Origin: Strigamia acuminata
Lineage: Eukaryota > Arthropoda > Chilopoda > Geophilomorpha > Linotaeniidae
Reading direction: 5' to 3'
Length of the DNA stretch: 64,000 nt
NCBI GenBank assembly: GCA_949358305.1
Contig: OX442319.1
Coordinates: 10,912,001 to 10,976,000 of the forward strand
Shown: positions 1-64,000 of the stretch, piece after piece
Numbering within the stretch: position 1 is the first letter of the stretch
Layout: each line of letters begins with the position of its first letter
Translations under genes and position numbers: made by a program
Notes under the pieces: generated by a model
Told to the model about the DNA's origin: nothing
Databases searched by the model: none
The model's input: the letters and a program-made list of their open reading frames with translations, nothing else

Positions 1-360
1 TTTTATTTTATTTTTTTAATTTTAATTTTTTATTTTTCGTGTAATTTGATGATGTAAATGGAAATACGGAAGTTTGTTTGGGACATTTTTTTTATTTTTA
101 TTTTTTATTTTTTATTTTTTAGAATTTTTATTTTTGTTTTATACACATATATGTGGATGAGAATTTTTGAGGGTGGAATTTGATTGACAGGACCGCCGTT
201 GAAGCTCGAGTTGCAAGGGGCATTCAAAGACACCGCACTTACTACATTCTACTCCCTTGCCTTTTCCCCTTGTGTCCATCACTCCATTTCCGGTAACAAC
301 AATGCGTTCAAAGATGATTAATGTTCCCCGCCACTTCTTTTATTTTCTGTTTATTTATTT

Positions 361-1075
361 ATGTTCAAATTTGAAATTTCAGCTGAGATAAATGCAAATT
401 TACACATTTTTACACACATTTTCAGTCAAAAAACACATATTTACGGACAGTTTCAGTCATTGTACACACATTTACACATATTTTCACTCATTGTACACAT
501 ATTTACTCACATTTTCAGTCATCATACACATTTTTACAGTCATTTTACACATTTATACTCATTATACACATTTTTAGTCATTATATAGACATTTACAGCC
601 ATCATAAAATATTTTCAGTCATTGTGCACCTATTTACAGTCATTGTACACATATTTTCAGTCATTGTACACATATTCTCAGTCACTGTACACATTTTCAG
701 TCAATATACACATATTTTCAGTCATTGTACAAATATTTTAAGTCATTGTACACATATATTCAGTCATTGTACACATATTTTCTCACATTTTCAGTCATTG
801 TACACATATTTTCTGAAATTATGCACCTATTTACAGTCATTTACACACATTTTCAGTCATTTACACACATTTTTAGTCATTTACACACATTTTCAGTCAT
901 TTACACACATTTTTAGTCATTTACACACATTTTCAGTCATTTACACACATTTTCAGTCATTATACACTAATTTACATTCCTTTAACACGTATTTACAGTC
1001 ATTATACCCCTATTTACAGTCTTTATACACATATTTGCAATCATTTTTTACACTTTTGCAATATAAACACAAATT
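361..1075. repeat. AT-rich ~20-bp minisatellite upstream of Notum
   Basis: A degenerate tandem array of units built on TTTCAGTCATTGTACACATA. The unit shortens to about 19 bp near 836-955, where TCATTTACACACATTTT recurs. Long ORFs across it are repeat translations and not genes. The array ends about 300 bp before the Notum start. The flank at 1-360 is T-rich simple sequence plus about 150 bp of mixed composition (180-330) with no gene that I can support. Confidence 0.85.
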
Positions 1076-1378
1076 TGTTTTCCCACCATATTTGACTTAG
1101 AAACAGTTATCGAAAACAATGAAATAATTCCTTTGTTCTACGTTAATAGAAACTTTTAACACAGCGCAGCATTGTGTCAATTGCAACAACCAACCAACAA
1201 ACAAACAAACAAAATGGAAGTTCACACGAATCCCCAGCATTTGTATCGACTGTAAAACCCCCCACTGACTGCACTCACATATTTTCTGAGAAAAAGGGAG
1301 AGTGCTGCACACTTTGAACTCCACTTTTGTCTTTCTTTTCATCCATTTAGCTCTCCCGACTGCAATAATTCCGTGGCC

Positions 1379-4300
1379 ATGGGATGGTCCTTGGTAGCGG
1401 TGCTGGTCCTCGTCCTCGCGGGTGTCTTGGGCTCAACGGGCAAGAAGAGCGACGAAGATCCACCCACGAACGAGGTGAATAGCAAGCTGGAATCCATTCG
1501 GGACTCGGCTTTCTCACTCAACAATTGTCGAGGTCGTCGAAACCAATTACTCAGAAGGGTTTTTCTCAACAACCGCTCCATTAGTTGCAATGATGGATCT
1601 CCAGCTGGGTAAAACACGAACAAAGACTCTTTGTTGTTACATACCTTGACTTGATGGCTTTTTGCTTTAATTATTGTTATTATTCAGGTACTATATTAGA
1701 AAATCTAATGGAAACCGCAGATGGGTTATTTATTTGGAAGGTGAATAATTGAAATTTTGAATTTTGTTTATTTTGGTTTGATTTTTTTGATTTTTTGATT
1801 TTTTGGTTTTTTAATTTTTGGGTTTTTTGATTTTTTGGTTTTTTGATTTTTGGGTTTTTTAATTTTTTGGGTTTTTTGATTTTTGGGTTTTTTGATTTTT
1901 TGATTTTTTTGGTTTTTTGGTTTTTTTGATTTTTTGGTTTTTTGATTTTTTTTAGGTGGTTGGTATTGTTTCGATTTGCAAAGTTGTCACAATCGGTGGA
2001 CGCGGTTGCGGAGTTTGATGACGTCGACATTGTGGCCGGAAATAAGACATGGTAAGATTGAAGGCGAGCAAGGTGATTATTTGAGGTGAGGTGCCGCTAA
2101 GGAAGTTGAATTGGAATTGGGGTGATTAAGCATTTGCATGTATTTTTTATTTTTTTTATTTTTGGTTTGAATCGATTTATTTTTAGTTGAAATTGATGTT
2201 TCTCGATGCTGGAATGTATTTCTAAGGGGTTTTAGGCACTTTTAGGAGCAGAAATGGATTTTTGAGGTTGCTGAATTTACTTATGATTGACGTTATAAGT
2301 GTTGTAAAACACTTACGACGTATAAATATGCACTTGAATTAGTCATTTGCTAGCTGTAATGCGATTTCTATTTTTAAAATGCACTTTTTACATGCAAAAC
2401 TGCACTTTTTACATGCAAAATTGCACTTTTTACATACAAAACTGTACTTTTTACATGCAAAACTGCACTTTTTACATGCAAAACTGCACTTTCTACAAGC
2501 AAAATTGCACTTTTTACATGCAAAACTGCAATTTTTACTTGGGAAACAGCATTTTTACATGTAAAACTTTATTTTCATTTGCAAAAATGCACTTTTTACA
2601 TGCAAAACTGCACTTTATAAAACGAACCTGTCCTTTTTACAGACCAAACTACTCTTTCAACAGACTGCACTGCCTTTTTTACAGACTTAACTGTCCTTTT
2701 TACAGACTTAATTGGCCTTTACACAGACTAAATTGCATTAAATGCAAAATAGACTTTTCATTTGCAGAAATGCACCTTTCTCATAAATTTTACCAACCCC
2801 GTATAACAGAACCAAACAGTCAATCGCTTCTTCGTCATTCACGTTCTTTGTTTTCAGCTTACGAGTTTGTTCTTACCCCACAACATTCACCAAACAAAAA
2901 GAAAAAAGAAAAAAGGCCATTTCGCACGCCACAAAAACGTCTAAAGCCAAAATGCAATTTTTCTTGAAAACTTGTTCGCAATTATCTCTTAGCGCTCAAC
3001 ATAATTTAGCAGAAGTAGTTGAAGCGATTTCTCACGTCATTCTCTACAAATGATCTTTGCTATTTAAAAGGGACATTTAGCCATGGGGCGTTAAGCCTAA
3101 AAGACTGTCAAATGGAGTGTGAGCTATAATAGCCCATTAAGGGGCACGCGTTAACAGGCTCCCCGCCGAACGACGCCCCCTGGGGGTTGAGGGAGATGAC
3201 AACGAGGAGGAAGTGCAACCGAGGGAAAATGCTTTTCAACCGCCAGCCCAACCTCATAATCATTATGAGGCCAATGGGGACACTGGGCACACTGGGCAGG
3301 GGTCATAGTCGCACAAGTCACTTTTATTGCTCTTTTTATTTTATTTTTATTTCTTGTTTTTTAAATAGGTGGTGGAATTTTGTCGTCGGATCCTGACGAA
3401 AATCCGTATCTGTGGAGTGCGAATCATGTGCTCATTCCGTACTGTTCGAGCGATTCGTGGAGTGGAGCGTTTTATCCGAAAACACCAGGTTTGCTTGTGG
3501 TTGCTTTGCTTTTAGAAATATATATGCAAATATATGCAAAAATGTGCAAATAGAAACCCCCAAACACAAGTTTCATCGCAAGCCGAGCGACGGATTGCGA
3601 GATACGGACTTTTTGTGCGTTAAAATTAGCTTAGTTTGAGAGCTATAGGTGTCCATGTTGGATGACGTCATGGTCGTTGGTTGGGAATCTTGATGTTTAG
3701 GGCCCTGAGAATTGATATTACATGGGCCCCCCCAAATTTGTAGAAATAAAATTTAATAATAATCATTAAAAATATTATAGAAAATCTAGAAAATTTGAAA
3801 TTTATAAAATTCTTGAAAATTTAAAAACGTTTTTCAATGCAGCCCAAAATCAACGATAATTATTCACACTTTTGAAATTGTATTTATAATTTCAAATATA
3901 AAATCCACTAATTCTAAATTTTTCAAATTTTTAACATAAATTTGAATCTAAAACAAAATAATAATTTCTGTAGATCAATTGGCGTTTCTGGGATCAGAAA
4001 TAATTCTCGAGGTTATCCGCCAACTTATTCCGCACGGAATTTCCGGGGCCCGCAAAGTCTACCTAGTGGGCAGCAGGTACGAAAAAAAAACAACAACAAA
4101 ACCAACAATTTGGTATTCATGAATGAATAATAGAATAATGAATAAATTGTTATGAAAACAGTGCTGGCGGCACAGGAGTAATGATCAACCTCGACCGAGT
4201 AGCCCACGCCATACGTCGCTGGGGGTCCACGGCCGAGGTCCGCGGCATTGCTGACTCGGGCTGGTTTCTCGACAACGAACCCTTTAACCCCGTAGCATGT

Positions 4301-5189
4301 ACCGACGCCCACACGTGCAGACCCACTGAAGCAGTGAAATTAGGATTCAAGTAAGAGTGGGAATTTGACAATTTTTAATTTGTGAGTTTTGTGAGTTTTG
4401 TGATTTTAAATTTTAAATTTTAAATTTTTAATTTTGTAATTTTTGATTTTTAATTTTGTGATTCTTAATTTTTAATTTTTAATTTTTAATTTTGTAATTT
4501 TTGATTTTTAATTTTGTGATTTTTAATTTTCATTTTGTGCTATTTAATTTTTAATATTGTGATTTTTAACTTTTAATTTCTTAATTTTGTGATTTTTAAC
4601 TTTTAATTTTTTAATTTTGGGATTTTTAATTTCTAAATTTTGGGATTTTTAATTTCTTAATTTTGGGATTTTTAATTTCTTAATTTTGGGATTTTTAATT
4701 TCTTAATTTTGTTAATTTTGTGATTTTTAATTTTTAATTTTGTTAATTTTGTGATTTTTAATTTTTAATTTTGTTGATTTTGTGATTTTTAATTTTCAAT
4801 TTTGTTAATTTTGCGATTTTTAATTTTTCAGGTTTTGGAACGGACAATTGCCGGAAAGCTGTCGAGCTCAACACACGTCGGAGGACTGGTGGAAATGCTA
4901 CTTTGGATATAAAGTGTATCCCACATTGCAGAGCAAGTGATTTTCTAGTTGTGTGTTAATTTTTTCGTTTTCCTGTTTTAATTATTTTTAATTTATAATT
5001 TTTTTTTCTTTTTTTTTTTTTTTTTAAACTTTTCTTTCCAATTAGCTCCGATTTTTATCTTCCAATGGCAATTTGACGAGGCACAAATGATTGCGGATAA
5101 TGTTGGAACACCGGTGACGAAATCTCAGTGGGATTATATTCATCGTATGGGATATTCGTTAAGGAAAACATTGGAAAATGTCACGTACG

Positions 5190-5229
<40 letters not shown>

Positions 5230-6637
5230 TTATTTGTGTTTTAGATCAACACTAATTTTTTTCTTTTTCTAAATGTAGGGCGACGTTTGCGCCATCTTGT
5301 ATTTCACATGTGATACTCAGTAAAAGGTATTTTGGTGGGAATTTTTTTATTTTTTTATATTTGTGCAAAATAAATTACGTTCAGTGTGGAAATTAACCTG
5401 CATGTTGTTTTTTTAATTTTGGATTTAGAAGATAACTATTTTCGAGAAAAATGCACTTTTTTGTGGAAAAAATGCACTTTTTGCTGAAAAAATGCACTTT
5501 TTGCTGAAAATGTGCAATTTTTGCTGAAAAAATGCACTTTTTGCTGAAAAAAATGCACTTTTTGCTGAAAAAATGCACTTTTTGCTTAAAAAATACACTT
5601 TTTTGCGCACTTTTTTGCTGCAAAATTCACATTTTTTGCTGCAAAATCACATTTTTTGCTGCAAAATCACATTTTTTGCTGCAAAATCACATTTTTTGCT
5701 GCAAAATTCAAATTTTTTGCTGAAAAAATGCATTTTCTTGCTTAAAAATGCACATTCTTGCTGAAAAAATGCATTTTCTTGCTTAAAAATGCACAATCTT
5801 GCTGAAAAAATGCACAATTTTACTTTCTAAGATGAAAATTGAAGATTATAGTTGCAAAACTCTACTTTTGAAACCAAAATTAACCCTTATAAATTCCAAA
5901 CCGTCCAAAACCCACAATCTAATTTCTTCCCCCTCACAACCAGGGACTGGAAAACCATCAAAATCAACGACATCAGTCTACCTCAAGCGATTTGGTGTTG
6001 GGAAGAACACAACAACAGATCAAGACGACGTGCGAGAAAACACGGACAGAAAAACTCCACCAAAAGGCAATTTTTAAATAAAAAAATAAAAAAAAAATCT
6101 CTACAATCAAATTCAAATCAAATTCCAGTTCAAATTACCAATCCGACATTCCGATCAAGCAAAAACACCGAAAACGAGTGCACGGCGAACGCAACTCCAA
6201 ACTCAACACATCCACAGCCCTAAGAAGAACGCACAAAAGGAAAAACAACAACCGGAATCGTCGAAGGCACGAGGGAAACGTCAGAAAAAGGACGTCCAAG
6301 ATGGAGTACTCGCAATGCAGTTTACGCCTCGTTGACGAGTGCACTTGGCCGCAGTGCAACCGCGCATGCCCCAAATTACGCAATCCCTTCACAGGTGGAT
6401 TAATTTCATTAATTTCTATCTTTTAAATCGTTTTACGTGAAATTTTTAATGTTTGGTTTCTTAATCGGATTTTTTTTTGTGTTTTTAGGCGAAGAAATGG
6501 AGTTTATCGAGTTACTCAAATCCTTCGGTTTGGACATGAAGAGCGTGGCTACGGCGCTCGGGACCGATGTCGAGACGTTGCAGACGATGGGAAACGATCA
6601 CCTTTTGAATATTTTAACCCAAACCACGAGTAAATAG
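1379..6637 (+). CDS. Notum: Notum palmitoleoyl-protein carboxylesterase, about 12 exons
   Basis: Secreted alpha/beta-hydrolase that removes the palmitoleate from Wnt and so inactivates it. Exons: 1379-1608, 1688-1740, 1956-2051, 3369-3488, 3974-4076, 4162-4350, 4832-4932, 5046-5184, 5279-5326, 5944-6029, 6218-6394, 6489-6637; phases agree throughout and give about 496 aa, close to the family's usual length. The start ATG opens a hydrophobic signal peptide ([16 protein letters not shown]). Diagnostic blocks in order: [30 protein letters not shown], the nucleophile motif [39 protein letters not shown] (catalytic Asp), CISHVIL (catalytic His), then [22 protein letters not shown] near the C-terminus. 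Intron 7 appears to use a GC donor (4933). The junction between exons 10 and 11, in a basic low-complexity stretch, is the least certain. The earlier in-frame GTG at 1373 is not the start. Confidence 0.93.
1745..1950. repeat. T/G simple-sequence tract in Notum intron 2
   Basis: Repeated TTTTTTGATTTTTGGG-type units with almost no A or C on the plus strand fill the intron between exons 2 and 3. The tract runs directly into the polypyrimidine and AG acceptor of exon 3 at 1955. Confidence 0.8.
2376..2760. repeat. ~22-bp minisatellite in Notum intron 3
   Basis: Tandem copies of GCACTTTTTACATGCAAAACT. Near 2630-2740 they degenerate into ACAGACTTAACTGTCCTTTT units. The 1.3-kb intron 3 (2052-3368) otherwise has no coding signal. 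ORFs here are repeat translations. Confidence 0.85.
4380..4825. repeat. AT-rich tandem repeat in Notum intron 6
   Basis: About 20-bp units of the type TTTTTAATTTTGTGATTTT repeat across almost the whole intron between exons 6 and 7, ending at the acceptor at 4831. Confidence 0.8.
5195..5230. repeat. (ATTT)n microsatellite
   Basis: A run of TTTA tetranucleotides just downstream of the exon 8 donor in Notum. Confidence 0.9.
5445..5825. repeat. 19-20-bp minisatellite in Notum intron 9
   Basis: Tandem units of the form TTGCTGAAAAAATGCACTTT, changing midway to TTGCTGCAAAATCACATTTT. The motif resembles the intron 3 array (short GCACTTTTT core plus an A-rich stretch), so the gene has acquired similar minisatellites more than once. 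Confidence 0.85.
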
Positions 6638-6657
6638 TAAATAGTTTTTTCTAGAAC

Positions 6658-6663
6658 AATAAA
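6658..6663 (+). terminator. Notum polyadenylation signal
   Basis: AATAAA lies 21 bp after the Notum stop codon, followed by further A-rich sequence. A second AATAAA-like cluster follows near 6685. Confidence 0.6.
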
Positions 6664-6699
6664 ATAAATTTTTTTTTTTAAATTAAATAAAAAGCTCAA

Positions 6700-7740
6700 T
6701 TTTAATATAAATTTTTGTAAAATGTTAAAAATGAATGTGCATTCCTTTGTTTTTTGTATAATTTTATTTAAATTGTATGTAATTTATATCAATAAAATTA
6801 TTTCTAATCTTAAAAAGGTTGAATTTGTTGGAAATCATGTGGGAACGAGCAATAAGCAATCGATGGAGATCGGCTCGCGCCGCGGCCGACTCGGGTGAGG
6901 CACCAGCGGCGACAAGTTCAGCCGGTTTCCGTACAAATGCAAAAAGAACATTTCTGTTAAAAAAATCGTCAATTTTTGTATTTTTTTCTAAATAAATCGA
7001 TAAAAACACGGTTAAGTATATATTTTCTTACAATTTTTTAATTTATTTTAAATAATTTGAACGAAAAACCGACGCTCGCGTAATTCGACGGAAATGACAC
7101 TTCCCCGTGGCCGACTTCGACGCGGTTGCAGCGGCCGCGCAGAACCCAAATTCCCGTCCAACCCCGAAACACCATTTCCACCTCAAAAATGTCTTTTCAC
7201 ATAAACTCCTTTTAGTTTTGGACTTGTTCCCCTTAAAATTACATTCCTTAGCGCCACATGGGAATGTCATTAGGGCCAAATCACTTTTTTCTTGCTTTTT
7301 TTCCTCACTAAACTGAATAAAACACCGCTTTGAGACAACTCAGGGGTGACGGAGCGTGACTTTTTACTTTCAACTCCCTCCCTCTGCGCATTCGTCCTTG
7401 TAGCTGCAGCGCATTTCTCAAAACACAAGAAAACATTTTGCGCTGCAATTTACTGCCCAAACACGCTTGAACTAACATCAAGTTAAATAAACGATACGAT
7501 CAAGATATCTCTCTACGATTGTGCGGAAATATCGGTCACGTTTTATAATCTCGTATTGTCCCAGTTGCGTTAACTTAAGCGTTGGCTGAACGAGAGGAAA
7601 TGCGAAAGTGGAGAAAATGAGCGCTTTAATAATCTCGGGCGCTTGCAAATGTGATTTTTTAGGTCAGTGCACTGATTTCGGATCGTGTAAAAGGAGCAGA
7701 TCCCAAATCAGCAACACCAGAATACTCCAGGACTTCAAAC
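6700..7740. other. Intergenic region, no gene seen
   Basis: Short ORFs on both strands lack a good start, domain or paralogue. GC-richer patches at 6850-6930 and 7070-7180 could be regulatory or UTR sequence, but I see nothing decisive. Confidence 0.5.
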
Positions 7741-7747
7741 AGCAACC

Positions 7748-8332
7748 ATGAACAGAACCGTAAGCGAAGTTTAAGCGCTGAGGGAACGGTGAATGTTTTT
7801 AGTGTTCCTTCGGCGCCTCCGTAGTTTACTTGCGAAAGATTCGTAAAATCGCAGAAATTGGTTTTATTTGATTTTTAACGGTTTTTGGTTGAAAACTTGA
7901 ACGTTATTTGCATTTATTTCAAATTTTTTGGGCAATTTGTAACGTTTTTGATTCATTTATTGCAATTTTAGATCGTTTGTTTCGCTTTTATCACTTGCCT
8001 CGTCGCTTTTGTCGTTGCTGATGGCTACGGCTACGGAGGCCACGGGGGCCATGGAGGTCACGGAGGCGGCGGTTACGGGCATCATGGTGGTCATGGTGGA
8101 TACGGACATGGCCATGGTGGAGACGGACATGGTCATGGTGGATATGGACATGGACATGGTGGATATGGAAGTGCCAAAGTTGAAATGAAGAGGTGATTAA
8201 AATTTTTCTGTGATTTTATTATGCAGTTGATTAATTTGTGTTTTTGTTGATAGACATCCTTATGGATTTTCGTATTATGTGAAGGAATCTGGACATGGAG
8301 GTGGTGGTTATGGCGGCCATCATGGATATTAA
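7748..8332 (+). CDS. Small secreted Gly/His/Tyr-rich protein 1
   Basis: Three coding exons: 7748-7759, 7972-8192, 8254-8332 (103 aa). The tiny first exon encodes only MNRT; exon 2 completes a signal peptide (IVCFAFITCLVAFVVA) and then a run of GYGG, GHGG and GHGHGG repeats; exon 3 encodes a conserved tail with PHGFSYYVKESGHGG. The downstream gene at 9496 has the same intron positions and tail, so the pair arose by tandem duplication. Glycine-rich proteins of this sort in arthropods include cuticle or silk-like proteins and antimicrobial peptides; the histidines could bind metal. No enzyme domain is present. The role is not determined. Confidence 0.85.
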
Positions 8333-8466
8333 TTTTTTTTTTTTTGATAAAAAAATTAAATTTTAATGAAATGAAACATGTACATTTTTATGATCGTAAT
8401 TAAATGTGTAATTGTTCTATTTATTTAAAAAAAAAAGATAAAGAATTAAATAAAATTTGTAAAAAA

Positions 8467-8860
8467 AATGAATTTTTGTGTTTTCGAGTTACTTTTGTGG
8501 AGAAAAAAAAGAAAAAAGGAAAATGAGGAAGGAAAAAAGAAGAAAGAGGAAATTAAGAAGGAAAACAAGACAAAAGAGGAAAAAAAGACGAAAATAGACG
8601 AAAAAAAAGAAAAAAGTGGGAAAAAATGGAAAAAAGTGGCGAAAAATTGGGAAATAATAGAAAAAAGTGGCGAAAAAGTGGGAAAAAATGGAAAAAAGTG
8701 GCGAAAAAGTGGGAAAAAATGGAAAAAAGTGTAAAAAATATGGAAGAAATAAAAAAAAAATATGAAAAAAGCGTAAAAAAAATGGAACAAAGTAGAAAAA
8801 GTGGAAAAAAAGTGGAAAAAAATGGAAAAAATGAGTATCAAAACTTCATATTGAATTATT
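8467..8860. repeat. Long purine-only strand-asymmetric tract
   Basis: The plus strand is almost entirely A and G for roughly 350 bp (GAAAAAAGTGGCGAAAAAGT-type units with few pyrimidines). ORFs on both strands (Lys/Glu-rich plus, Phe/Ser-rich minus) are composition artefacts. It follows directly after the first Gly-rich gene. Confidence 0.85.
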
Positions 8861-8869
8861 AATACATTT

Positions 8870-9400
8870 ATATAATAATATTAAAAGAAAATAATTAAAT
8901 AAAACCATATCTATGAAGCAAGAATAAAAAATTAAGAACATAATACAATAACATCAATTTAATTTCTCATCCTAATCACAACATACTCACAACACATCAT
9001 CACAAACAAAATCTATCACAAAAGCACTAAAACATCAAACAAACCCGTTATACACGTCTCTTTAGAACAAAAACAAACACAAACAATCTCTGCAACATTG
9101 CTCACATTGTATACAAACCCAAAACAATGCATAATGTTGTGTTATACTGAACCACAATCCACCCCAACAAATTAAATCCACTTTCTGAACAACACTCTCA
9201 ATTAAGAAAGTGAAATATGTATTTGACCTCATTTATTAAAGCCTCAAAGAGAATTAGTGCATGTTATGGGTGTGGAGTTATGTGCCTTTGTAAGATTTCA
9301 AGGTGGCAATGGCAACTGCTTGGTGGAGCCAAGCACTAATGTTGCGTGGATGGTTCTTTTGGAAGTGCCCTTGGAATGTGAATATGCATGTCTAGGACAT
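8870..9400. other. Intergenic region and upstream flank of Gly-rich gene 2
   Basis: AT-rich sequence without an ORF of interest. The last 200 bp lead into the TATA box at 9420 and are the likely promoter region. Confidence 0.5.
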
Positions 9401-9419
9401 TGTGACAGACTGTGACATG

Positions 9420-9427
9420 TATAAAAG
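9420..9427 (+). promoter_or_regulatory. TATA box of Gly-rich gene 2
   Basis: TATAAAAG sits 76 bp upstream of the ATG at 9496. A start site near 9450 (AGTCAACACA) would fit the usual 25-30-bp spacing. Confidence 0.7.
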
Positions 9428-9495
9428 GGAGACTGCAACCAAAATAGTCAACACACTTGCTCTCACCACATCTTGGGAACTAAAACAAAAGCAAA

Positions 9496-9964
9496 ATGTC
9501 CAAATTTGTAAGATTTTTATACATTTTCTGGCTAAAAACTCAAGGAATTGTAATAATTTGTGTTTGCATTTCAGTCCATTGCAGTCTTGTTGTTGTCTGT
9601 TGCTGTAACAGCAGTTCTTGCTGGACATCATGGAGGATATGGTGGATATGGTGGATATGGTGGACATGGTGGATATGGTGGACATGGTGGATATGGAGGG
9701 TATGGACATGGTGGATATGGGGGCTATGGTCATGGATATGGACATGGACATGGTCATGGTCATGGGTATGGTCATGGTGGACATGGACATGCCACTGTTG
9801 GAGTGAAAAGGTGATTTAATTAATTTGCATAATTTTTTTTTGTAAATTTAATTTAATTTAATTTAATTTAATTTAATTTAATTTAATTTAGAACACCTCA
9901 TGGATTTAGTTATGGACTCAAGGAATCTGGACATGGTGGATATGGATATGGATACCATGGTTGA
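9496..9964 (+). CDS. Small secreted Gly/His/Tyr-rich protein 2
   Basis: Three exons: 9496-9507, 9575-9810, 9892-9964 (106 aa), with the same phases as the gene at 7748. MSKF plus SIAVLLLSVAVTAVLA form a signal peptide. The mature part is GYGGYGGHGG repeats followed by GHGHGHGHGYGHGG, then VKR and the tail PHGFSYGLKESGHGG. The dibasic KR before the tail falls on the exon junction in both paralogues and could be a processing site (inference). AATAAA at 9996 follows the stop. Intron 2 ends in an (ATTTA)n run just before the acceptor. Function is unknown; structural or antimicrobial roles are both possible. Confidence 0.88.
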
Positions 9965-10292
9965 AATTGTTGTTAATTTTGTTCTTTGGCTGTAAAATAA
10001 ATCAAATTGAAAAAAAAAATAATAATGGAAATAAATAAAAGTTTTATTTATGTAATATTTTTTCTGTCACTTTTATTTTTATTTATAATATCAGGATTGT
10101 TGACTATAGAGTCCAATGACCCTCCATTACTGCTATAATGATCACTATTAAATGATTGTGCAACATAACACAAAGATATGAATGATTATTTATGTTACAA
10201 AAATGGCCACTAAAACTTTAATAGCAAATTTAATGACCACAACAAGGAAACAAAAAATATGAATGTTTATAAGATAAAATTAGATTTTCCAC

Positions 10293-10875
10293 TTACAAAT
10301 TATGATATTTTATAATCTTTTTGGAAGTTTCATACAATTTCTTTAAATGCATGAAATCAAATGCACATCTCTTGAAGTGTTGATGACAAGCAACAGATGA
10401 CTGTGTTTTTATTCCATAGACGATTGCAGATTTAAGACTTGATTTAACTGTAACATACCTGAAATTTGCAGCATTTTTCAACAAAATTAGCTGTTATAAT
10501 AACATAAAACTCTCTTATTTACCTAATCAAGTGCAGAATCCTTGCATTAGCAGCACTGGGTCTGGTCTGCTGAGCCAAAGAGCAGAGAAATAAATGTGCA
10601 CACTCCGAATTATCCCAAATGTGGACGTGAAAATTGTGGTAAATACTTCTTTTCCTTTTCTCGTTGTCTTCATTTGTTTGATATATCTGCTTCACTGAAC
10701 CCACTGCAACCAAAAAGAGAGCTAAAACTGTGCCAATGATGCCAGCACTTCCATCGTACAGTGGAATGTCGTTATCGATGGTGATTTCGGAGTTGTCGAA
10801 GAGATTCAACACCGGAGCTAAAGCCACAACTTCGGCCCAAGTGCCGGCTATGTGGGCAATATTTGGCAAAGACAT
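10293..10875 (-). CDS. Two-exon protein of unknown function with one hydrophobic segment
   Basis: Exons on the minus strand: 10523-10875 and 10293-10458, joined by a 64-bp GT-AG intron with matching phase (172 aa). The ATG at 10875 is the first in frame; the ORF extends upstream only to a TTG. A hydrophobic segment (GIIGTVLALFLVAVG) lies near residues 45-60, followed by a basic stretch EKRKRS. The C-terminal half has four spaced cysteines (ECAHLFLC and later VACHQHFKRC), resembling small uncharacterised arthropod proteins with paired cysteines. I do not recognise the family. Confidence 0.6.
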
Positions 10876-10928
10876 TTTCGTCAACTCAAGTCTTCTGTGT
10901 CAATTGAACTGAATTAAAACACTGGACT

Positions 10929-10935
10929 CTTTATA
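10929..10935 (-). promoter_or_regulatory. Candidate TATA box for the gene at 10293-10875
   Basis: TATAAAG on the minus strand, 54 bp before the ATG at 10875. Distance fits a short 5' UTR. Confidence 0.45.
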
Positions 10936-11464
10936 TGAGGTCTTTATATTTTATTGCATGATCTCTTGGTCTTTTGACCTGAAACTTGCCAACCCTGAAG
11001 CCAAAATGTTGAAATGTGTTTGATGCAGCAACAAGTTCAGTCAATTAAAGATAGAGATGCATGTGGTGGGCAAAAGACACTTCCTAGAGTTGTAAAGGAC
11101 ATGCCAATAATACTGGAGTATTTGTTGGTATAAAAATGTAAATAAAAGTAAAAATAAAAATGTAATTAACAGAAAAATCTGGTGCAGGACAAGACAAAGA
11201 AGACACATTTAATCGTGCTTGAGAAAGTGCGATACATCAAAATTCAAAGAGATAAAGATAGAAATTAGTGCAAAGTAACAAACAGTACAAGAAAACTTAA
11301 TACAAATTCACTTCAATAAATCACAATAAAAAAAAGGTTTTTACATTTCGTTTGTGTTTTAAAATCCAAATTGAAATAAACAACAAAAAGATTCAATCAA
11401 TTCATTTTTTTTAAATTTAAGAATTATGAATTATTAAGAATAATGAACGAAAGTTTTTAATTTT

Positions 11465-11535
11465 TAATTTTTATGCTTAGTTAAATGTATTTTCAAGCGA
11501 TAATTTAGATTACAGGAATAAGCACACAAATGTCA
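11465..11535 (-). pseudogene. Remnant of finger 9 beyond the premature stop
   Basis: Reading the frame of the gene above past TGA gives a finger lacking only its first Cys and ending HKN then TAA, exactly like the end of the paralogue at 15345. This shows that the stop is a recent single-base change. Confidence 0.8.
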
Positions 11536-12234
11536 CTTGAATGGTTTTTCGTCAGTATGGGTTAAAAGATGTCTCCTTAAATCAGAACTTTTAACACAAG
11601 AATAAGCACACAAATGACACTTGAATGGCTTTTCTCCGGTATGGGTTAAAATATGTGTTTTTAAAGTCCCACTTTCAAAGCAGGTATAAGCACACATGTG
11701 ACACTTGAATGGTTTTTCTTCTGTGTGACCTATTAGATGTCTATTTAAATTTCCACTGCGACTGCAGGAGTAAGCACACAAATGACACTTGAATGGTTTC
11801 TCTCCAGTATGGATTAATATATGCGTTTTCAAATTCCCACTTTGACTGCTGGAATAATCACACAAATGGCACTTGAATGGTTTCTCTCCAGTATGTGTTA
11901 ATAAATGTGTGTTTAGAGTTCCACTTTGTCTGCTGCAATAATCACACAAATGACACTTGAATGGTCTTTCGCCAGTATGGGTTAAAAGATGTTTCCTTAA
12001 ACCTGAACTGGTAACACAAGAATAATCACACAAATGACACTTGAATGGCTTTTCTCCAGTGTGAATTCGCATGTGAACAATCATGCCACTTTTAAGCCTA
12101 AATGATCGTGAACACATCTGACATTTGAAAGGCTTCTCACCAGTGTGTTTAAGCATGTGGTCTTGCAATAGGCAAATGTAATGACACGAATAATCACACA
12201 GATTGGAACTGTAATCTTGACGATTTCTCTTCAT
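11533..12234 (-). CDS. C2H2 zinc-finger protein, prematurely truncated
   Basis: The ATG at 12234 opens a chain of C2H2 fingers linked by HTGEKPF and variants: one degenerate finger and seven complete ones (CHLCDYSC...HLLTH type). Finger 1 has Ser (TCC) where the paralogue at 15345 has Cys (TGC). The frame stops at 11533-11535 with TGA directly after KPFK, where every other repeat has TGT (Cys). Past this stop the same frame stays open to a TAA at 11465 and encodes HLCAYSC and a final H-x3-H, so a ninth finger has been lost by one substitution. The first and last fingers are therefore both damaged. Proteins of this type bind DNA in the nucleus; the target is not predictable here. Confidence 0.85.
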   Translation of the reverse strand: MKRNRQDYSSNLCDYSCHYICLLQDHMLKHTGEKPFKCQMCSRSFRLKSGMIVHMRIHTGEKPFKCHLCDYSCVTSSGLRKHLLTHTGERPFKCHLCDYCSRQSGTLNTHLLTHTGEKPFKCHLCDYSSSQSGNLKTHILIHTGEKPFKCHLCAYSCSRSGNLNRHLIGHTEEKPFKCHMCAYTCFESGTLKTHILTHTGEKPFKCHLCAYSCVKSSDLRRHLLTHTDEKPFK

Positions 12235-12720
12235 TTTTGTTATTTTCAAGCAACAGATTTCCAGCTTTACGTGTCAGCTAATCGTACCAAAATTATGTTC
12301 TTCTGAAATTTAAAAAAAAAAAAAATTAATTAGTTTCGAATAGATGTAATTTAATCGGGCGATGTTTAATTAAGAAAGTCATGTACTAGTTATTACTACT
12401 ACTACTCTGAACAGAAAAAACACGCCCCAATAGCCAATTGCAAGTGATACACCCGAAATTGAGTTAGGCCTACCGTTAGGCCTAACGTTTGATGCACCGA
12501 CTACGCCGAACATTTATGAACGGAAAAAACTAAAATTAGCATTAAAAGAACGTAACTCACGGGTTTCTCCTCTACTTTTAGCAATCCCTAGCTACTGTTT
12601 TTGAAGAGTATAGTTTTAACTGATTTTAACTTTTTTAAATTCGATCCAAATAATAGAGATTCCTGCTAAGTGCTAATGCATCTGACATTTGCAAACGGTA
12701 TTGTTACCAGGTTTGGCCAC

Positions 12721-13368
12721 AGAATAACACAGAATGGACACTCCGCCCACCGCCTTTGATGTTTTTGAAGTGATTGTTGCGTCACAACGACTGCAGCGCG
12801 ACCAGTGGCAGCGATGGTGGTTACATGGCAACAGACAACAAACAAGCAGGGAATGGCTTTAAATTTTTGTTTGGAACTTTCAAATGGAGTTCAAAAAATA
12901 ATTACTTGCAGATATGTTTGCTAAATTATATATTTAATCAGTGACTAGTAGTATGTCAATAAAATTTATTTCATTGCTTAGAATTAATTATTACATTATC
13001 TCAAAGCATCCTTTTCATTAGGAAATAAAAAAGTAAAAAAAAAAGGTAATCCTGGACATGCTTCTGTATGCATCCAATAGCAAAGCAATGGGGCCCCTTT
13101 GATTTTGACATTTAAAAAGTAATGAAAATAAAAACGAATGCAGGAAACTGACAAAAGATACAAATGTTTATTTTTCTGCCAAAAAATCTTAAGAAAAATT
13201 ACATCATAAGCGATTGTCACGCAAATATTGGCAAAATATAACATTAAAACTCATTTATTACATTGTTTACTTGTGTAACCACCATCGCCACCACCAGGGA
13301 GTTGTGTCGCCGATTGGCTCCGCCCATCTTCAAGATGGCGGTGAAGTGTCCATTCTGTGTTATTCTGT
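12721..13368. mobile_element. MITE with 24-bp perfect TIRs and 11-bp target duplication (Mutator-like)
   Basis: Both ends start ACAGAATAACACAGAATG when read inward (24 bp identical, then imperfect similarity continuing to a shared GCGATGGTGGTTACA). The element is flanked by the direct repeat GGTTTGGCCAC at 12710-12720 and 13369-13379. A 9-11-bp duplication with long TIRs is typical of Mutator-like elements. It has no transposase ORF and so is non-autonomous. Confidence 0.8.
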
Positions 13369-13379
13369 GGTTTGGCCAC

Positions 13380-14500
13380 TTCGGCGAAATGACGTCACTT
13401 CCTAAAATTGAAGGGGCGGAGCTAGTGGCGTAGAAATCGCTTCTCTGACGTCAGTGGGCGCCGATTCAAAATTCAAAGTGTAAAAATGGCATCCTTTGCA
13501 TATAAAAATACCGACAAGTCAAAATTAGATTTTAAATTAGCTTTTTTTTAATTTCCCAACGATAAGAAGATTAGGAAAAAATGGCAATTTGTGTGCAAAC
13601 TAAAAATATGATCAATTTTAAAGCAGAAAGAATCTGTTCATGCCATTTTAAATAGTGTGACATTTCAAATTACATGCAATGGACAGTTGGACAATCTAGA
13701 GGCACAATTCAAAAAGCCAGTTTATGGTCAAAATCAAAAATATAATTTGACCTGTTTTTTTATTTTCGAATTGTTTGTATTTATTTGTGAATTATTTATG
13801 GGTTTTAAATTTAGTTATGAATATTCACATACAAATAATATTCTATTTATTTAAAATTGTATGTAATAATTCCATGTATTTGTTAAAGTAAAAATATTTT
13901 TCAGAATGCTCTATTATTGTTCAAATCGAATGCGATCAAATGTTTTGTTGCATAACAAAAAAAACGTGACAGTACAGTTTAATTTAATATCATACCTTGT
14001 CCATTTATTTTTTATTCAAATTTATCAGTGTCACACAAGTTTGATTTCAAAAATCATAAAAATCATACAACAGTAATAAAATAAAAACAAACAATCAAAC
14101 AATTTAATTAAGAAAAAATATTTTTGAAAATCATTCCAATTTTATTATGGTATATTATGGTGAAAGTTTATGGATGGCTTACACAAACACATAATCCAAA
14201 TTCCAAACTTTGTAAAATACCTGACAAATTTGTAGAATAAATGGATTTGGTATCAGTATAAACATTGTTCTTATAAACATTGTTCCAATGCTGATCATTA
14301 CAACCGGCGACCACTGATGTCACAAAAATGAGAACCAATGAGAACCTGGCACACCCAACTCTCCAAGTGGCCAAACCTAATAACGTCGATCAACCTTGAT
14401 TGTTACGAAGAAATCTTGAAGAAACCGAGGTGGCAAAATTACGGAATTCGAGTGCTGCCGCTCTGGTGGAAGATTTTCGTAACTTGAGTATTGTTGCTTG
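13380..14500. other. Intergenic, AT-rich, no gene seen
   Basis: No supported ORF. A block at about 14397-14500 (GAAGAAATCTTGAAGAAACC onward) matches 33557-33645 near IR copy B, so part of it is a dispersed repeat. Confidence 0.5.
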
Positions 14501-14509
14501 AGATCTTTT

Positions 14510-16290
14510 GTATGATCTCTTGTTCTTTTGACCTGAAACTTGCCCACCCTGAAGCCAAAACTGATGCAATAACAATTTCAGTCAATTAAAGAAAGAGATA
14601 CATCTGGTGGGCAAAAGGAAAGACACGTCCTAGAGATGAATTATGTACAGTATATACAATCCGTTTGTTAATTACAAATTAGAAATTAGAAATTTGCCAA
14701 ATCAACAATAAATAAGTGCATTTGTAGCCTTTTACAGTCAATAATATCTGTTGCTTACTGGGAGCATTAAATGTTTGAAGTGGACATTTTGGCTGTTTGA
14801 TATTTTACTGGACAGTTTCAACAATGTCAAAATGAAATCAAATTAAAAGTTAATCGAACTTTTTTCATGAATTCCACCAGATCTTGGAGACTTGCAGGCT
14901 CAATCTTGAACCATGCATTAGTATTGGAATTGTGACAAGGAGCTTTATCTTGTTGCAGTTCTCAGTTCTCACCACAAAATTCTGGTCTAAATGATGAATT
15001 CCTCTAACACGTCGAAAATCAGCAGTTGTTTAAACTTGTCGTATAAAAATGGAAAAATGTAATTAACAGATAACAGAAAAATCTGGTGCAGGACAAGGCA
15101 AAGAAGATGCATTTAATTGTGCATGAACGACAAAGTGCGATACATCAAAATTCAGAAAGATAAAGATAGAAATTAGTGCAAAGTAACAAACAGTAAAAGA
15201 AAACTTAATACAAATTCACTTCAATAAATTATAATAAAAAAAGGTTTTTACATTTCGTTTGTGTCTTAAATCAAAATTGAAATGAACTACAAAAATTTTA
15301 AGAATTATGAATTATGAAGAATAATGAACGAAAGTTTTTAATTTTTAATTTTTATGCTGAGTTAAATGTTTTTTCAAGTGACAATTTTGATTACAGGAAT
15401 AAGCACACAAACGACACTTGAATGGTTTTTCGCCAGTATGGGTTAATAAATGTCTTTTTAAAGTTCCACTTTGTCTGCTGCGATAATCACACAAATGGCA
15501 CTGGAATGGTTTTTCTTCTGTGTGACCTATTAGATGTCTATTTAAATTTCCACTGTGACTGCAGGAGTAAGCACACATATGACACTTGAATGGTTTTTCT
15601 CCAGTATGTGTCAATAAATGTGTTTTTAGAGTTCCACTTTGACTACTGGAATAAGCACACAAATAGCACTTGAATGGTTTTTCTCTAGTATGGGTTAATA
15701 AATGTCTTCTTAGAGTTCCACTTTCACTGCTGCAATAATCACACAAATGACACTCGAATGGCTTCTCTCCCGTGTGAATTCGCATGTGGACAATCATGTT
15801 TCTTTTAAGCCTAAATGATCGTGAACACATCTGACATTGGAAAGGCTTTTCACCAGTGTGTTTAAGCATGTGCTGTCTTAGAAGTGAATAGCATGAACAC
15901 GAATAATCACACAGATTGCAACTGTAATCTTGACGATTTGTCTCCATTTTTTTTTACTTGAATCAACTAACAGATTTCAAGCTTTACGTGTATGCTAATC
16001 GCATCGAAATGATGTTATTCTAAAATTAAAAAAATAAAATAATAATTAATTAATTTCGAATAGACGTAATTTAATTAGACGATCTTTAACTACTACTACT
16101 CTGAACAGAAACAATTCGATCCCCAATAGCCAATTGGAAGTGATACACCCAAAATTAAGTTAGGCCTAACGTTCTATGCGCCGAACATTTATGAACAGAA
16201 AAAACTCAAATTAGCACCAAAAAAACCTAACTCACCAGTTCTCCTCTACTTTTAGCAATCCTCAGCTACCGTTTTTGTCGTGGTCAGAAA
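14510..16290. repeat. Segmental duplication, unit 2
   Basis: The second copy of the block at 10960-12640, in the same orientation, containing the zinc-finger gene at 15345-15947. Upstream of the gene both copies share GATACACCC and GTTAGGCCTAACGTT. Confidence 0.8.
15345..15947 (-). CDS. C2H2 zinc-finger protein, intact paralogue
   Basis: The ATG at 15947 starts METNRQDYSCNLCDYSC and is followed by seven complete C2H2 fingers with HTGEKPF-type linkers, ending HLTQHKN (200 aa). It shares first and second fingers and the C-terminal finger with the gene at 11533, but has two fewer internal fingers, as expected for unequal exchange between repeats. The first finger retains both cysteines and the last finger is complete. 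Probably a sequence-specific nuclear DNA-binding protein; no effector domain is visible. Confidence 0.88.
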   Translation of the reverse strand: METNRQDYSCNLCDYSCSCYSLLRQHMLKHTGEKPFQCQMCSRSFRLKRNMIVHMRIHTGEKPFECHLCDYCSSESGTLRRHLLTHTREKPFKCYLCAYSSSQSGTLKTHLLTHTGEKPFKCHMCAYSCSHSGNLNRHLIGHTEEKPFQCHLCDYRSRQSGTLKRHLLTHTGEKPFKCRLCAYSCNQNCHLKKHLTQHKN

Positions 16291-17845
16291 CTTTGATAGC
16301 TTTTAAACGTAATAGAGATGCATTTAGTCCTGCACGAACGAAAATGTGCGACACCTCAAAACGATAAAGATAACAGCGGTTGCCATAGAAACATCAGCCT
16401 CGTCATCGTAATCGCCCATCACCTGGCGGGCGGTTTGTGAAGTACATCGTGTATTTCAGAATTTTATACAATTTTTTTTTTACAATATTTTATACAGCAT
16501 ACATTTCAAAATGTATGAAAAGAAAATTTTCATTTGTTTTCATGAATAAATTCCGATAAATTCGGTTATACTATGATACGGTGAGATATCAACTGAGTTT
16601 GGATTATATCCGCCAGGAGACGGCGTCGTTTTATCAGCGGGAAACACATTTGCTTCGCTGATTTGTCTTCTTTGTGTGTCTAATTGTCGCGGTTGCAGAC
16701 GGCTTTTATTTCCCTCATAACGGCCAGTTTATTGTGCGATTTATTCAATTCGGAGAGATCAAGTCATCAGAGTAAGTGTTGAGATGATATGAAAACGTTA
16801 ATTCGATACAAGTCCTGTTTGTGTGTTGTACACAACGGATAATGACGTGGCGTGAATTAAAACTGGTTTTAAAAAAATGTACAAGTAATGAACAATTAGA
16901 ATTGGTGATTTATTATTTTTCTCATTTATTTTACAGTTCAAGAAATATTCCGAGCTGCTCCACAAGATGCTGAAAATGGAAACTTTTATAGAAGAAAGAT
17001 GGGTTTCTTACTCAATTTGTAGAGGAAAAAAATTCAATTTCGAACCACAAGAACATTTGGAAAAATATATTAGGCCTGCCTGTAGACATTTTATCCGTAC
17101 TAAAATTAATGGGCTTATTTCGCCAATCTGAGCAAATCTTCAAATGCAGAACTGCTAGAACTGCCCCCTGCTGCCATGGATGTGCATTCAGAAATAACTT
17201 AAGTTCAGACACGAGCATGAGTAGAACAGTGAGTATTATATTCGATAGAGCTTGTTTTATCTTTCTTATCCCACTCACCCTGTTGTATCGCCATGTTGTT
17301 TCCCTCTGTGGTCGTTTGTTTGAACTGTCGACATATTCCCGCAAATCGCTGCAGGTCTATAAGCTTTCAACATCCATTTTCCAGTTTTCGTAATTAGTTT
17401 TGTCCAACTTTATTTTCGATTTGGTTTACACGTGCAGCCAGCTTGAACACGTTGTGGTCACTCACATTGATTTATCTGTGCATTGACATGAAGGCTGGCA
17501 ATTTATTTTCAAGATAATAATTACAAATTTTACCTTGAGAGGTAAATGAAAAGTCACATACTAATAAAGAAAAACAGGAAAAACACACAAGGAGATTTTT
17601 AAAAACATCTTTGAAGTAAATAATTATTCTATTGCACTACACTGAACAGAACTGCCAACAATGCGAATGATGTTATTAACTGATACACGTTTTGTGCTGA
17701 CTGATGTGAATTTTAAACTGTAAAACACAGTTGTTATATTTATATGCATAATTGACAAAGTGAATGAATGAAACTACACCTAATTTTGAGTGTTTTGTCT
17801 TTGCTTTCTGAATCTTTTGCTGAATCAATTGAAGTGGTTGCACTT
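16290..17845. other. Flank between zinc-finger and receptor genes; possible plus-strand small exons
   Basis: A plus-strand donor-like CAGAGTAAGT near 16770 and an acceptor TTTTACAG at 16936 precede an ATG at 16967 with a 54-codon ORF (MLKMETFIEERW...). The segment 17075-17400 is repeated at 33653-33970, next to IR copy B, where the same frame reads on. I cannot tell a small gene from duplicated 3' flank. Confidence 0.3.
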
Positions 17846-19253
17846 TCAAGGTAATTTTGGGTTGATTGTTTTTCTCCGAATTGTTACGTGGTGAGAAGGG
17901 GATTTTAAAAGTGTCGTCACGGCGTATGGCATCATGTATGGATGGTGACGAACCGTTACGAGGTTGGATGGGTGCAATTGGTGGGAATGAAGCAGCACCC
18001 GCTTCCTGGTCGAAGGATGTACAGTACGTCGTTTAATTATAGAAGCACATTTGTAGAATAATAATTCCACCATCAAGGCTGCTACTGACAATAAAAGTCC
18101 AACAGCAAGACAAGCAAAAGCTGAAATGATGTGATATAAACCGACGGGCTCGACTATAGCATCATTTTTTTTCAAACATATTTCCGGTTCGTGAATTTCA
18201 ATTATCCTGGTCAAGATGCCCGTTCCTTTTAATTTCAAAAATCTGAAAGAATGTTTGAATTTTATTGTGATTATGTGTAAAAATGAGTTATATTTTACTG
18301 TGCAGCAGGGTTGTGTGGAAATTAAGTTTTGTGTTATTTTTTAGTCGGTTTACAAAAGAAAAGAGAGAGAAAAAGTACACTTTTGATTAAATGTCTCCGT
18401 GTGTTTAGATCGTTTTTTAAAGTCCAAATAATGCCATACAGGTATTGGAATTTTTATAAAACTAAGTCCACAATCATTTCCATATCTTGACTGCAGAATG
18501 TTATAGGCGTGAACTATGGCATTGTTATGAAATAAAAGTGCTTTATATCTGTCCTTGGACGAAAATTTTTTAGTTTTCTGAAGACGGTGCCACACCTTTA
18601 ACAGTAAATCAGTATCTGCAGCCTGGAATTGCAAGAATTTTTTAGCAAATTAATGAGATAATGCTGTGATAATAATGTTATTGAAAATAATTTCATATTA
18701 CCCGAATCGAATTGTATGTTGTGGTTCCAGTGATACCATATAATTTAACTTGATCATCTGAAAGTATATCCTCGATGCTGTTGTACTTCTCATGAGTTGT
18801 AGTGACAGTTAACGATGTGTACAAGACAGCATTGTAACTCAAAAATAACATCATAACCAAGAAATTTTTTGCGTAAGTTATCAGAAGAACTGTGGCAAAA
18901 AGATCGACTCAAGTCAGATACAAGTAAGATACACTAGAATAATTGTTAAAGTTACTAATATTACTCATTAAATTCTAGCCTAATTACTAACTTTACAAAT
19001 TATACACGTGTATTTATTGTTATAATGATATACGGTATATTTGTTTTAAATTAAATAGTTGTAACCTGAGGTTGATGTTGAGATTTCTCTTCGGTTTCTC
19101 ATAATCAAACTTAAAGTGGAATTGATTATCGTATATGTAGCACAAATGCAAAACCACACGGACGAGGAGAATGGTTTCAGAAATGTCATCCATAAATATT
19201 CTTCTACATTAGTATTTTGTCTGATAACAACTCCCAAAGTAGTTCTTAGAAGC

Positions 19254-19460
19254 GTGTTATGTTCAGAATAATTGTTTTGGTATAAATTGATTGTATTTCA
19301 CGTTGGAATTGTTGGAGTGGTTGCCGTTGGCAACCACTCATGAATAAATTACTTGTCATGTCAAGCTTGAATTGATTGCACGTCTGTTTTTATTCCGCCT
19401 ATTCAAGTAGAATAGGCCTGCAGTTGTTAGTGTAGACTTCAGAGCATGGAAAACACTAAA
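19254..19460 (+). repeat. 5' LTR of the gypsy element
   Basis: 207 bp, starts GTGTTATGTTCAG and ends ACACTAAA. It contains an internal hairpin-like GGTTGCCGTTGGCAACC. Confidence 0.93.
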
Positions 19461-19477
19461 TTGGCGCAGTGAACTCG
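19461..19477 (+). promoter_or_regulatory. Primer binding site of the gypsy element
   Basis: TTGGCGCAGTGAACTCG abuts the LTR. TGGCGCAGT is the start of the PBS in several insect gypsy-group elements that use tRNA-Ser. The exact tRNA has not been checked here. Confidence 0.6.
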
Positions 19478-22400
19478 ATGTTTATGCCTGTGTGTGGGAA
19501 GAAAAATGGATTTGAACTAGAATTGTGTGAAGCGAAAGCGAAGGTGAACTTTGCGAGATTTTCGTTCTGGAACGTGAGTTTCGAACGTTCGGTTTGTGCC
19601 GATAAAGTTTTGAATTCGATTTGCCCAGCTGAGACAGCCAGGCCTGTTGCATCGAATCAGCGCCGTGTGATACGACGCCCGTTAGGCTTTTTGGAAGATT
19701 TGCGAAGCGCGCTTTTCAAGTTTGCGCATTTGCATTTTGTTGTTTTAACCCTTTTTGTCTTTTTCTTCCTTTTCTTTTCGTCTCGTGTTTGCTGTGAGAT
19801 TCGCCTGTCTTCCTGGACGAATCAAGTCATGGCTGCCCAGAGGATGGTGTTGGGTCATCCCGGCCCTTTTGACGGAAAGATGGCGGCCGATTGGGACCGA
19901 TATCTCGAACGAGTGGACGAGTTCTGCTTGTTGAACGACATTCCCGACGCGAAAGTTAAGTCGTTGCTGCTATCACTCATCGGCCCTAAAGCGTATCAAG
20001 AGCTCCAAAAGGCCGTTCATCCTGAGAAGCTGCCGGCCAAGAATTACCAGGAGATCGTCAACCTGATGCGCCTGCATCTCGAGCCGGTGGCTCAACCCCA
20101 CGTGTGCCGCCAGCGCTTGGGTTTGCGGACTCGGAAGCCGGAAGAGACGGTCGAAGAATACCTCACGGTACTCAAGGGGTTGGCACAGCCGTGTGGGTTT
20201 GCAACGGTCGGCGAGACCGATAGCGGTGTTTTGGACGCATTTTTGCGAGGGATTAACAATAGTGGCATGCGAAAATATATTATGTTAAGCGAGAATTTAA
20301 CCTTGAAGTCGGCAGTGAAGCTTGCGACGTCGTATGAGGCTGCCATGGGTACGCCATCGAGCGTGGGCGGCGCAGAGGTGACGGCGGACGTCCCCTCTCA
20401 CCTGACCGACACTGAAGTTCATCAAGTGAGGCAATTCCGTCCTGCGAGGCGTCGTGGCGGACCAAATGGTGGCGCTCCTATGCAGCGGTTTGATGCTGGC
20501 TTTGGTGGCGCTCGTCCTCGTGTTGCGCCTTTTGATCGTGGGCAGCGCAGAGGAGGAGGAAGAGGCGGTGCACGACCGCCCGTCAACATTGCGTGTTGGC
20601 ATTGCGGGGGCCCGCATTTTAGGCATCAGTGCCCCGACTGGATCCAGGGAGCCGGCGCTGGGCGCGAAGGTACTCGAGATGAGAGCGCCGCTGGCCCCAA
20701 GCCGGAATTTCGACAAAAGACGGTCCCCGTCAATGCCGTGGCGCGTTTTGATTACGACGACGACGGCCTCCCTCCGGACGAGTGGGGCATTTACACAGTG
20801 GAAGATGCCAGCAAGAGATTTCCACCTTTCTTGTTTCAATTGGAAGTTTGCACCAGGGCGTGGTTATTTCAAGTGGACTCTGGTGCGGAGAGGTCAGTTG
20901 TGACCTGGAGCCAGTTCGCCTCACTCGCGGACTCAGGTGCGTGTTACCCTGCTTTGCGTAGGTCAGAGGTGGTGTTGAGGGCGTACACGGGTGTACCAAT
21001 CATGGTTTTTGGAGAGGTGAGTTTGCCGGTCAGTCACCGGGGCAAAATCTTAGATTTGATTTTTTTGGTGGTAGAAGGTTCTGGGCCGAATCTCCTTGGT
21101 AGGGACCTGATTGCGCAGTTGCAGATTGAGGTTGCGCAGGGTGCGATTGACCAGGGGGGGGAGGTACCCGTGCATGTGCCGGTCCATGCATCAGCCAACA
21201 CGAGCATGCAGCAGCAGCTCAATGAGTTGTTAGCTAAGCATGAGGATGTTTTTAAGATAGGACTTGGAGCATTTAATGGCCCTCCTATCGAGTTGCAAAT
21301 GAGGGAGGACATTTCCCCTCGTTTCTTTCGACCCAGACCAGTGCCCATTCCGCTCAGGCCCCAGGTGGAGGCCGAGATTGATCGGTTGGTCACCGAGGGC
21401 ATTTTTGCCCCAATCACATTCTCGGAGTGGGCCACTCCCCTCGTGGTAGTTCGCAAGAAGGATGGCGGCGTACGTCTCTGCGGAGACTATCGCTCGACAA
21501 TCAACGCCGCCATCCAGCCCGATCCTTATCCATTGCCGGCGATAGCCGACATTTTCGCACAGGTGGGAGAGGCGAAATTTTTCTCAAAACTTGACTACAG
21601 GCACGCCTACCTGCAGTTGCGCTTGACCGCCCGATCCGCGCGGATCGCGGCGGTCAATACCATCAGGGGGTTGATGGCCGTTAATCGACTCCCTTTCGGG
21701 ACGATATCGAGCTCGGGCATCTTTCAGAGATGCGCCGAGGGGGTAGTGGCCGGAATTAGGCGCATTTTTGTATACCAGGACGACATTCTGGTCGCCACCA
21801 TCACCATTGAGGAGCACTTGACCATTTTAGGTTTGGTTTTGGCCAGACTGGCCGAGAACGGGTTGCGGCTCTGCCGCACCAAGTGCGTTTTTTGCGTGGA
21901 AAGTTTGGAGTTTTTGGGCTTCCGACTGTCCGGCGGTGGTGTGGCACCTTTGTCCGAGCGGGTCAGGGCAATTACTCAAATACCACCCCCTTTGGACGTC
22001 ACGCAGGTGAAGTCCTTTTTAGGTCTCATAAATTTCTATGGCCAGTTTGTTGCTGGTTTGTCAACCATTGCAGCACCATTATATATGCTATTGGTCAAGG
22101 GGCAGCCGTGGTCGTGGTTGGATGCGCAAAAGTCTGCTTTTGATAAGATTAAGAAGGCCCTTGTGTCTGCCCCAGTGCTCAGGTTTTACGATTTGGGCCG
22201 GCCCGCGGTGGTCGTCGCTGACGCGTCCCCGGTGGGCGTGGGGGCGGTTTTGGCCCAAACGGGTGACGATGGGAAGGAATGGCCGGTTGTGTTTGCTTCA
22301 CGCTCCTTGTCGTCTGCAGAGCGTAACTACGCGCAGATAGACAAGGAGGCGTTGGCCATCATGTTTGCCGTGAGACGATTCCACCAGTACATCTGTGGTC

Positions 22401-24421
22401 GTCGTTTCACGGTTTTCACTGACCATCGTCCCCTCTTGGGCATCTTGGGCAGGGACCGCCCCATATCCAACATCATCTCCCCGCGTATGCTAAGATGGTC
22501 TCTTGCGCTTGCGTGTTATGACTACCAGCTTATTTTCAGGAGGGGAACTGACGTTTCCAACGCCGACGCTCTTAGTCGTGCCCCCGTGGACGAGCCCTCG
22601 TCTGAGAGAAGTGTAGTGCACACGTTCTTGACCGAGCTATCCGCTCAAAGTTTGATTAGTAGGGCTGAGCTTGTTGCGGCCACGAGGGCGGACCCCATTT
22701 TGGTGGAGGTGACACGTATGGTGAGCGGAGGTGTTTGGGAAGATGACCACGCGGCGGCCCAGTTTAAACTGTTCAAAGAGAGATTCTTTGAGTTTTCACT
22801 CGATAATGGCGTCCTGTTTTGGGGGGAGCGTTTTGTTGTGCCATCGAGTTTGGTTCCCCGTGCCTTGGCATTATTGCATGACGGGCATGTGGGTGTAGTT
22901 TCAATGAAGGGGCGTGCGCGAGCGGCGCTGTGGTGGCCGGCGGTGAACGCCGACATCGCGGCGCATTGTGCCGCATGTTTGGTTTGTAGGACGCTTGACC
23001 CCATGCCCCCTCGAGTCCAGCCTATTAGCTGGCCGCGCGCGATGCAGCCGTGGGAGCGCATCCATCTTGATTACGCGGGGCCAGTGCTTGGAAAAATGAT
23101 CCTAATAGTTGTCGACGCTTATTCAGGCTGGATAGAGGCGCAGGCAGTGACCACAGCGTCCAGCAACGCAACAATTGTGGTTTTGCGACGTTTGTTCGCA
23201 GCTTTTGGCCTGCCTTTGACGGTGGTGTCCGATAATGCGTCCTGTTTTTCATCACAGGTTTTTCGCGATTTTTTGGCGGGAAATGCCATCACCCAGTTGT
23301 GGTCACCACCGTACCATCCACAAAGCAACGGCCAGGCCGAACGCGCGGTCCGTGAGGTCAAGCAGCGGCTGGCCAAGGTTGTGGCCGGCGACCTGGACAC
23401 GCGCGTCGCTCGTGTGCTTTTTGCCCAACACTCGTCCGTGGGGGGAAGGGATGGGCTTTCCCCCGCGCACCGTTTCTTGGCGCGACCCTTTCGCACTCAC
23501 CTGCAGTCCGCGATTGTTGGCTTTGGCGATTCAGGTCCGGACCAAGCAGAGGACTCCATCGCTGGTCGCAGTTTCCAGGTGAGCGAGGCGGTGTGGTATC
23601 GGGTGTTTCCAGCGGCGGTCAAGGCATGGCGAGCGGCGCTCGTGCTCCGCAGAAAAGGAGCAGTCCTGTACGACGTCAGAGATGTCGAGAGTGGTAAAGT
23701 GCACGTGCGACACGTCAACCAGTTGAAGAGGCGAGCCCTGAGTGCATCTTCGCCTCCTGTCGATCGTGTGCGACAAGTACCTGTTGAAGAGCCAGGGAGT
23801 CGTGATGTTGTGTTGATGAGTTCGCCTCCGGCGGATTTGGACGACTCTCAGTGGTTGTTGTCAGCTCCGGGAGCGGTGCTGGGCGTTGTGTCTTCATCCT
23901 CAAGTGACTCTTGGTTTGACATTTTTGATACTTCTAATGAATTATTAATTCCAGAAGCGGACTTACCTGCGGTTGAGTTGGTTGAGCAAGTGGCTCTGCC
24001 CGATGAGCCAGTTCCTCCAGCTCTGGACGTGGTTGTTGACCGCAGACGTTTGAGCGTCTGCCTTGAGCGTATTGACGACGTGGTTGCCGGTTTGATTCCG
24101 GTGGCAAACATCGTGCCAGCCTCTCCACTTGCGGCGGACGGTGTTCGGGTTGTGAACCCCCATGGGAGCAGTACCTCATCCGATGAGGATGTTCTCGTTG
24201 CCAGTCTTGGCGCCGGGCGCGTGCCGTCCTTGGTTGGGGAGCGATCAGATGAGGAGCAAGCGGTGGCATCCTCATCCACCGGTCGCCCGGTGCGTAACAA
24301 GCAGCAGCCTGCATGGATGCTCGACCCTAGTGTCGTGTTGACATCAACAAAGAAGAGAACCAGGGGCCCGAAGAAACCCAAGCCGAAGCAAGAGCGAGTT
24401 GATGATCAAGACACGGAATGA
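19478..24421 (+). CDS. Gypsy gag-pol polyprotein, single frame
   Basis: One uninterrupted frame of about 1647 codons. The first ATG (19478) follows the PBS; a second ATG at 19829 (MAAQRMVLGHPGPFDG) starts the recognisable gag. The 117 codons between them include a strongly hydrophobic run (FVVLTLFVFFFLFF). Then: gag core, a CX2CX3HX4C knuckle (CWHCGGPHFRHQC, about residue 373), aspartic protease DSGAE (about 467), reverse transcriptase with YQDD (about 766), RNase H (VADAS, about 913), integrase zinc motif (about 1130-1172) and a DD35E core (HLDYAGP, VSDNAS, GQAERA). The C-terminal part is an acidic Ser-rich extension of unknown role. All catalytic residues I could check are present, so the element may be active. 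Confidence 0.93.
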   Translation: MFMPVCGKKNGFELELCEAKAKVNFARFSFWNVSFERSVCADKVLNSICPAETARPVASNQRRVIRRPLGFLEDLRSALFKFAHLHFVVLTLFVFFFLFFSSRVCCEIRLSSWTNQVMAAQRMVLGHPGPFDGKMAADWDRYLERVDEFCLLNDIPDAKVKSLLLSLIGPKAYQELQKAVHPEKLPAKNYQEIVNLMRLHLEPVAQPHVCRQRLGLRTRKPEETVEEYLTVLKGLAQPCGFATVGETDSGVLDAFLRGINNSGMRKYIMLSENLTLKSAVKLATSYEAAMGTPSSVGGAEVTADVPSHLTDTEVHQVRQFRPARRRGGPNGGAPMQRFDAGFGGARPRVAPFDRGQRRGGGRGGARPPVNIACWHCGGPHFRHQCPDWIQGAGAGREGTRDESAAGPKPEFRQKTVPVNAVARFDYDDDGLPPDEWGIYTVEDASKRFPPFLFQLEVCTRAWLFQVDSGAERSVVTWSQFASLADSGACYPALRRSEVVLRAYTGVPIMVFGEVSLPVSHRGKILDLIFLVVEGSGPNLLGRDLIAQLQIEVAQGAIDQGGEVPVHVPVHASANTSMQQQLNELLAKHEDVFKIGLGAFNGPPIELQMREDISPRFFRPRPVPIPLRPQVEAEIDRLVTEGIFAPITFSEWATPLVVVRKKDGGVRLCGDYRSTINAAIQPDPYPLPAIADIFAQVGEAKFFSKLDYRHAYLQLRLTARSARIAAVNTIRGLMAVNRLPFGTISSSGIFQRCAEGVVAGIRRIFVYQDDILVATITIEEHLTILGLVLARLAENGLRLCRTKCVFCVESLEFLGFRLSGGGVAPLSERVRAITQIPPPLDVTQVKSFLGLINFYGQFVAGLSTIAAPLYMLLVKGQPWSWLDAQKSAFDKIKKALVSAPVLRFYDLGRPAVVVADASPVGVGAVLAQTGDDGKEWPVVFASRSLSSAERNYAQIDKEALAIMFAVRRFHQYICGRRFTVFTDHRPLLGILGRDRPISNIISPRMLRWSLALACYDYQLIFRRGTDVSNADALSRAPVDEPSSERSVVHTFLTELSAQSLISRAELVAATRADPILVEVTRMVSGGVWEDDHAAAQFKLFKERFFEFSLDNGVLFWGERFVVPSSLVPRALALLHDGHVGVVSMKGRARAALWWPAVNADIAAHCAACLVCRTLDPMPPRVQPISWPRAMQPWERIHLDYAGPVLGKMILIVVDAYSGWIEAQAVTTASSNATIVVLRRLFAAFGLPLTVVSDNASCFSSQVFRDFLAGNAITQLWSPPYHPQSNGQAERAVREVKQRLAKVVAGDLDTRVARVLFAQHSSVGGRDGLSPAHRFLARPFRTHLQSAIVGFGDSGPDQAEDSIAGRSFQVSEAVWYRVFPAAVKAWRAALVLRRKGAVLYDVRDVESGKVHVRHVNQLKRRALSASSPPVDRVRQVPVEEPGSRDVVLMSSPPADLDDSQWLLSAPGAVLGVVSSSSSDSWFDIFDTSNELLIPEADLPAVELVEQVALPDEPVPPALDVVVDRRRLSVCLERIDDVVAGLIPVANIVPASPLAADGVRVVNPHGSSTSSDEDVLVASLGAGRVPSLVGERSDEEQAVASSSTGRPVRNKQQPAWMLDPSVVLTSTKKRTRGPKKPKPKQERVDDQDTE

Positions 24422-24518
24422 AAAGAATTCGTTATGTTTTGATGCTGTTTATTTAAACTTTTTTTTGGAAAACTCAGTTAAAATTTGTGACTCGATTTAG
24501 TACAAATTTGGGGGAATA

Positions 24519-24725
24519 GTGTTATGTTCAGAATAATTGTTTTGGTATAAATTGATTGTATTTCACGTTGGAATTGTTGGAGTGGTTGCCGTTGGCAACC
24601 ACTCATGAATAAATTACTTGTCATGTCAAGCTTGAATTGATTGCACGTCTGTTTTTATTCCGCCTATTCAAGTAGAATAGGCCTGCAGTTGTTAGTGTAG
24701 ACTTCAGAGCATGGAAAACACTAAA
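24519..24725 (+). repeat. 3' LTR of the gypsy element
   Basis: 207 bp, no difference from the 5' LTR seen by eye. Preceded by the polypurine tract. Confidence 0.93.
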
Positions 24726-25721
24726 AAGCGGAAAAACTGACGGTTCACGAAATTGTAAGAGTCTTGAAGCAAATTCTCCTATTGTGAGTCTCCAATCAGC
24801 TTGCTGAATAAAACCAAATAAAATAGAAGCGATAAATGAATGAATGAAATAATATATAATATAATGTAGAACTTTACTTTGCGAGATTTTTTCGTAACCA
24901 TACATGTTCGACTGCAAAGATTGAATAAGTTTGGTCATTAATTATTATAAAGGTAATTAATTTCTGAAGTCAGTTCTTGGAAATATTGTTTGATGCGTTA
25001 CCACGTGTGATCTAAAACCAAATGGCATTACATCATGATTTTCCAAAGGTCTATTAAATGATTTTTTGATGTGAAGCTAAACTTTATTCTATGTGCAAAT
25101 TCCTCAATTTTTGTTGTATTTTTTTTCAATTAGAATAAATATTTGTTTTATGCAAAACAATGTGAAATGGTTTTTTTCACACATCTATTATATCATTTTG
25201 ACACATAAGATTACATACACCTTTTTTTTAGCAAAAACAAAAAAAAGGGGTGAGGCAAAACTTTATTCGCTGACTGCAATTAATACAAAGATTTGCATAC
25301 TACAAGTATTTGGGATCGCGACACTTGGTGCATGTCTGCCTGAAACCTTGTTTCATCACATTATGCCCACGACAATAAAAATAAATCACAAATTTACGGT
25401 ACAAAATAAATGTAATTTCAGGTCACTTCAAAACTTACTGCAGATATTTTGTTGAATACATAATATGATCGTAAACGTCGATTGAAACCTATATAAGAAC
25501 AGTTTAGTAAATAATGTAAATCTAATTTTTTTCAGTACCTGGAGTGTAGTGTTAATTTTCGAGTTCTTAATGCAGCCAATTTTAACTTTTGGTTTTTGCA
25601 TAGAAATATTTTGCTTTAAATTGATGTCAAATTGACACTTGCCTGGCAATTTACACTTTATATTTAAGTTTGTTTTAGTGTAATAATTTATATTTTTCTT
25701 AGATGAACCCTCGAGTGTTTG

Positions 25722-25926
25722 TGTGATTTTAAAGTGCTTGGAAAGAAAAGCAATCAATTGTATTTGTTATAATGAGTTTAAGTTTTAACAGTGTCGTGAC
25801 GCGTTTCTGTAGCAACGACACATTCTGTTTTCGTATCGTTCTGTACCAATATGGCGGTGTAAATAGTGTGGAATAAATTAAGCTTCAATGTTATTAATCA
25901 ACCTTCAAGATCAGTAAAATGTCACA
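25722..25926 (+). repeat. 5' LTR of the copia element
   Basis: 205 bp, TG...CA ends. Confidence 0.93.
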
Positions 25927-25928
25927 AG

Positions 25929-25946
25929 TGGTAGCAGAGGATGGTT
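25929..25946 (+). promoter_or_regulatory. Primer binding site complementary to the 3' end of initiator tRNA-Met
   Basis: TGGTAGCAGAGGATGGTT, two bases after the LTR, is complementary over 18 nt to the 3' end (with CCA) of animal initiator tRNA-Met as I recall it. Confidence 0.75.
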
Positions 25947-26282
25947 AACTGAAGGTTGGTTTTCTGCGGTTATTGGAGGATGAGCGAGCGCAAGTAATGA
26001 ATCAAAGCGACTAATTGACGACGGTGGAAGATTCGAACGAGGAAAGCGTGAGCAAGCGAGTGTTTTGCCGTTCTGACGTTTCTGCAAGTGAACGTTTCGG
26101 GACCACGTCGATCGTTACGACGTACGGCAAACGTTACGAGGGCTGACACAACGACGTGCGGCAAGCGACACGACGTGCGGGAAACGTTACGAGGGACGAA
26201 CGGTTGACGTACGATTAGTGACCTACGAGCGCGGCAAACACAAAACGAGGTTTTTTAAAGATACAAAGATATTTGGACAAGC

Positions 26283-29200
26283 ATGGCGGCCGAGGAGAAA
26301 GGATGTGGCGTGAGTCGAGTACCATTATTGGATGAAGAGAATTACTTGGTTTGGGCGATGCAAATGGAGGCTGTACTAGATTCAAGGAATCTGTGGCAAA
26401 CGGTGATCGTGGAGAACGAGCCAATGCCGAGGCAAGGTGCAGCGTGGGATAAATGGAAGAGGCGAAACAGTGTTGCGCTCGGATTGATTGTCACGACGCT
26501 CACCCCACAACAAGCCGGTTTGCAATTTGGAACCAAAAACGCCAAAAAGATGTGGTTTGACTTAGCGGCGCATCATGCGGGACGCACGAAAGACCGACAA
26601 GTTGACATAGGAAGAGAATTAACCAGCGTGCGAATGCGTAACGACGAGCAAGTGGAACGATACGTGGACAGAGTTGTGGCGATAGGAAAGAGATCAGCGG
26701 TGGCAGGACGACAAGTTGATGAAGATGAGCTTGTTTATTACCTGGTGAGGGGGCTGACAGCCAAGTATGATAGTGTGGCAGACGCTTTTCACGCAAAGCG
26801 CGACATGACGATTCTGGACATACGACGACAACTGCGGTCGAAAGCGGGATGGGCAGACGAGAAGAATGGACGTTTCAGCCAGGAAGGGGCGTATAAGGCA
26901 AGGGCAAGAAATGACAAGCCAAGCAAGGGAAAATGCTACGAGTGTGGGAAGCCGGGTCATTTTGCGCGCAACTGCAGGAGTCGTCAAGACAAGCCAAGTG
27001 GCGAACGAGGCGTCGGTGATGGGAACTGTTTCAATTGTGGCAAAAAGGGCCATTTTGCGCGTGACTGTCGGAGCAAGGGACAGACACAGGGACGAGGAGC
27101 AAAACAAACGCAACACGGAGGACGGGACACGGCAACGGTGCAATATGCGAGTGCGCCTAACGACGATCGCTTGCGCAGTTACAAGTCCTATTCTTTTCAT
27201 GCGGCTATGTCTACGGGGTCACTCAAGCGAACCGACTGGGTGCTGGACTCTGGCGCAACTACGCACATGACTCCACACCGGGATTTTTTGACAGATTTTG
27301 AAGAAGGTGAGGGTGAAGTGCACATTGCGGAAGCAACCACGGCAATAAAATCAAAAGGACGAGGGACTTTGACGTTAACAACTCAGACCGAGACCGAAGA
27401 CATCGATATAGATTTGGCGAATGTGGTTTACGCTCCTAGATTGCGGGGTAACCTGATTTCAGTGTATGGGCTTGCTAAAAAGGGGTTAAAGATTAATTTC
27501 GATGAAGAGCGGGCATGGGTCATTGCAAGTGATGGGTCAGTTGTAATGTCAGCGACCAGACGTGACCAGATGTACGTGTTAGACGTAACAGCAGTTGTTC
27601 AAGTGGACTATGCCAACCTGGTGGACGACGAGGGGACGGCACAGCCTGAACAAGTTTCGGACAATGCCACTGCAAAGAAGGATTTATGGCACCGGAGATT
27701 AGGGCATGTTAGCGATCGAAAAATGGACGAAATAAAGGGACAAAAGCTTGTGATTGGGACTGATTTTGGAACCGGTCACTTATCCGAATGTGTAGCGTGT
27801 ATACAGGGAAAGCAACCCAGGAAACCTTTTAAGCGACTAAAGGGCGGAGCGCGAACAACACAGCCATTGCAGTTGTGGCATATTGACTTGATGGGCCCAT
27901 TACCTACAGCATTGGACGGGAGTCGTTATGCCTTGATCATTGTTGATGACTACACTCGATTTGTATATTTTTCAGGATTACGGGAGAAGAGTCAAGCATT
28001 CGACTACATCGAGAAACACCGAATGAGAGAGGAGAGGTCAACGGGACTGAAGTTGATCACCGTCAGAACAGATAACGGTACTGAATTTTGTAACGATTAC
28101 GTGCGAACTACTTGGGAGCGACTTGGGATTAGACACGAGAAGACTGTCCGGTACACAGCCCAGAGTAACGGAGTCGTCGAGCGCTATAACAGGACGGTGA
28201 CAGAGAAAACGCGAGTATTATTAAAATGGGCGTTACTTCCTGATGTTTTTTGGGGTGAAGCGATGGCAACTGCAGTGCACGCCATCAACAGAACACCAAC
28301 AGCGACCAGACCTGGAACCACGCCATATGAGTTACGACACGCGAAGAAACCCGTGATAACTCATTTGCGGGCTTTTGGATGTGTGGCTCATAGGCACATT
28401 CCCAAACAGTTGCGGAAGAAGTTGGACGCTGTGACGCAACAAGGGATAATGGTCGGGTATTCGGCGGACAGGCGAGCATATCGCATTTACGATGAGGACG
28501 AAGATCGAGTCATAGAGGCACGTGACGTCTATTTTGAAGAAAACGCACGAAGAGGACGTTTGCAGAATAGGCAGCGACTAGTGATGGGCAATGAACCTTT
28601 GGAAGGCAACAGCAATACGTGTTACTTAGACGATGAAGACTCAAGCGATGAGGACGACTTTCCTGAAACGGGGGAAATCGAACATGAGATTGAAGGGGAG
28701 GTGCATGACGCACAGGACGGAGACGGGGAGGTGCGAGACGTGCACAACGAAGACGGAGAGGTGGACGACGCACACAATGAGGTAGCAGCAGCACCGGAAC
28801 CGCAAGTCGAACGGGGCAGACGAGGACGGCCGACACGCGAGGAAGCAGCTCTGAGACAAGTTGAACATACTACGCGACTGAGGGAGCGAGAACGCCAGTT
28901 GCAAGCCGAAGGCGCAAGACGTTCTGCGCGGTTACAAAACCAGAATGCGGCACACATGGCAGGGACTGTTTTGTTTACTCCGAGCACATTCAAAGAAGCT
29001 ATGTCTTGCCCAGATAGTAAAAAATGGAAAGAAGCCATGGACAAAGAGATGAATTCGATGAAAATACACAAAGTATGGAAACTTGACAAACCGACGGAAA
29101 ACAAGCGACCTATTAAATGCCAGTGGATCTATAAAATCAAACTACATCTAGATGGAAGTATCGACAAATATAAAGCTAGATTGGTTGCAGTTGGGTACGG

Positions 29201-30524
29201 TCAGCGACCAGGGGAGGATTATGATCGCACATTTGCTCCAGTTATGAAACTACAATCACTGAGGCTTTTACTTGCAATAGCGGCGAAGAGAAAGCTGAAG
29301 ATTAAGTTATATGACGTTGAAACAGCTTACCTCTATGGTCTTCTGGATAAAGTAATCCACATGTTCCAGCCCGAGGGTTACGTAAAACAAGGGGAGGAAG
29401 GTTGTATTTGTGTTTTACTTAAAAGCATCTATGGGTTGAAGCAAAGTGGAAGGTGCTGGAACAAAGAGCTAAATAAAAGATTGAAGTCCATAGGACTCAA
29501 GCGGTTAAAAGGGGATCCGTGCATTTACACGAATATAACTGACAAGGACTATTTTGCCATTGGGGTATTTGTAGATGATATAGTGGCTATTGGATCAACG
29601 GACGAATTTATCGACGCCAACATGGACGCTCTGCGCAAATCGTTCAAGCTGGTCGACTTGGGGACACCGAAGAAAGTTTTGGGGTTGAAGGTGACGGTCG
29701 GCAAGAAGGGGATTGTCCTGTCACAAGAGGAATATGCGGACAAGATCATTGAGAAGTACGGGATGTCAGACTGCGCAATTAAGAAGAGTCCACTACCGAC
29801 GGATCAAGATCTAGATGCGTGCAAGGACTCGAAGAGAGTGGACAGCACAGCTTATCAAGAAATCTTAGGAAGTTTGATGTACCTCATGTTAGGCTCGAGG
29901 CCAGACTTAGCTTACGCAATAAGTCGTCTATCGTCTTATGCGAGCGCCCCAACGGAGATGCATCTAAAAGCGATTCGAGGAGTGTTGCAGTACGTAAAGG
30001 GGACGAAAGGATACGGGATACTGTTTGATAGGGTGAGAAAACCACTGGAGCTGACATCGGATGCCAGTTGGAGTGTGGGACCGGATGCCAGATCCCATAC
30101 TGGGTTTATTGTCACATATGGAGGATCGTTGATCAGTTGGAAGTCGCGAAAGCAGAAGTTGGTGACCATGTCATCAAGCGAGGCAGAAGCAGTTGCGTTG
30201 TCTGAGGGGCTAAAGGAGCTCAAGTGGTTGAGAGGACTAATTTCGGAGCTCGAAATGGAGACTGTACAAGTCGGGCTGGATATTTTCTGCGATAGCAAGT
30301 CAGCTATCAACTTTGCGGAGGAAACACAGCTCACTGATCGTACGAAGCACATCCTAAGAAAATATATGTTTATAAAAGACGAGGTCGAACTGGGCAATGT
30401 AAGATTGAATTTTGTGCCAACGGATACAATGAAAGCAGATTCCCTAACCAAGCCGGTATCAGGGGATAAGATGAAGAAATTCGTGCAAGATATGAAGATG
30501 GACATGAGGGGGCGATCTGTGTAG
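26283..30524 (+). CDS. Copia gag-pol polyprotein
   Basis: 1413 aa in one frame, ATG at 26283. Domains in order: gag; two CX2CX4HX4C knuckles (CYECGKPGHFARNC near residue 219 and CFNCGKKGHFARDC near 250); protease WVLDSGATTHMT (about 320); GAG-pre-integrase LWHRRLGHVSDRK; integrase core with D (HIDLMGP), D (RTDNGTEF) and E (SNGVVE) at DD35E spacing; an acidic linker with EDGEV/DGEVR repeats (about 790-840); RVT_2 reverse transcriptase with FVDDIV; RNase H beginning LTSDASWS and including SSSEAE and DSKSAI; a C-terminal KADSLTKP motif typical of copia. No defect seen, so probably autonomous. Confidence 0.95.
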   Translation: MAAEEKGCGVSRVPLLDEENYLVWAMQMEAVLDSRNLWQTVIVENEPMPRQGAAWDKWKRRNSVALGLIVTTLTPQQAGLQFGTKNAKKMWFDLAAHHAGRTKDRQVDIGRELTSVRMRNDEQVERYVDRVVAIGKRSAVAGRQVDEDELVYYLVRGLTAKYDSVADAFHAKRDMTILDIRRQLRSKAGWADEKNGRFSQEGAYKARARNDKPSKGKCYECGKPGHFARNCRSRQDKPSGERGVGDGNCFNCGKKGHFARDCRSKGQTQGRGAKQTQHGGRDTATVQYASAPNDDRLRSYKSYSFHAAMSTGSLKRTDWVLDSGATTHMTPHRDFLTDFEEGEGEVHIAEATTAIKSKGRGTLTLTTQTETEDIDIDLANVVYAPRLRGNLISVYGLAKKGLKINFDEERAWVIASDGSVVMSATRRDQMYVLDVTAVVQVDYANLVDDEGTAQPEQVSDNATAKKDLWHRRLGHVSDRKMDEIKGQKLVIGTDFGTGHLSECVACIQGKQPRKPFKRLKGGARTTQPLQLWHIDLMGPLPTALDGSRYALIIVDDYTRFVYFSGLREKSQAFDYIEKHRMREERSTGLKLITVRTDNGTEFCNDYVRTTWERLGIRHEKTVRYTAQSNGVVERYNRTVTEKTRVLLKWALLPDVFWGEAMATAVHAINRTPTATRPGTTPYELRHAKKPVITHLRAFGCVAHRHIPKQLRKKLDAVTQQGIMVGYSADRRAYRIYDEDEDRVIEARDVYFEENARRGRLQNRQRLVMGNEPLEGNSNTCYLDDEDSSDEDDFPETGEIEHEIEGEVHDAQDGDGEVRDVHNEDGEVDDAHNEVAAAPEPQVERGRRGRPTREEAALRQVEHTTRLRERERQLQAEGARRSARLQNQNAAHMAGTVLFTPSTFKEAMSCPDSKKWKEAMDKEMNSMKIHKVWKLDKPTENKRPIKCQWIYKIKLHLDGSIDKYKARLVAVGYGQRPGEDYDRTFAPVMKLQSLRLLLAIAAKRKLKIKLYDVETAYLYGLLDKVIHMFQPEGYVKQGEEGCICVLLKSIYGLKQSGRCWNKELNKRLKSIGLKRLKGDPCIYTNITDKDYFAIGVFVDDIVAIGSTDEFIDANMDALRKSFKLVDLGTPKKVLGLKVTVGKKGIVLSQEEYADKIIEKYGMSDCAIKKSPLPTDQDLDACKDSKRVDSTAYQEILGSLMYLMLGSRPDLAYAISRLSSYASAPTEMHLKAIRGVLQYVKGTKGYGILFDRVRKPLELTSDASWSVGPDARSHTGFIVTYGGSLISWKSRKQKLVTMSSSEAEAVALSEGLKELKWLRGLISELEMETVQVGLDIFCDSKSAINFAEETQLTDRTKHILRKYMFIKDEVELGNVRLNFVPTDTMKADSLTKPVSGDKMKKFVQDMKMDMRGRSV

Positions 30525-30559
30525 TGTTTTAGTTTTTCCTTACCAAGCAAAAGGGGATT

Positions 30560-30764
30560 TGTGATTTTAAAGTGCTTGGAAAGAAAAGCAATCAATTGTA
30601 TTTGTTATAATGAGTTTAAGTTTTAACAGTGTCGTGACGCGTTTCTGTAGCAACGACACATTCTGTTTTCGTATCGTTCTGTACCAATATGGCGGTGTAA
30701 ATAGTGTGGAATAAATTAAGCTTCAATGTTATTAATCAACCTTCAAGATCAGTAAAATGTCACA
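30560..30764 (+). repeat. 3' LTR of the copia element
   Basis: 205 bp, no difference from the 5' LTR seen by eye, preceded by the purine tract AAGCAAAAGGGGATT. Confidence 0.93.
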
Positions 30765-31879
30765 GTTTGGTAAACCAATGAAAACAGGGTGAATTTCTAC
30801 AAATAATTATTTTTATGACTTGTGCTGTAAGTAAATCATAAAACTCTCCGTCTTACATCACTTTCTTCTGAATATACTAAAACATAAACTTGATTTTGCT
30901 TGAGTATAATGAGATCTTGTATATATTGAAGCATATTAGATTTTTCCCTTAGAATGGTTGTTTCATTCGTGTAAAATAAGATCTTCTTGTTTTCAATATT
31001 CTTAAAAATCAGAGGCATTTTGAAGATGTACAATGTGAAGAAAAAAATTAATTATGGCATAGAAAACAAATAATAAGGATAATATTTTTTACTTGTATAT
31101 TGCCCTTAGAGAATTTTTTATGCAAGTATGACATATTATTCACCCAGATCACGATTAGTAGGTAAGGACTAAAATCATCATCCATTTCCATTTGCAATAT
31201 TGACTTTGATGCGACTTCAATTTTACCAACCCAATGATTACGGATCAATTTCACCAAGCAGTTTGCGTCTGAAATTCATTAACTTTTAGCATGATGGATG
31301 AAGAAAAGAAAGTTGGGAATTAATCCATATCAATTTATATTAAAAATTATTGAATTGATTAGTCATTCCCTTCTTTCTTTTCTAAATTACTGCTTTGAGT
31401 AAAATATTGTATGAGTTTAGATACCAGCAAGATTTCCATAAACGATGAATATTCTTCTTGTGTTTAGTATTTGTGCAATGTTAGCTACTTGCGAAATGTG
31501 TCGATCATTACATTGAGAAATAGATGAACTGTATAATAAACTGTTTCTTCCGCCTTTAAAAATTAGAGAATGTTGTATTAGAGTTGGTAATTTGTACAGA
31601 AACCCTTAAAATTGTTAAATTTTAAATTTGTTTAATTAATCATTATAATTCTCAACATGTCCACTGGATACTTTGCATATTCTCACTGACATATGTCTAT
31701 AGAAAGTTTGCTGGGTGAATGACATCTACACATCCAAGAAGACTACTTTAAATTCTACTCCTTTGGAGTAATGCAATAGACAAATAAGTTTATAAATAAT
31801 TACTTCTTAAATCACTTAGTGTTGTATCAGCATTTAGATATAATATTATCATAAAAACAGAAGAAAGTATATTTTCCAT

Positions 31880-34386
31880 AATTTTCGTACTAAATTCAAA
31901 AGATAAAACGTAATAAATTTTTTATTCCTAAATACTGAGGAGTGATCTGTAGATATTTAATTATATTAGAGACAGGCAGCTAAGCGTGAATTAAAATGTA
32001 AAAAAAAAAAGTTAAATTAAAATTTCAGACAACATGCTTATTTCTTAAAATATATATTTAGTGCAAATAAATGTAAATAAGAGTAATTCTTACTTGAGTA
32101 ACGAAATGTTGCTTCTGCTGCACTGCAGGATTAAGAAAGGAAATACGATATTAATGACAAAATAAACTGTTAGAAAAATATTCATGTAGACACTTGAATA
32201 AAAGACACAGGCTGAATAGAATAACAAAACGAACATGGTATTTACTCCATCTTTTGTACAGATACAACAACTAGAACAGCTGTTGCTATAACAAACAATA
32301 CATATTGCGCGCGTTAACAAACGAGCTTTCAATAATAATCCTAACAATTCATTTATATGACTATCCCAGAAATTAAAGATTTCACTGTACATGATTAGTT
32401 TCTCACGTGACAGGTTTTCAAGATTTTAATTAAAAACTAGGTACGTGGCCATGTACTGCTATGATGTTCTGAATAGTATTATATAGAAAGTTGCAAGGGC
32501 TCGTTTCTGGCTGGAAAAAAAAACAGCCTATCAGATCAGAAATGAGCCCAGGAATCTAATTCCGGAAACCGATTGTCCATAGCATGCACTGTTGTCAAGT
32601 TATGAATGAAAAACCTCTTTTTTTCACAGACTAAATTTGCCTCAAAAGTCCGTTTTTCAATCATATCTCGCCAAATGTGCGTGCTATCTAAATTCTGATG
32701 ACGGAGATGGATTCCTCAGTTCGTTCCGGTTCGGATAGGCGACTTTTCGGGGCCGGAAACAAGCGCTCGCAGATTTTCCGGCGTCAAAACCAAAATCACG
32801 ATAAAGCCCAAAACAGAGTAGTATGGCATTTTCGAGATCGGCTGCCATTCAACTTGAAAACCCTTCAATATTAAGGGCCAATATTGGCGCCCAGAAAAAA
32901 TAAAATGTCTGCATGGATTAGGAGTTTGTGAGTCGATGTTGCTAAGCGGTTGTAGCCTAGCAACTCGCGTACAATGGCAGCATTCAAAAATAAAAATAAA
33001 AATTTTAGTTTAAGTGTATTTTAAGTTTTAACATGGGTTTAAACAGGAAATGATGTCATTTTTGGTTTAAAATTGAACTAAAACACAAAATATTTTAGCT
33101 TTTGAATGCAGCTAGTGTTGTAAATTGCTATTGTTAAAACGGCAGGTAGGAAGACACAACAAGCCGAAACTAAGGAAATGAGAAGTAAAATTTTGCACAC
33201 TTACCTGATCAAAGACGCAAAGGACTGTGAAAGCAATATTGATATAAGATTCTTTGTTGGTTGTTCCTTTGTTCCTGTAAAGTTACTGGATCGAAATAAC
33301 TATGGCAACGATAATTGAAAATTGATTGCCATATTTTCTCGAATGTACATACCAATTACTGCAAAGGAAAATTACGGCTATTAATATTAATTAATATTAA
33401 TTTTAATTAACATTAATAGCCAATGCAGTCAAGATTAATATTGATTGCACAGTTTACAAAAGAACAAGAAATTCTAAAATTTAAAGGAACCACGACTGGG
33501 GCTTTGACAGTCTAAGTTCGGTTCCGAGAAAATCTTCACCAGTCAAATTATGGAACGAAGAAATCTTGAAGAAACCGAGGTGGCAAAATCCCGGAGTTCG
33601 AGTGCTGCTGCTCTGGTGGAAGATTTTCGTAATTCGAGTATTGTTGGTTAAGTTTAGGCCTGCCTGTACACATTTTATCCGTACTAAAATTAATGGACTT
33701 ATTTCGCCAATCTGCGCAAATCTTCAAATGCAGAACTGCCAGAACCATCCTCTGCTGCCATGGATGTGCATTCAGAAATAAGTTCAGACACGAGCATGAG
33801 TAGAACAGTGAGTATTATATACGATAGAGTTTGTTTTATCTTTATTAACCCACTCACCCTGTTGTATCGCCATGTTGTTTTTCTTTGGTCGTTTGTTTGA
33901 ACTGTCGACATATTCCCGCAAATCGCTGCAGGTCTATAAGCTTTCAACGTCCATTTTCCAGTTTTCGTAATTAGTTTAGTCCAACTTTATTTTCGATTTG
34001 GATTACATGTGCGGCCATCTTGAACACGTTGTGGTCACTCATATTGATTTATATGTGCATTGACATGAAGGCTGGCAATTTATTTCCAAGATAATAATTA
34101 CAAATTTTACCTTGAGAGGTAAATGAAAAGTCACATACTAATAAAGAAAAACAGGAAAAATACACGAGGAGATTTTTAAAAACATCTTTGAAGTAAATAA
34201 TTATTCTATTACACTACACTGAACAAAACTGCCAACAATGCAAATGATGTGTATTTTAAACTGTAAAACACAGTTGCTATTCATATGCATAATTGACAAA
34301 GTGAAGGAATGAAAGTATACGTGATTTTGAGTGTTTTGTCTTTGCTTTCTGAATCTTTTGCTGAATCAATCGAAGTGGTTGCACCC
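31880..34386. other. Spacer between IR copies A and B
   Basis: The segment 32040-32400 upstream of copy A resembles 39160-39380 upstream of copy B and ends, on the minus strand, in GTTACTCAAG followed by TAAG. It may be a 5' untranslated exon and promoter; its ORF is not conserved in copy B. The block 32484-32660 recurs inverted at 39917-40088. 33557-33970 repeats flanks of copy A. No supported gene. Confidence 0.45.
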
Positions 34387-37300
34387 TCAAGTTAATTTTG
34401 GGTTGATTGTTTTTCTCCGAATTGTTACGTGGTGAGAAGGGGATTTTAAAATTGACGTCATGGCGTATGGCATCATGTATGGATGGTGACGAACCGTTAC
34501 GAGGTTGGATGGGGCTTGTAAAACCGTCTTAATGGCGTGCAGTTTCATGTATGGATGCGATTGGTGGGAGTGAAGCAGCACCCGCTTCCTGGTCGAAGGA
34601 TGTACAGTACGAGTACGACGTTTAATTATAGAAGCACATTTGTAGAATAATAATTCCACAATCAAGGCTGCTACTGACAATAAAAGTCCAACAGCAAGAC
34701 AAGCAAAAGCTGAAATGATCTCATGTAAATCGACGGGCTCGACTATAGCATCATTCTTTTTCAAACATATTTCAGCTTCGTGAATTTCAGTTATCCTGGT
34801 CAGGATTCCCGTTTCTTTTAACTTCAAAAATCTGAAAGAATGATGGAATTTTATTGTGATTATGTGTAAAAATAAGTTACTCCGTATTTTTTATTGTGCA
34901 GCAGGGTTGTGTGTTAATTACTGTATTAGTCGGTTTACAAAAGAAAAGAGAAAAAAAAGCATACTTTTGATTAAACATCTCCGTGTATTTAGATCGTTTT
35001 TGAAATGTCCAATAATGCCATACAGGTACAGGAATTTTAATAAAACTAAGTCCACAAATATTTCCATAACTGAACTGCAGAAGGTTATAAGCGTGTAGGA
35101 TGGCATTGTTATGAAAAGAAAGTGCGTTAGATCCGTCCTGGAACGAAAAGCTTTCAGTTTTCTGAAGACGGTGCCACACCTTTAACGTAAAATCAGTATC
35201 TGCAGCCTGGAATTGCAAGAATTTTTTGGTAAATTAATGAGATAATGCAGGGATAATAATGTTATTGAAAATAATTTCATATTACCCGAATCGTCTGGTA
35301 TAATGGGGTTCTAGGCATACTATATAATTTAACTTGATCATCTGAAAGTATATCCTCGATGCTGTTGTACTTCTCATGAGTTGTAGTGACAGTTAACGAT
35401 GTGTACAAGACAGCATTGTAACTCAAAAATAACATCATAACCAAGGTATTTCTTGTGTAAGTTATCAGAAGAACTGTGGCAAAAAGATGGATTCTAGTCA
35501 GATAAGCTACACTAGAATAATTGTTAAAGTTAGTAATATTATTCTAATTATTAATTCTAGCCTAATTACTAACTTTACAAATTATACATGTGTATTTATT
35601 GTCATAATGGTATACGGTATATATTTTTTTAATTAAATAGTTGTAACCTGAGGTTGATGTGGAGATTTTTCTTCGGTTTCTCATAATCAGACTTAAAGTG
35701 AAATTGATTATCGTATATGTAGCACAAATGCAAAACCACACGGACGAAGAGAATGGTTTCAGAAATGTCATCCATAAATATTCTTCTACATTAGTATTTT
35801 GTCTGATAGCAACTCCCCAAGTAGTTCTTAGAAGCGGAAAAACTGACGGTTCACTGTTTTGTAAGAGTCTTGCAGTAAATGCTGATATTGTGAGTCCCCA
35901 ATCAATTTGCTGAATAAAACGAAATAAAATACAACAGATAAATGAATGAAATAATATATAATATAATGTAGAACTTTACTTTATAAGGTGTTACATTACG
36001 AGATGTTGGCTTAGCCATAAATGTTGGCCTAGCCATAAATGTTGGCTTAGCCATAAATGTTGGCTTAGCCATAAATGTTGGCTTAGCCATAAATGTTGGG
36101 CTAGCCATAAATGTTGGCCTAGCCATAAATGTTGGCCTAACCATAAATGTTGGCCTAGCCATAAATGTTGAACTGCAAAGATTGAATAAGTTTGGTCATT
36201 AATCATGTGGGAATTATTCAAACATTCCCGCCAAAGTCCCGTCCATCGTCCGTTACGAGTGCATCATAAAAACGTCCGCCGAACATTACGAGCAAACGTC
36301 CATAGGACGTAACCGGGTCAGATCACTTAATCGAATCCCATTTCATCGGATTCTTAATTCTTTACTTTCGGGAATATGGGGGGTCGATTCATCGAATTCC
36401 AAAAGTTGGTAGGTACGTTTCATCGAATTTTTTGGCTGTCGTCGGGGATGTTATTTACATGGCTACGTGGTGTGGTTAGGTCAGGTCAGGTCAGGTCAGG
36501 TCAGGTTAGGTTAGGTTAGGTTATGTCAGGTAAGGGTGAGGCATAAGGGTGAGGCATAAGGGTAAAATGTGCCGTTTTGGTATAAGGCATTGGATTCATG
36601 GACAATTTTCAGGTCCATTGGTCAAAGCGCAATTTAGTTTTTTTGTAGTACTCTACTAATTTTATAGAGGGCGCAATATGTTAAGGCAATAATAATGAAG
36701 TTTGAACCATCTGGTGGTGGTTTTAAACACTACCTGTAAATGCAAAAAGGCTCTTTTCTGAAGCAGCAAAGCCAGCTAAAATATTATGCTGGAGCTTTAA
36801 GGGGCAGAAAATTTCAATTCAGAATAAATAATTAAATAAACAACTAATACAAACAAATTTCATATGAGTCAAAGTCTGACACCATATAAACAAAAACACA
36901 AATTTTCAACGAAAATAAATAGATAGGAAAAAAAATTTTGGATTAAAGAAACAGCTTGTCCATAAATCCGTATAGCCTTATACCTCCAAGGGTTAAACTT
37001 TATTCGCTGACTGCAATTAATACAAATATTTGCATCCTATTTGGGAGCGCAACACTTGGTGCATGTCTGCCTACTACCTTGTTTCATCACATTATGCCCT
37101 CGGCAATAAAATTAGACCACAAATTTACGGTATAAAATAAATGTAATTTCAGGTCACTTCAAAACTTACTCCAGATATTTTGTTAAATAAATAATATGAT
37201 AGCAAACGTCGACTGAAACCTATATAAAAACAGTTTAGTAAATAATTTAAATCTAATTTTTTTTCAGTACCTGGAACATAGAATTTTCAGAGCAGCAGAT

Positions 37301-38968
37301 GCTAACTTTAGGTTTTTGCATAGAAATATTTTCCTTTAAAATGATGTCAAATTGACACTTCTCTGGCAATATACAGTTTATATTTAAGTTTGTTTTAGTG
37401 TAATAATTTATATTTTTCTTAGATAAACCCTCGAGTGTTTGGTAAGCCAATGAAAACAGGGTGAATTTCTACAAATAATTATTTCTATGACTTATGCTGT
37501 AAGTAAATCATAAAACTTTCCTTCTTACATCGAAGTCGGGTCATTTCCTCGAATCCCGTTTCATCGAATCCCGTTTTTTTCGATGAAACGTACCGTTTTT
37601 CGCAAAATTCGATGAAACGGTACAAACATCAAAACCAACAACTTAACCTGACTTGACTTAACCTGACCTGACCTGACCTAACCTAATCTAACCTAACCTA
37701 ACCTGACCTGACCTGACCTGACCTGACCTAACCTAACCTAACCTGGTCTAACCTGACCTAACACAACCTAACCTAACCACGTAGCCACTTGAATAACATC
37801 CCCGATTATGGCCGAAAATTCGATGAAACGTACCGCCAATTTAGAATTCGATGAAACGACCCCCATTTTTGCACATTTCAAAAAACGCAAAAAAAACGAG
37901 ATTCGATGAAACGGGATTCGAGGAAATGACCCGACCCGTCTTACATCACTATGTTCAGAATATACTAAAACATACGCTTGATTTTGCTTGAATATAATGA
38001 GGTCTTGTATATATTGAAGCATATTAGATCTTTCACTTAGAATGGTTGTGTCATCCGTGTAAAATAAGATCATCTTATTTTCAATATTCTTAAAAGTAAG
38101 AGGCAATTTGAAGATATACAATGTGAAGAAAAAAATTAATTATGGCAAAGAAAAAGAATAATAAGGGTAATATTTTTTTTACCTCTATTTTATTACGACG
38201 GAATTTGTTAAGCAAGTATGACATATTATTCACCCAGATCACGATTAGTTGGTAAGGACTAAAATCATCATCCATTTCCATTTGCAAGATTGACTTTAAT
38301 GCTACTTCAATTTTACCAATCCAATGATTACGCATCAATTTCACCAAACAGTTTGCGTCTGAAATTCATTAACTTTTAGCATGATGGATGAAGAAAAGAA
38401 AGTTTGGAATTAATCCATATCAATTAGAAATTATTAAATTGATTAGTCATTCCCTCCCTTCTTTTCTAAATTACTGCATTGAGTAAAATATGAGCTTAGA
38501 TACCAGAAAGGATTCCATAAATGATGAATATTCTTCTTATGTTTAGTATTTGTGCAATGTTAGCTACTTGCGAAATGTGTTGATCATTACATTGAGAAAG
38601 AGATGAATTGTATAACAAACTGTTTCTTCCGCCTTTAAAAATGAGAGAATGTTGTATTAGAGTTGGTAATTTGAGCAGAAAACCTTAAAAATGGTTAAAT
38701 TCTAAATTTCTGTTTAATTAATAATTATAATTCTCTAGATGTCCACTGGATGCTTGAACATATGTCTACAGAATGTTTTCTGGGTGAATTACATCTAAGA
38801 AGACTTCTCTGCATTCACCACATAATTACATCACTTTAAATTCTACCCCTTTGGAGTAATGCAATAGACAAATATGTTTAAAAAATATTTACTTGTTAAA
38901 TCACTTAGTGTTGTATCAGTATTTGCAAATAATATTATCATAGAAACAGAAGAAAGTATATTTTCCAT
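34387..38968 (-). CDS. Ionotropic receptor copy B, intact frame
   Basis: Eleven exons: 38893-38968, 38504-38632, 38183-38358, 37945-38088, 37271-37468, 37170-37219, 35995-36172, 35648-35909, 35286-35473, 34965-35206, 34387-34831 (695 aa). Exon lengths and phases equal those of copies A and C except exon 7 (178 instead of 34 nt) and exon 11. Signal peptide in exon 1; N-terminal extracellular region in exons 2-4; first ligand lobe in exons 5-8 (IDWGLTISAF); TM1 FLKPFSSSVWFCICATYTI; TM2 in exon 9; second lobe in exons 9-10; TM3 in exon 11 with a basic cytoplasmic tail containing an internal duplication around HHPYMMPYAMTSILKSPS. Exon 7 carries a ninefold 6-residue repeat (TFMAKP/TFMARP). Probably a chemosensory or other divergent IR in sensory-neuron membranes; no ligand can be assigned. 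Confidence 0.85.
36003..36164 (-). repeat. 18-bp minisatellite inside coding exon 7 of IR copy B
   Basis: Nine tandem 18-bp units (ATGTTGGCTTAGCCATAA on the plus strand, with minor variants), in frame with the receptor and encoding repeats of TFMAKP/TFMARP. Copies A and C have a single unit-length equivalent in the same exon. Confidence 0.9.
36235..36600. mobile_element. Partial relative of the telomere-like MITE, in intron 6 of copy B
   Basis: Contains TCGAATCCCATTTCATCGGA, GTACGTTTCATCGAATTTT, CGGGGATGTTATT and GGCTACGTGG in the same order as the inverted right half of the element at 37532-37938. This is followed at 36474-36530 by AGGTC/AGGTT pentamers. It resembles one arm of that element; the other arm is missing. 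Confidence 0.6.
36474..36530 (+). repeat. TTAGG/TCAGG pentamer array
   Basis: A run of GGTTA and GGTCA pentamers. TTAGG is the arthropod telomere repeat, but here the array is inside a mobile-element relic, in an intron. Confidence 0.85.
37532..37938. mobile_element. MITE carrying telomere-like pentamers, in intron 4 of copy B
   Basis: A 407-bp element with inverted ends (core GTCGGGTCATTTCCTCGAAT, about 40 bp with few mismatches) and a 9-bp target duplication TCTTACATC (37523-37531 and 37939-37947). The interior 37640-37785 is CCTAA/CCTGA pentamers. No ORF. The duplicated target contains the exon 4 splice donor, so both sides carry GATGTAAGA on the minus strand. Confidence 0.8.
37640..37785 (-). 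repeat. CCTAA/CCTGA pentamer array inside the MITE
   Basis: Blocks of ACCTG then ACCTA pentamers alternate, with small interruptions; the complement is TTAGG/TCAGG. Confidence 0.85.
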
Positions 38969-39190
38969 AATTTTCGTAATAGATAAAACGTAATAAATTT
39001 TTTATCCCTAAAGAGTGAAGAGTAACCTGTGGATATTTAATTATTTTAGAGACAGGCAGCTAAGCGTGAATTAAAATGTAAAAAAAAAGTTAAATTAAAA
39101 TTTCAGACAACATGCTTTGTAAAAACAATTAAAACATTTCTTAAAATATATATTTGTATTTAGTGCAAATAAATGCAAATAAGAGTAACT

Positions 39191-39599
39191 CTTACTTGAG
39201 TAACGCAATGTTGCTTCTGCTGCACTGCAGGATTAAGAGAGGAAATACGATAATAATGATAAAATAAACTGTTAGAAAAATATACATTTACATGACTATC
39301 GCAGAAATTAAAGATTTTATCGCATGTTTTCCCTGTGCATGATTAGTTTCTCGCGTGTCAGGTTTCCAAGATTTTAATTAAAAACTAAATACAACATCGA
39401 TTTCCGTAATTCTTACTTGAGTAACGCAATGTTGCTTCTGCTGCACTGCAGGATTAAGAGAGGAAATACGATAATAATGATAAAATAAACTGTTGCAAAA
39501 GAAACATTTAGATGACTATCCCAGAAATTAAAGATTTTATCGCATGTTTTCACTGTGCATGATTAGTTTCTCACGTGAAAGGTTTCAATTAAAAACTAA
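39191..39599. repeat. Tandem duplication upstream of IR copy B
   Basis: 39191-39388 and 39412-39599 are near copies (CTTACTTGAGTAACGCAATG to AATTAAAAACTAA). The segment corresponds to the putative leader exon upstream of copy A at 32090-32400. Confidence 0.8.
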
Positions 39600-39602
39600 C
39601 TA

Positions 39603-39749
39603 TACTCTTTCCACATTCAAGAGGTCCCCTCTGAAGCTTGGCTCCCATTGGCCACCACATTACTGGTGTACTAATCCTCAGAACTGCAGTTGATTGGTGG
39701 CCAATGGGAGCCAAGCTTCAGAGGGGACCTCTTGAGTGTGGAAAGAGTA
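39603..39749. mobile_element. Near-perfect hairpin MITE with TA duplication
   Basis: Arms of about 55 bp (TACTCTTTCCACA outward ends; one mismatch noticed) flank a short spacer. TA dinucleotides on both sides fit a Tc1/mariner-type insertion. Non-coding. Confidence 0.75.
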
Positions 39750-39916
39750 TACAACGTCAATTTCCGTCCTTTTCAAGGTCTTTGCTCAATCAATACAGCA
39801 ATCTTTTTTCATGCAGTAAACTTGCGCTTTATCTCAAATAACATTTCGACATACTTTGCCAATTTTCATGTGTTTTCTTCGCTGCAATAAACGTATTGCA
39901 GTCAATCACGGAATCG

Positions 39917-40088
39917 AGATATGGCTAAAAAACGGACTTTTGGGACAAATTTAGTCAGTGAAAAAAGGTTTTTTTGATAACTTGACAATGGTGCATGCAA
40001 TGAATAAATGGAATTAAATTCCTGGGCTCATTTCTGATCGGATAGGCTAGTTTTTCCGTCCAAAAACGAGCCCCTGCAACTTTCTATG
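39917..40088 (-). repeat. Dispersed repeat, inverted copy of 32484-32660
   Basis: AGAAAGTTGCA, GGCTCGTTT, TCAGAAATGAGCCCAGGAAT and TCAAGTTAT occur in the same order on the opposite strand. No TIR or ORF identified; type unknown. The remaining spacer from 40090 to 40974 has no gene. Confidence 0.65.
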
Positions 40089-40332
40089 CATGTGGCACAT
40101 TAGGCACATACAGTTGAAGTTGCCCAGAAAACCATCAGGTACACCCTGGAGGCCGGGAAAGTTGGCAAACCGATCTTAGTACGATTTTGACACTGCACAA
40201 AAAAGAAAATACGGAAAACTTTTGCTGAAAAATATCAATATTCACTACAAAATTCAGAAATTATTGATTTGCATCGCATGTGGATAGCGCTTAGCTTACT
40301 AATTTAAAACATGAAAAGAGATTAATAATTCT

Positions 40333-40437
40333 GGCTGGCAATTTATTTTCAAGGTGATAATTACAAATTTTACTTTGAGAGGTAAAATGTGTAATTATTT
40401 ATCATGAAAATAAATTGAAATTAATTTTGTTGCCAGA
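40333..40437. repeat. Palindromic GGCTGGCAA element
   Basis: GGCTGGCAATTTATTTTC at the left pairs imperfectly with GAAAATAAATTG...TTGCCAG at the right. It is duplicated at 61913-62018 in front of copy D; copies A and B keep only the left arm in their 3' flanks. Confidence 0.5.
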
Positions 40438-40974
40438 CTTCGATTTCGAACGAATTTAGTTAAGCGGTGAATACGACCATTTTTATAGTTACTAGATAAA
40501 ACACATTTAATTAATAAAAATGCCACACGCTAATGTCTCCATCACAATCATCAAGAAAATCTTTACATTTTAAATATGACATCTTAGGAATATTGTCCAA
40601 CTCAAGATTCCAATTCGTTTTTAACTATCGCTAACTTAAGAGGGAATAGAGCATGATTGCATGAAAAGTCACATACTAATACTATAAAGAAAAACAGGAC
40701 AAACACACAAGGAGATTTTTAAAAACATCTTTGAAGTAAATAATTATTCTATTACACTACATTGAACAGAACTGCGAACATTGCGAATGATATTATTATC
40801 TCAAGATACACGTTTTGTGCTGACTGATGTGAATTTTAAACTGTAAAACACAGTTGCTATATTTATATGCATAATTGACAAAGTGAAGGAATGCAACTAC
40901 ACGTAATTTTGAGTATTTCGTCTTTGCTTTCTGAATATTTTGCTGAATCATGTTGAAGTGGTTGCACTCTCAAG

Positions 40975-43900
40975 TTAATTTTGGGTTGATTGTTTTCTCC
41001 GAATTGTTACGTGGTGAGAAGGGGATTTTAAAACTGTCGTCACGGCGTAAGGCATGTGTGGATGGTGACGAACTGTTACGAGGTTGGTTGGTTGCGATTG
41101 GTGGGAATGAAGCAGCACCCGCTTCCTGATCGAAGGATGTACAGTACGACGTTTAATTATAGAAGCACATTTGTGGAATAATAATTCCACAATCAAGGCT
41201 GCTACTGACAATAAAAGTCCAACAGCAAGACAAGCAAAAGCTGAAATGGTGTGGTATAAACCGACGGGCTCAACTATAGCATCATTCTTTTTCAAACACA
41301 TTTGAGGTTTGTGAATTTCAATTATCCTGGACAGGATTCCCGTTTCTTTTAACTTCAAAAATCTGAAAGAATGTTTGGATTTTAGTGATTATGTTTAAAA
41401 ATAAGTTAATTTTTACTGTGCAGCAGGGTGGTGTGGAAATTAAGTTTTGTGTTATTTATTATACTCTGGTTCGACTCAAGAGTATGCCCTTCTAAGAGCC
41501 GCATTACTCCTAACTCAAGTTTTATTACTACCACTAGGAAAAGTAGTTTTTATTTTTATTATGATTTGTGATTGTTATTACCATTTAAGTTGATATAATT
41601 TTGATTATTTTTATACTTATTATACTTATTAAACTTATTAAATAAAGTTCTATGAACATATGAATGAAAAACTCGTTTGTTATGGTGTTTGGGTCTACAT
41701 TTTTGGATCACTACACCAGTGATGCGGCTCTTAGAAGGGCATACTCTTGAGTCGAACCAGAGTATAGTCGGTTTACAAAAGAAAATAGAGAAAAAAGTAT
41801 ACTTTTGATTAAAAATGTCCGAGTGTTTTGATCGTTTTTTAAATCTGAAATAATGCCATACAGGTATAGGAATTTTTATAAAACTAAGTCCACAAATATT
41901 TCCATATCTGAACTGCAGAAGGTTATAGCCTTGAAGGATGGCATTGTTATGAAAACGAAGTGCGTAATATCCGTCATTGAACTTAAATCTTTCAGTTTTC
42001 TGAAGACGGTGCCACACCTTTAACGTAAAATCAGTATCTGCAGCCTGGAATTGCAAGAATTTTTTAGCAAATTAATGAGATAATGCAGTGATAATAATGT
42101 TATTGAAAATAATTTCATATTACCTGAATCGAATTGTATGCTGTGGTTCCAGTGATACCATATAATTTAACTTGATCATCTGAAAGTATATCCTCGATGC
42201 TGTTGTACTTCTCATGAGTTGTAGTGACAGTTAACGATGTGTACAAGACAGCATTGTAACTCAAAAATAACATCATAACCAAGATATTCCTTGTGTACGT
42301 TATCAGAAGAACTGTGGCAAAAAGATCGACTCGAGTCAGATAAGCTACACTAGAATAATTGTTAAAGTTAGTAATATTATGCTAATTATTAAATTCTAGC
42401 CTAATTACTAACTTTACAAATTATACATGTGTATTTATTGTCATAATGATCTACGGTATATTTTTTTAATTTAAATAGTTGTAACCTGAGGTTGATGTGG
42501 AGATTTTTCTTCGGTTTCTCATAATCAAACTTAAAGTGGAATTGATTATCGCATATGTAGCACAAATGCAAAACCACACGGACGAGGAAAATGGTTTCAG
42601 AAATGTCATCCATAAATATTCTTCTACATTAGTATTTTGTCTGATAACAACTCCCAAAGTAGTTCTTAGAAGCGGAAAAACTGACGGTTCAAGATTTTTT
42701 AACATTCTTGCAGCAAATTCTGCTATTACGAGTCTCCAATCAATTTGCTGAATAAAACGAAATAAAATAGAACAGATAAATGAATGAATGAAATAATATA
42801 CAGTATAATATAATGTAGAACTTTACATTACGAGATGTTGGCCTAGCCATAAATGTTGAACTGCAAAGATTGAATAAGTTTTTCAATTTTTCAATTTTTG
42901 TTTTATTTTATTTTTCAATTAGAATAAATATTTGTTTTATGCAAAAACAATGTGAAATGGTTTTTTTCACACATCTATCACATACTTTTGACAAATACAT
43001 GCACCTTTTTTAGCAAAAACAAAAAAAATTGGCTGAGGCAAAACTTTATTCGCTGACTTCAACTAATACAAAGATTTGCATACTATTTGGGAACGCAAGA
43101 CTTGGTGCATGTCTGTCTGCCTGCTACCTTGTTTCATCATATTTTGCCCTCGGCAAGTGTTGCGATCTCAAATGTTCACTTCATTTGTGGAGAGGTTTTT
43201 CTACCACGTTTTTAAGATATTATTTATATTTTAACCATAATCATTAGAATTGTGTTTTTTGCCGTGCACCTGTTGCGCTTTTGGGCAATTGGCCCAGAAG
43301 CTGTAACGGCTGCCCTGGCATTTTGAGCCCTGGATTGGGGCGTTGCTAAGTCAATCCCCAAATTTTGCACCGTTGCTAGGGCTGAAGCGTGCCTTGGCAC
43401 ACGCCACGCCTGCGCACTGGCCGTTTTCCGGCCATATTCCGGGTAATAATTCGAATTATTACTCACTCTTTGCATCACACTCATACCGTTCACACCGACA
43501 CAGCTTTGTTCACAACCAAAAACACTGTTTTGTCCGTGACTCGTGAGTTTTGCCAAGTTTCAACCCGATTTGTTTGAACCAACGTTCAAACGAATCACTT
43601 TCCGAGCCGCGAAGACGACGCACGACGGCCCAAACCACCGTCGTTCCCGCCGCCGCCCGAAGACCAACGCGCCCACGCCGTTGAAGATCGACGCCAGCCA
43701 GCCGCCGAGGATTGCAGAGCCATCGTCGCCGCTCCTCGACCTGTTGACGACGATTCCGATTCAGATTGCAGCGGATCTCCAGTCAGGTTTTAACGATCGG
43801 CGGTACCCGCCGTTTGACTACTTGTCTCCAACGGAAATCTCCCGTTGCAATCTAGGGTTTAACCCAAGATTTCCCGTCTTGTCAGGCTTAACAGCCGACA

Positions 43901-46900
43901 CTCTTTGTGAAGTCTTTCGGCTTCACGCTTCCTTTCTCACTTCGCAGAATTTGCGCGGCGACGAGTCGCCATTTCTGCACTGCTTTTTCCCGCCCGAAGG
44001 AGTCCCGCGCTGCTTCGAGCACGTCGCCTTCTACGCCGACGATCTTATCCTCATAGAACCCATCTTTTTAACATTCTCTTCAATAGAACCTGTAATTAAC
44101 GCTCAATAAATTGATTAACTGTTTGATTTAAAATAACTAAACTAGCCTTTATTCGAGATCAAATCCCTAGACACCGACTTAACGGCTAACCCACCCGATA
44201 GAAGACCTATAAACGGCATTCAACTGCTTCCACAGGTGAACGCCGGGATCTCTTGCAATTGGAAAAATCCCATAGTGACTAAATATAAATTTAGTGTTGT
44301 TGTGAAAAGTCAATTGGAACCATCAGGAACGCAACACTTGGGGGCCTGGCCGGGATAACCAATTGTTTAAACTTAGAATTTATTCCTACTTTCCTATCAT
44401 CTTTCTCTCTTATCTGTCTAACTCAGTATGTCAAACTCAGAAGGAGAAATTCCTATTGATGATGAAGGAGTACAGACTCGTGCAAAGGCGGGCGCTAAGC
44501 GCCGTAGATCGGGTCGTCCTCGAACGGCACGTAATAGTCTAACGGCTCAACATGTAGCCGAAACTATTGACGTTGTTGCCGCCGAGGGTGCCACGACTAA
44601 GGAAGTTGGAACAGTCGGCGAAGAACGCGAAGAAGCGATTTCCGCTGGACCAACAAACTGGGGTGACTCTTCCATGGATTTGGACAACATCGAGATTCCT
44701 GATACGCAACCGGTGGGTTACAAGGAACTTCTGGATCGAGCAATTCTCCAGGGGGTACAAGTGACTGATCAGATGACGATTATGGAAATTTACGAAGCCA
44801 TGTCCAATCATGAAAGAAAACGCCTGGTTGACCACATGAACGAGCAGATGGCTGCTGTTACTCGAAAAATGAACTTAGAGTCTCAAGCCAAGGAAGCTGC
44901 TGAAAAATCGAATCAAGCTTTGCGAGAGATAAACGCTCAGTACCGTCACAGTGAAGAAAAACTGAAAAAACAATCGGACGAACTGGAGCGCCAACGCATG
45001 GAATTCGATGCTCGAAAGAAACATTTGTCTAAAAAAGAGACTGAAGTTTTCAAAAGGGAACAGGAGATTGCTTGGGATTCCATAAAACAACAGGAATCAT
45101 CTAATGAAGAACTCCGTAGACAAATGGCAGCCGCCGACAAAAAAGCTCAAGAAACTGAAGATGAGCTACGGCGAGCCAAATTGCTGAAAGAACAAGAGGA
45201 ATTTGAGGAGGAACAAGAACGAATACGTGTTGCTGAATTCGCCTCACGACAGAAAGGTCCAGCCGCCAAGGTGAAAAAGAAAGTCGTGCGGCTAGAAGAT
45301 TCTGCAACCGACGAATCGTCTCAAACATCAAGTGAAGATGAGCGACAGTCGCGCAAAAGAAGATGTTCCAATGCTGAGGGGCCTACATCAAAAAAGAACG
45401 GCGCTTCAGATGCCGAAATTTTCACTAATAGCGACAAACTCATGACCATGATGGATGAGAGAAATCGTATGAAGATACAGGACGATTCACATCGGTCCAA
45501 CAATAATTACGATAATTATGACCAGTCCGGAAGTCGAAGTGCGTCTCCAGACCCCGAAGATCGTGATAAGGGGGATGAACGTCGGAACCATGACGATGTA
45601 CCTCCGCCACGAGGGTCGAAGGACGAATCCCTTTCGGAAGGCGAAAAATCTACTCGATCTGAGACGCGGAAAGAACGAAAGAGTCGTTCAAGGACGAAAT
45701 CCAGAAGATCTCGGTCCAGCGATGAACGTTATTACACCGCTGAACAGATCGACGCGATGTTTCAAAAACAAGCGCAGTCAGCAAGTCGAACCACACGGCT
45801 AGCAGAGTTACGTAAATTCGACTTGAAGCGCAAAATTGCGAAATACACCACTGATAAGTGGCGGCATAAAATTGCCGATGTGAAAACAATTCGATGGGAT
45901 CGATTAGTCCCTGATCGTTTTAATGGAGAATTCCAAATGGGATCAACCTTTTTGGAAGAAATTACAAGAATGGCTCGATTAAATGGTATAACACCTCAAG
46001 ATACTTTGGAGAAGTTAGTCCCAAAATCATTGGTGGCACGCGCCGAAAATTGGTTCGTTGAACGAGAATTCGTGCACTGGAATCAATTTGTAGAAGCATT
46101 CATGCGAGAATACGCTGAACCCACTGAAGACATCTATCAATTATGGGACAACTTAGCTCAATCAGCGGGAGAAGACATTCGTTCCTATCTCCGCCGAACC
46201 GAAGATTTGTTGTCATCATTACCAACGCCATCTACTGACCATGATGTGGACAGAAAATTTCGAAAGGCGATGACACCATATTCCCGAAGTATTCTGCAAA
46301 ATGTTGATGCACCACCGGTCGGATCATTCAAAGAACTCTCCCAATTTTTAAGGGATAATGACCTGAGAATCGAAGAAAAGTATAATGAATATTTGACTCC
46401 GGAGGAGACTGCAGCTATTAAAAAACGGCAGTTACGCATTAAAGAATATGTGAAAGAAGCTAGACTTGGACAAGCTCCTTTAATGCAACCCCGAGATCGA
46501 GGGGATTACTTTGCGGAGAAGACGGATAAAACTACAAGTGCCGGACCTCCGAACCCTCACAAACTACCCAAAAATTCTCGAGCTTACGCGAATCTTGCCT
46601 TGTCGGAAGACAGCACTGATGTAGTCGAAGAAGACGACCCAGGGCTAGACCCTTTAGTTGAGAATGCTATTGTATTACTCGCGAAGCATGTCACTGAGAA
46701 TAAATTCAGACCAAAAATGGTTGGAAAAAACGTTACTTTTAATACAGCAAACCTTAATACAGATGCTCGATCAAAATCACCTTTGCCGCTACCCATCAAA
46801 CCCGAAGTGATTCCGGATACTGAAAAGGAATCGGCTACAGATAAAAAAGCCGTAGAACCTCGCTCAAAGTCGCCCACTTCAGGAAACGGTCCTAGGCGCA

Positions 46901-49900
46901 AATCGCCAGAAACCGATCCGTGCCATAGATGTGGAAAGTTGGGGCATTGGTCGAATCAGTGTCCTGATAGAAGTCCAGTCGCTGCCGAGATAGAAGGTCT
47001 TGTCAGCAAGTTGGGGGAGCTGCTCCGAAAAAACTTGTGAGCGCGGGTTTGGCAGCGAATACGCTGAAACTCGCGCCAGTTGCCTCGGAAACAATTAAGG
47101 AGATAGACGCCGACGTTTGTCCCAAGATCGAAGTAACCCATGATTACCGTGAACCATTGGATAAAAACTATTTAGACTACTGGGATTCAGTAGATAAAAA
47201 ACATTTGATGGTAGCTCAGTTTAAACCATGTGACCTGAAATTTCCTAAAGTTGACCTTACTAAACTTAACGAAGTATTGGCCGAAAAAACGGCCGACAAA
47301 CGATACTTTCAATATCACGTTAGGAAAGCGTTACAGTGCTACCCCAAACCAAGTAAAAACTGGATGGATAAACTTTGGGAAAAATTCCGTCCCAAGTCGA
47401 AAGAGGTCGATGAAATTGAAGAAATGACAAGAGCTATGGAAAGAGTCGTTCTGTCATATAACGATGAAATGGACGAACTTCCTATTGATTATCCTGCCTT
47501 AGAACATCGGATACGTAGAGTCACCTGCAATTTGAACATGGAAGATTTTACGGGAATTCCGAAAATACAACTACAGACCATGAAAGGACCAATTACTGGA
47601 TTATTGGATTCTGGAGCCAATAGAAGCTTTATGGCGGCTTCAGTGATGGAAAATCTGAAATTAGAAAAAGAATTACGGTACATTTCGCCAAGTCTCTGTA
47701 TTGGAACGGCTGGCAAAGATATTCAACCAGTCGGAACCCTGTTGCTGTCATTTCGATGGACACATGGAGTCCTTGTGCATCCTTTCATAGTTATTGAACA
47801 CCGTTTCCCGATGATTTTACTGGGAAATGATTTCATGAAGCGGCTAAGCATACAGCCGAATCCGAAAACGATGTCATGGAATTTTATTACTCCATTGACC
47901 GAAACTTTACCATATATACCGCAGTCAGTTTTGGACAGATATAAAACCAAAATTGAAGAATTACCGCCAGACAATGCTACATTTGTATGTAATGAAGGAA
48001 TTTTGGCTGGCGCAGCTACTCTGAAAATGGGAGATGATATCACCAAAATGGTGAATGATGCCAATCTGACATTGGAGCAAGGACTCTCATTGGCGGAAAT
48101 ATTAAAGAGACGACAGAGAATTCTATCGAGAGTTCCTGGACGTACACACATAGTGCAGCACGATATCAAGCTGACCACTGATAAACCTATAAGGGTACCA
48201 TTTAAAAGTTATAACCCTCAGAAAAGGGAAATAATTCGGCAAATCTGTCAGGATATGGTAGACAAGGGGATTGCTGTGCCTGCCACTGGAGATTATGCCA
48301 TGCGAATTGTTTTAGTGGTCAAACCGGGGGCCGAACCACGCCTCTGTGTAGATTATCGGCCATTAAACGAACATACAGAATATGATCCTCCTCAGATGCC
48401 GACAATCGAAGAAATTTTAAGAGAAATTGGTTCATTTGAGTGGGTCACCACAATCGACTTGACAAAAGGCTATTGGCAGATAGGTTTGACCCCGTCTGCA
48501 CAGCCGAAAACGGCTTTTTGGAGCCCTATAGGCCGATTGATGTTTTTAGTTATGGCATTTGGACTGAAAAATGCGCCGACTAGTTTCCAACGTTTAATTG
48601 AGAAAGTCCTCGATGAGATGTATAGGCGGCAAGCTTGGGCGTACCTGGACGATATCATAACTGTTTCAAAGACATATGAAGAGCATTTAATCAATGTCGA
48701 CAAAATTTTAGGAAAATTAGAACAAGCTAATTTGTGTGTCAACCCGGATAAGTCGAAATTCTGTAGAAAAGAATTGATTTTTCTTGGGTACAAATTAGGA
48801 ACCGGCGGACTCGCCGTTGACCCTAAGAAGTTGGATGCAATTACGAAATTTCCAACCCCAACCAATTTAAAAGAACTTCAACGTTTTTTGGGGATGGTTA
48901 ACTTTTTCCATCGACTTTTAAAAAATTTATCAGTCATGGCCGAACCATTGAGGCCTTTATTGAAAAAGGATATGGATTTCAATTGGCAACCCAGTCATCA
49001 AGAGGCTTTTGAAAAAATTAAAAAGGCCCTCACTGATTCAGGAACAATGGCCATGCCAGATCTGTATCAACCTTTCATAATTCATACGGACGCCAGTCGT
49101 CAAGGATTGGGCGCCGCATTGATGCAAATCCAACCTGAAAGGGGTGGACAAGAAGAGCTACCTTGCGTTTATTCAAGCCGTAGCTTGCAGCCGGCTGAAG
49201 TAAATTACACGGCTACTGAATTAGAGTGTTTGGCCGTTGTTTGGGCGCTGAGAAAATATCGCCCTTACATCGAATTTACCAAATTCACCGTTCAAACGGA
49301 TCATCAGGCCTTGAAATGGCTAATGTCTCTGGAAGAACCGGCAGGACGTCTAGCGCGGTGGCAACTCGAATTAATGGCGTATACATTTGAAATCCAGTAT
49401 ATTAAAGGGCCGTTAAACGTATTGGCCGATGCTTTGTCTCGAGCTCCTGTCTGCACGCCCGAGGAAGATAACGTAGACGGTGAAGATGACGATTTACTGG
49501 CGTATTGTCCATCGCCATATCGACACTGGAAGCTGGGGGGACCAAATCAGCTTCCCACATCGGAAGTTATTGAAGACGAGAGAATAATCAATTTTTGGTC
49601 GCATGCTTATGATCCTCCTAATATTGAATCTGATGAAAAAATTCATCTCATGATGACTCAAGAGTTTGAATTCCCGTCATCCAATGTCCTCGTCCACGCT
49701 TTTGCAGCTAACGTTGTGAAGAAATTAGAATGTGAGCCACCTACAAGAGAAGAAATTATTGTTGGGCAAAAACAAGATAAGGAATGCCAAAAAATTCGAA
49801 ATTTCCTGCTCAATGGTTGTTACCCTCCTGAACTTAAGCACGCGATGAGCAAGAGACGTTTTAAACGAAAGGCGTCCGCTTATCTAATTGAAGAAGATTT

Positions 49901-52900
49901 ACTTCTAAAATTCCATCCGACTCTAACCGATGAGTTAGGAGAAAACGGAAGAGCGTTGAAAGTCGTTGTACCGGAGAATCTCGTTTACAGAGTCATCTGG
50001 ACAGCTCACGGACACCCGTTGTCTGGACACAGTGGTATTACTCGAACGATGTATCGAGCTAGAAGAATCTACGCATGGCCGACGATGAAACGAGATATTA
50101 CTCGCTTTATCAAACATTGTCAACGCTGCCAGGCTTGCAAGCCAAGGCAAAAATTAGAAATTGAAGCAGCTCAAATGGGTCCGTATGCTCCCTTTGATTG
50201 CTTGAGTGCTGATCTCATGGGGCCTAAACCAAAAACTCCACGAGGTAACACTCACATACTCGTTATAATCGATGTCGCTACAAAATGGCCAGAGATGCGG
50301 CCAATGTCGAAACCAACTTCGGCTAAAATAGCTGATTGTATTTATAATTTATCACTGCAATTTGGCTTTCCACGCAAAATACTGTCTGATAATGGCTCGC
50401 AATTTAGATCGCAAGTATACCAGAAGTTTTGCGAGAAATTCAAAATGTTACCGGCTTATACTTCGCCGTACCATCCTCAGGCGAATCCTGTTGAAAGAAC
50501 CAACAGAGATATTAAATATTTGATTGCTTTATACACTGACGTTCACACCCGTTGGGATGAATATTTACGAGAATTCGCCTTTAGTCTGCGAACTACGGTC
50601 GCAGCCGGAAGAGAATTCTCACCGGCTTATTTAAATTTCGGCAGAGAATTGAGAGTGCCGTGGGATCCACGCTTGCCAGATGAAGTTCTTGTCGTAGACC
50701 CAAAAAATCCTCATGTTTACATTCATCAACTGGAGAAAGTGCTCGCAAGCACCTATCAGCACATGATGTCGCATGTATTTGATCTACAAAAAAGAGTGCA
50801 AGATCACCAATCAGAGAAGAAATTCGATAATTTCAAAGTGAACGACTTAGTCTGGAAAAATTCCCATGTATTGTCCAGCGCTGTTAAAGGAATTTCGGCA
50901 GGAATCGCTGATCGCCGAACTGGACCTTTTGCAATTATTCGTGCACATCAAGGCAATGCCTTCGAGTTAAAACGCCTAGAAGATAATGCAAAATTCCCGT
51001 CTATCCACGCATCCGAACTTACACCATATTTCCCTCAATTTACTCAGGAAATTTGGCGGAGGGGAGAGGTGGTGGGACAACCCACTGAAAATAAAATTAA
51101 TACATTATTTGAAGACGAAGTAAAAACTTTACCGTCGCTGCCAAATTCCGATGACGAAGTTGAACACGTGGCAGTTAGTTTTGAAAACATTCAAATAGCC
51201 CAGGATGATCTACAAACCACGTTGGAACCGGCCACAAAGCCGAAAAAAGCAAGGCGCAGATCCATGCTACACCCAGTAGTACCAAAAAATTCAGATGGTG
51301 ACAAAAATACTGAAAAAACGGCTAAAAAATATAACTTGAGAAGCCGGAAATCACCAAAGCAGAGAGTAACTAGTCGATTCTGCGCAGAACGCGGACGACA
51401 AGACAGTACTCTAGTGAGTGATGGAGACATAATGATGTCACATCATTCTAAAAATAGTAATTAAAATGACGTAGTTCATACGGCGACCAATCAGCATCAA
51501 GTTGGGGGACTTTGCAAAAATTTGTTACTTTCCCAAAGTGAAACCACTCCGACAACACACTGATTGGGACGATCCGCCGATTAACGAAGGAAAAGAATAG
51601 ATTCAACTTCGTAAGTGAAACAGTTAGTTTGAAATGATTAGATTTGTCATGAAAAACAAACGGCCCATTCACAGAATCATGGCCGAAGGTGGCGAAGGAC
51701 CGCCCAACATCGATTCGGATTCAGAGCCCGAAAGAAATCTCGTGATGAATCCGCCCGGCGAAATGTTAAATGAAGAATTCGATCTGCAAAATCAGGTGAA
51801 TATCGCCATTGAGAAAATTAAAAAAGCCGTTGAAATGTTAAAATCGGCTGACAAGCGTGTGTATAACCAAGCGCGTCGTACACTCGAAAAATACCGAAAG
51901 TTCGTAAAAACTGAGTCAGATCGTGTTGAAAGTATTTTAAATGAATAGCTCGTTGAATTTCACGTAGTTACGTTCCACTTTTCTATCACAAAAGTTGGCT
52001 AAAAAAGGCCGAGAAAATTTAAACAAAACTTTGTCAGTTCGAAAAATCACTTAACAAATTTTAAATGGCGCCATTTTTTATGATCATGTGACTTCGCCCG
52101 ACGGCTAGTAAGCGTTGTGAGGGAGTTGCCATGACGACGGCGCTCAATTGCCTTTTGCTAGAAAATATGTAAACCAAATAATATTTACCAGTTAATAATT
52201 AAAACTTTCAAACGTTTCTGTAGATTTTAAACGCAATCAATCAACCGTATGCGTTACCCGATTACGTACCCATGGTGACGGGAATCTTTAGAGGCGAATT
52301 ATCCGCCGAAGTCCGACGTTTACGACAACTTGGTCAGACGTGGGAAGATGTGAGACAAGAGTTCTCAAATGCCATCGCCGCACATTGGGGCTGTAGATGC
52401 CGAATTTGTGGACGGCTAATGGTAGCCGACCCCGTTTCCTGGAACCTAAGAATTGATCCGCCATCACCGTTGAGATCCAGATTGCTTTTTGGCTGGCTCT
52501 TTCCCACGGAGGAGGAAGACACGGACTTCTACGGGTTTTTCCGAATTGCCCATGCCAAAAGGAACGATTATTTGGACGCCATCTGGGAGAAACTCAAGGC
52601 CCGGAAGGATGAAGTTATGCGAAAACTACAAGAAGAGCAGGCCTGGTGGGCCGATCGACATAAACATTACGACTTAGCAGATCTCGCCAGTTCACAATAC
52701 GAGATGCACATTCTGGGAATGGCCGGACATTTCGGCCACGCTCGTGCCCGATTCCGTGACTGGGAACGTCAAAGAGACGCTTATCACGACCAAGAACGCA
52801 ATGATAAGCGAGAACGGTCGAGTTCAGTTGCATCAAACGAACCACGTGCCAAGATGACCTGTGGCAATCACCACAATACGGCTTTAAGAGCCGTTGATAA

Positions 52901-55900
52901 TGTTTTGGAAGCCAGAGTTTCACGATGGGACGCGGCTTGCCGATACCCTGGAGGAGTGGATCCATACGTCGCTCGCCCAGGAACCAGACCAGATTTGCTT
53001 CGTGCCAACGGCCGACTCAAGCATCGTGCAGGCCGACAACACCGTGAAAAGTTGGAGCGCGAACGCTTGGCCTTGATGCCACCACCGCCCAAGGACGACG
53101 AATTGCCTGGCCGATGGGATCGCGAAGTCGAAGAGCATTCCATGCAAGTCACCCTTCGCAAGAAAGCAGCGTTGGAGCAACAGCAAGCCGATTGGGATGC
53201 CTGTTTCCAATCGCCTGATGCAGAAGAACCAACGATAGGATCTAATGAAACTTTGATGTTAAATACACCAACGTCAGTGTCCGCCTTGGAGGGAGGAAGT
53301 TCCGCGGAAGTCCACATCGTAGACCGAAGCTACAGAATTTCGCCCCCAACAATGGCCGACAACACGGCCTGTGAATGGAAAAGCTTTCCAAACACACAAA
53401 ATTCGAATGACCAGGCCAACCACCGGCCAATCGAAGGGCCGATTCCTGTAGAGTGTAGAGAGTACACGGATTCCATAAACCCAGACCCGAGTCTTCCAGA
53501 GCCTCGATTGCCCACGAGAAAATTCGGGATGGTATCCCAAGTTTTGAAAAAGGGATTCGATCAGCATTATGACGCCATGTGGCAGGGGTTCTGCGAAGCG
53601 CCGTTAGAGACTCAGGAGATTGAGTTGTCTGACATGGACTTATACCAAATAGCTCAAGTCACCGAGAGTTTGAAAGGTAGTCGTCGTGTCGCCGGCTTGC
53701 TGAACCGAATGGAGCCATCGGGACCCGACGACCCACGTTTAAATGAGTTACAGCGACAGCTTGTGCCGAGTTATCGGAGAATTTTATTTCCCGGGGTGTT
53801 TGACAGCCCGAGACCAGGCTTCGCTGCCACCACGTGCCTAAGAACGGCCGCCATGGCCGTTAAACCTGAATTTCTAGAATGTTGGCGGTCCATCCAATTG
53901 GATCCGCCCACCATGTGCAGCGAATTGATGCGCCAAGTTGCGGTCATTGGGGAAAATCCGGCCGCATCGGCCATTCGTCTCCGACGCGAGTGGGACATGC
54001 GCAAAATCACTTTTCAGCAAGAACTGAAAACAATTCGACCGGCAGGAATGCCGCCGAGGGATCAGACGTCTAAAAGAAAGATGCCAGAAGCCACTTACAC
54101 GCCAACTGCAGCTGCGATCGAGAGCCATGCTGTTGCCCAAACCACGACTGAACCGTCCAACAGTCACGTCGCCATGGAGATAGAAAATTTCGACGATCCA
54201 AGACCTGGACCGAGTCGAGGTCGAGCTACAACCTCAAGTTCAACCACGTTTTTTACACACGTCGAAAACACCAATTTAGGGGCGCGACCCAAAACTCGAC
54301 CGAAACCACGCGGGGCTTTGATACTCCGGCCCGGAGGCAGATCTTGTCACGTAAAACGTCCAGACGAGTCAGCTGCGGCACCCAACCCGCCGACACCACC
54401 AAGGAGCGTGCATTCACCTATTCGAGCGCCCACTCCATCGCCCAAGAAGGACGACCCACCGAAATCACTCCAATCGGCGGCCGGAGCTGCCGAAACCAAG
54501 AAGCAGGAAAGCAGCCCAATTTACATTAAGCTGCGAAGAACGTACCCAAGACTCGAGATGCATCCGCATACGAGGATTTTGCTCAAACACAACGTGGAGC
54601 TTTGCCACCACGTTTTCAACTGGCTTGAGCGGAAGATACGAAAGAAGAGGCCGTGGATGTTGCATCAACGGCTGATCCGAGCTCGCCGACGCCCGTCCAA
54701 CCCGCAAGAATTTTACGAGATGGCGTTTGGAGATGACGCCTTATCCCGACTCATCCGAAGTGTTTGGATACACGTCAACCCCGGCCTGTCATCTGGGCCG
54801 AATACGGGACAACCGTTCATCAATGTTAACGAGAGCGGAAATCCGTTGTCCGACGAGACGGACATGATGTCAATAGACTTGCCTTCACCTAAGACACCCG
54901 AGTAGGCCGATGACGGCCAGAAAACAGAAACAAATCTGGTTGTTTCCGAAAATAAGTCTTTTCGAGAAACGTTTATTTTCATGTACATTCCTTTCATTTA
55001 ATCATTTAATCGCCAATGTTTTTCTTAATGCATGTATTTTCTTTTATATAAAATAAATTCGACTTATCATTATATCAAACTTAGAAAGAAATTTTATCGT
55101 GTTGTAATTAACTAAAAAACAAACAAGAAATTGTAAAAGTTAATTGGGGGGAAGTGTTGCGATCTCAAATGTTCACTTCATTTGTGGAGAGGTTTTTCTA
55201 CCACGTTTTTAAGATATTATTTATATTTTAACCATAATCATTAGAATTGTGTTTTTTGCCGTGCACCTGTTGCGCTTTTGGGCAATTGGCCCAGAAGCTG
55301 TAACGGCTGCCCTGGCATTTTGAGCCCTGGATTGGGGCGTTGCTAAGTCAATCCCCAAATTTTGCACCGTTGCTAGGGCTGAAGCGTGCCTTGGCACACG
55401 CCACGCCTGCGCACTGGCCGTTTTCCGGCCATATTCCGGGTAATAATTCGAATTATTACTCACTCTTTGCATCACACTCATACCGTTCACACCGACACAG
55501 CTTTGTTCACAACCAAAAACACTGTTTTGTCCGTGACTCGTGAGTTTTGCCAAGTTTCAACCCGATTTGTTTGAACCAACGTTCAAACGAATCACTTTCC
55601 GAGCCGCGAAGACGACGCACGACGGCCCAAACCACCGTCGTTCCCGCCGCCGCCCGAAGACCAACGCGCCCACGCCGTTGAAGATCGACGCCAGCCAGCC
55701 GCCGAGGATTGCAGAGCCATCGTCGCCGCTCCTCGACCTGTTGACGACGATTCCGATTCAGATTGCAGCGGATCTCCAGTCAGGTTTTAACGATCGGCGG
55801 TACCCGCCGTTTGACTACTTGTCTCCAACGGAAATCTCCCGTTGCAATCTAGGGTTTAACCCAAGATTTCCCGTCTTGTCAGGCTTAACAGCCGACACTC

Positions 55901-58010
55901 TTTGTGAAGTCTTTCGGCTTCACGCTTCCTTTCTCACTTCGCAGAATTTGCGCGGCGACGAGTCGCCATTTCTGCACTGCTTTTTCCCGCCCGAAGGAGT
56001 CCCGCGCTGCTTCGAGCACGTCGCCTTCTACGCCGACGATCTTATCCTCATAGAACCCATCTTTTTAACATTCTCTTCAATAGAACCTGTAATTAACGCT
56101 CAATAAATTGATTAACTGTTTGATTTAAAATAACTAAACTAGCCTTTATTCGAGATCAAATCCCTAGACACCGACTTAACGGCTAACCCACCCGATAGAA
56201 GACCTATAAACGGCATTCAACTGCTTCCACAGGTGAACGCCGGGATCTCTTGCAATTGGAAAAATCCCATAGTGACTAAATATAAATTTAGTGTTGTTGT
56301 GAAAAGTCAATTGGAACCATCAGGAACGCAACACAATAAAGATAGACTGCAAATTTACGGTATAAAATAATTTCAGGTCACTTCAAAACTTACTGCAGAT
56401 ATTTTGTTGAATAAGTAATATGATAGCAAACGTCGATTAAAACCTATATAAGAACAGTTTAGTAAATAATGTAAATCTAATTTTTTTCATGTACCTGGAG
56501 TGCATTTGTATTGGAGATTTTAAAGCAGCAAATGTTAACATTTGGTTTTTGCATAGAAATATTTTGCTTAACAATGATGTCAAATTGACATTTCTCTGGC
56601 AATTTACAGTTTATATTTAAGTTTGTTTTAGTGTAATAATTTATATTTTTCTTAGATGAACCCTCTAGTGTTTGGTAAGCCAATGAAAACAGGGTGAATT
56701 TCTACAAATAATTATTCTTATGACTTATGCTGTAAGTAAATCATAAAACTTTCCTTCTTACATCACTATGTTCAGAATATACTAAAACATACACTTGATT
56801 TTGCTTGAGTATAATGAGATCTTGTACATATTGAAGCACATTAGATCTTTTCCTTAGAATGGTTTTGTCATTCGTGTAAAATAAGATTTTCTTATTTTCA
56901 GTATTCTTAAAAGTAAGAGGCATTTTGAAGATATACAATGTGAAGAAAAAAATTAATTATGGCAAAGAAAAAGAATAATAAGGATAATATTTTTTACTTG
57001 TATTTTGCCTTTAGAGAATTTTTTAAGCAAGTATGACATATTACTTGTATTCACCCAGATCACGATTAGTTGGTAAGAACTTAAATTATAATCCATTCTG
57101 ATTTGAAACATTGACTTCGATGCTACTTCAATTTTACCAATCCAATGGTTACGGATCAATTTCACCAAACAGTTTGCGTCTGAAATACATTAACTTTTAG
57201 CACGATGGATGAAGAAAAGAAAGTTGGGAATTAATCCATATCAATTAACATTAGAAATTATTGAATTGATTAGTCATTTCCTTCATTCTTTTCTAAATTA
57301 CTGTTTTGAGTAAAATATGAGCTTACATACCCGAAAGATTTCCATAAAGGATGAATATTCTTCTCGTGTTTAGTATTTGTGCAATGTTAGCTACTTGCGA
57401 AATGTGTTGATCATTACATTGAGAAATAGATGATTTGTATAATAAACTGTTTCTTCCGCCTTTAAAAATTAGGGAATGTTGTATTAGAGTTGGTAATTTG
57501 TGCAGAAACCGTTAAAAATGTTGTATGTTTAATTAATCATTATACTGGATGCTTTGCATATTTCCACTGACATATGTCTATAGAAGGTTTGCTGGGTAAA
57601 TGACATCTACACATCCATATCTTATCGATTAAGAGCCGCGGTTCTTATTCAAAACAGCCATTTTTGTCAACAATTACAATTTCCGTTTTTCGTTTGTTAC
57701 ATTTCTTTAATGTAACAAACGAAGTCTGAACGTCACGAACGAAGCGTACGTTCATCGTTCATGAGATTAAATACGGAAACAATACCGTGCTTTTGCAAAA
57801 ATACGGTATTCTTGGTGTCTTAGCCGCGGCTACTATTCGAGGGCGACTCTTAATCGGTAAAATATGTACTTCAAATTCTACTCCTTTGGAGTAATGCAAT
57901 AGACAAATAAGTTTAAAGTTTAATAAATAATTACTTGTTAAATCTCTTAGTGTTGCATCAGTATTTACAAATAATATTATCATAAATACAGAAGAAAGTA
58001 TATTTTCCAT
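40975..58010 (-). CDS. Ionotropic receptor copy C, with 13.2-kb element in intron 6
   Basis: Exons: 57935-58010, 57331-57459, 56998-57179, 56762-56905, 56495-56701, 56394-56443, then 42827-42860, 42486-42747, 42124-42311, 41803-42044, 40975-41362 (633 aa if spliced across the retrotransposon). The domain plan is that of copies A and B: signal peptide MENILSSVFMIILFVNTDA, exon 8 with FLKPFSSSVWFCIC, TM2 in exon 9, TM3 in exon 11. Exon 3 has two extra codons relative to copies A and B. One T is missing in the T-run near 40995 compared with A, B and D, so the last residues read RRKQSTQN instead of RRKTINPK. No stop is seen in any exon; whether it is expressed depends on splicing over the insertion. 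A further MITE sits in intron 10. Confidence 0.8.
41462..41764. mobile_element. MITE with ~43-bp perfect TIRs and TA duplication
   Basis: Ends TACTCTGGTTCGACTCAAGA inverted at the right end, perfect for about 43 bp; TA on both sides. 303 bp, no transposase. It lies in intron 10 of copy C and is absent from A, B and D. GGTTCGACTC in the ends resembles a pol III B box, probably by chance. Confidence 0.82.
43157..44337 (+). repeat. 5' LTR of the 13.2-kb element
   Basis: 1181 bp. A TATA-like TATTTATATTTTAA lies near 43222, and AATAAA at 44104-44109 is the likely poly(A) signal. It contains a 188-codon ORF in between. Confidence 0.92.
43543..44109 (+). other. LTR-internal 188-codon ORF without ATG (5' copy)
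   Basis: Open from a GTG at 43543 to a TAA that overlaps AATAAA; there is no methionine codon in the frame, and an in-frame TGA lies 9 bp upstream. The translation begins with a basic Arg-rich stretch (RRSRRRPK) and continues without a recognisable domain (FDYLSPTEISRCNLGF). It could be a spliced exon, a non-AUG ORF or chance openness in GC-rich DNA. An identical copy lies in the 3' LTR. Confidence 0.45.
44338..44355 (+). promoter_or_regulatory. Primer binding site of the 13.2-kb element
   Basis: TTGGGGGCCTGGCCGGGA abuts the LTR. From its second base it resembles the tRNA-Pro PBS known from gammaretroviruses (TGGGGGCTCGTCCGGGAT) at 15 of 18 positions; the tRNA is inferred only. Confidence 0.5.
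44428..47040 (+). CDS. Gag of the 13.2-kb element
   Basis: 870 codons from ATG 44428, far longer than a typical gypsy gag. N-terminal basic stretch (AKRRRSGRPRTARN); a long charged coiled-coil region (about residues 120-290); an acidic/RS-rich linker (SRSRTKSRRSRSSDE); the gag core (RWDRLVPDRFNGEF through WFVEREFVHWNQFVEAFMRE, about 490-670); and one CX2CX4HX4C knuckle (CHRCGKLGHWSNQC, about 832-845). The stop TGA at 47038-47040 lies just after the slippery heptamer, so most ribosomes would end here to give capsid and nucleocapsid, and a minority would shift into pol. Confidence 0.9.
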   Translation: MSNSEGEIPIDDEGVQTRAKAGAKRRRSGRPRTARNSLTAQHVAETIDVVAAEGATTKEVGTVGEEREEAISAGPTNWGDSSMDLDNIEIPDTQPVGYKELLDRAILQGVQVTDQMTIMEIYEAMSNHERKRLVDHMNEQMAAVTRKMNLESQAKEAAEKSNQALREINAQYRHSEEKLKKQSDELERQRMEFDARKKHLSKKETEVFKREQEIAWDSIKQQESSNEELRRQMAAADKKAQETEDELRRAKLLKEQEEFEEEQERIRVAEFASRQKGPAAKVKKKVVRLEDSATDESSQTSSEDERQSRKRRCSNAEGPTSKKNGASDAEIFTNSDKLMTMMDERNRMKIQDDSHRSNNNYDNYDQSGSRSASPDPEDRDKGDERRNHDDVPPPRGSKDESLSEGEKSTRSETRKERKSRSRTKSRRSRSSDERYYTAEQIDAMFQKQAQSASRTTRLAELRKFDLKRKIAKYTTDKWRHKIADVKTIRWDRLVPDRFNGEFQMGSTFLEEITRMARLNGITPQDTLEKLVPKSLVARAENWFVEREFVHWNQFVEAFMREYAEPTEDIYQLWDNLAQSAGEDIRSYLRRTEDLLSSLPTPSTDHDVDRKFRKAMTPYSRSILQNVDAPPVGSFKELSQFLRDNDLRIEEKYNEYLTPEETAAIKKRQLRIKEYVKEARLGQAPLMQPRDRGDYFAEKTDKTTSAGPPNPHKLPKNSRAYANLALSEDSTDVVEEDDPGLDPLVENAIVLLAKHVTENKFRPKMVGKNVTFNTANLNTDARSKSPLPLPIKPEVIPDTEKESATDKKAVEPRSKSPTSGNGPRRKSPETDPCHRCGKLGHWSNQCPDRSPVAAEIEGLVSKLGELLRKNL
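47028..47076 (+). promoter_or_regulatory. -1 programmed ribosomal frameshift signal between gag and pol
   Basis: A AAA AAC at 47028-47034 is in the gag frame as NNA AAA AAC. After a 6-nt spacer (TTGTGA, containing the gag stop) comes a hairpin at 47041-47076: a 10-bp stem GCGCGGGTTT / AAACTCGCGC (one G-U pair), then an inner 5-bp stem CAGCG / CGCTG with loop AATA and a two-base bulge. Pol lies in the -1 frame, as this signal requires. Confidence 0.88.
47034..51464 (+). CDS. Pol of the 13.2-kb element
   Basis: About 1475 codons, no ATG needed because it is entered by -1 shift at 47028-47034. Order: linker; aspartic protease GLLDSGANRSF (47600); reverse transcriptase with CVDYRPLNEH and YLDD (48641); RNase H HTDASRQGLG (49085) and TDHQALKWL; integrase zinc motif HPLSGHSG...CQRCQAC (about 50013-50135); catalytic core D (SADLMGP), D (LSDNGS), E (ANPVER) with 34 residues between the second D and E. 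The C-terminal tail is basic (YNLRSRKSPKQR). All core residues are present. The domain order PR-RT-RH-IN places it in Ty3/gypsy. Confidence 0.92.
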   Translation, partial: LVSAGLAANTLKLAPVASETIKEIDADVCPKIEVTHDYREPLDKNYLDYWDSVDKKHLMVAQFKPCDLKFPKVDLTKLNEVLAEKTADKRYFQYHVRKALQCYPKPSKNWMDKLWEKFRPKSKEVDEIEEMTRAMERVVLSYNDEMDELPIDYPALEHRIRRVTCNLNMEDFTGIPKIQLQTMKGPITGLLDSGANRSFMAASVMENLKLEKELRYISPSLCIGTAGKDIQPVGTLLLSFRWTHGVLVHPFIVIEHRFPMILLGNDFMKRLSIQPNPKTMSWNFITPLTETLPYIPQSVLDRYKTKIEELPPDNATFVCNEGILAGAATLKMGDDITKMVNDANLTLEQGLSLAEILKRRQRILSRVPGRTHIVQHDIKLTTDKPIRVPFKSYNPQKREIIRQICQDMVDKGIAVPATGDYAMRIVLVVKPGAEPRLCVDYRPLNEHTEYDPPQMPTIEEILREIGSFEWVTTIDLTKGYWQIGLTPSAQPKTAFWSPIGRLMFLVMAFGLKNAPTSFQRLIEKVLDEMYRRQAWAYLDDIITVSKTYEEHLINVDKILGKLEQANLCVNPDKSKFCRKELIFLGYKLGTGGLAVDPKKLDAITKFPTPTNLKELQRFLGMVNFFHRLLKNLSVMAEPLRPLLKKDMDFNWQPSHQEAFEKIKKALTDSGTMAMPDLYQPFIIHTDASRQGLGAALMQIQPERGGQEELPCVYSSRSLQPAEVNYTATELECLAVVWALRKYRPYIEFTKFTVQTDHQALKWLMSLEEPAGRLARWQLELMAYTFEIQYIKGPLNVLADALSRAPVCTPEEDNVDGEDDDLLAYCPSPYRHWKLGGPNQLPTSEVIEDERIINFWSHAYDPPNIESDEKIHLMMTQEFEFPSSNVLVHAFAANVVKKLECEPPTREEIIVGQKQDKECQKIRNFLLNGCYPPELKHAMSKRRFKRKASAYLIEEDLLLKFHPTLTDELGENGRALKVVVPENLVYRVIWTAHGHPLSGHSGITRTMYRARRIYAWPTMKRDITRFIKHCQRCQACKPRQKLEIEAAQMGPYAPFDCLSADLMGPKPKTPRGNTHILVIIDVATKWPEMRPMSKPTSAKIADCIYNLSLQFGFPRKILSDNGSQFRSQVYQKFCEKFKMLPAYTSPYHPQANPVERTNRDIKYLIALYTDVHTRWDEYLREFAFSLRTTVAAGREFSPAYLNFGRELRVPWDPRLPDEVLVVDPKNPHVYIHQLEKVLASTYQHMMSHVFDLQKRVQDHQSEKKFDNFKVNDLVWKNSHVLSSAVKGISAGIADRRTGPFAIIRAHQGNAFELKRLEDNAKFPSIHASELTPYFPQFTQEIWRRGEVVGQPTENKINTLFEDEVKTLPSLPNSDDEVEHVAVSFENIQIAQDDLQTTLEPATKPKKARRRSMLHPVVPKNSDGDKNTEKTAKKYNLRSRKSPKQRVTSRFCAERGRQDSTLVSDGDIMMSHHSKNSN
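51634..51948 (+). CDS. ORF3 of the 13.2-kb element, small helical protein
   Basis: 104 codons, ATG at 51634, 169 bp after the pol stop. An acidic middle (DSDSEPERN) is followed by a Lys/Glu-rich predicted amphipathic helix (residues about 48-104, VNIAIEKIKKAVEMLKSAD). No signal peptide, transmembrane segment or zinc motif. A consensus-like splice donor (GTAAGT) lies at 51611, just upstream. I do not recognise a family. It might be a real accessory protein or a short frame of no significance. Confidence 0.55.
   Translation: MIRFVMKNKRPIHRIMAEGGEGPPNIDSDSEPERNLVMNPPGEMLNEEFDLQNQVNIAIEKIKKAVEMLKSADKRVYNQARRTLEKYRKFVKTESDRVESILNE
52272..54905 (+). CDS. ORF4 of the 13.2-kb element, 877-aa protein of unknown function
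   Basis: An open frame of 877 codons between pol and the 3' LTR, ATG in good context (CCCATGG). A good acceptor (TTTCTGTAG) ends at 52223, so a spliced subgenomic mRNA is likely. Visible features: cysteines near residue 42 (GCRCRICGRLM), Trp-rich charged helical N-terminal half (EEQAWWADRHKHYD, RFRDWERQRDAYHDQERNDK), a Pro-rich disordered region (about 680-740, PNPPTPPRSVHSP) and a basic C-terminal module (WLERKIRKKRPWMLHQRLIR). There is no signal peptide, hydrophobic fusion segment or transmembrane anchor, so it is unlike an envelope protein. No known domain recognised. Confidence 0.82.
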   Translation: MVTGIFRGELSAEVRRLRQLGQTWEDVRQEFSNAIAAHWGCRCRICGRLMVADPVSWNLRIDPPSPLRSRLLFGWLFPTEEEDTDFYGFFRIAHAKRNDYLDAIWEKLKARKDEVMRKLQEEQAWWADRHKHYDLADLASSQYEMHILGMAGHFGHARARFRDWERQRDAYHDQERNDKRERSSSVASNEPRAKMTCGNHHNTALRAVDNVLEARVSRWDAACRYPGGVDPYVARPGTRPDLLRANGRLKHRAGRQHREKLERERLALMPPPPKDDELPGRWDREVEEHSMQVTLRKKAALEQQQADWDACFQSPDAEEPTIGSNETLMLNTPTSVSALEGGSSAEVHIVDRSYRISPPTMADNTACEWKSFPNTQNSNDQANHRPIEGPIPVECREYTDSINPDPSLPEPRLPTRKFGMVSQVLKKGFDQHYDAMWQGFCEAPLETQEIELSDMDLYQIAQVTESLKGSRRVAGLLNRMEPSGPDDPRLNELQRQLVPSYRRILFPGVFDSPRPGFAATTCLRTAAMAVKPEFLECWRSIQLDPPTMCSELMRQVAVIGENPAASAIRLRREWDMRKITFQQELKTIRPAGMPPRDQTSKRKMPEATYTPTAAAIESHAVAQTTTEPSNSHVAMEIENFDDPRPGPSRGRATTSSSTTFFTHVENTNLGARPKTRPKPRGALILRPGGRSCHVKRPDESAAAPNPPTPPRSVHSPIRAPTPSPKKDDPPKSLQSAAGAAETKKQESSPIYIKLRRTYPRLEMHPHTRILLKHNVELCHHVFNWLERKIRKKRPWMLHQRLIRARRRPSNPQEFYEMAFGDDALSRLIRSVWIHVNPGLSSGPNTGQPFINVNESGNPLSDETDMMSIDLPSPKTPE
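55143..55153 (+). promoter_or_regulatory. Polypurine tract of the 13.2-kb element
   Basis: TTGGGGGGAA directly before the 3' LTR, the expected plus-strand primer site. Confidence 0.75.
55154..56334 (+). repeat. 3' LTR of the 13.2-kb element
   Basis: 1181 bp; no difference from the 5' LTR seen by eye, including the internal ORF at 55540-56106. Confidence 0.92.
55540..56106 (+). other. LTR-internal 188-codon ORF without ATG (3' copy)
   Basis: Same translation as 43543-44109. In this position it would be at the 3' end of the genomic RNA, downstream of ORF4. Confidence 0.45.
57622..57865. mobile_element. Probable MITE in intron 1 of IR copy C
   Basis: An insertion relative to copy A (between ACATCCA and TACTTCAAATTC/TACTTTAAATTC). 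Its ends share CGATTAAGAG in inverted orientation. Inside is a perfect 12-bp hairpin CGTTTGTTACAT / ATGTAACAAACG around 57692-57722. No ORF. Family unknown. Confidence 0.55.
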
Positions 58011-58373
58011 AATTTTCCTAATAGATAAAACGTAATAAATTTCTGTGGATATTTAATTATATTAGAGACAGGCAGCTAAGCGTGAATTTAAATGTAAAAA
58101 TAAGTTAAATTAAAATTTCAGACAACATTAACTCAACGAGCTCTTAGTAATATTATTTGGTATTGCAGTTAGTTCTGCAGGCTTGAATAAGTCTTACCAT
58201 ATTGTATGTCTTCTGTCACTCTTTTCTTTATGTGGACATAAGGCCTGACGGGTGAGGAACTAGTTGACTCGGATTTTTGTTAAGTTGTTTTATGCACTTG
58301 GGTCATGCGACTGCTCTGACCAATGGTGGCCCGAATCGCATCAAAACTTAATCATACGGCAATGCAAAACTGA

Positions 58374-58549
58374 CAGGGCCGGTGCAAAGGGTGAGGCGGT
58401 GAGGCGATCGCCTCAGGTGGCATATTTCCAGGGGCGGCGTATTTGGGCACATAATCCGATTTCTTTCTATCCAGGAAAAAAAAATTTACTGTTCAAAATG
58501 GCGGCATATGCTTTGCTCGCCTCAGGTGGAAATATGTGCACCGGCCCTG
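58374..58549. mobile_element. hAT-like MITE, copy 1
   Basis: Perfect 13-bp TIRs CAGGGCCGGTGCA / TGCACCGGCCCTG, the style of hAT ends. Internal GGTGAGGCG, CGCCTCAGGTGG and ATTTCCAGGGGCGGCG. No clear 8-bp target duplication. The related copy is at 60907-61080. Confidence 0.65.
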
Positions 58550-58879
58550 ATACCGTCTGTAAGATTCTCGTAAAATCCAACTCAAATCCCATAATTCTAG
58601 CTTGTCAAAATGATGTCTCATTTTCCATGTTATTATTTTCTCCTGACAGGTTTCTTCCAAATCAAATTTATAATTTTGACTTGAAAGTGTAAACACATAA
58701 AATATTAATATTAAGTTATAAAAACTGCAACAGCAACACACAAGCAACAGCAGTACTTGTATATCCATATTTCAGTAAACCTTTTGGCAGTTGGAATCAA
58801 CATAGAGTATCTGATAATTCTGGGATCACAAACCAATACTCACAGCAAATACAAACAACAACAAAACATCACTCTCAAC

Positions 58880-59760
58880 TCAAACTATCACATTTAAATA
58901 AACAATCAAACATTTTTTTATCTCACTCTGGATGAACCCGTAGTTCTAAGTTTCGGCACGATATAGACTGTGCCCCTTTGCAATTGCTAAATCTTGTGAC
59001 CGCTTGGCCATCCGAGTGTGACCTGCGGCACTACCACACTCCGCCCAATAGCCCCAAGGTTACCCCTCTTCACGGAGTTGGATTACCCAGTACGGAGAAG
59101 GAGGAAGCCGAGTGGTGCAGGGAAAGAAAAGAGCGCTGGGTCTCAACTGAAACAGATGTGGGAAGTGAAGTCCTGAAGCCAGCAAGAGCAGTCATGCTCT
59201 GTGCTGACTCTGCTCTCCTCCCTATTCACCACTGCGACGCTTAGTGGTAAGATAAGCGGTTGCATGGGCTGTACAGGTGAGTACGGCAGAATGATTATGT
59301 CCAACCGGCCGCGTCATTCATGGGGATCCCTCCCTGTGTATGATAGGTCAGTTGCTGGTGTGGTGTGCCTTTGCCAACACGTGGGTAAACTGGAGACTCC
59401 AATCCCTAGACAACGATTAAAGGACAACAATCCAACAATCTGGAGTCCTTTTCTTATTTCACGTGAGAATGCGTCCCACCCCAGGTTAGAAAGGGTACGA
59501 CCATACCGGTACCGTCACAATATTTTATTTTTGGAATTAGGGGCCCATGAAATTCAGAGTCCTAAGGGGGCACCTCTTGTGCCAAGGTGGAAGGGAATAC
59601 TACCTGGGTTGGGGAGCACGATACCAGTTTTGCTCTGCTTGCTGGCAACCCATGCTACACCTCCGGTTCTGATAGGTTTATTCAGGAACCTTTCCAAACA
59701 CGTTCCTGGGCATTCGGGCAAATGTTGTAACTTCGGTTGTCACGGCAATCCGAAAATAAT
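58880..59760. other. GC-richer block without recognisable gene
   Basis: About 850 bp of clearly higher GC than its surroundings. ORFs at 58978-59244 and 59201-59848 have no good domain, start context or paralogue. It resembles the untranslated part of a transposable element, but I cannot assign it. Confidence 0.35.
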
Positions 59761-59761
59761 A

Positions 59762-60355
59762 CCGGGTGGCTCACATAAAATCGGCCCAACAATGCAAGAG
59801 GGTTCGTTCACAAGGGTGTCTCAAAAAATGTATGTATTGTTCAATTAAATATATATTAATCATTAGTGGCGGGTAGTATTGTTTCATTAATGTTTCTGGT
59901 GCAGTTTTTTCCGCTCTTTCGTTTGGTGTTTAGTTTTTAATAATCCGAGCTTTCATTTTCGAGATATTTGCGTTTTAAATAAATGCGATTTTCTTAAAAA
60001 ATTTTAGTACAAAAGATTGGAGAATTAATCATTTTTAGACTAAACAAATGATGGTCTACAAGTTTACAATTGGAAATTTCTGTCTATCTCTAACGGTTTC
60101 CGAGATAATTTCCCAATGACCTTGAAGGAACGTCCCAAGGTCAAATTTTGGGTCACCAAAAGATTGCCCCACCCAACTTTAATACTTTGCCATCATTGAA
60201 TTAGATGCATTGTTACCACTTTCAGAAATATTTAGTAGGGAACCAGACTTTTGTTCCACCCTGTATATTTAATTGAAAAATACATACATTTTTTGAGACA
60301 CCCTTGGTAACCAACCCCCTTGCATTGTCGGGCCGCTTTTATGTGGGCCACCCGG
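59762..60355. mobile_element. 594-bp inverted-repeat element with TA duplication
   Basis: Ends CCGGGTGGC / GCCACCCGG with TA on each side; arms of about 90 bp share CACATAAAA, CGGCCC, ACAATGCAAG and GGGTGTCTCAAAAAATGT. The inner boundary at about 60265 (CAGGGTGGAACAAAAGTC read inward) looks like a mariner end, so the structure may be a nested insertion. No transposase ORF. Confidence 0.7.
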
Positions 60356-60501
60356 TACAACTGACGTCTTTCATTAAGAAAAAAAAAACAGAATTCAAAA
60401 CCATGTGATAATTACATTCGTTGTTGAAATACTGACTATTGATAGTATACTCTGTAGAGAGAGTGGCATTCACATAAATTTGAATGTTATTTTGCAAATC
60501 C

Positions 60502-60562
60502 ATTCGAGTTTTACAAATCTGGATCAAAACCGTGACTTGATCCAGATTTGCAAAACTCGAAT
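60502..60562. repeat. 61-bp palindrome
   Basis: ATTCGAGTTTTACAAATCTG pairs with CAGATTTGCAAAACTCGAAT (26-bp arms, one mismatch, short spacer). It could fold into a stable hairpin. Confidence 0.8.
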
Positions 60563-60569
60563 ATGATTG

Positions 60570-60770
60570 AATGTCTCTCCCACAATAACACAATGAATTG
60601 AATATAGACATGAAAAAATACATACGGTTTTAAAGTCCACTCAGGTGAAAACGTGGCACTCGATCCACTGTAAAACACCGCATTGCAGCTATATTGATGT
60701 TTTGTGAAAGTTGGCAAGTAATTACTATTTTAAAAAATTTATGGGATTTTGTGAAAGTGGGCAAGTAATT
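60570..60770 (-). other. Possible exon fragment of unknown gene
   Basis: Minus-strand frame reading TFTKHQYSCNAVFYSGSSAT and SPEWTLKP runs to a GTATGT donor at about 60625. A 48-bp tandem duplication at 60713-60790 carries the possible acceptor. The style resembles a receptor exon, but no partner exon was found. Confidence 0.25.
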
Positions 60771-60906
60771 ACTATTTTAAAAAATTTATGAGATTTCTGA
60801 GAATGTAATGAGTGGTTGGTGACTTACTGTAGATATCACAAATGTGAAATTTCATTTTGTGAAGTAGCAAAATACTCAATTCACCATCACATTAGATTGT
60901 ACAATT

Positions 60907-61080
60907 TAGGGCCAGCACGAGGGGTGAGGCGGTCGCCTCAGGTGGCATATTTCTAGGGGCGGCGTCTTTGGGCGCACAATCCGATTTTTTTCCAACAAGA
61001 AAAAATTTTTTTTTTATTGTTCAAAAGAGCGGCGTATGCCTTGCTCGCCTCAGGTGGAAATATGTGTTGCACCGGCACTG
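60907..61080. mobile_element. hAT-like MITE, copy 2 (diverged)
   Basis: Same internal order as 58374-58549 (GTGAGGCGGTCGCCTCAGGTGG, AGGGGCGGCGT, TTGCTCGCCTCAGGTGGAA), with decayed TIRs (AGGGCCAGCAC / CACCGGCACTG). About 2.5 kb from copy 1. Confidence 0.65.
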
Positions 61081-61099
61081 AAAACTGACATCAACATTA

Positions 61100-62544
61100 A
61101 CCAAAACATGGAAAGCTTATTACCATCAGATAAAAATATAGGACGACAGCTCTGTAAAACTCTCGTTTTAAACATTACAATTAAGTTTCATGAATACTAT
61201 TTCAACGGTTTCTTCAGTCTTGTTTGTTAATTACATGTCAGCAGTTTGTGTCTCAAGTACTGCTATTTGGAAAATATAAAATGACATTTTGGTAAAATTC
61301 TCGTTTTAAACATTATAATTCTTTTCCGCTGTTGGGAGTGACAGAACACTGAGGAAATAAACTACAATTATTAAGTAGAATGGTTTCTTCAGGCTTGTTT
61401 GGTTAATCACATGTCAGCAGTAAGATTCTCAGAAACTATGTTGTTATGTATAGAAAACAACCATTTTCTCATTAATTAATTTATTGTTTTTATATACATT
61501 ATAATTTACTGAATGCAGTCTTTCCTGGTCGATCAATTTATTGACCAGATTCATTGAAATTTTGCTATTCCATTTGTGTGGCCATTTCTTGGTAATATTT
61601 AGGTGAGGCAAGCAGTGAAAATGCCACCACCTTCAACCTCACACTTACCAAGTAGGGTAGAAAAGGGTTTGGGTCGCAAGACAAGACAGGATCTTACAAT
61701 TCCTGCCCCTGAACACCTGTTTTTAATTTTCCTCTTCTTCTAAAGATGGCAAGCATTTCTTCATTCCAACACTTTGAGACTGCAGAGAAAAAAAAATACG
61801 GAAAACGTTTGCTGAGAAATATCAATATTCACTCTACAATTCAGAAATTATTGATTTGCATCGCATGTGGATTAGCTTACTAATTTAAAACATGAAAAGA
61901 AATTAATAATTCAGGCTGGCAATTTATTTTCAAGGTAATAAATCCAAATTTTACTTTGAGAGGTACAATGTGTAATTATTTACCTTGAAAATAAATTGAA
62001 ATTGATTTTGTTGCCAGCCTTAGATATCGAACAAATTTGGTTAAGCAGTGAATGCGACCATTTTTATAGTTACTACATAAAACACATTTAATTACTAAAA
62101 ATGCCATATGCTAATGTCTCCATCACAATCACCAAGAAAATCTTTACATATTAAATATGACATCTTAGGAATATTGTCCAACTCAAGATTCCAATTCGTT
62201 TTTAACTATCGGGAATAGAGCGTTATTGCATGAAAATGCACATACTGATAATATAAAGAAAAACAGGAAAAACACACAAGGAAAATTTTAAAAACATCTT
62301 TGAAGTAAATAATTATTCTATTAATGTACACTACACTGAACGTAATTGCCAACAATGCAAATGATGTTATTACCTCAAGATACACGTTTTGTGCTGACTG
62401 ATGTGAAATTTAAACTGTAAAAACACAGTTGCTATATTTATATGCATAATTGACAAAGTGAAGGAATGCAACTACACGTAATTTTGAGTATTTCGTCTTT
62501 GCTTTCTGAATCTTTTGCTGAATCATGTTGAAGTGGTTGCACTC
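61100..62544. other. Spacer before IR copy D, no gene seen
   Basis: AT-rich. 61790-62540 is a duplicate of 40215-40975, the 3' flank of copy C, including the palindromic GGCTGGCAA element at 61913-62018. This supports block duplication of gene plus flank. Confidence 0.6.
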
Positions 62545-64000
62545 TCAAGTTAATTTTGGGTTGACTGTTTTTCTCCGAATTGTTACGTGTTGAGAAGGGG
62601 ATTTTAAAACTGTCGTCACGGCGTAAGGCATGTGTGGATGGTGACGAACTGTTACGAGGTTGGATGGGTGCAATTGGTGGGAATGAAGCAGCACCCGCTT
62701 CCTGGTCGAAGGATGTACAGTACGACGTTTAATTATAGAAGAACATTTGTAGAATAATAATTCCACAATCAAGGTTGCTACTGACAATAAAAGTCCAACA
62801 GCAAGACAAGCAAAAGCTGAAATGATCTCATGTAAATTGACGGGCTCGACTACAGCATCATTTTTTTTCAAACATATTTCCGGTTCGTGAATTTCAGATA
62901 TCCTGGTCAGGATTCCCGTTTCTTTTAACGTCAAAAATCTGAAAGAATGATGGAATTTATTGTGATTATGTGTGAAAATAAGTTATTTTTTACTGTGCAG
63001 CAGGGTTGTGTGTTAATTACTGTATTAGTCGGTTTACAAAAGAAAAGAGAGAAAAAAGCATACTTTTGATTAAATATCTCCGCGTATTTAGATCGTTTTT
63101 GAAATATCAAATAATGCCATACAGGTACAGGAATTTTTATAAAATTAAGTCCACAAATATTTCCATATCTGAACTGCAGAATGTTATAAGCGTGAAGGAT
63201 GGCATTGTTATGGAGCGAAAGTGCGTTATATCCGTCACGAAACCTAAATCTTTTAGTTTTCTGAAAACGGTGCCACACCTTTGACGTCAAATCAGTACCT
63301 TCAGCCTGGAATTGCAAGAATTTTTTAGCAAATTAATGAGATAATGCAGTAATAATAATGTTATTGAAAATAATTTCATATTACCCCAATCGTTCGGTAT
63401 AATGGGGTTCCAGTGATACCATATAATTTAACTTGATCATCTGAAAGTATATCCTCGATGCTGTTGTACTTCTCATGAGTTGTAGTGACAGTTAACGATG
63501 TGTACAAGACAGCATTGTAACTCAAAAATAACATCATAACCAAGAAATTTCTTGCGTAAGTTATCAGAAGAACTGTGGCAAAAAGATCGACTCGAGTCAG
63601 ATAAGCTACACTACAATTGTAGAATAATTGTTAAAGTTAGTAATATTGTGCTAATTATTAAATTCTAGCCTAATTACTAACTTTACAAATTATACATGTG
63701 TATTTATTGTCATAATGATATACGGTATTTTTTTTTAAATTAAATAGTTGTAACCTGAGGTTGATGTGGAGATTTTTCTTCGGTTTCTCATAATCAAATT
63801 TAAAGTGAAATTGATTATCGTATATGCAGCACAAATGCAAAACCAAACAGACGAGGAGAATGGTTTCAGAAATGTCATCCATAAATATTCTTCTACATTA
63901 GTATTTTGTCTGATAACAACTCCCCAAGCCGTTCTTTGAAGCGGAAAAACTGACGGTTCACACTGCAGTAAGAGTCCTGCAGTAAATGCTGATATTGAGA
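62545..64000 (-). CDS. Ionotropic receptor copy D, 3' part (cut by window end)
   Basis: Last four exons seen: 63755-64000 (partial exon 8), 63385-63572 (exon 9), 63064-63305 (exon 10), 62545-62938 (exon 11). Phases match copies A-C and no stop is present. TM1 region FLKPFSSSVWFCICAAYTI, TM2 in exon 9 followed by YNSIEDILSDDQVKLYG, the second lobe in exon 10 (IPVPVWHYLIFQKRSKYAE), TM3 FACLAVGLLLSVATLIVELL in exon 11, basic tail ending RRKTVNPKLT. Its donor in exon 9 reads GGG followed by GTAATA. The N-terminal two-thirds lie beyond 64000. Confidence 0.82.

Follow-up and report, generated by a model that had tools for sequence, protein, structure and literature searches.

LTR retrotransposons often carry extra genes downstream of pol, few of which have an established role. 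CERV is the only studied post-pol regulator distinct from Env that we found for an animal element. According to PMC10309623, this spliced protein of Cer1, a Ty3/gypsy element of C. elegans, exports unspliced genomic RNA; it has 517 residues, its first three exons are read in frame with gag, and it depends on a cysteine loop. Other additions are described for the mdg1 group, where sORF1 and sORF2 are extra small frames and 7 of 22 consensus sequences from Lepidoptera have sORF2 genes downstream of pol (PMC11952523), and for Retand, whose frames are antisense, mostly carry a TRP28 domain and are suspected of a regulatory role (PMC11963269).

Here we describe a second such candidate gene, with no relatives detected, in young copies of three element families of one genome, that of Strigamia acuminata. 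Naturally occurring intron losses pin its splice junction, and its conserved non-coding blocks add testable material. The window, i.e. the whole stretch of DNA that was analysed, comprises 64,000 nt of OX442319.1 (GCA_949358305.1). The element that it contains belongs to the family called A here; two diverged families of the same genome, B and C, also keep the gene (protein identity 32-35%).

The element and its post-pol frames

The element is a young Ty3/gypsy-type LTR retrotransposon. The assignment to Ty3/gypsy (Metaviridae) is made on gene content and order: LTRs, gag, and a pol in the order protease-RT-RNase H-integrase, the last three domains being matched in Pfam and the protease weakly so (gag-asp_proteas, 18.1 bits vs a cut-off of 28.2). 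A sequence-only reading of the locus had already recognized this affiliation and LTRs that look identical, and both points hold (Table 1). The LTR inverted ends are AAGTGTTGCG/CGCAACACTT. The primer-binding-site-like sequence, which may resemble tRNA-Pro, has similar counterparts in two C copies and a B copy. The frameshift heptamer was compared in one copy each of B and C, where it recurs, identical and in identical phase, just 5' of the gag stop.

Table 1. Features of the family A element, in positions of the window
Feature	Position	Strand	Basis or remark
5' LTR	43155..44337	+	identical to 55152-56334 over 1183 nt; TG..CA core 43158-44336
Primer-binding-site-like TGGGGGCCTGGCCGGGAT	44339..44356	+	directly 3' of LTR
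gag, 870 codons, CCHC zinc knuckle	44428..47040	+	Pfam zf-CCHC 3.9e-5
-1 frameshift heptamer A AAA AAC, gag-pol	47028..47034	+	predicted from sequence
pol: RT, RNase H, integrase, weak protease match	47037..51464	+	Pfam
Predicted non-coding leader exon or promoter region	51465..51610	+	almost unchanging: 2/146 sites variable, 9 rows
Predicted intron 1, GTAAGT..CACAG, 64 nt	51611..51674	+	0/68 sites variable at 51611-51678
Coding exon 2 (ORF3 from ATG 51679; 75 codons)	51675..51903	+	pN/pS, third-position variation
Predicted intron 2, 320 nt, GTAAAA..TTTCTGTAG	51904..52223	+	same protein position as the intron lost in 2 family B loci
Conserved block, E-box-like ATCATGTGAC and RFX X-box-like GTTGCCATGACGAC	52069..52138	+	inside predicted intron 2
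Coding exon 3 (ORF4 extended upstream, 893 codons)	52224..54905	+	A/B/C alignment from first residue past acceptor
Polypurine run GGGGGG	55146..55151	+	sequence; directly 5' of 3' LTR
3' LTR	55152..56334	+	identical to 5' LTR, 1183 nt

Two open frames lie between pol and the 3' LTR, as the sequence-only reading reported: ORF3 (104 codons, 51634-51948) and ORF4 (877 codons, 52272-54905). ORF4 exceeds chance by its length: among 500 simulated sequences, no stretch free of stops was longer than 304 codons. ORF3 does not exceed chance by length alone, simulated sequences having a mean longest run of 164 codons, but its codon use scores higher than 500 of 500 shuffles.

Intron loss in family B and the probable exons of the window's gene

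In family B, 2 of 14 loci, L037 and L047, lack exactly one stretch of about 350 nt, which is bounded by GT and AG and separates the ORF3-like frame from the ORF4-like one. The two frames fuse in frame at both (in L047 as traced to the limit of a 1-kb stretch), and the LTRs of the L037 copy are identical over 1084 nt. These loci demonstrate that the post-pol gene is read by splicing: in family B this region is one gene with an internal intron, and a short exon that is acidic and has an ATG of its own connects in phase 0 with a long one. A Ty3/gypsy-type element can thus give rise to intron-less daughters through its spliced genomic RNA, and family B genomic RNA lacking the intron was apparently reverse-transcribed and re-inserted two times. 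Judged by pairwise distances, the two losses look independent because L047 is nearer to the intron-bearing L010 (17/889 differences) and L042 (18/895) than to the intron-less L037 (35/894). Among the matches listed, loss of intron 2 was seen in none of 26 family A and none of 13 family C loci. Recombination between B copies could also have spread a single loss.

Because the homologous B exons are joined, we infer that ORF3 and an extended ORF4 are two exons of one spliced gene in the window as well, and not the two extra genes that had been proposed, with a predicted product of about 968 residues. The donor in family A is a prediction: exon 2 would end between TTC and GTAAAA, in phase 0, and the GT and AG of intron 2 are unchanging in nine rows. 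Up to that donor, 21 of the 29 variable sites at 51634-51903 fall on third codon positions. The exon start is likewise inferred to be 52224 and not the previously assumed ATG 52272, homology among A, B and C reaching upstream of this ATG to the acceptor at 52223. Reading upstream in frame, the nearest stop is the acceptor's own TAG in family A and 12 of the 13 family C loci. In the 12 unbroken family C loci, exon 3 offers no Met until 238-242 codons past the acceptor, so that the conserved N-terminal part is readable only via splicing.

Upstream of the ATG exon, families B and C also have a GTAAGT followed by an acceptor just 5' of that exon, as in predicted intron 1, and no copy without this intron was seen among those examined. 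Splice donors scoring 7/9 or better are present in the LTR and gag; none occupies a like place in the one A, one B and two C copies compared. Inside predicted intron 2, the conserved block shows no substitution in 70 nt and one 1-nt indel (nine rows), its bounds having been picked after inspection of the data. An RFX X-box-like site occurs in each intron examined, one per family, with a match of 12/14 positions in A, 11/14 in B and 13/14 in C.

Selection, protein features and possible function

The long exon is kept in three related element families of the host genome, under purifying selection in each. For the family A ORF4 (52272-54902), pN/pS is 0.108 and for ORF3 (whole frame, 51634-51945) 0.095, both below the 0.132 of the A pol C-terminal piece; the gene gives 0.118 vs 0.195 for that piece of pol in B, and 0.143 vs 0.240 in C. 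The earlier suggestion that the frames are under selection is thus borne out. Nor are they absent or decayed in other copies, the finding that was to have told against it: at least 24 full-length family A ORF4 rows are present in the host genome, 22/24 without a stop, and at least 26 ORF3 rows, 23/26 of full length without a stop.

The post-pol protein reached no curated cut-off in Pfam or NCBIfam, PDB and structural searches gave no convincing fold match, and AlphaFold returned a mean pLDDT of 39.6 from a 14-sequence alignment. The Cys cluster, Trp residues, Pro-rich linker and basic C-terminus singled out by the sequence-only reading are all present in the window's copy. Two of them do not characterize the gene, the Cys cluster occurring in none of the remaining 13 rows when the families are aligned and the basic C-terminus missing, by eye, in B and C rows. 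An Arg/Ser-rich linker is strongest in B, weaker in C and not seen in A. Features hinting at RNA binding thus vary by family, the Cys cluster occurring in A only and the Arg/Ser-rich linker mainly in B.

We propose, with a probability of about 0.55, that a single spliced post-pol gene, demonstrated in B and extended to the window by homology, encodes a non-envelope nuclear RNA-handling factor acting in the manner of CERV or Rev. The protein would be made from a spliced subgenomic mRNA and would bind the element's own intron-bearing genomic RNA, which would then be exported and translated prior to splicing; conserved non-coding blocks, post-pol and intronic, would perhaps start or enhance the subgenomic transcript. 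It is tempting to go further, though we regard this as doubtful: the large regulator may control splicing of its own genomic RNA while the intron doubles as an RFX X-box enhancer tied to germline or ciliated cells, failures of control producing intron-less daughters that keep the gene and lose the enhancer. If true, the lineage would have evolved a CERV/Rev-like system independently, one with a built-in record of its own failures.

Several alternatives were weighed against the RNA-handling factor. An additional particle protein, of matrix or capsid type and packaged alongside Gag, would suit the modelled structure, which is largely helical and includes a helical domain predicted with more confidence at about residues 450-600 of exon 3. 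The protein shows no sequence similarity to the element's Gag (best BLASTP E 2.8) and matches no Pfam capsid family, and we consider such a component unlikely, although the fold searches do not count against it. Suppression of small-RNA or chromatin-based host silencing is also rather unlikely: strong divergence such as the 32-35% identity between families is common in counter-defence proteins, but the low within-family pN/pS does not point to an arms race over such a time span. That ORF3 and ORF4 are two proteins on separate mRNAs is very improbable. Each has an ATG in the window, and ORF3 continues beyond the predicted donor to a stop; against this stand the exact loss that fuses the frames in 2/14 B loci, the family C homology 5' of ATG 52272 and the Met-free start of family C exon 3.

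Even less probable is a captured host gene still performing its host job. The third-position GC of ORF4 (0.53) does exceed that of gag (0.39) and pol (0.38), but no host gene appears among the matches listed, the ORF4 rows retrieved being copies of the element (L001-L008, L023-L041) or fragments with further matches elsewhere in it (L020-L022); the gene is common to three element families, so any capture would be old. A very diverged envelope or fusogen, finally, is scarcely credible: post-pol position and spliced expression recall insect errantiviruses (PMC12992720), but no Pfam envelope family is matched and hydropathy reveals no membrane-length segment in ORF4 or ORF3 (maximum 19-residue means of 0.80 and 0.14) or in the representatives checked from A, B (L037) and C (L023-L025; maximum 1.09). 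By the features tested, the sequence-only reading was right that ORF4 is not an envelope, and profile searches likewise match it to no known env. It went too far in suggesting a new class of accessory protein: no known family is matched, but CERV of Cer1 is a precedent (PMC10309623).

Comparison with known systems

Like Retand and other plant extra ORFs, the element has an additional coding region between pol and the 3' LTR; unlike that of Retand, it is sense-strand and spliced and has no Pfam domain above cut-off (PMC11963269). With mdg1 sORF1/sORF2 it shares a small additional frame in a Ty3/gypsy element. Unlike sORF2, exon 2 is not a stand-alone gene, and whereas the FAST-like sORF2 has one transmembrane helix and a polybasic stretch, ORF3 reaches a 19-residue hydropathy of only 0.14 (PMC11952523). 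The errantivirus env resembles our gene in its post-pol position and in splicing between coding exons, as demonstrated in B; unlike Env, the product has no membrane-length segment by hydropathy and no Pfam match (PMC12992720).

The nearest precedent in function would be CERV of Cer1, likened by description and not by sequence. The first coding exon here has its own ATG, 3' of pol, unlike the gag-frame first exons of CERV; the cysteine cluster is confined to family A, unlike the essential cysteine loop; and the predicted product is of about 968 residues rather than 517. As in Cer1, a non-Env gene lies between pol and the 3' LTR, its mRNA is multi-exon and spliced (from intron loss in B, and by homology in the window's copy), and the element has to export unspliced RNA.

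The element, its relatives and the maintenance of the post-pol frames

The window, which occupies G000:C8:10912001-10976000 of the host assembly, contains a Ty3/gypsy-type element. A canonical -1 frameshift heptamer in the correct phase joins its gag to its pol, and in the single copies of families B and C examined (L015, L016) this heptamer again directly precedes the stop of gag. Pfam matches identify RT, RNase H and integrase in pol, together with a weak protease match. Despite the identical LTRs, the flanks of the element show no clean target-site duplication (43150-43157 vs 56334-56340, CAAG vs CAAT). By eye, the N-terminus of gag is basic, with GRP or RGRP, in each copy read from families A, B and C (44428 on in the window; L015, L016); we take this stretch to resemble an AT-hook, with DNA contact possible.

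Coordinates of the element and its neighbourhood in the window
Feature	Position	Remarks
C2H2 zinc-finger arrays, minus strand	11533-12249, 15345-15947	Repeated KPFKCHLC units, by eye; probably host genes
Long frames resembling second Ty3/gypsy-type and copia-type polyproteins	19469-24421, 26283-30524	By eye
Direct repeat flanking the element	40186-40419 / 61773-62000	~230 nt, 91-94% identical, 21.6 kb apart; search ran to 62000
Element	43155-56334	LTRs 1183 nt, identical
gag	44428-47040	C-terminal CCHC knuckle
Frameshift heptamer	47028-47034	A AAA AAC
Conserved block, leader region	51465-51678	2/214 sites variable
Putative leader intron	51611-51674	GTAAGT, then acceptor
ORF3	51634-51948	104 codons
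Predicted intron 2 donor	51903/51904	TTC/GTAAAA, best phase-0 candidate
Conserved block, intron 2	52069-52138	No substitution, one 1-nt indel
Conserved block with acceptor	52187-52223	No substitution
ORF4	52272-54905	877 codons

The flanks of distant ORF4 and pol matches revealed further gag-pol elements in the same genome, the diverged families B (stop-to-stop gag and pol frames 843 and 1446 codons long, respectively, in the copy read) and C (1008 and 1422), and in both an ORF4 homologue sits after pol. Their exon-3 proteins, encoded by the ORF4-like long exon, align along their length with that of the window at 32-35% identity. A single open exon-3 frame is retained in 17 of the 19 distant ORF4 loci retrieved (C, 13; B, 6), L029 and L039 being broken.

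In 500 sequences simulated at the same composition, no stop-free run was as long as the ORF4 frame, the longest reaching 304 codons. The 237.5-Mb host assembly was searched with only the best candidates scored, so that copy numbers are lower bounds: at least 72 matches to ORF4, at least 26 to ORF3 and at least 32 to pol (24 of family A at 98-100% identity, 8 at 60-61%). At least 24 ORF4 matches are full length (90-100% identity, one starting at residue 2). With 22 of these 24 free of stops, and 23 of 26 ORF3 matches full length and stop-free, the two frames are kept in other copies rather than decayed; the check for refutation proposed with the sequence-only reading was thereby run, and the reading withstood it. 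Pooled pN/pS across eight family A copies is 0.108 for ORF4 and 0.095 for ORF3, against 0.132 in a C-terminal part of pol, given without a p-value because the pairs are non-independent. In the other families exon 3 again scores lower than that part of pol: 0.118 (6 loci) against 0.195 (5 loci) in B, and 0.143 (12 loci) against 0.240 (9 loci) in C. The signal in ORF3 and ORF4 is purifying selection. Two ORF4 copies also stand in tandem 0.5 kb apart (G000:C1:23546941-23552729), where the 3' part of a family A element has been partially duplicated.

ORF3-like and ORF4-like frames of family B as exons of one gene

Some 350 nt (351 in L042) lie between the ORF3-like and ORF4-like frames in family B, and one copy, L037, is without exactly that segment. 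Its relatives read ACACGACCGG/GTAAAT...TTTTACAG/ATCATCC, and L037 itself has ACACGACCGGATCATCC, from which the GT..AG segment is precisely absent, so that the two frames run together in phase 0. The LTRs of L037 are identical over 1084 nt, which makes it a recent insertion. Exact intron losses are classically explained by reverse transcription of spliced RNA. The two frames are thus exons of one gene, with splicing between coding exons shown in B, and the earlier proposal of two separate post-pol genes holds for the reality and retention of the frames but, by homology with B, probably not for their separateness. Since an intron-less genomic RNA was reinserted in B, genomic RNA meets the splicing machinery.

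A second intron-less locus, L047, was found among five added B loci and is open across the junction to the end of its 1-kb stretch. It differs from L037 at 35/894 positions but from the intron-bearing L010 and L042 at only 17/889 and 18/895, and the nearest relative of L037 is L048 (11/554). Judged on these pairwise differences, the simplest reading is two independent losses, although recombination between B copies may account for the pattern instead. Intron 2 is missing in 2 of 14 distinct B loci and its donor is kept in the other 12; in L011 and L046 the acceptor pattern was unmatched and the spliced junction was not found either. No loss was seen in 13 C or 26 A loci, and all 26 A loci retain 323-335 nt between ORF3 and ORF4 by match coordinates. 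One C locus (L012:7871-9823) carries the intron-2 donor and acceptor twice, once apparently within a split pol, as if from template switching.

In family A a further 16 open codons precede ATG 52272 in the ORF4 frame, as far as the TAG ending TTTCTGTAG. The peptide encoded between the acceptor and this ATG, ILNAINQPYALPDYVP, aligns from its very start with IERDRETPFALPDHVP of family C; this ATG is therefore most likely not the true start. Among the unbroken C loci, 12 in all, the first Met lies 238-242 codons past the acceptor, so that the conserved N-terminal part of exon 3 needs splicing to be read; in L035 (C) the acceptor is ACAG and the frame continues upstream for another 10 codons, again with no Met. 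The predicted A donor GT and the acceptor AG are unchanged in nine copies, with one A-to-G at +3, and the acceptor ranks 7th of 29 nearby YAG sites by a simple pyrimidine score. The predicted product has 75 + 893 = 968 residues. In all three families the ATG that opens the first coding exon is closely preceded by GTAAGT and then an acceptor. This arrangement points to a short leader exon and intron; the intron is retained in 14/14 B loci. We infer use of the leader intron, splicing at the predicted sites of A and C, and the 5' end of the mRNA.

Protein features and conserved non-coding blocks

The families share an N-terminal, a helical and a C-terminal block. They also share nine columns at which 12 or more of the 14 aligned proteins have Trp, although these represent three families and hence at most three independent samples. 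AlphaFold models the helical block as eight helices at 438-603 (block-mean pLDDT 56-85 over 451-600), but its model as a whole is poor, with a mean pLDDT of 39.6, and the fold therefore cannot be called new. The representatives checked, from A, B (L037) and C (L023-L025), showed no hydrophobic stretch of membrane length, the highest 19-residue mean being 1.09. None of the Pfam or NCBIfam models attained its curated cut-off, and PHROG gave nothing better than an E-value of 0.04. The protein profile matched no PDB sequence, and structure searches gave no confident match. The Cys cluster and basic C-terminus first remarked upon are present in the window copy and are not common to B and C (the C-terminus by eye): GCRCRICG aligns to GTKFRIA in B and GA(K/R)(G/S)RFIER in C, and a shared zinc finger was rejected because these counterparts lack the Cys. 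In B and, to a lesser degree, in C the linker is Arg/Ser-rich, with 10 and 6 RS/SR pairs per 60 residues against 2 in A; such linkers occur in many nuclear RNA-processing proteins. Inside exon 3 of most B copies another frame also stays open, for up to 212 codons (e.g. L042:2215-2850), which may be an effect of composition alone.

Among nine family A copies, the leader-region block contrasts with 29/225 variable sites in the adjoining exon, and the substitution-free block at 52069-52138 in intron 2 is flanked by 7 variable sites in 29 nt before and 9 in 48 nt after; the bounds of the blocks were chosen post hoc on data already seen. The intron-2 block contains an E-box-like site and GTTGCCATGACGAC, which agrees with the palindromic RFX X-box consensus at 12/14 positions; one intron each from C and B scores 13/14 and 11/14. 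Simulated introns reached these scores in 0/500 (A), 2/500 (B) and 0/500 (C) cases, and the best score in the A LTR (1185 nt) is 10/14. Family C further carries a YY1-like AAATGGCGGC and GTCACGTG in the order seen in A; neither was found in B by the patterns used. Whole-intron alignment is above chance for A-C (1/200 shuffles as high), weak for B-C (12/200) and absent for A-B (188/200). The X-box is read as part of a putative regulatory module. It is tempting to speculate that the element encodes a regulator of its own RNA splicing, with the intron doubling as an RFX X-box enhancer, but because B is without the other motifs and the A and B introns do not align, we give this about one chance in five, slightly less than before these comparisons. 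The conserved block is also a possible RNA element for export or packaging.

Comparison with known post-pol genes

The element would need its genomic RNA exported and translated with the intron still in place. In C. elegans, CERV of Cer1 serves this need from the same post-pol position and is a spliced, fast-diverging, non-Env protein with no relatives known outside nematodes (PMC10309623). By analogy, the post-pol protein may be a nuclear RNA-handling factor exporting that RNA, its nuclear localisation and export function both being presumed; rival readings make it a particle component or a silencing suppressor. Extra post-pol genes are described in plants (Retand, PMC11963269) and insects (sORF2-like, PMC11952523), and the errantiviral one is Env (PMC12992720). 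Position, splicing, fast divergence and non-Env nature liken our gene to CERV, whereas its exon layout is distinct and no conserved cysteine cluster was found here; compared by description and not by sequence, it is not filed as a CERV member. The proposed new class of accessory protein is thus tempered by Cer1, in which a non-Env post-pol regulator was already known, but the gene appears, by the tests run here, unrelated to known ones and has an exon layout of its own.
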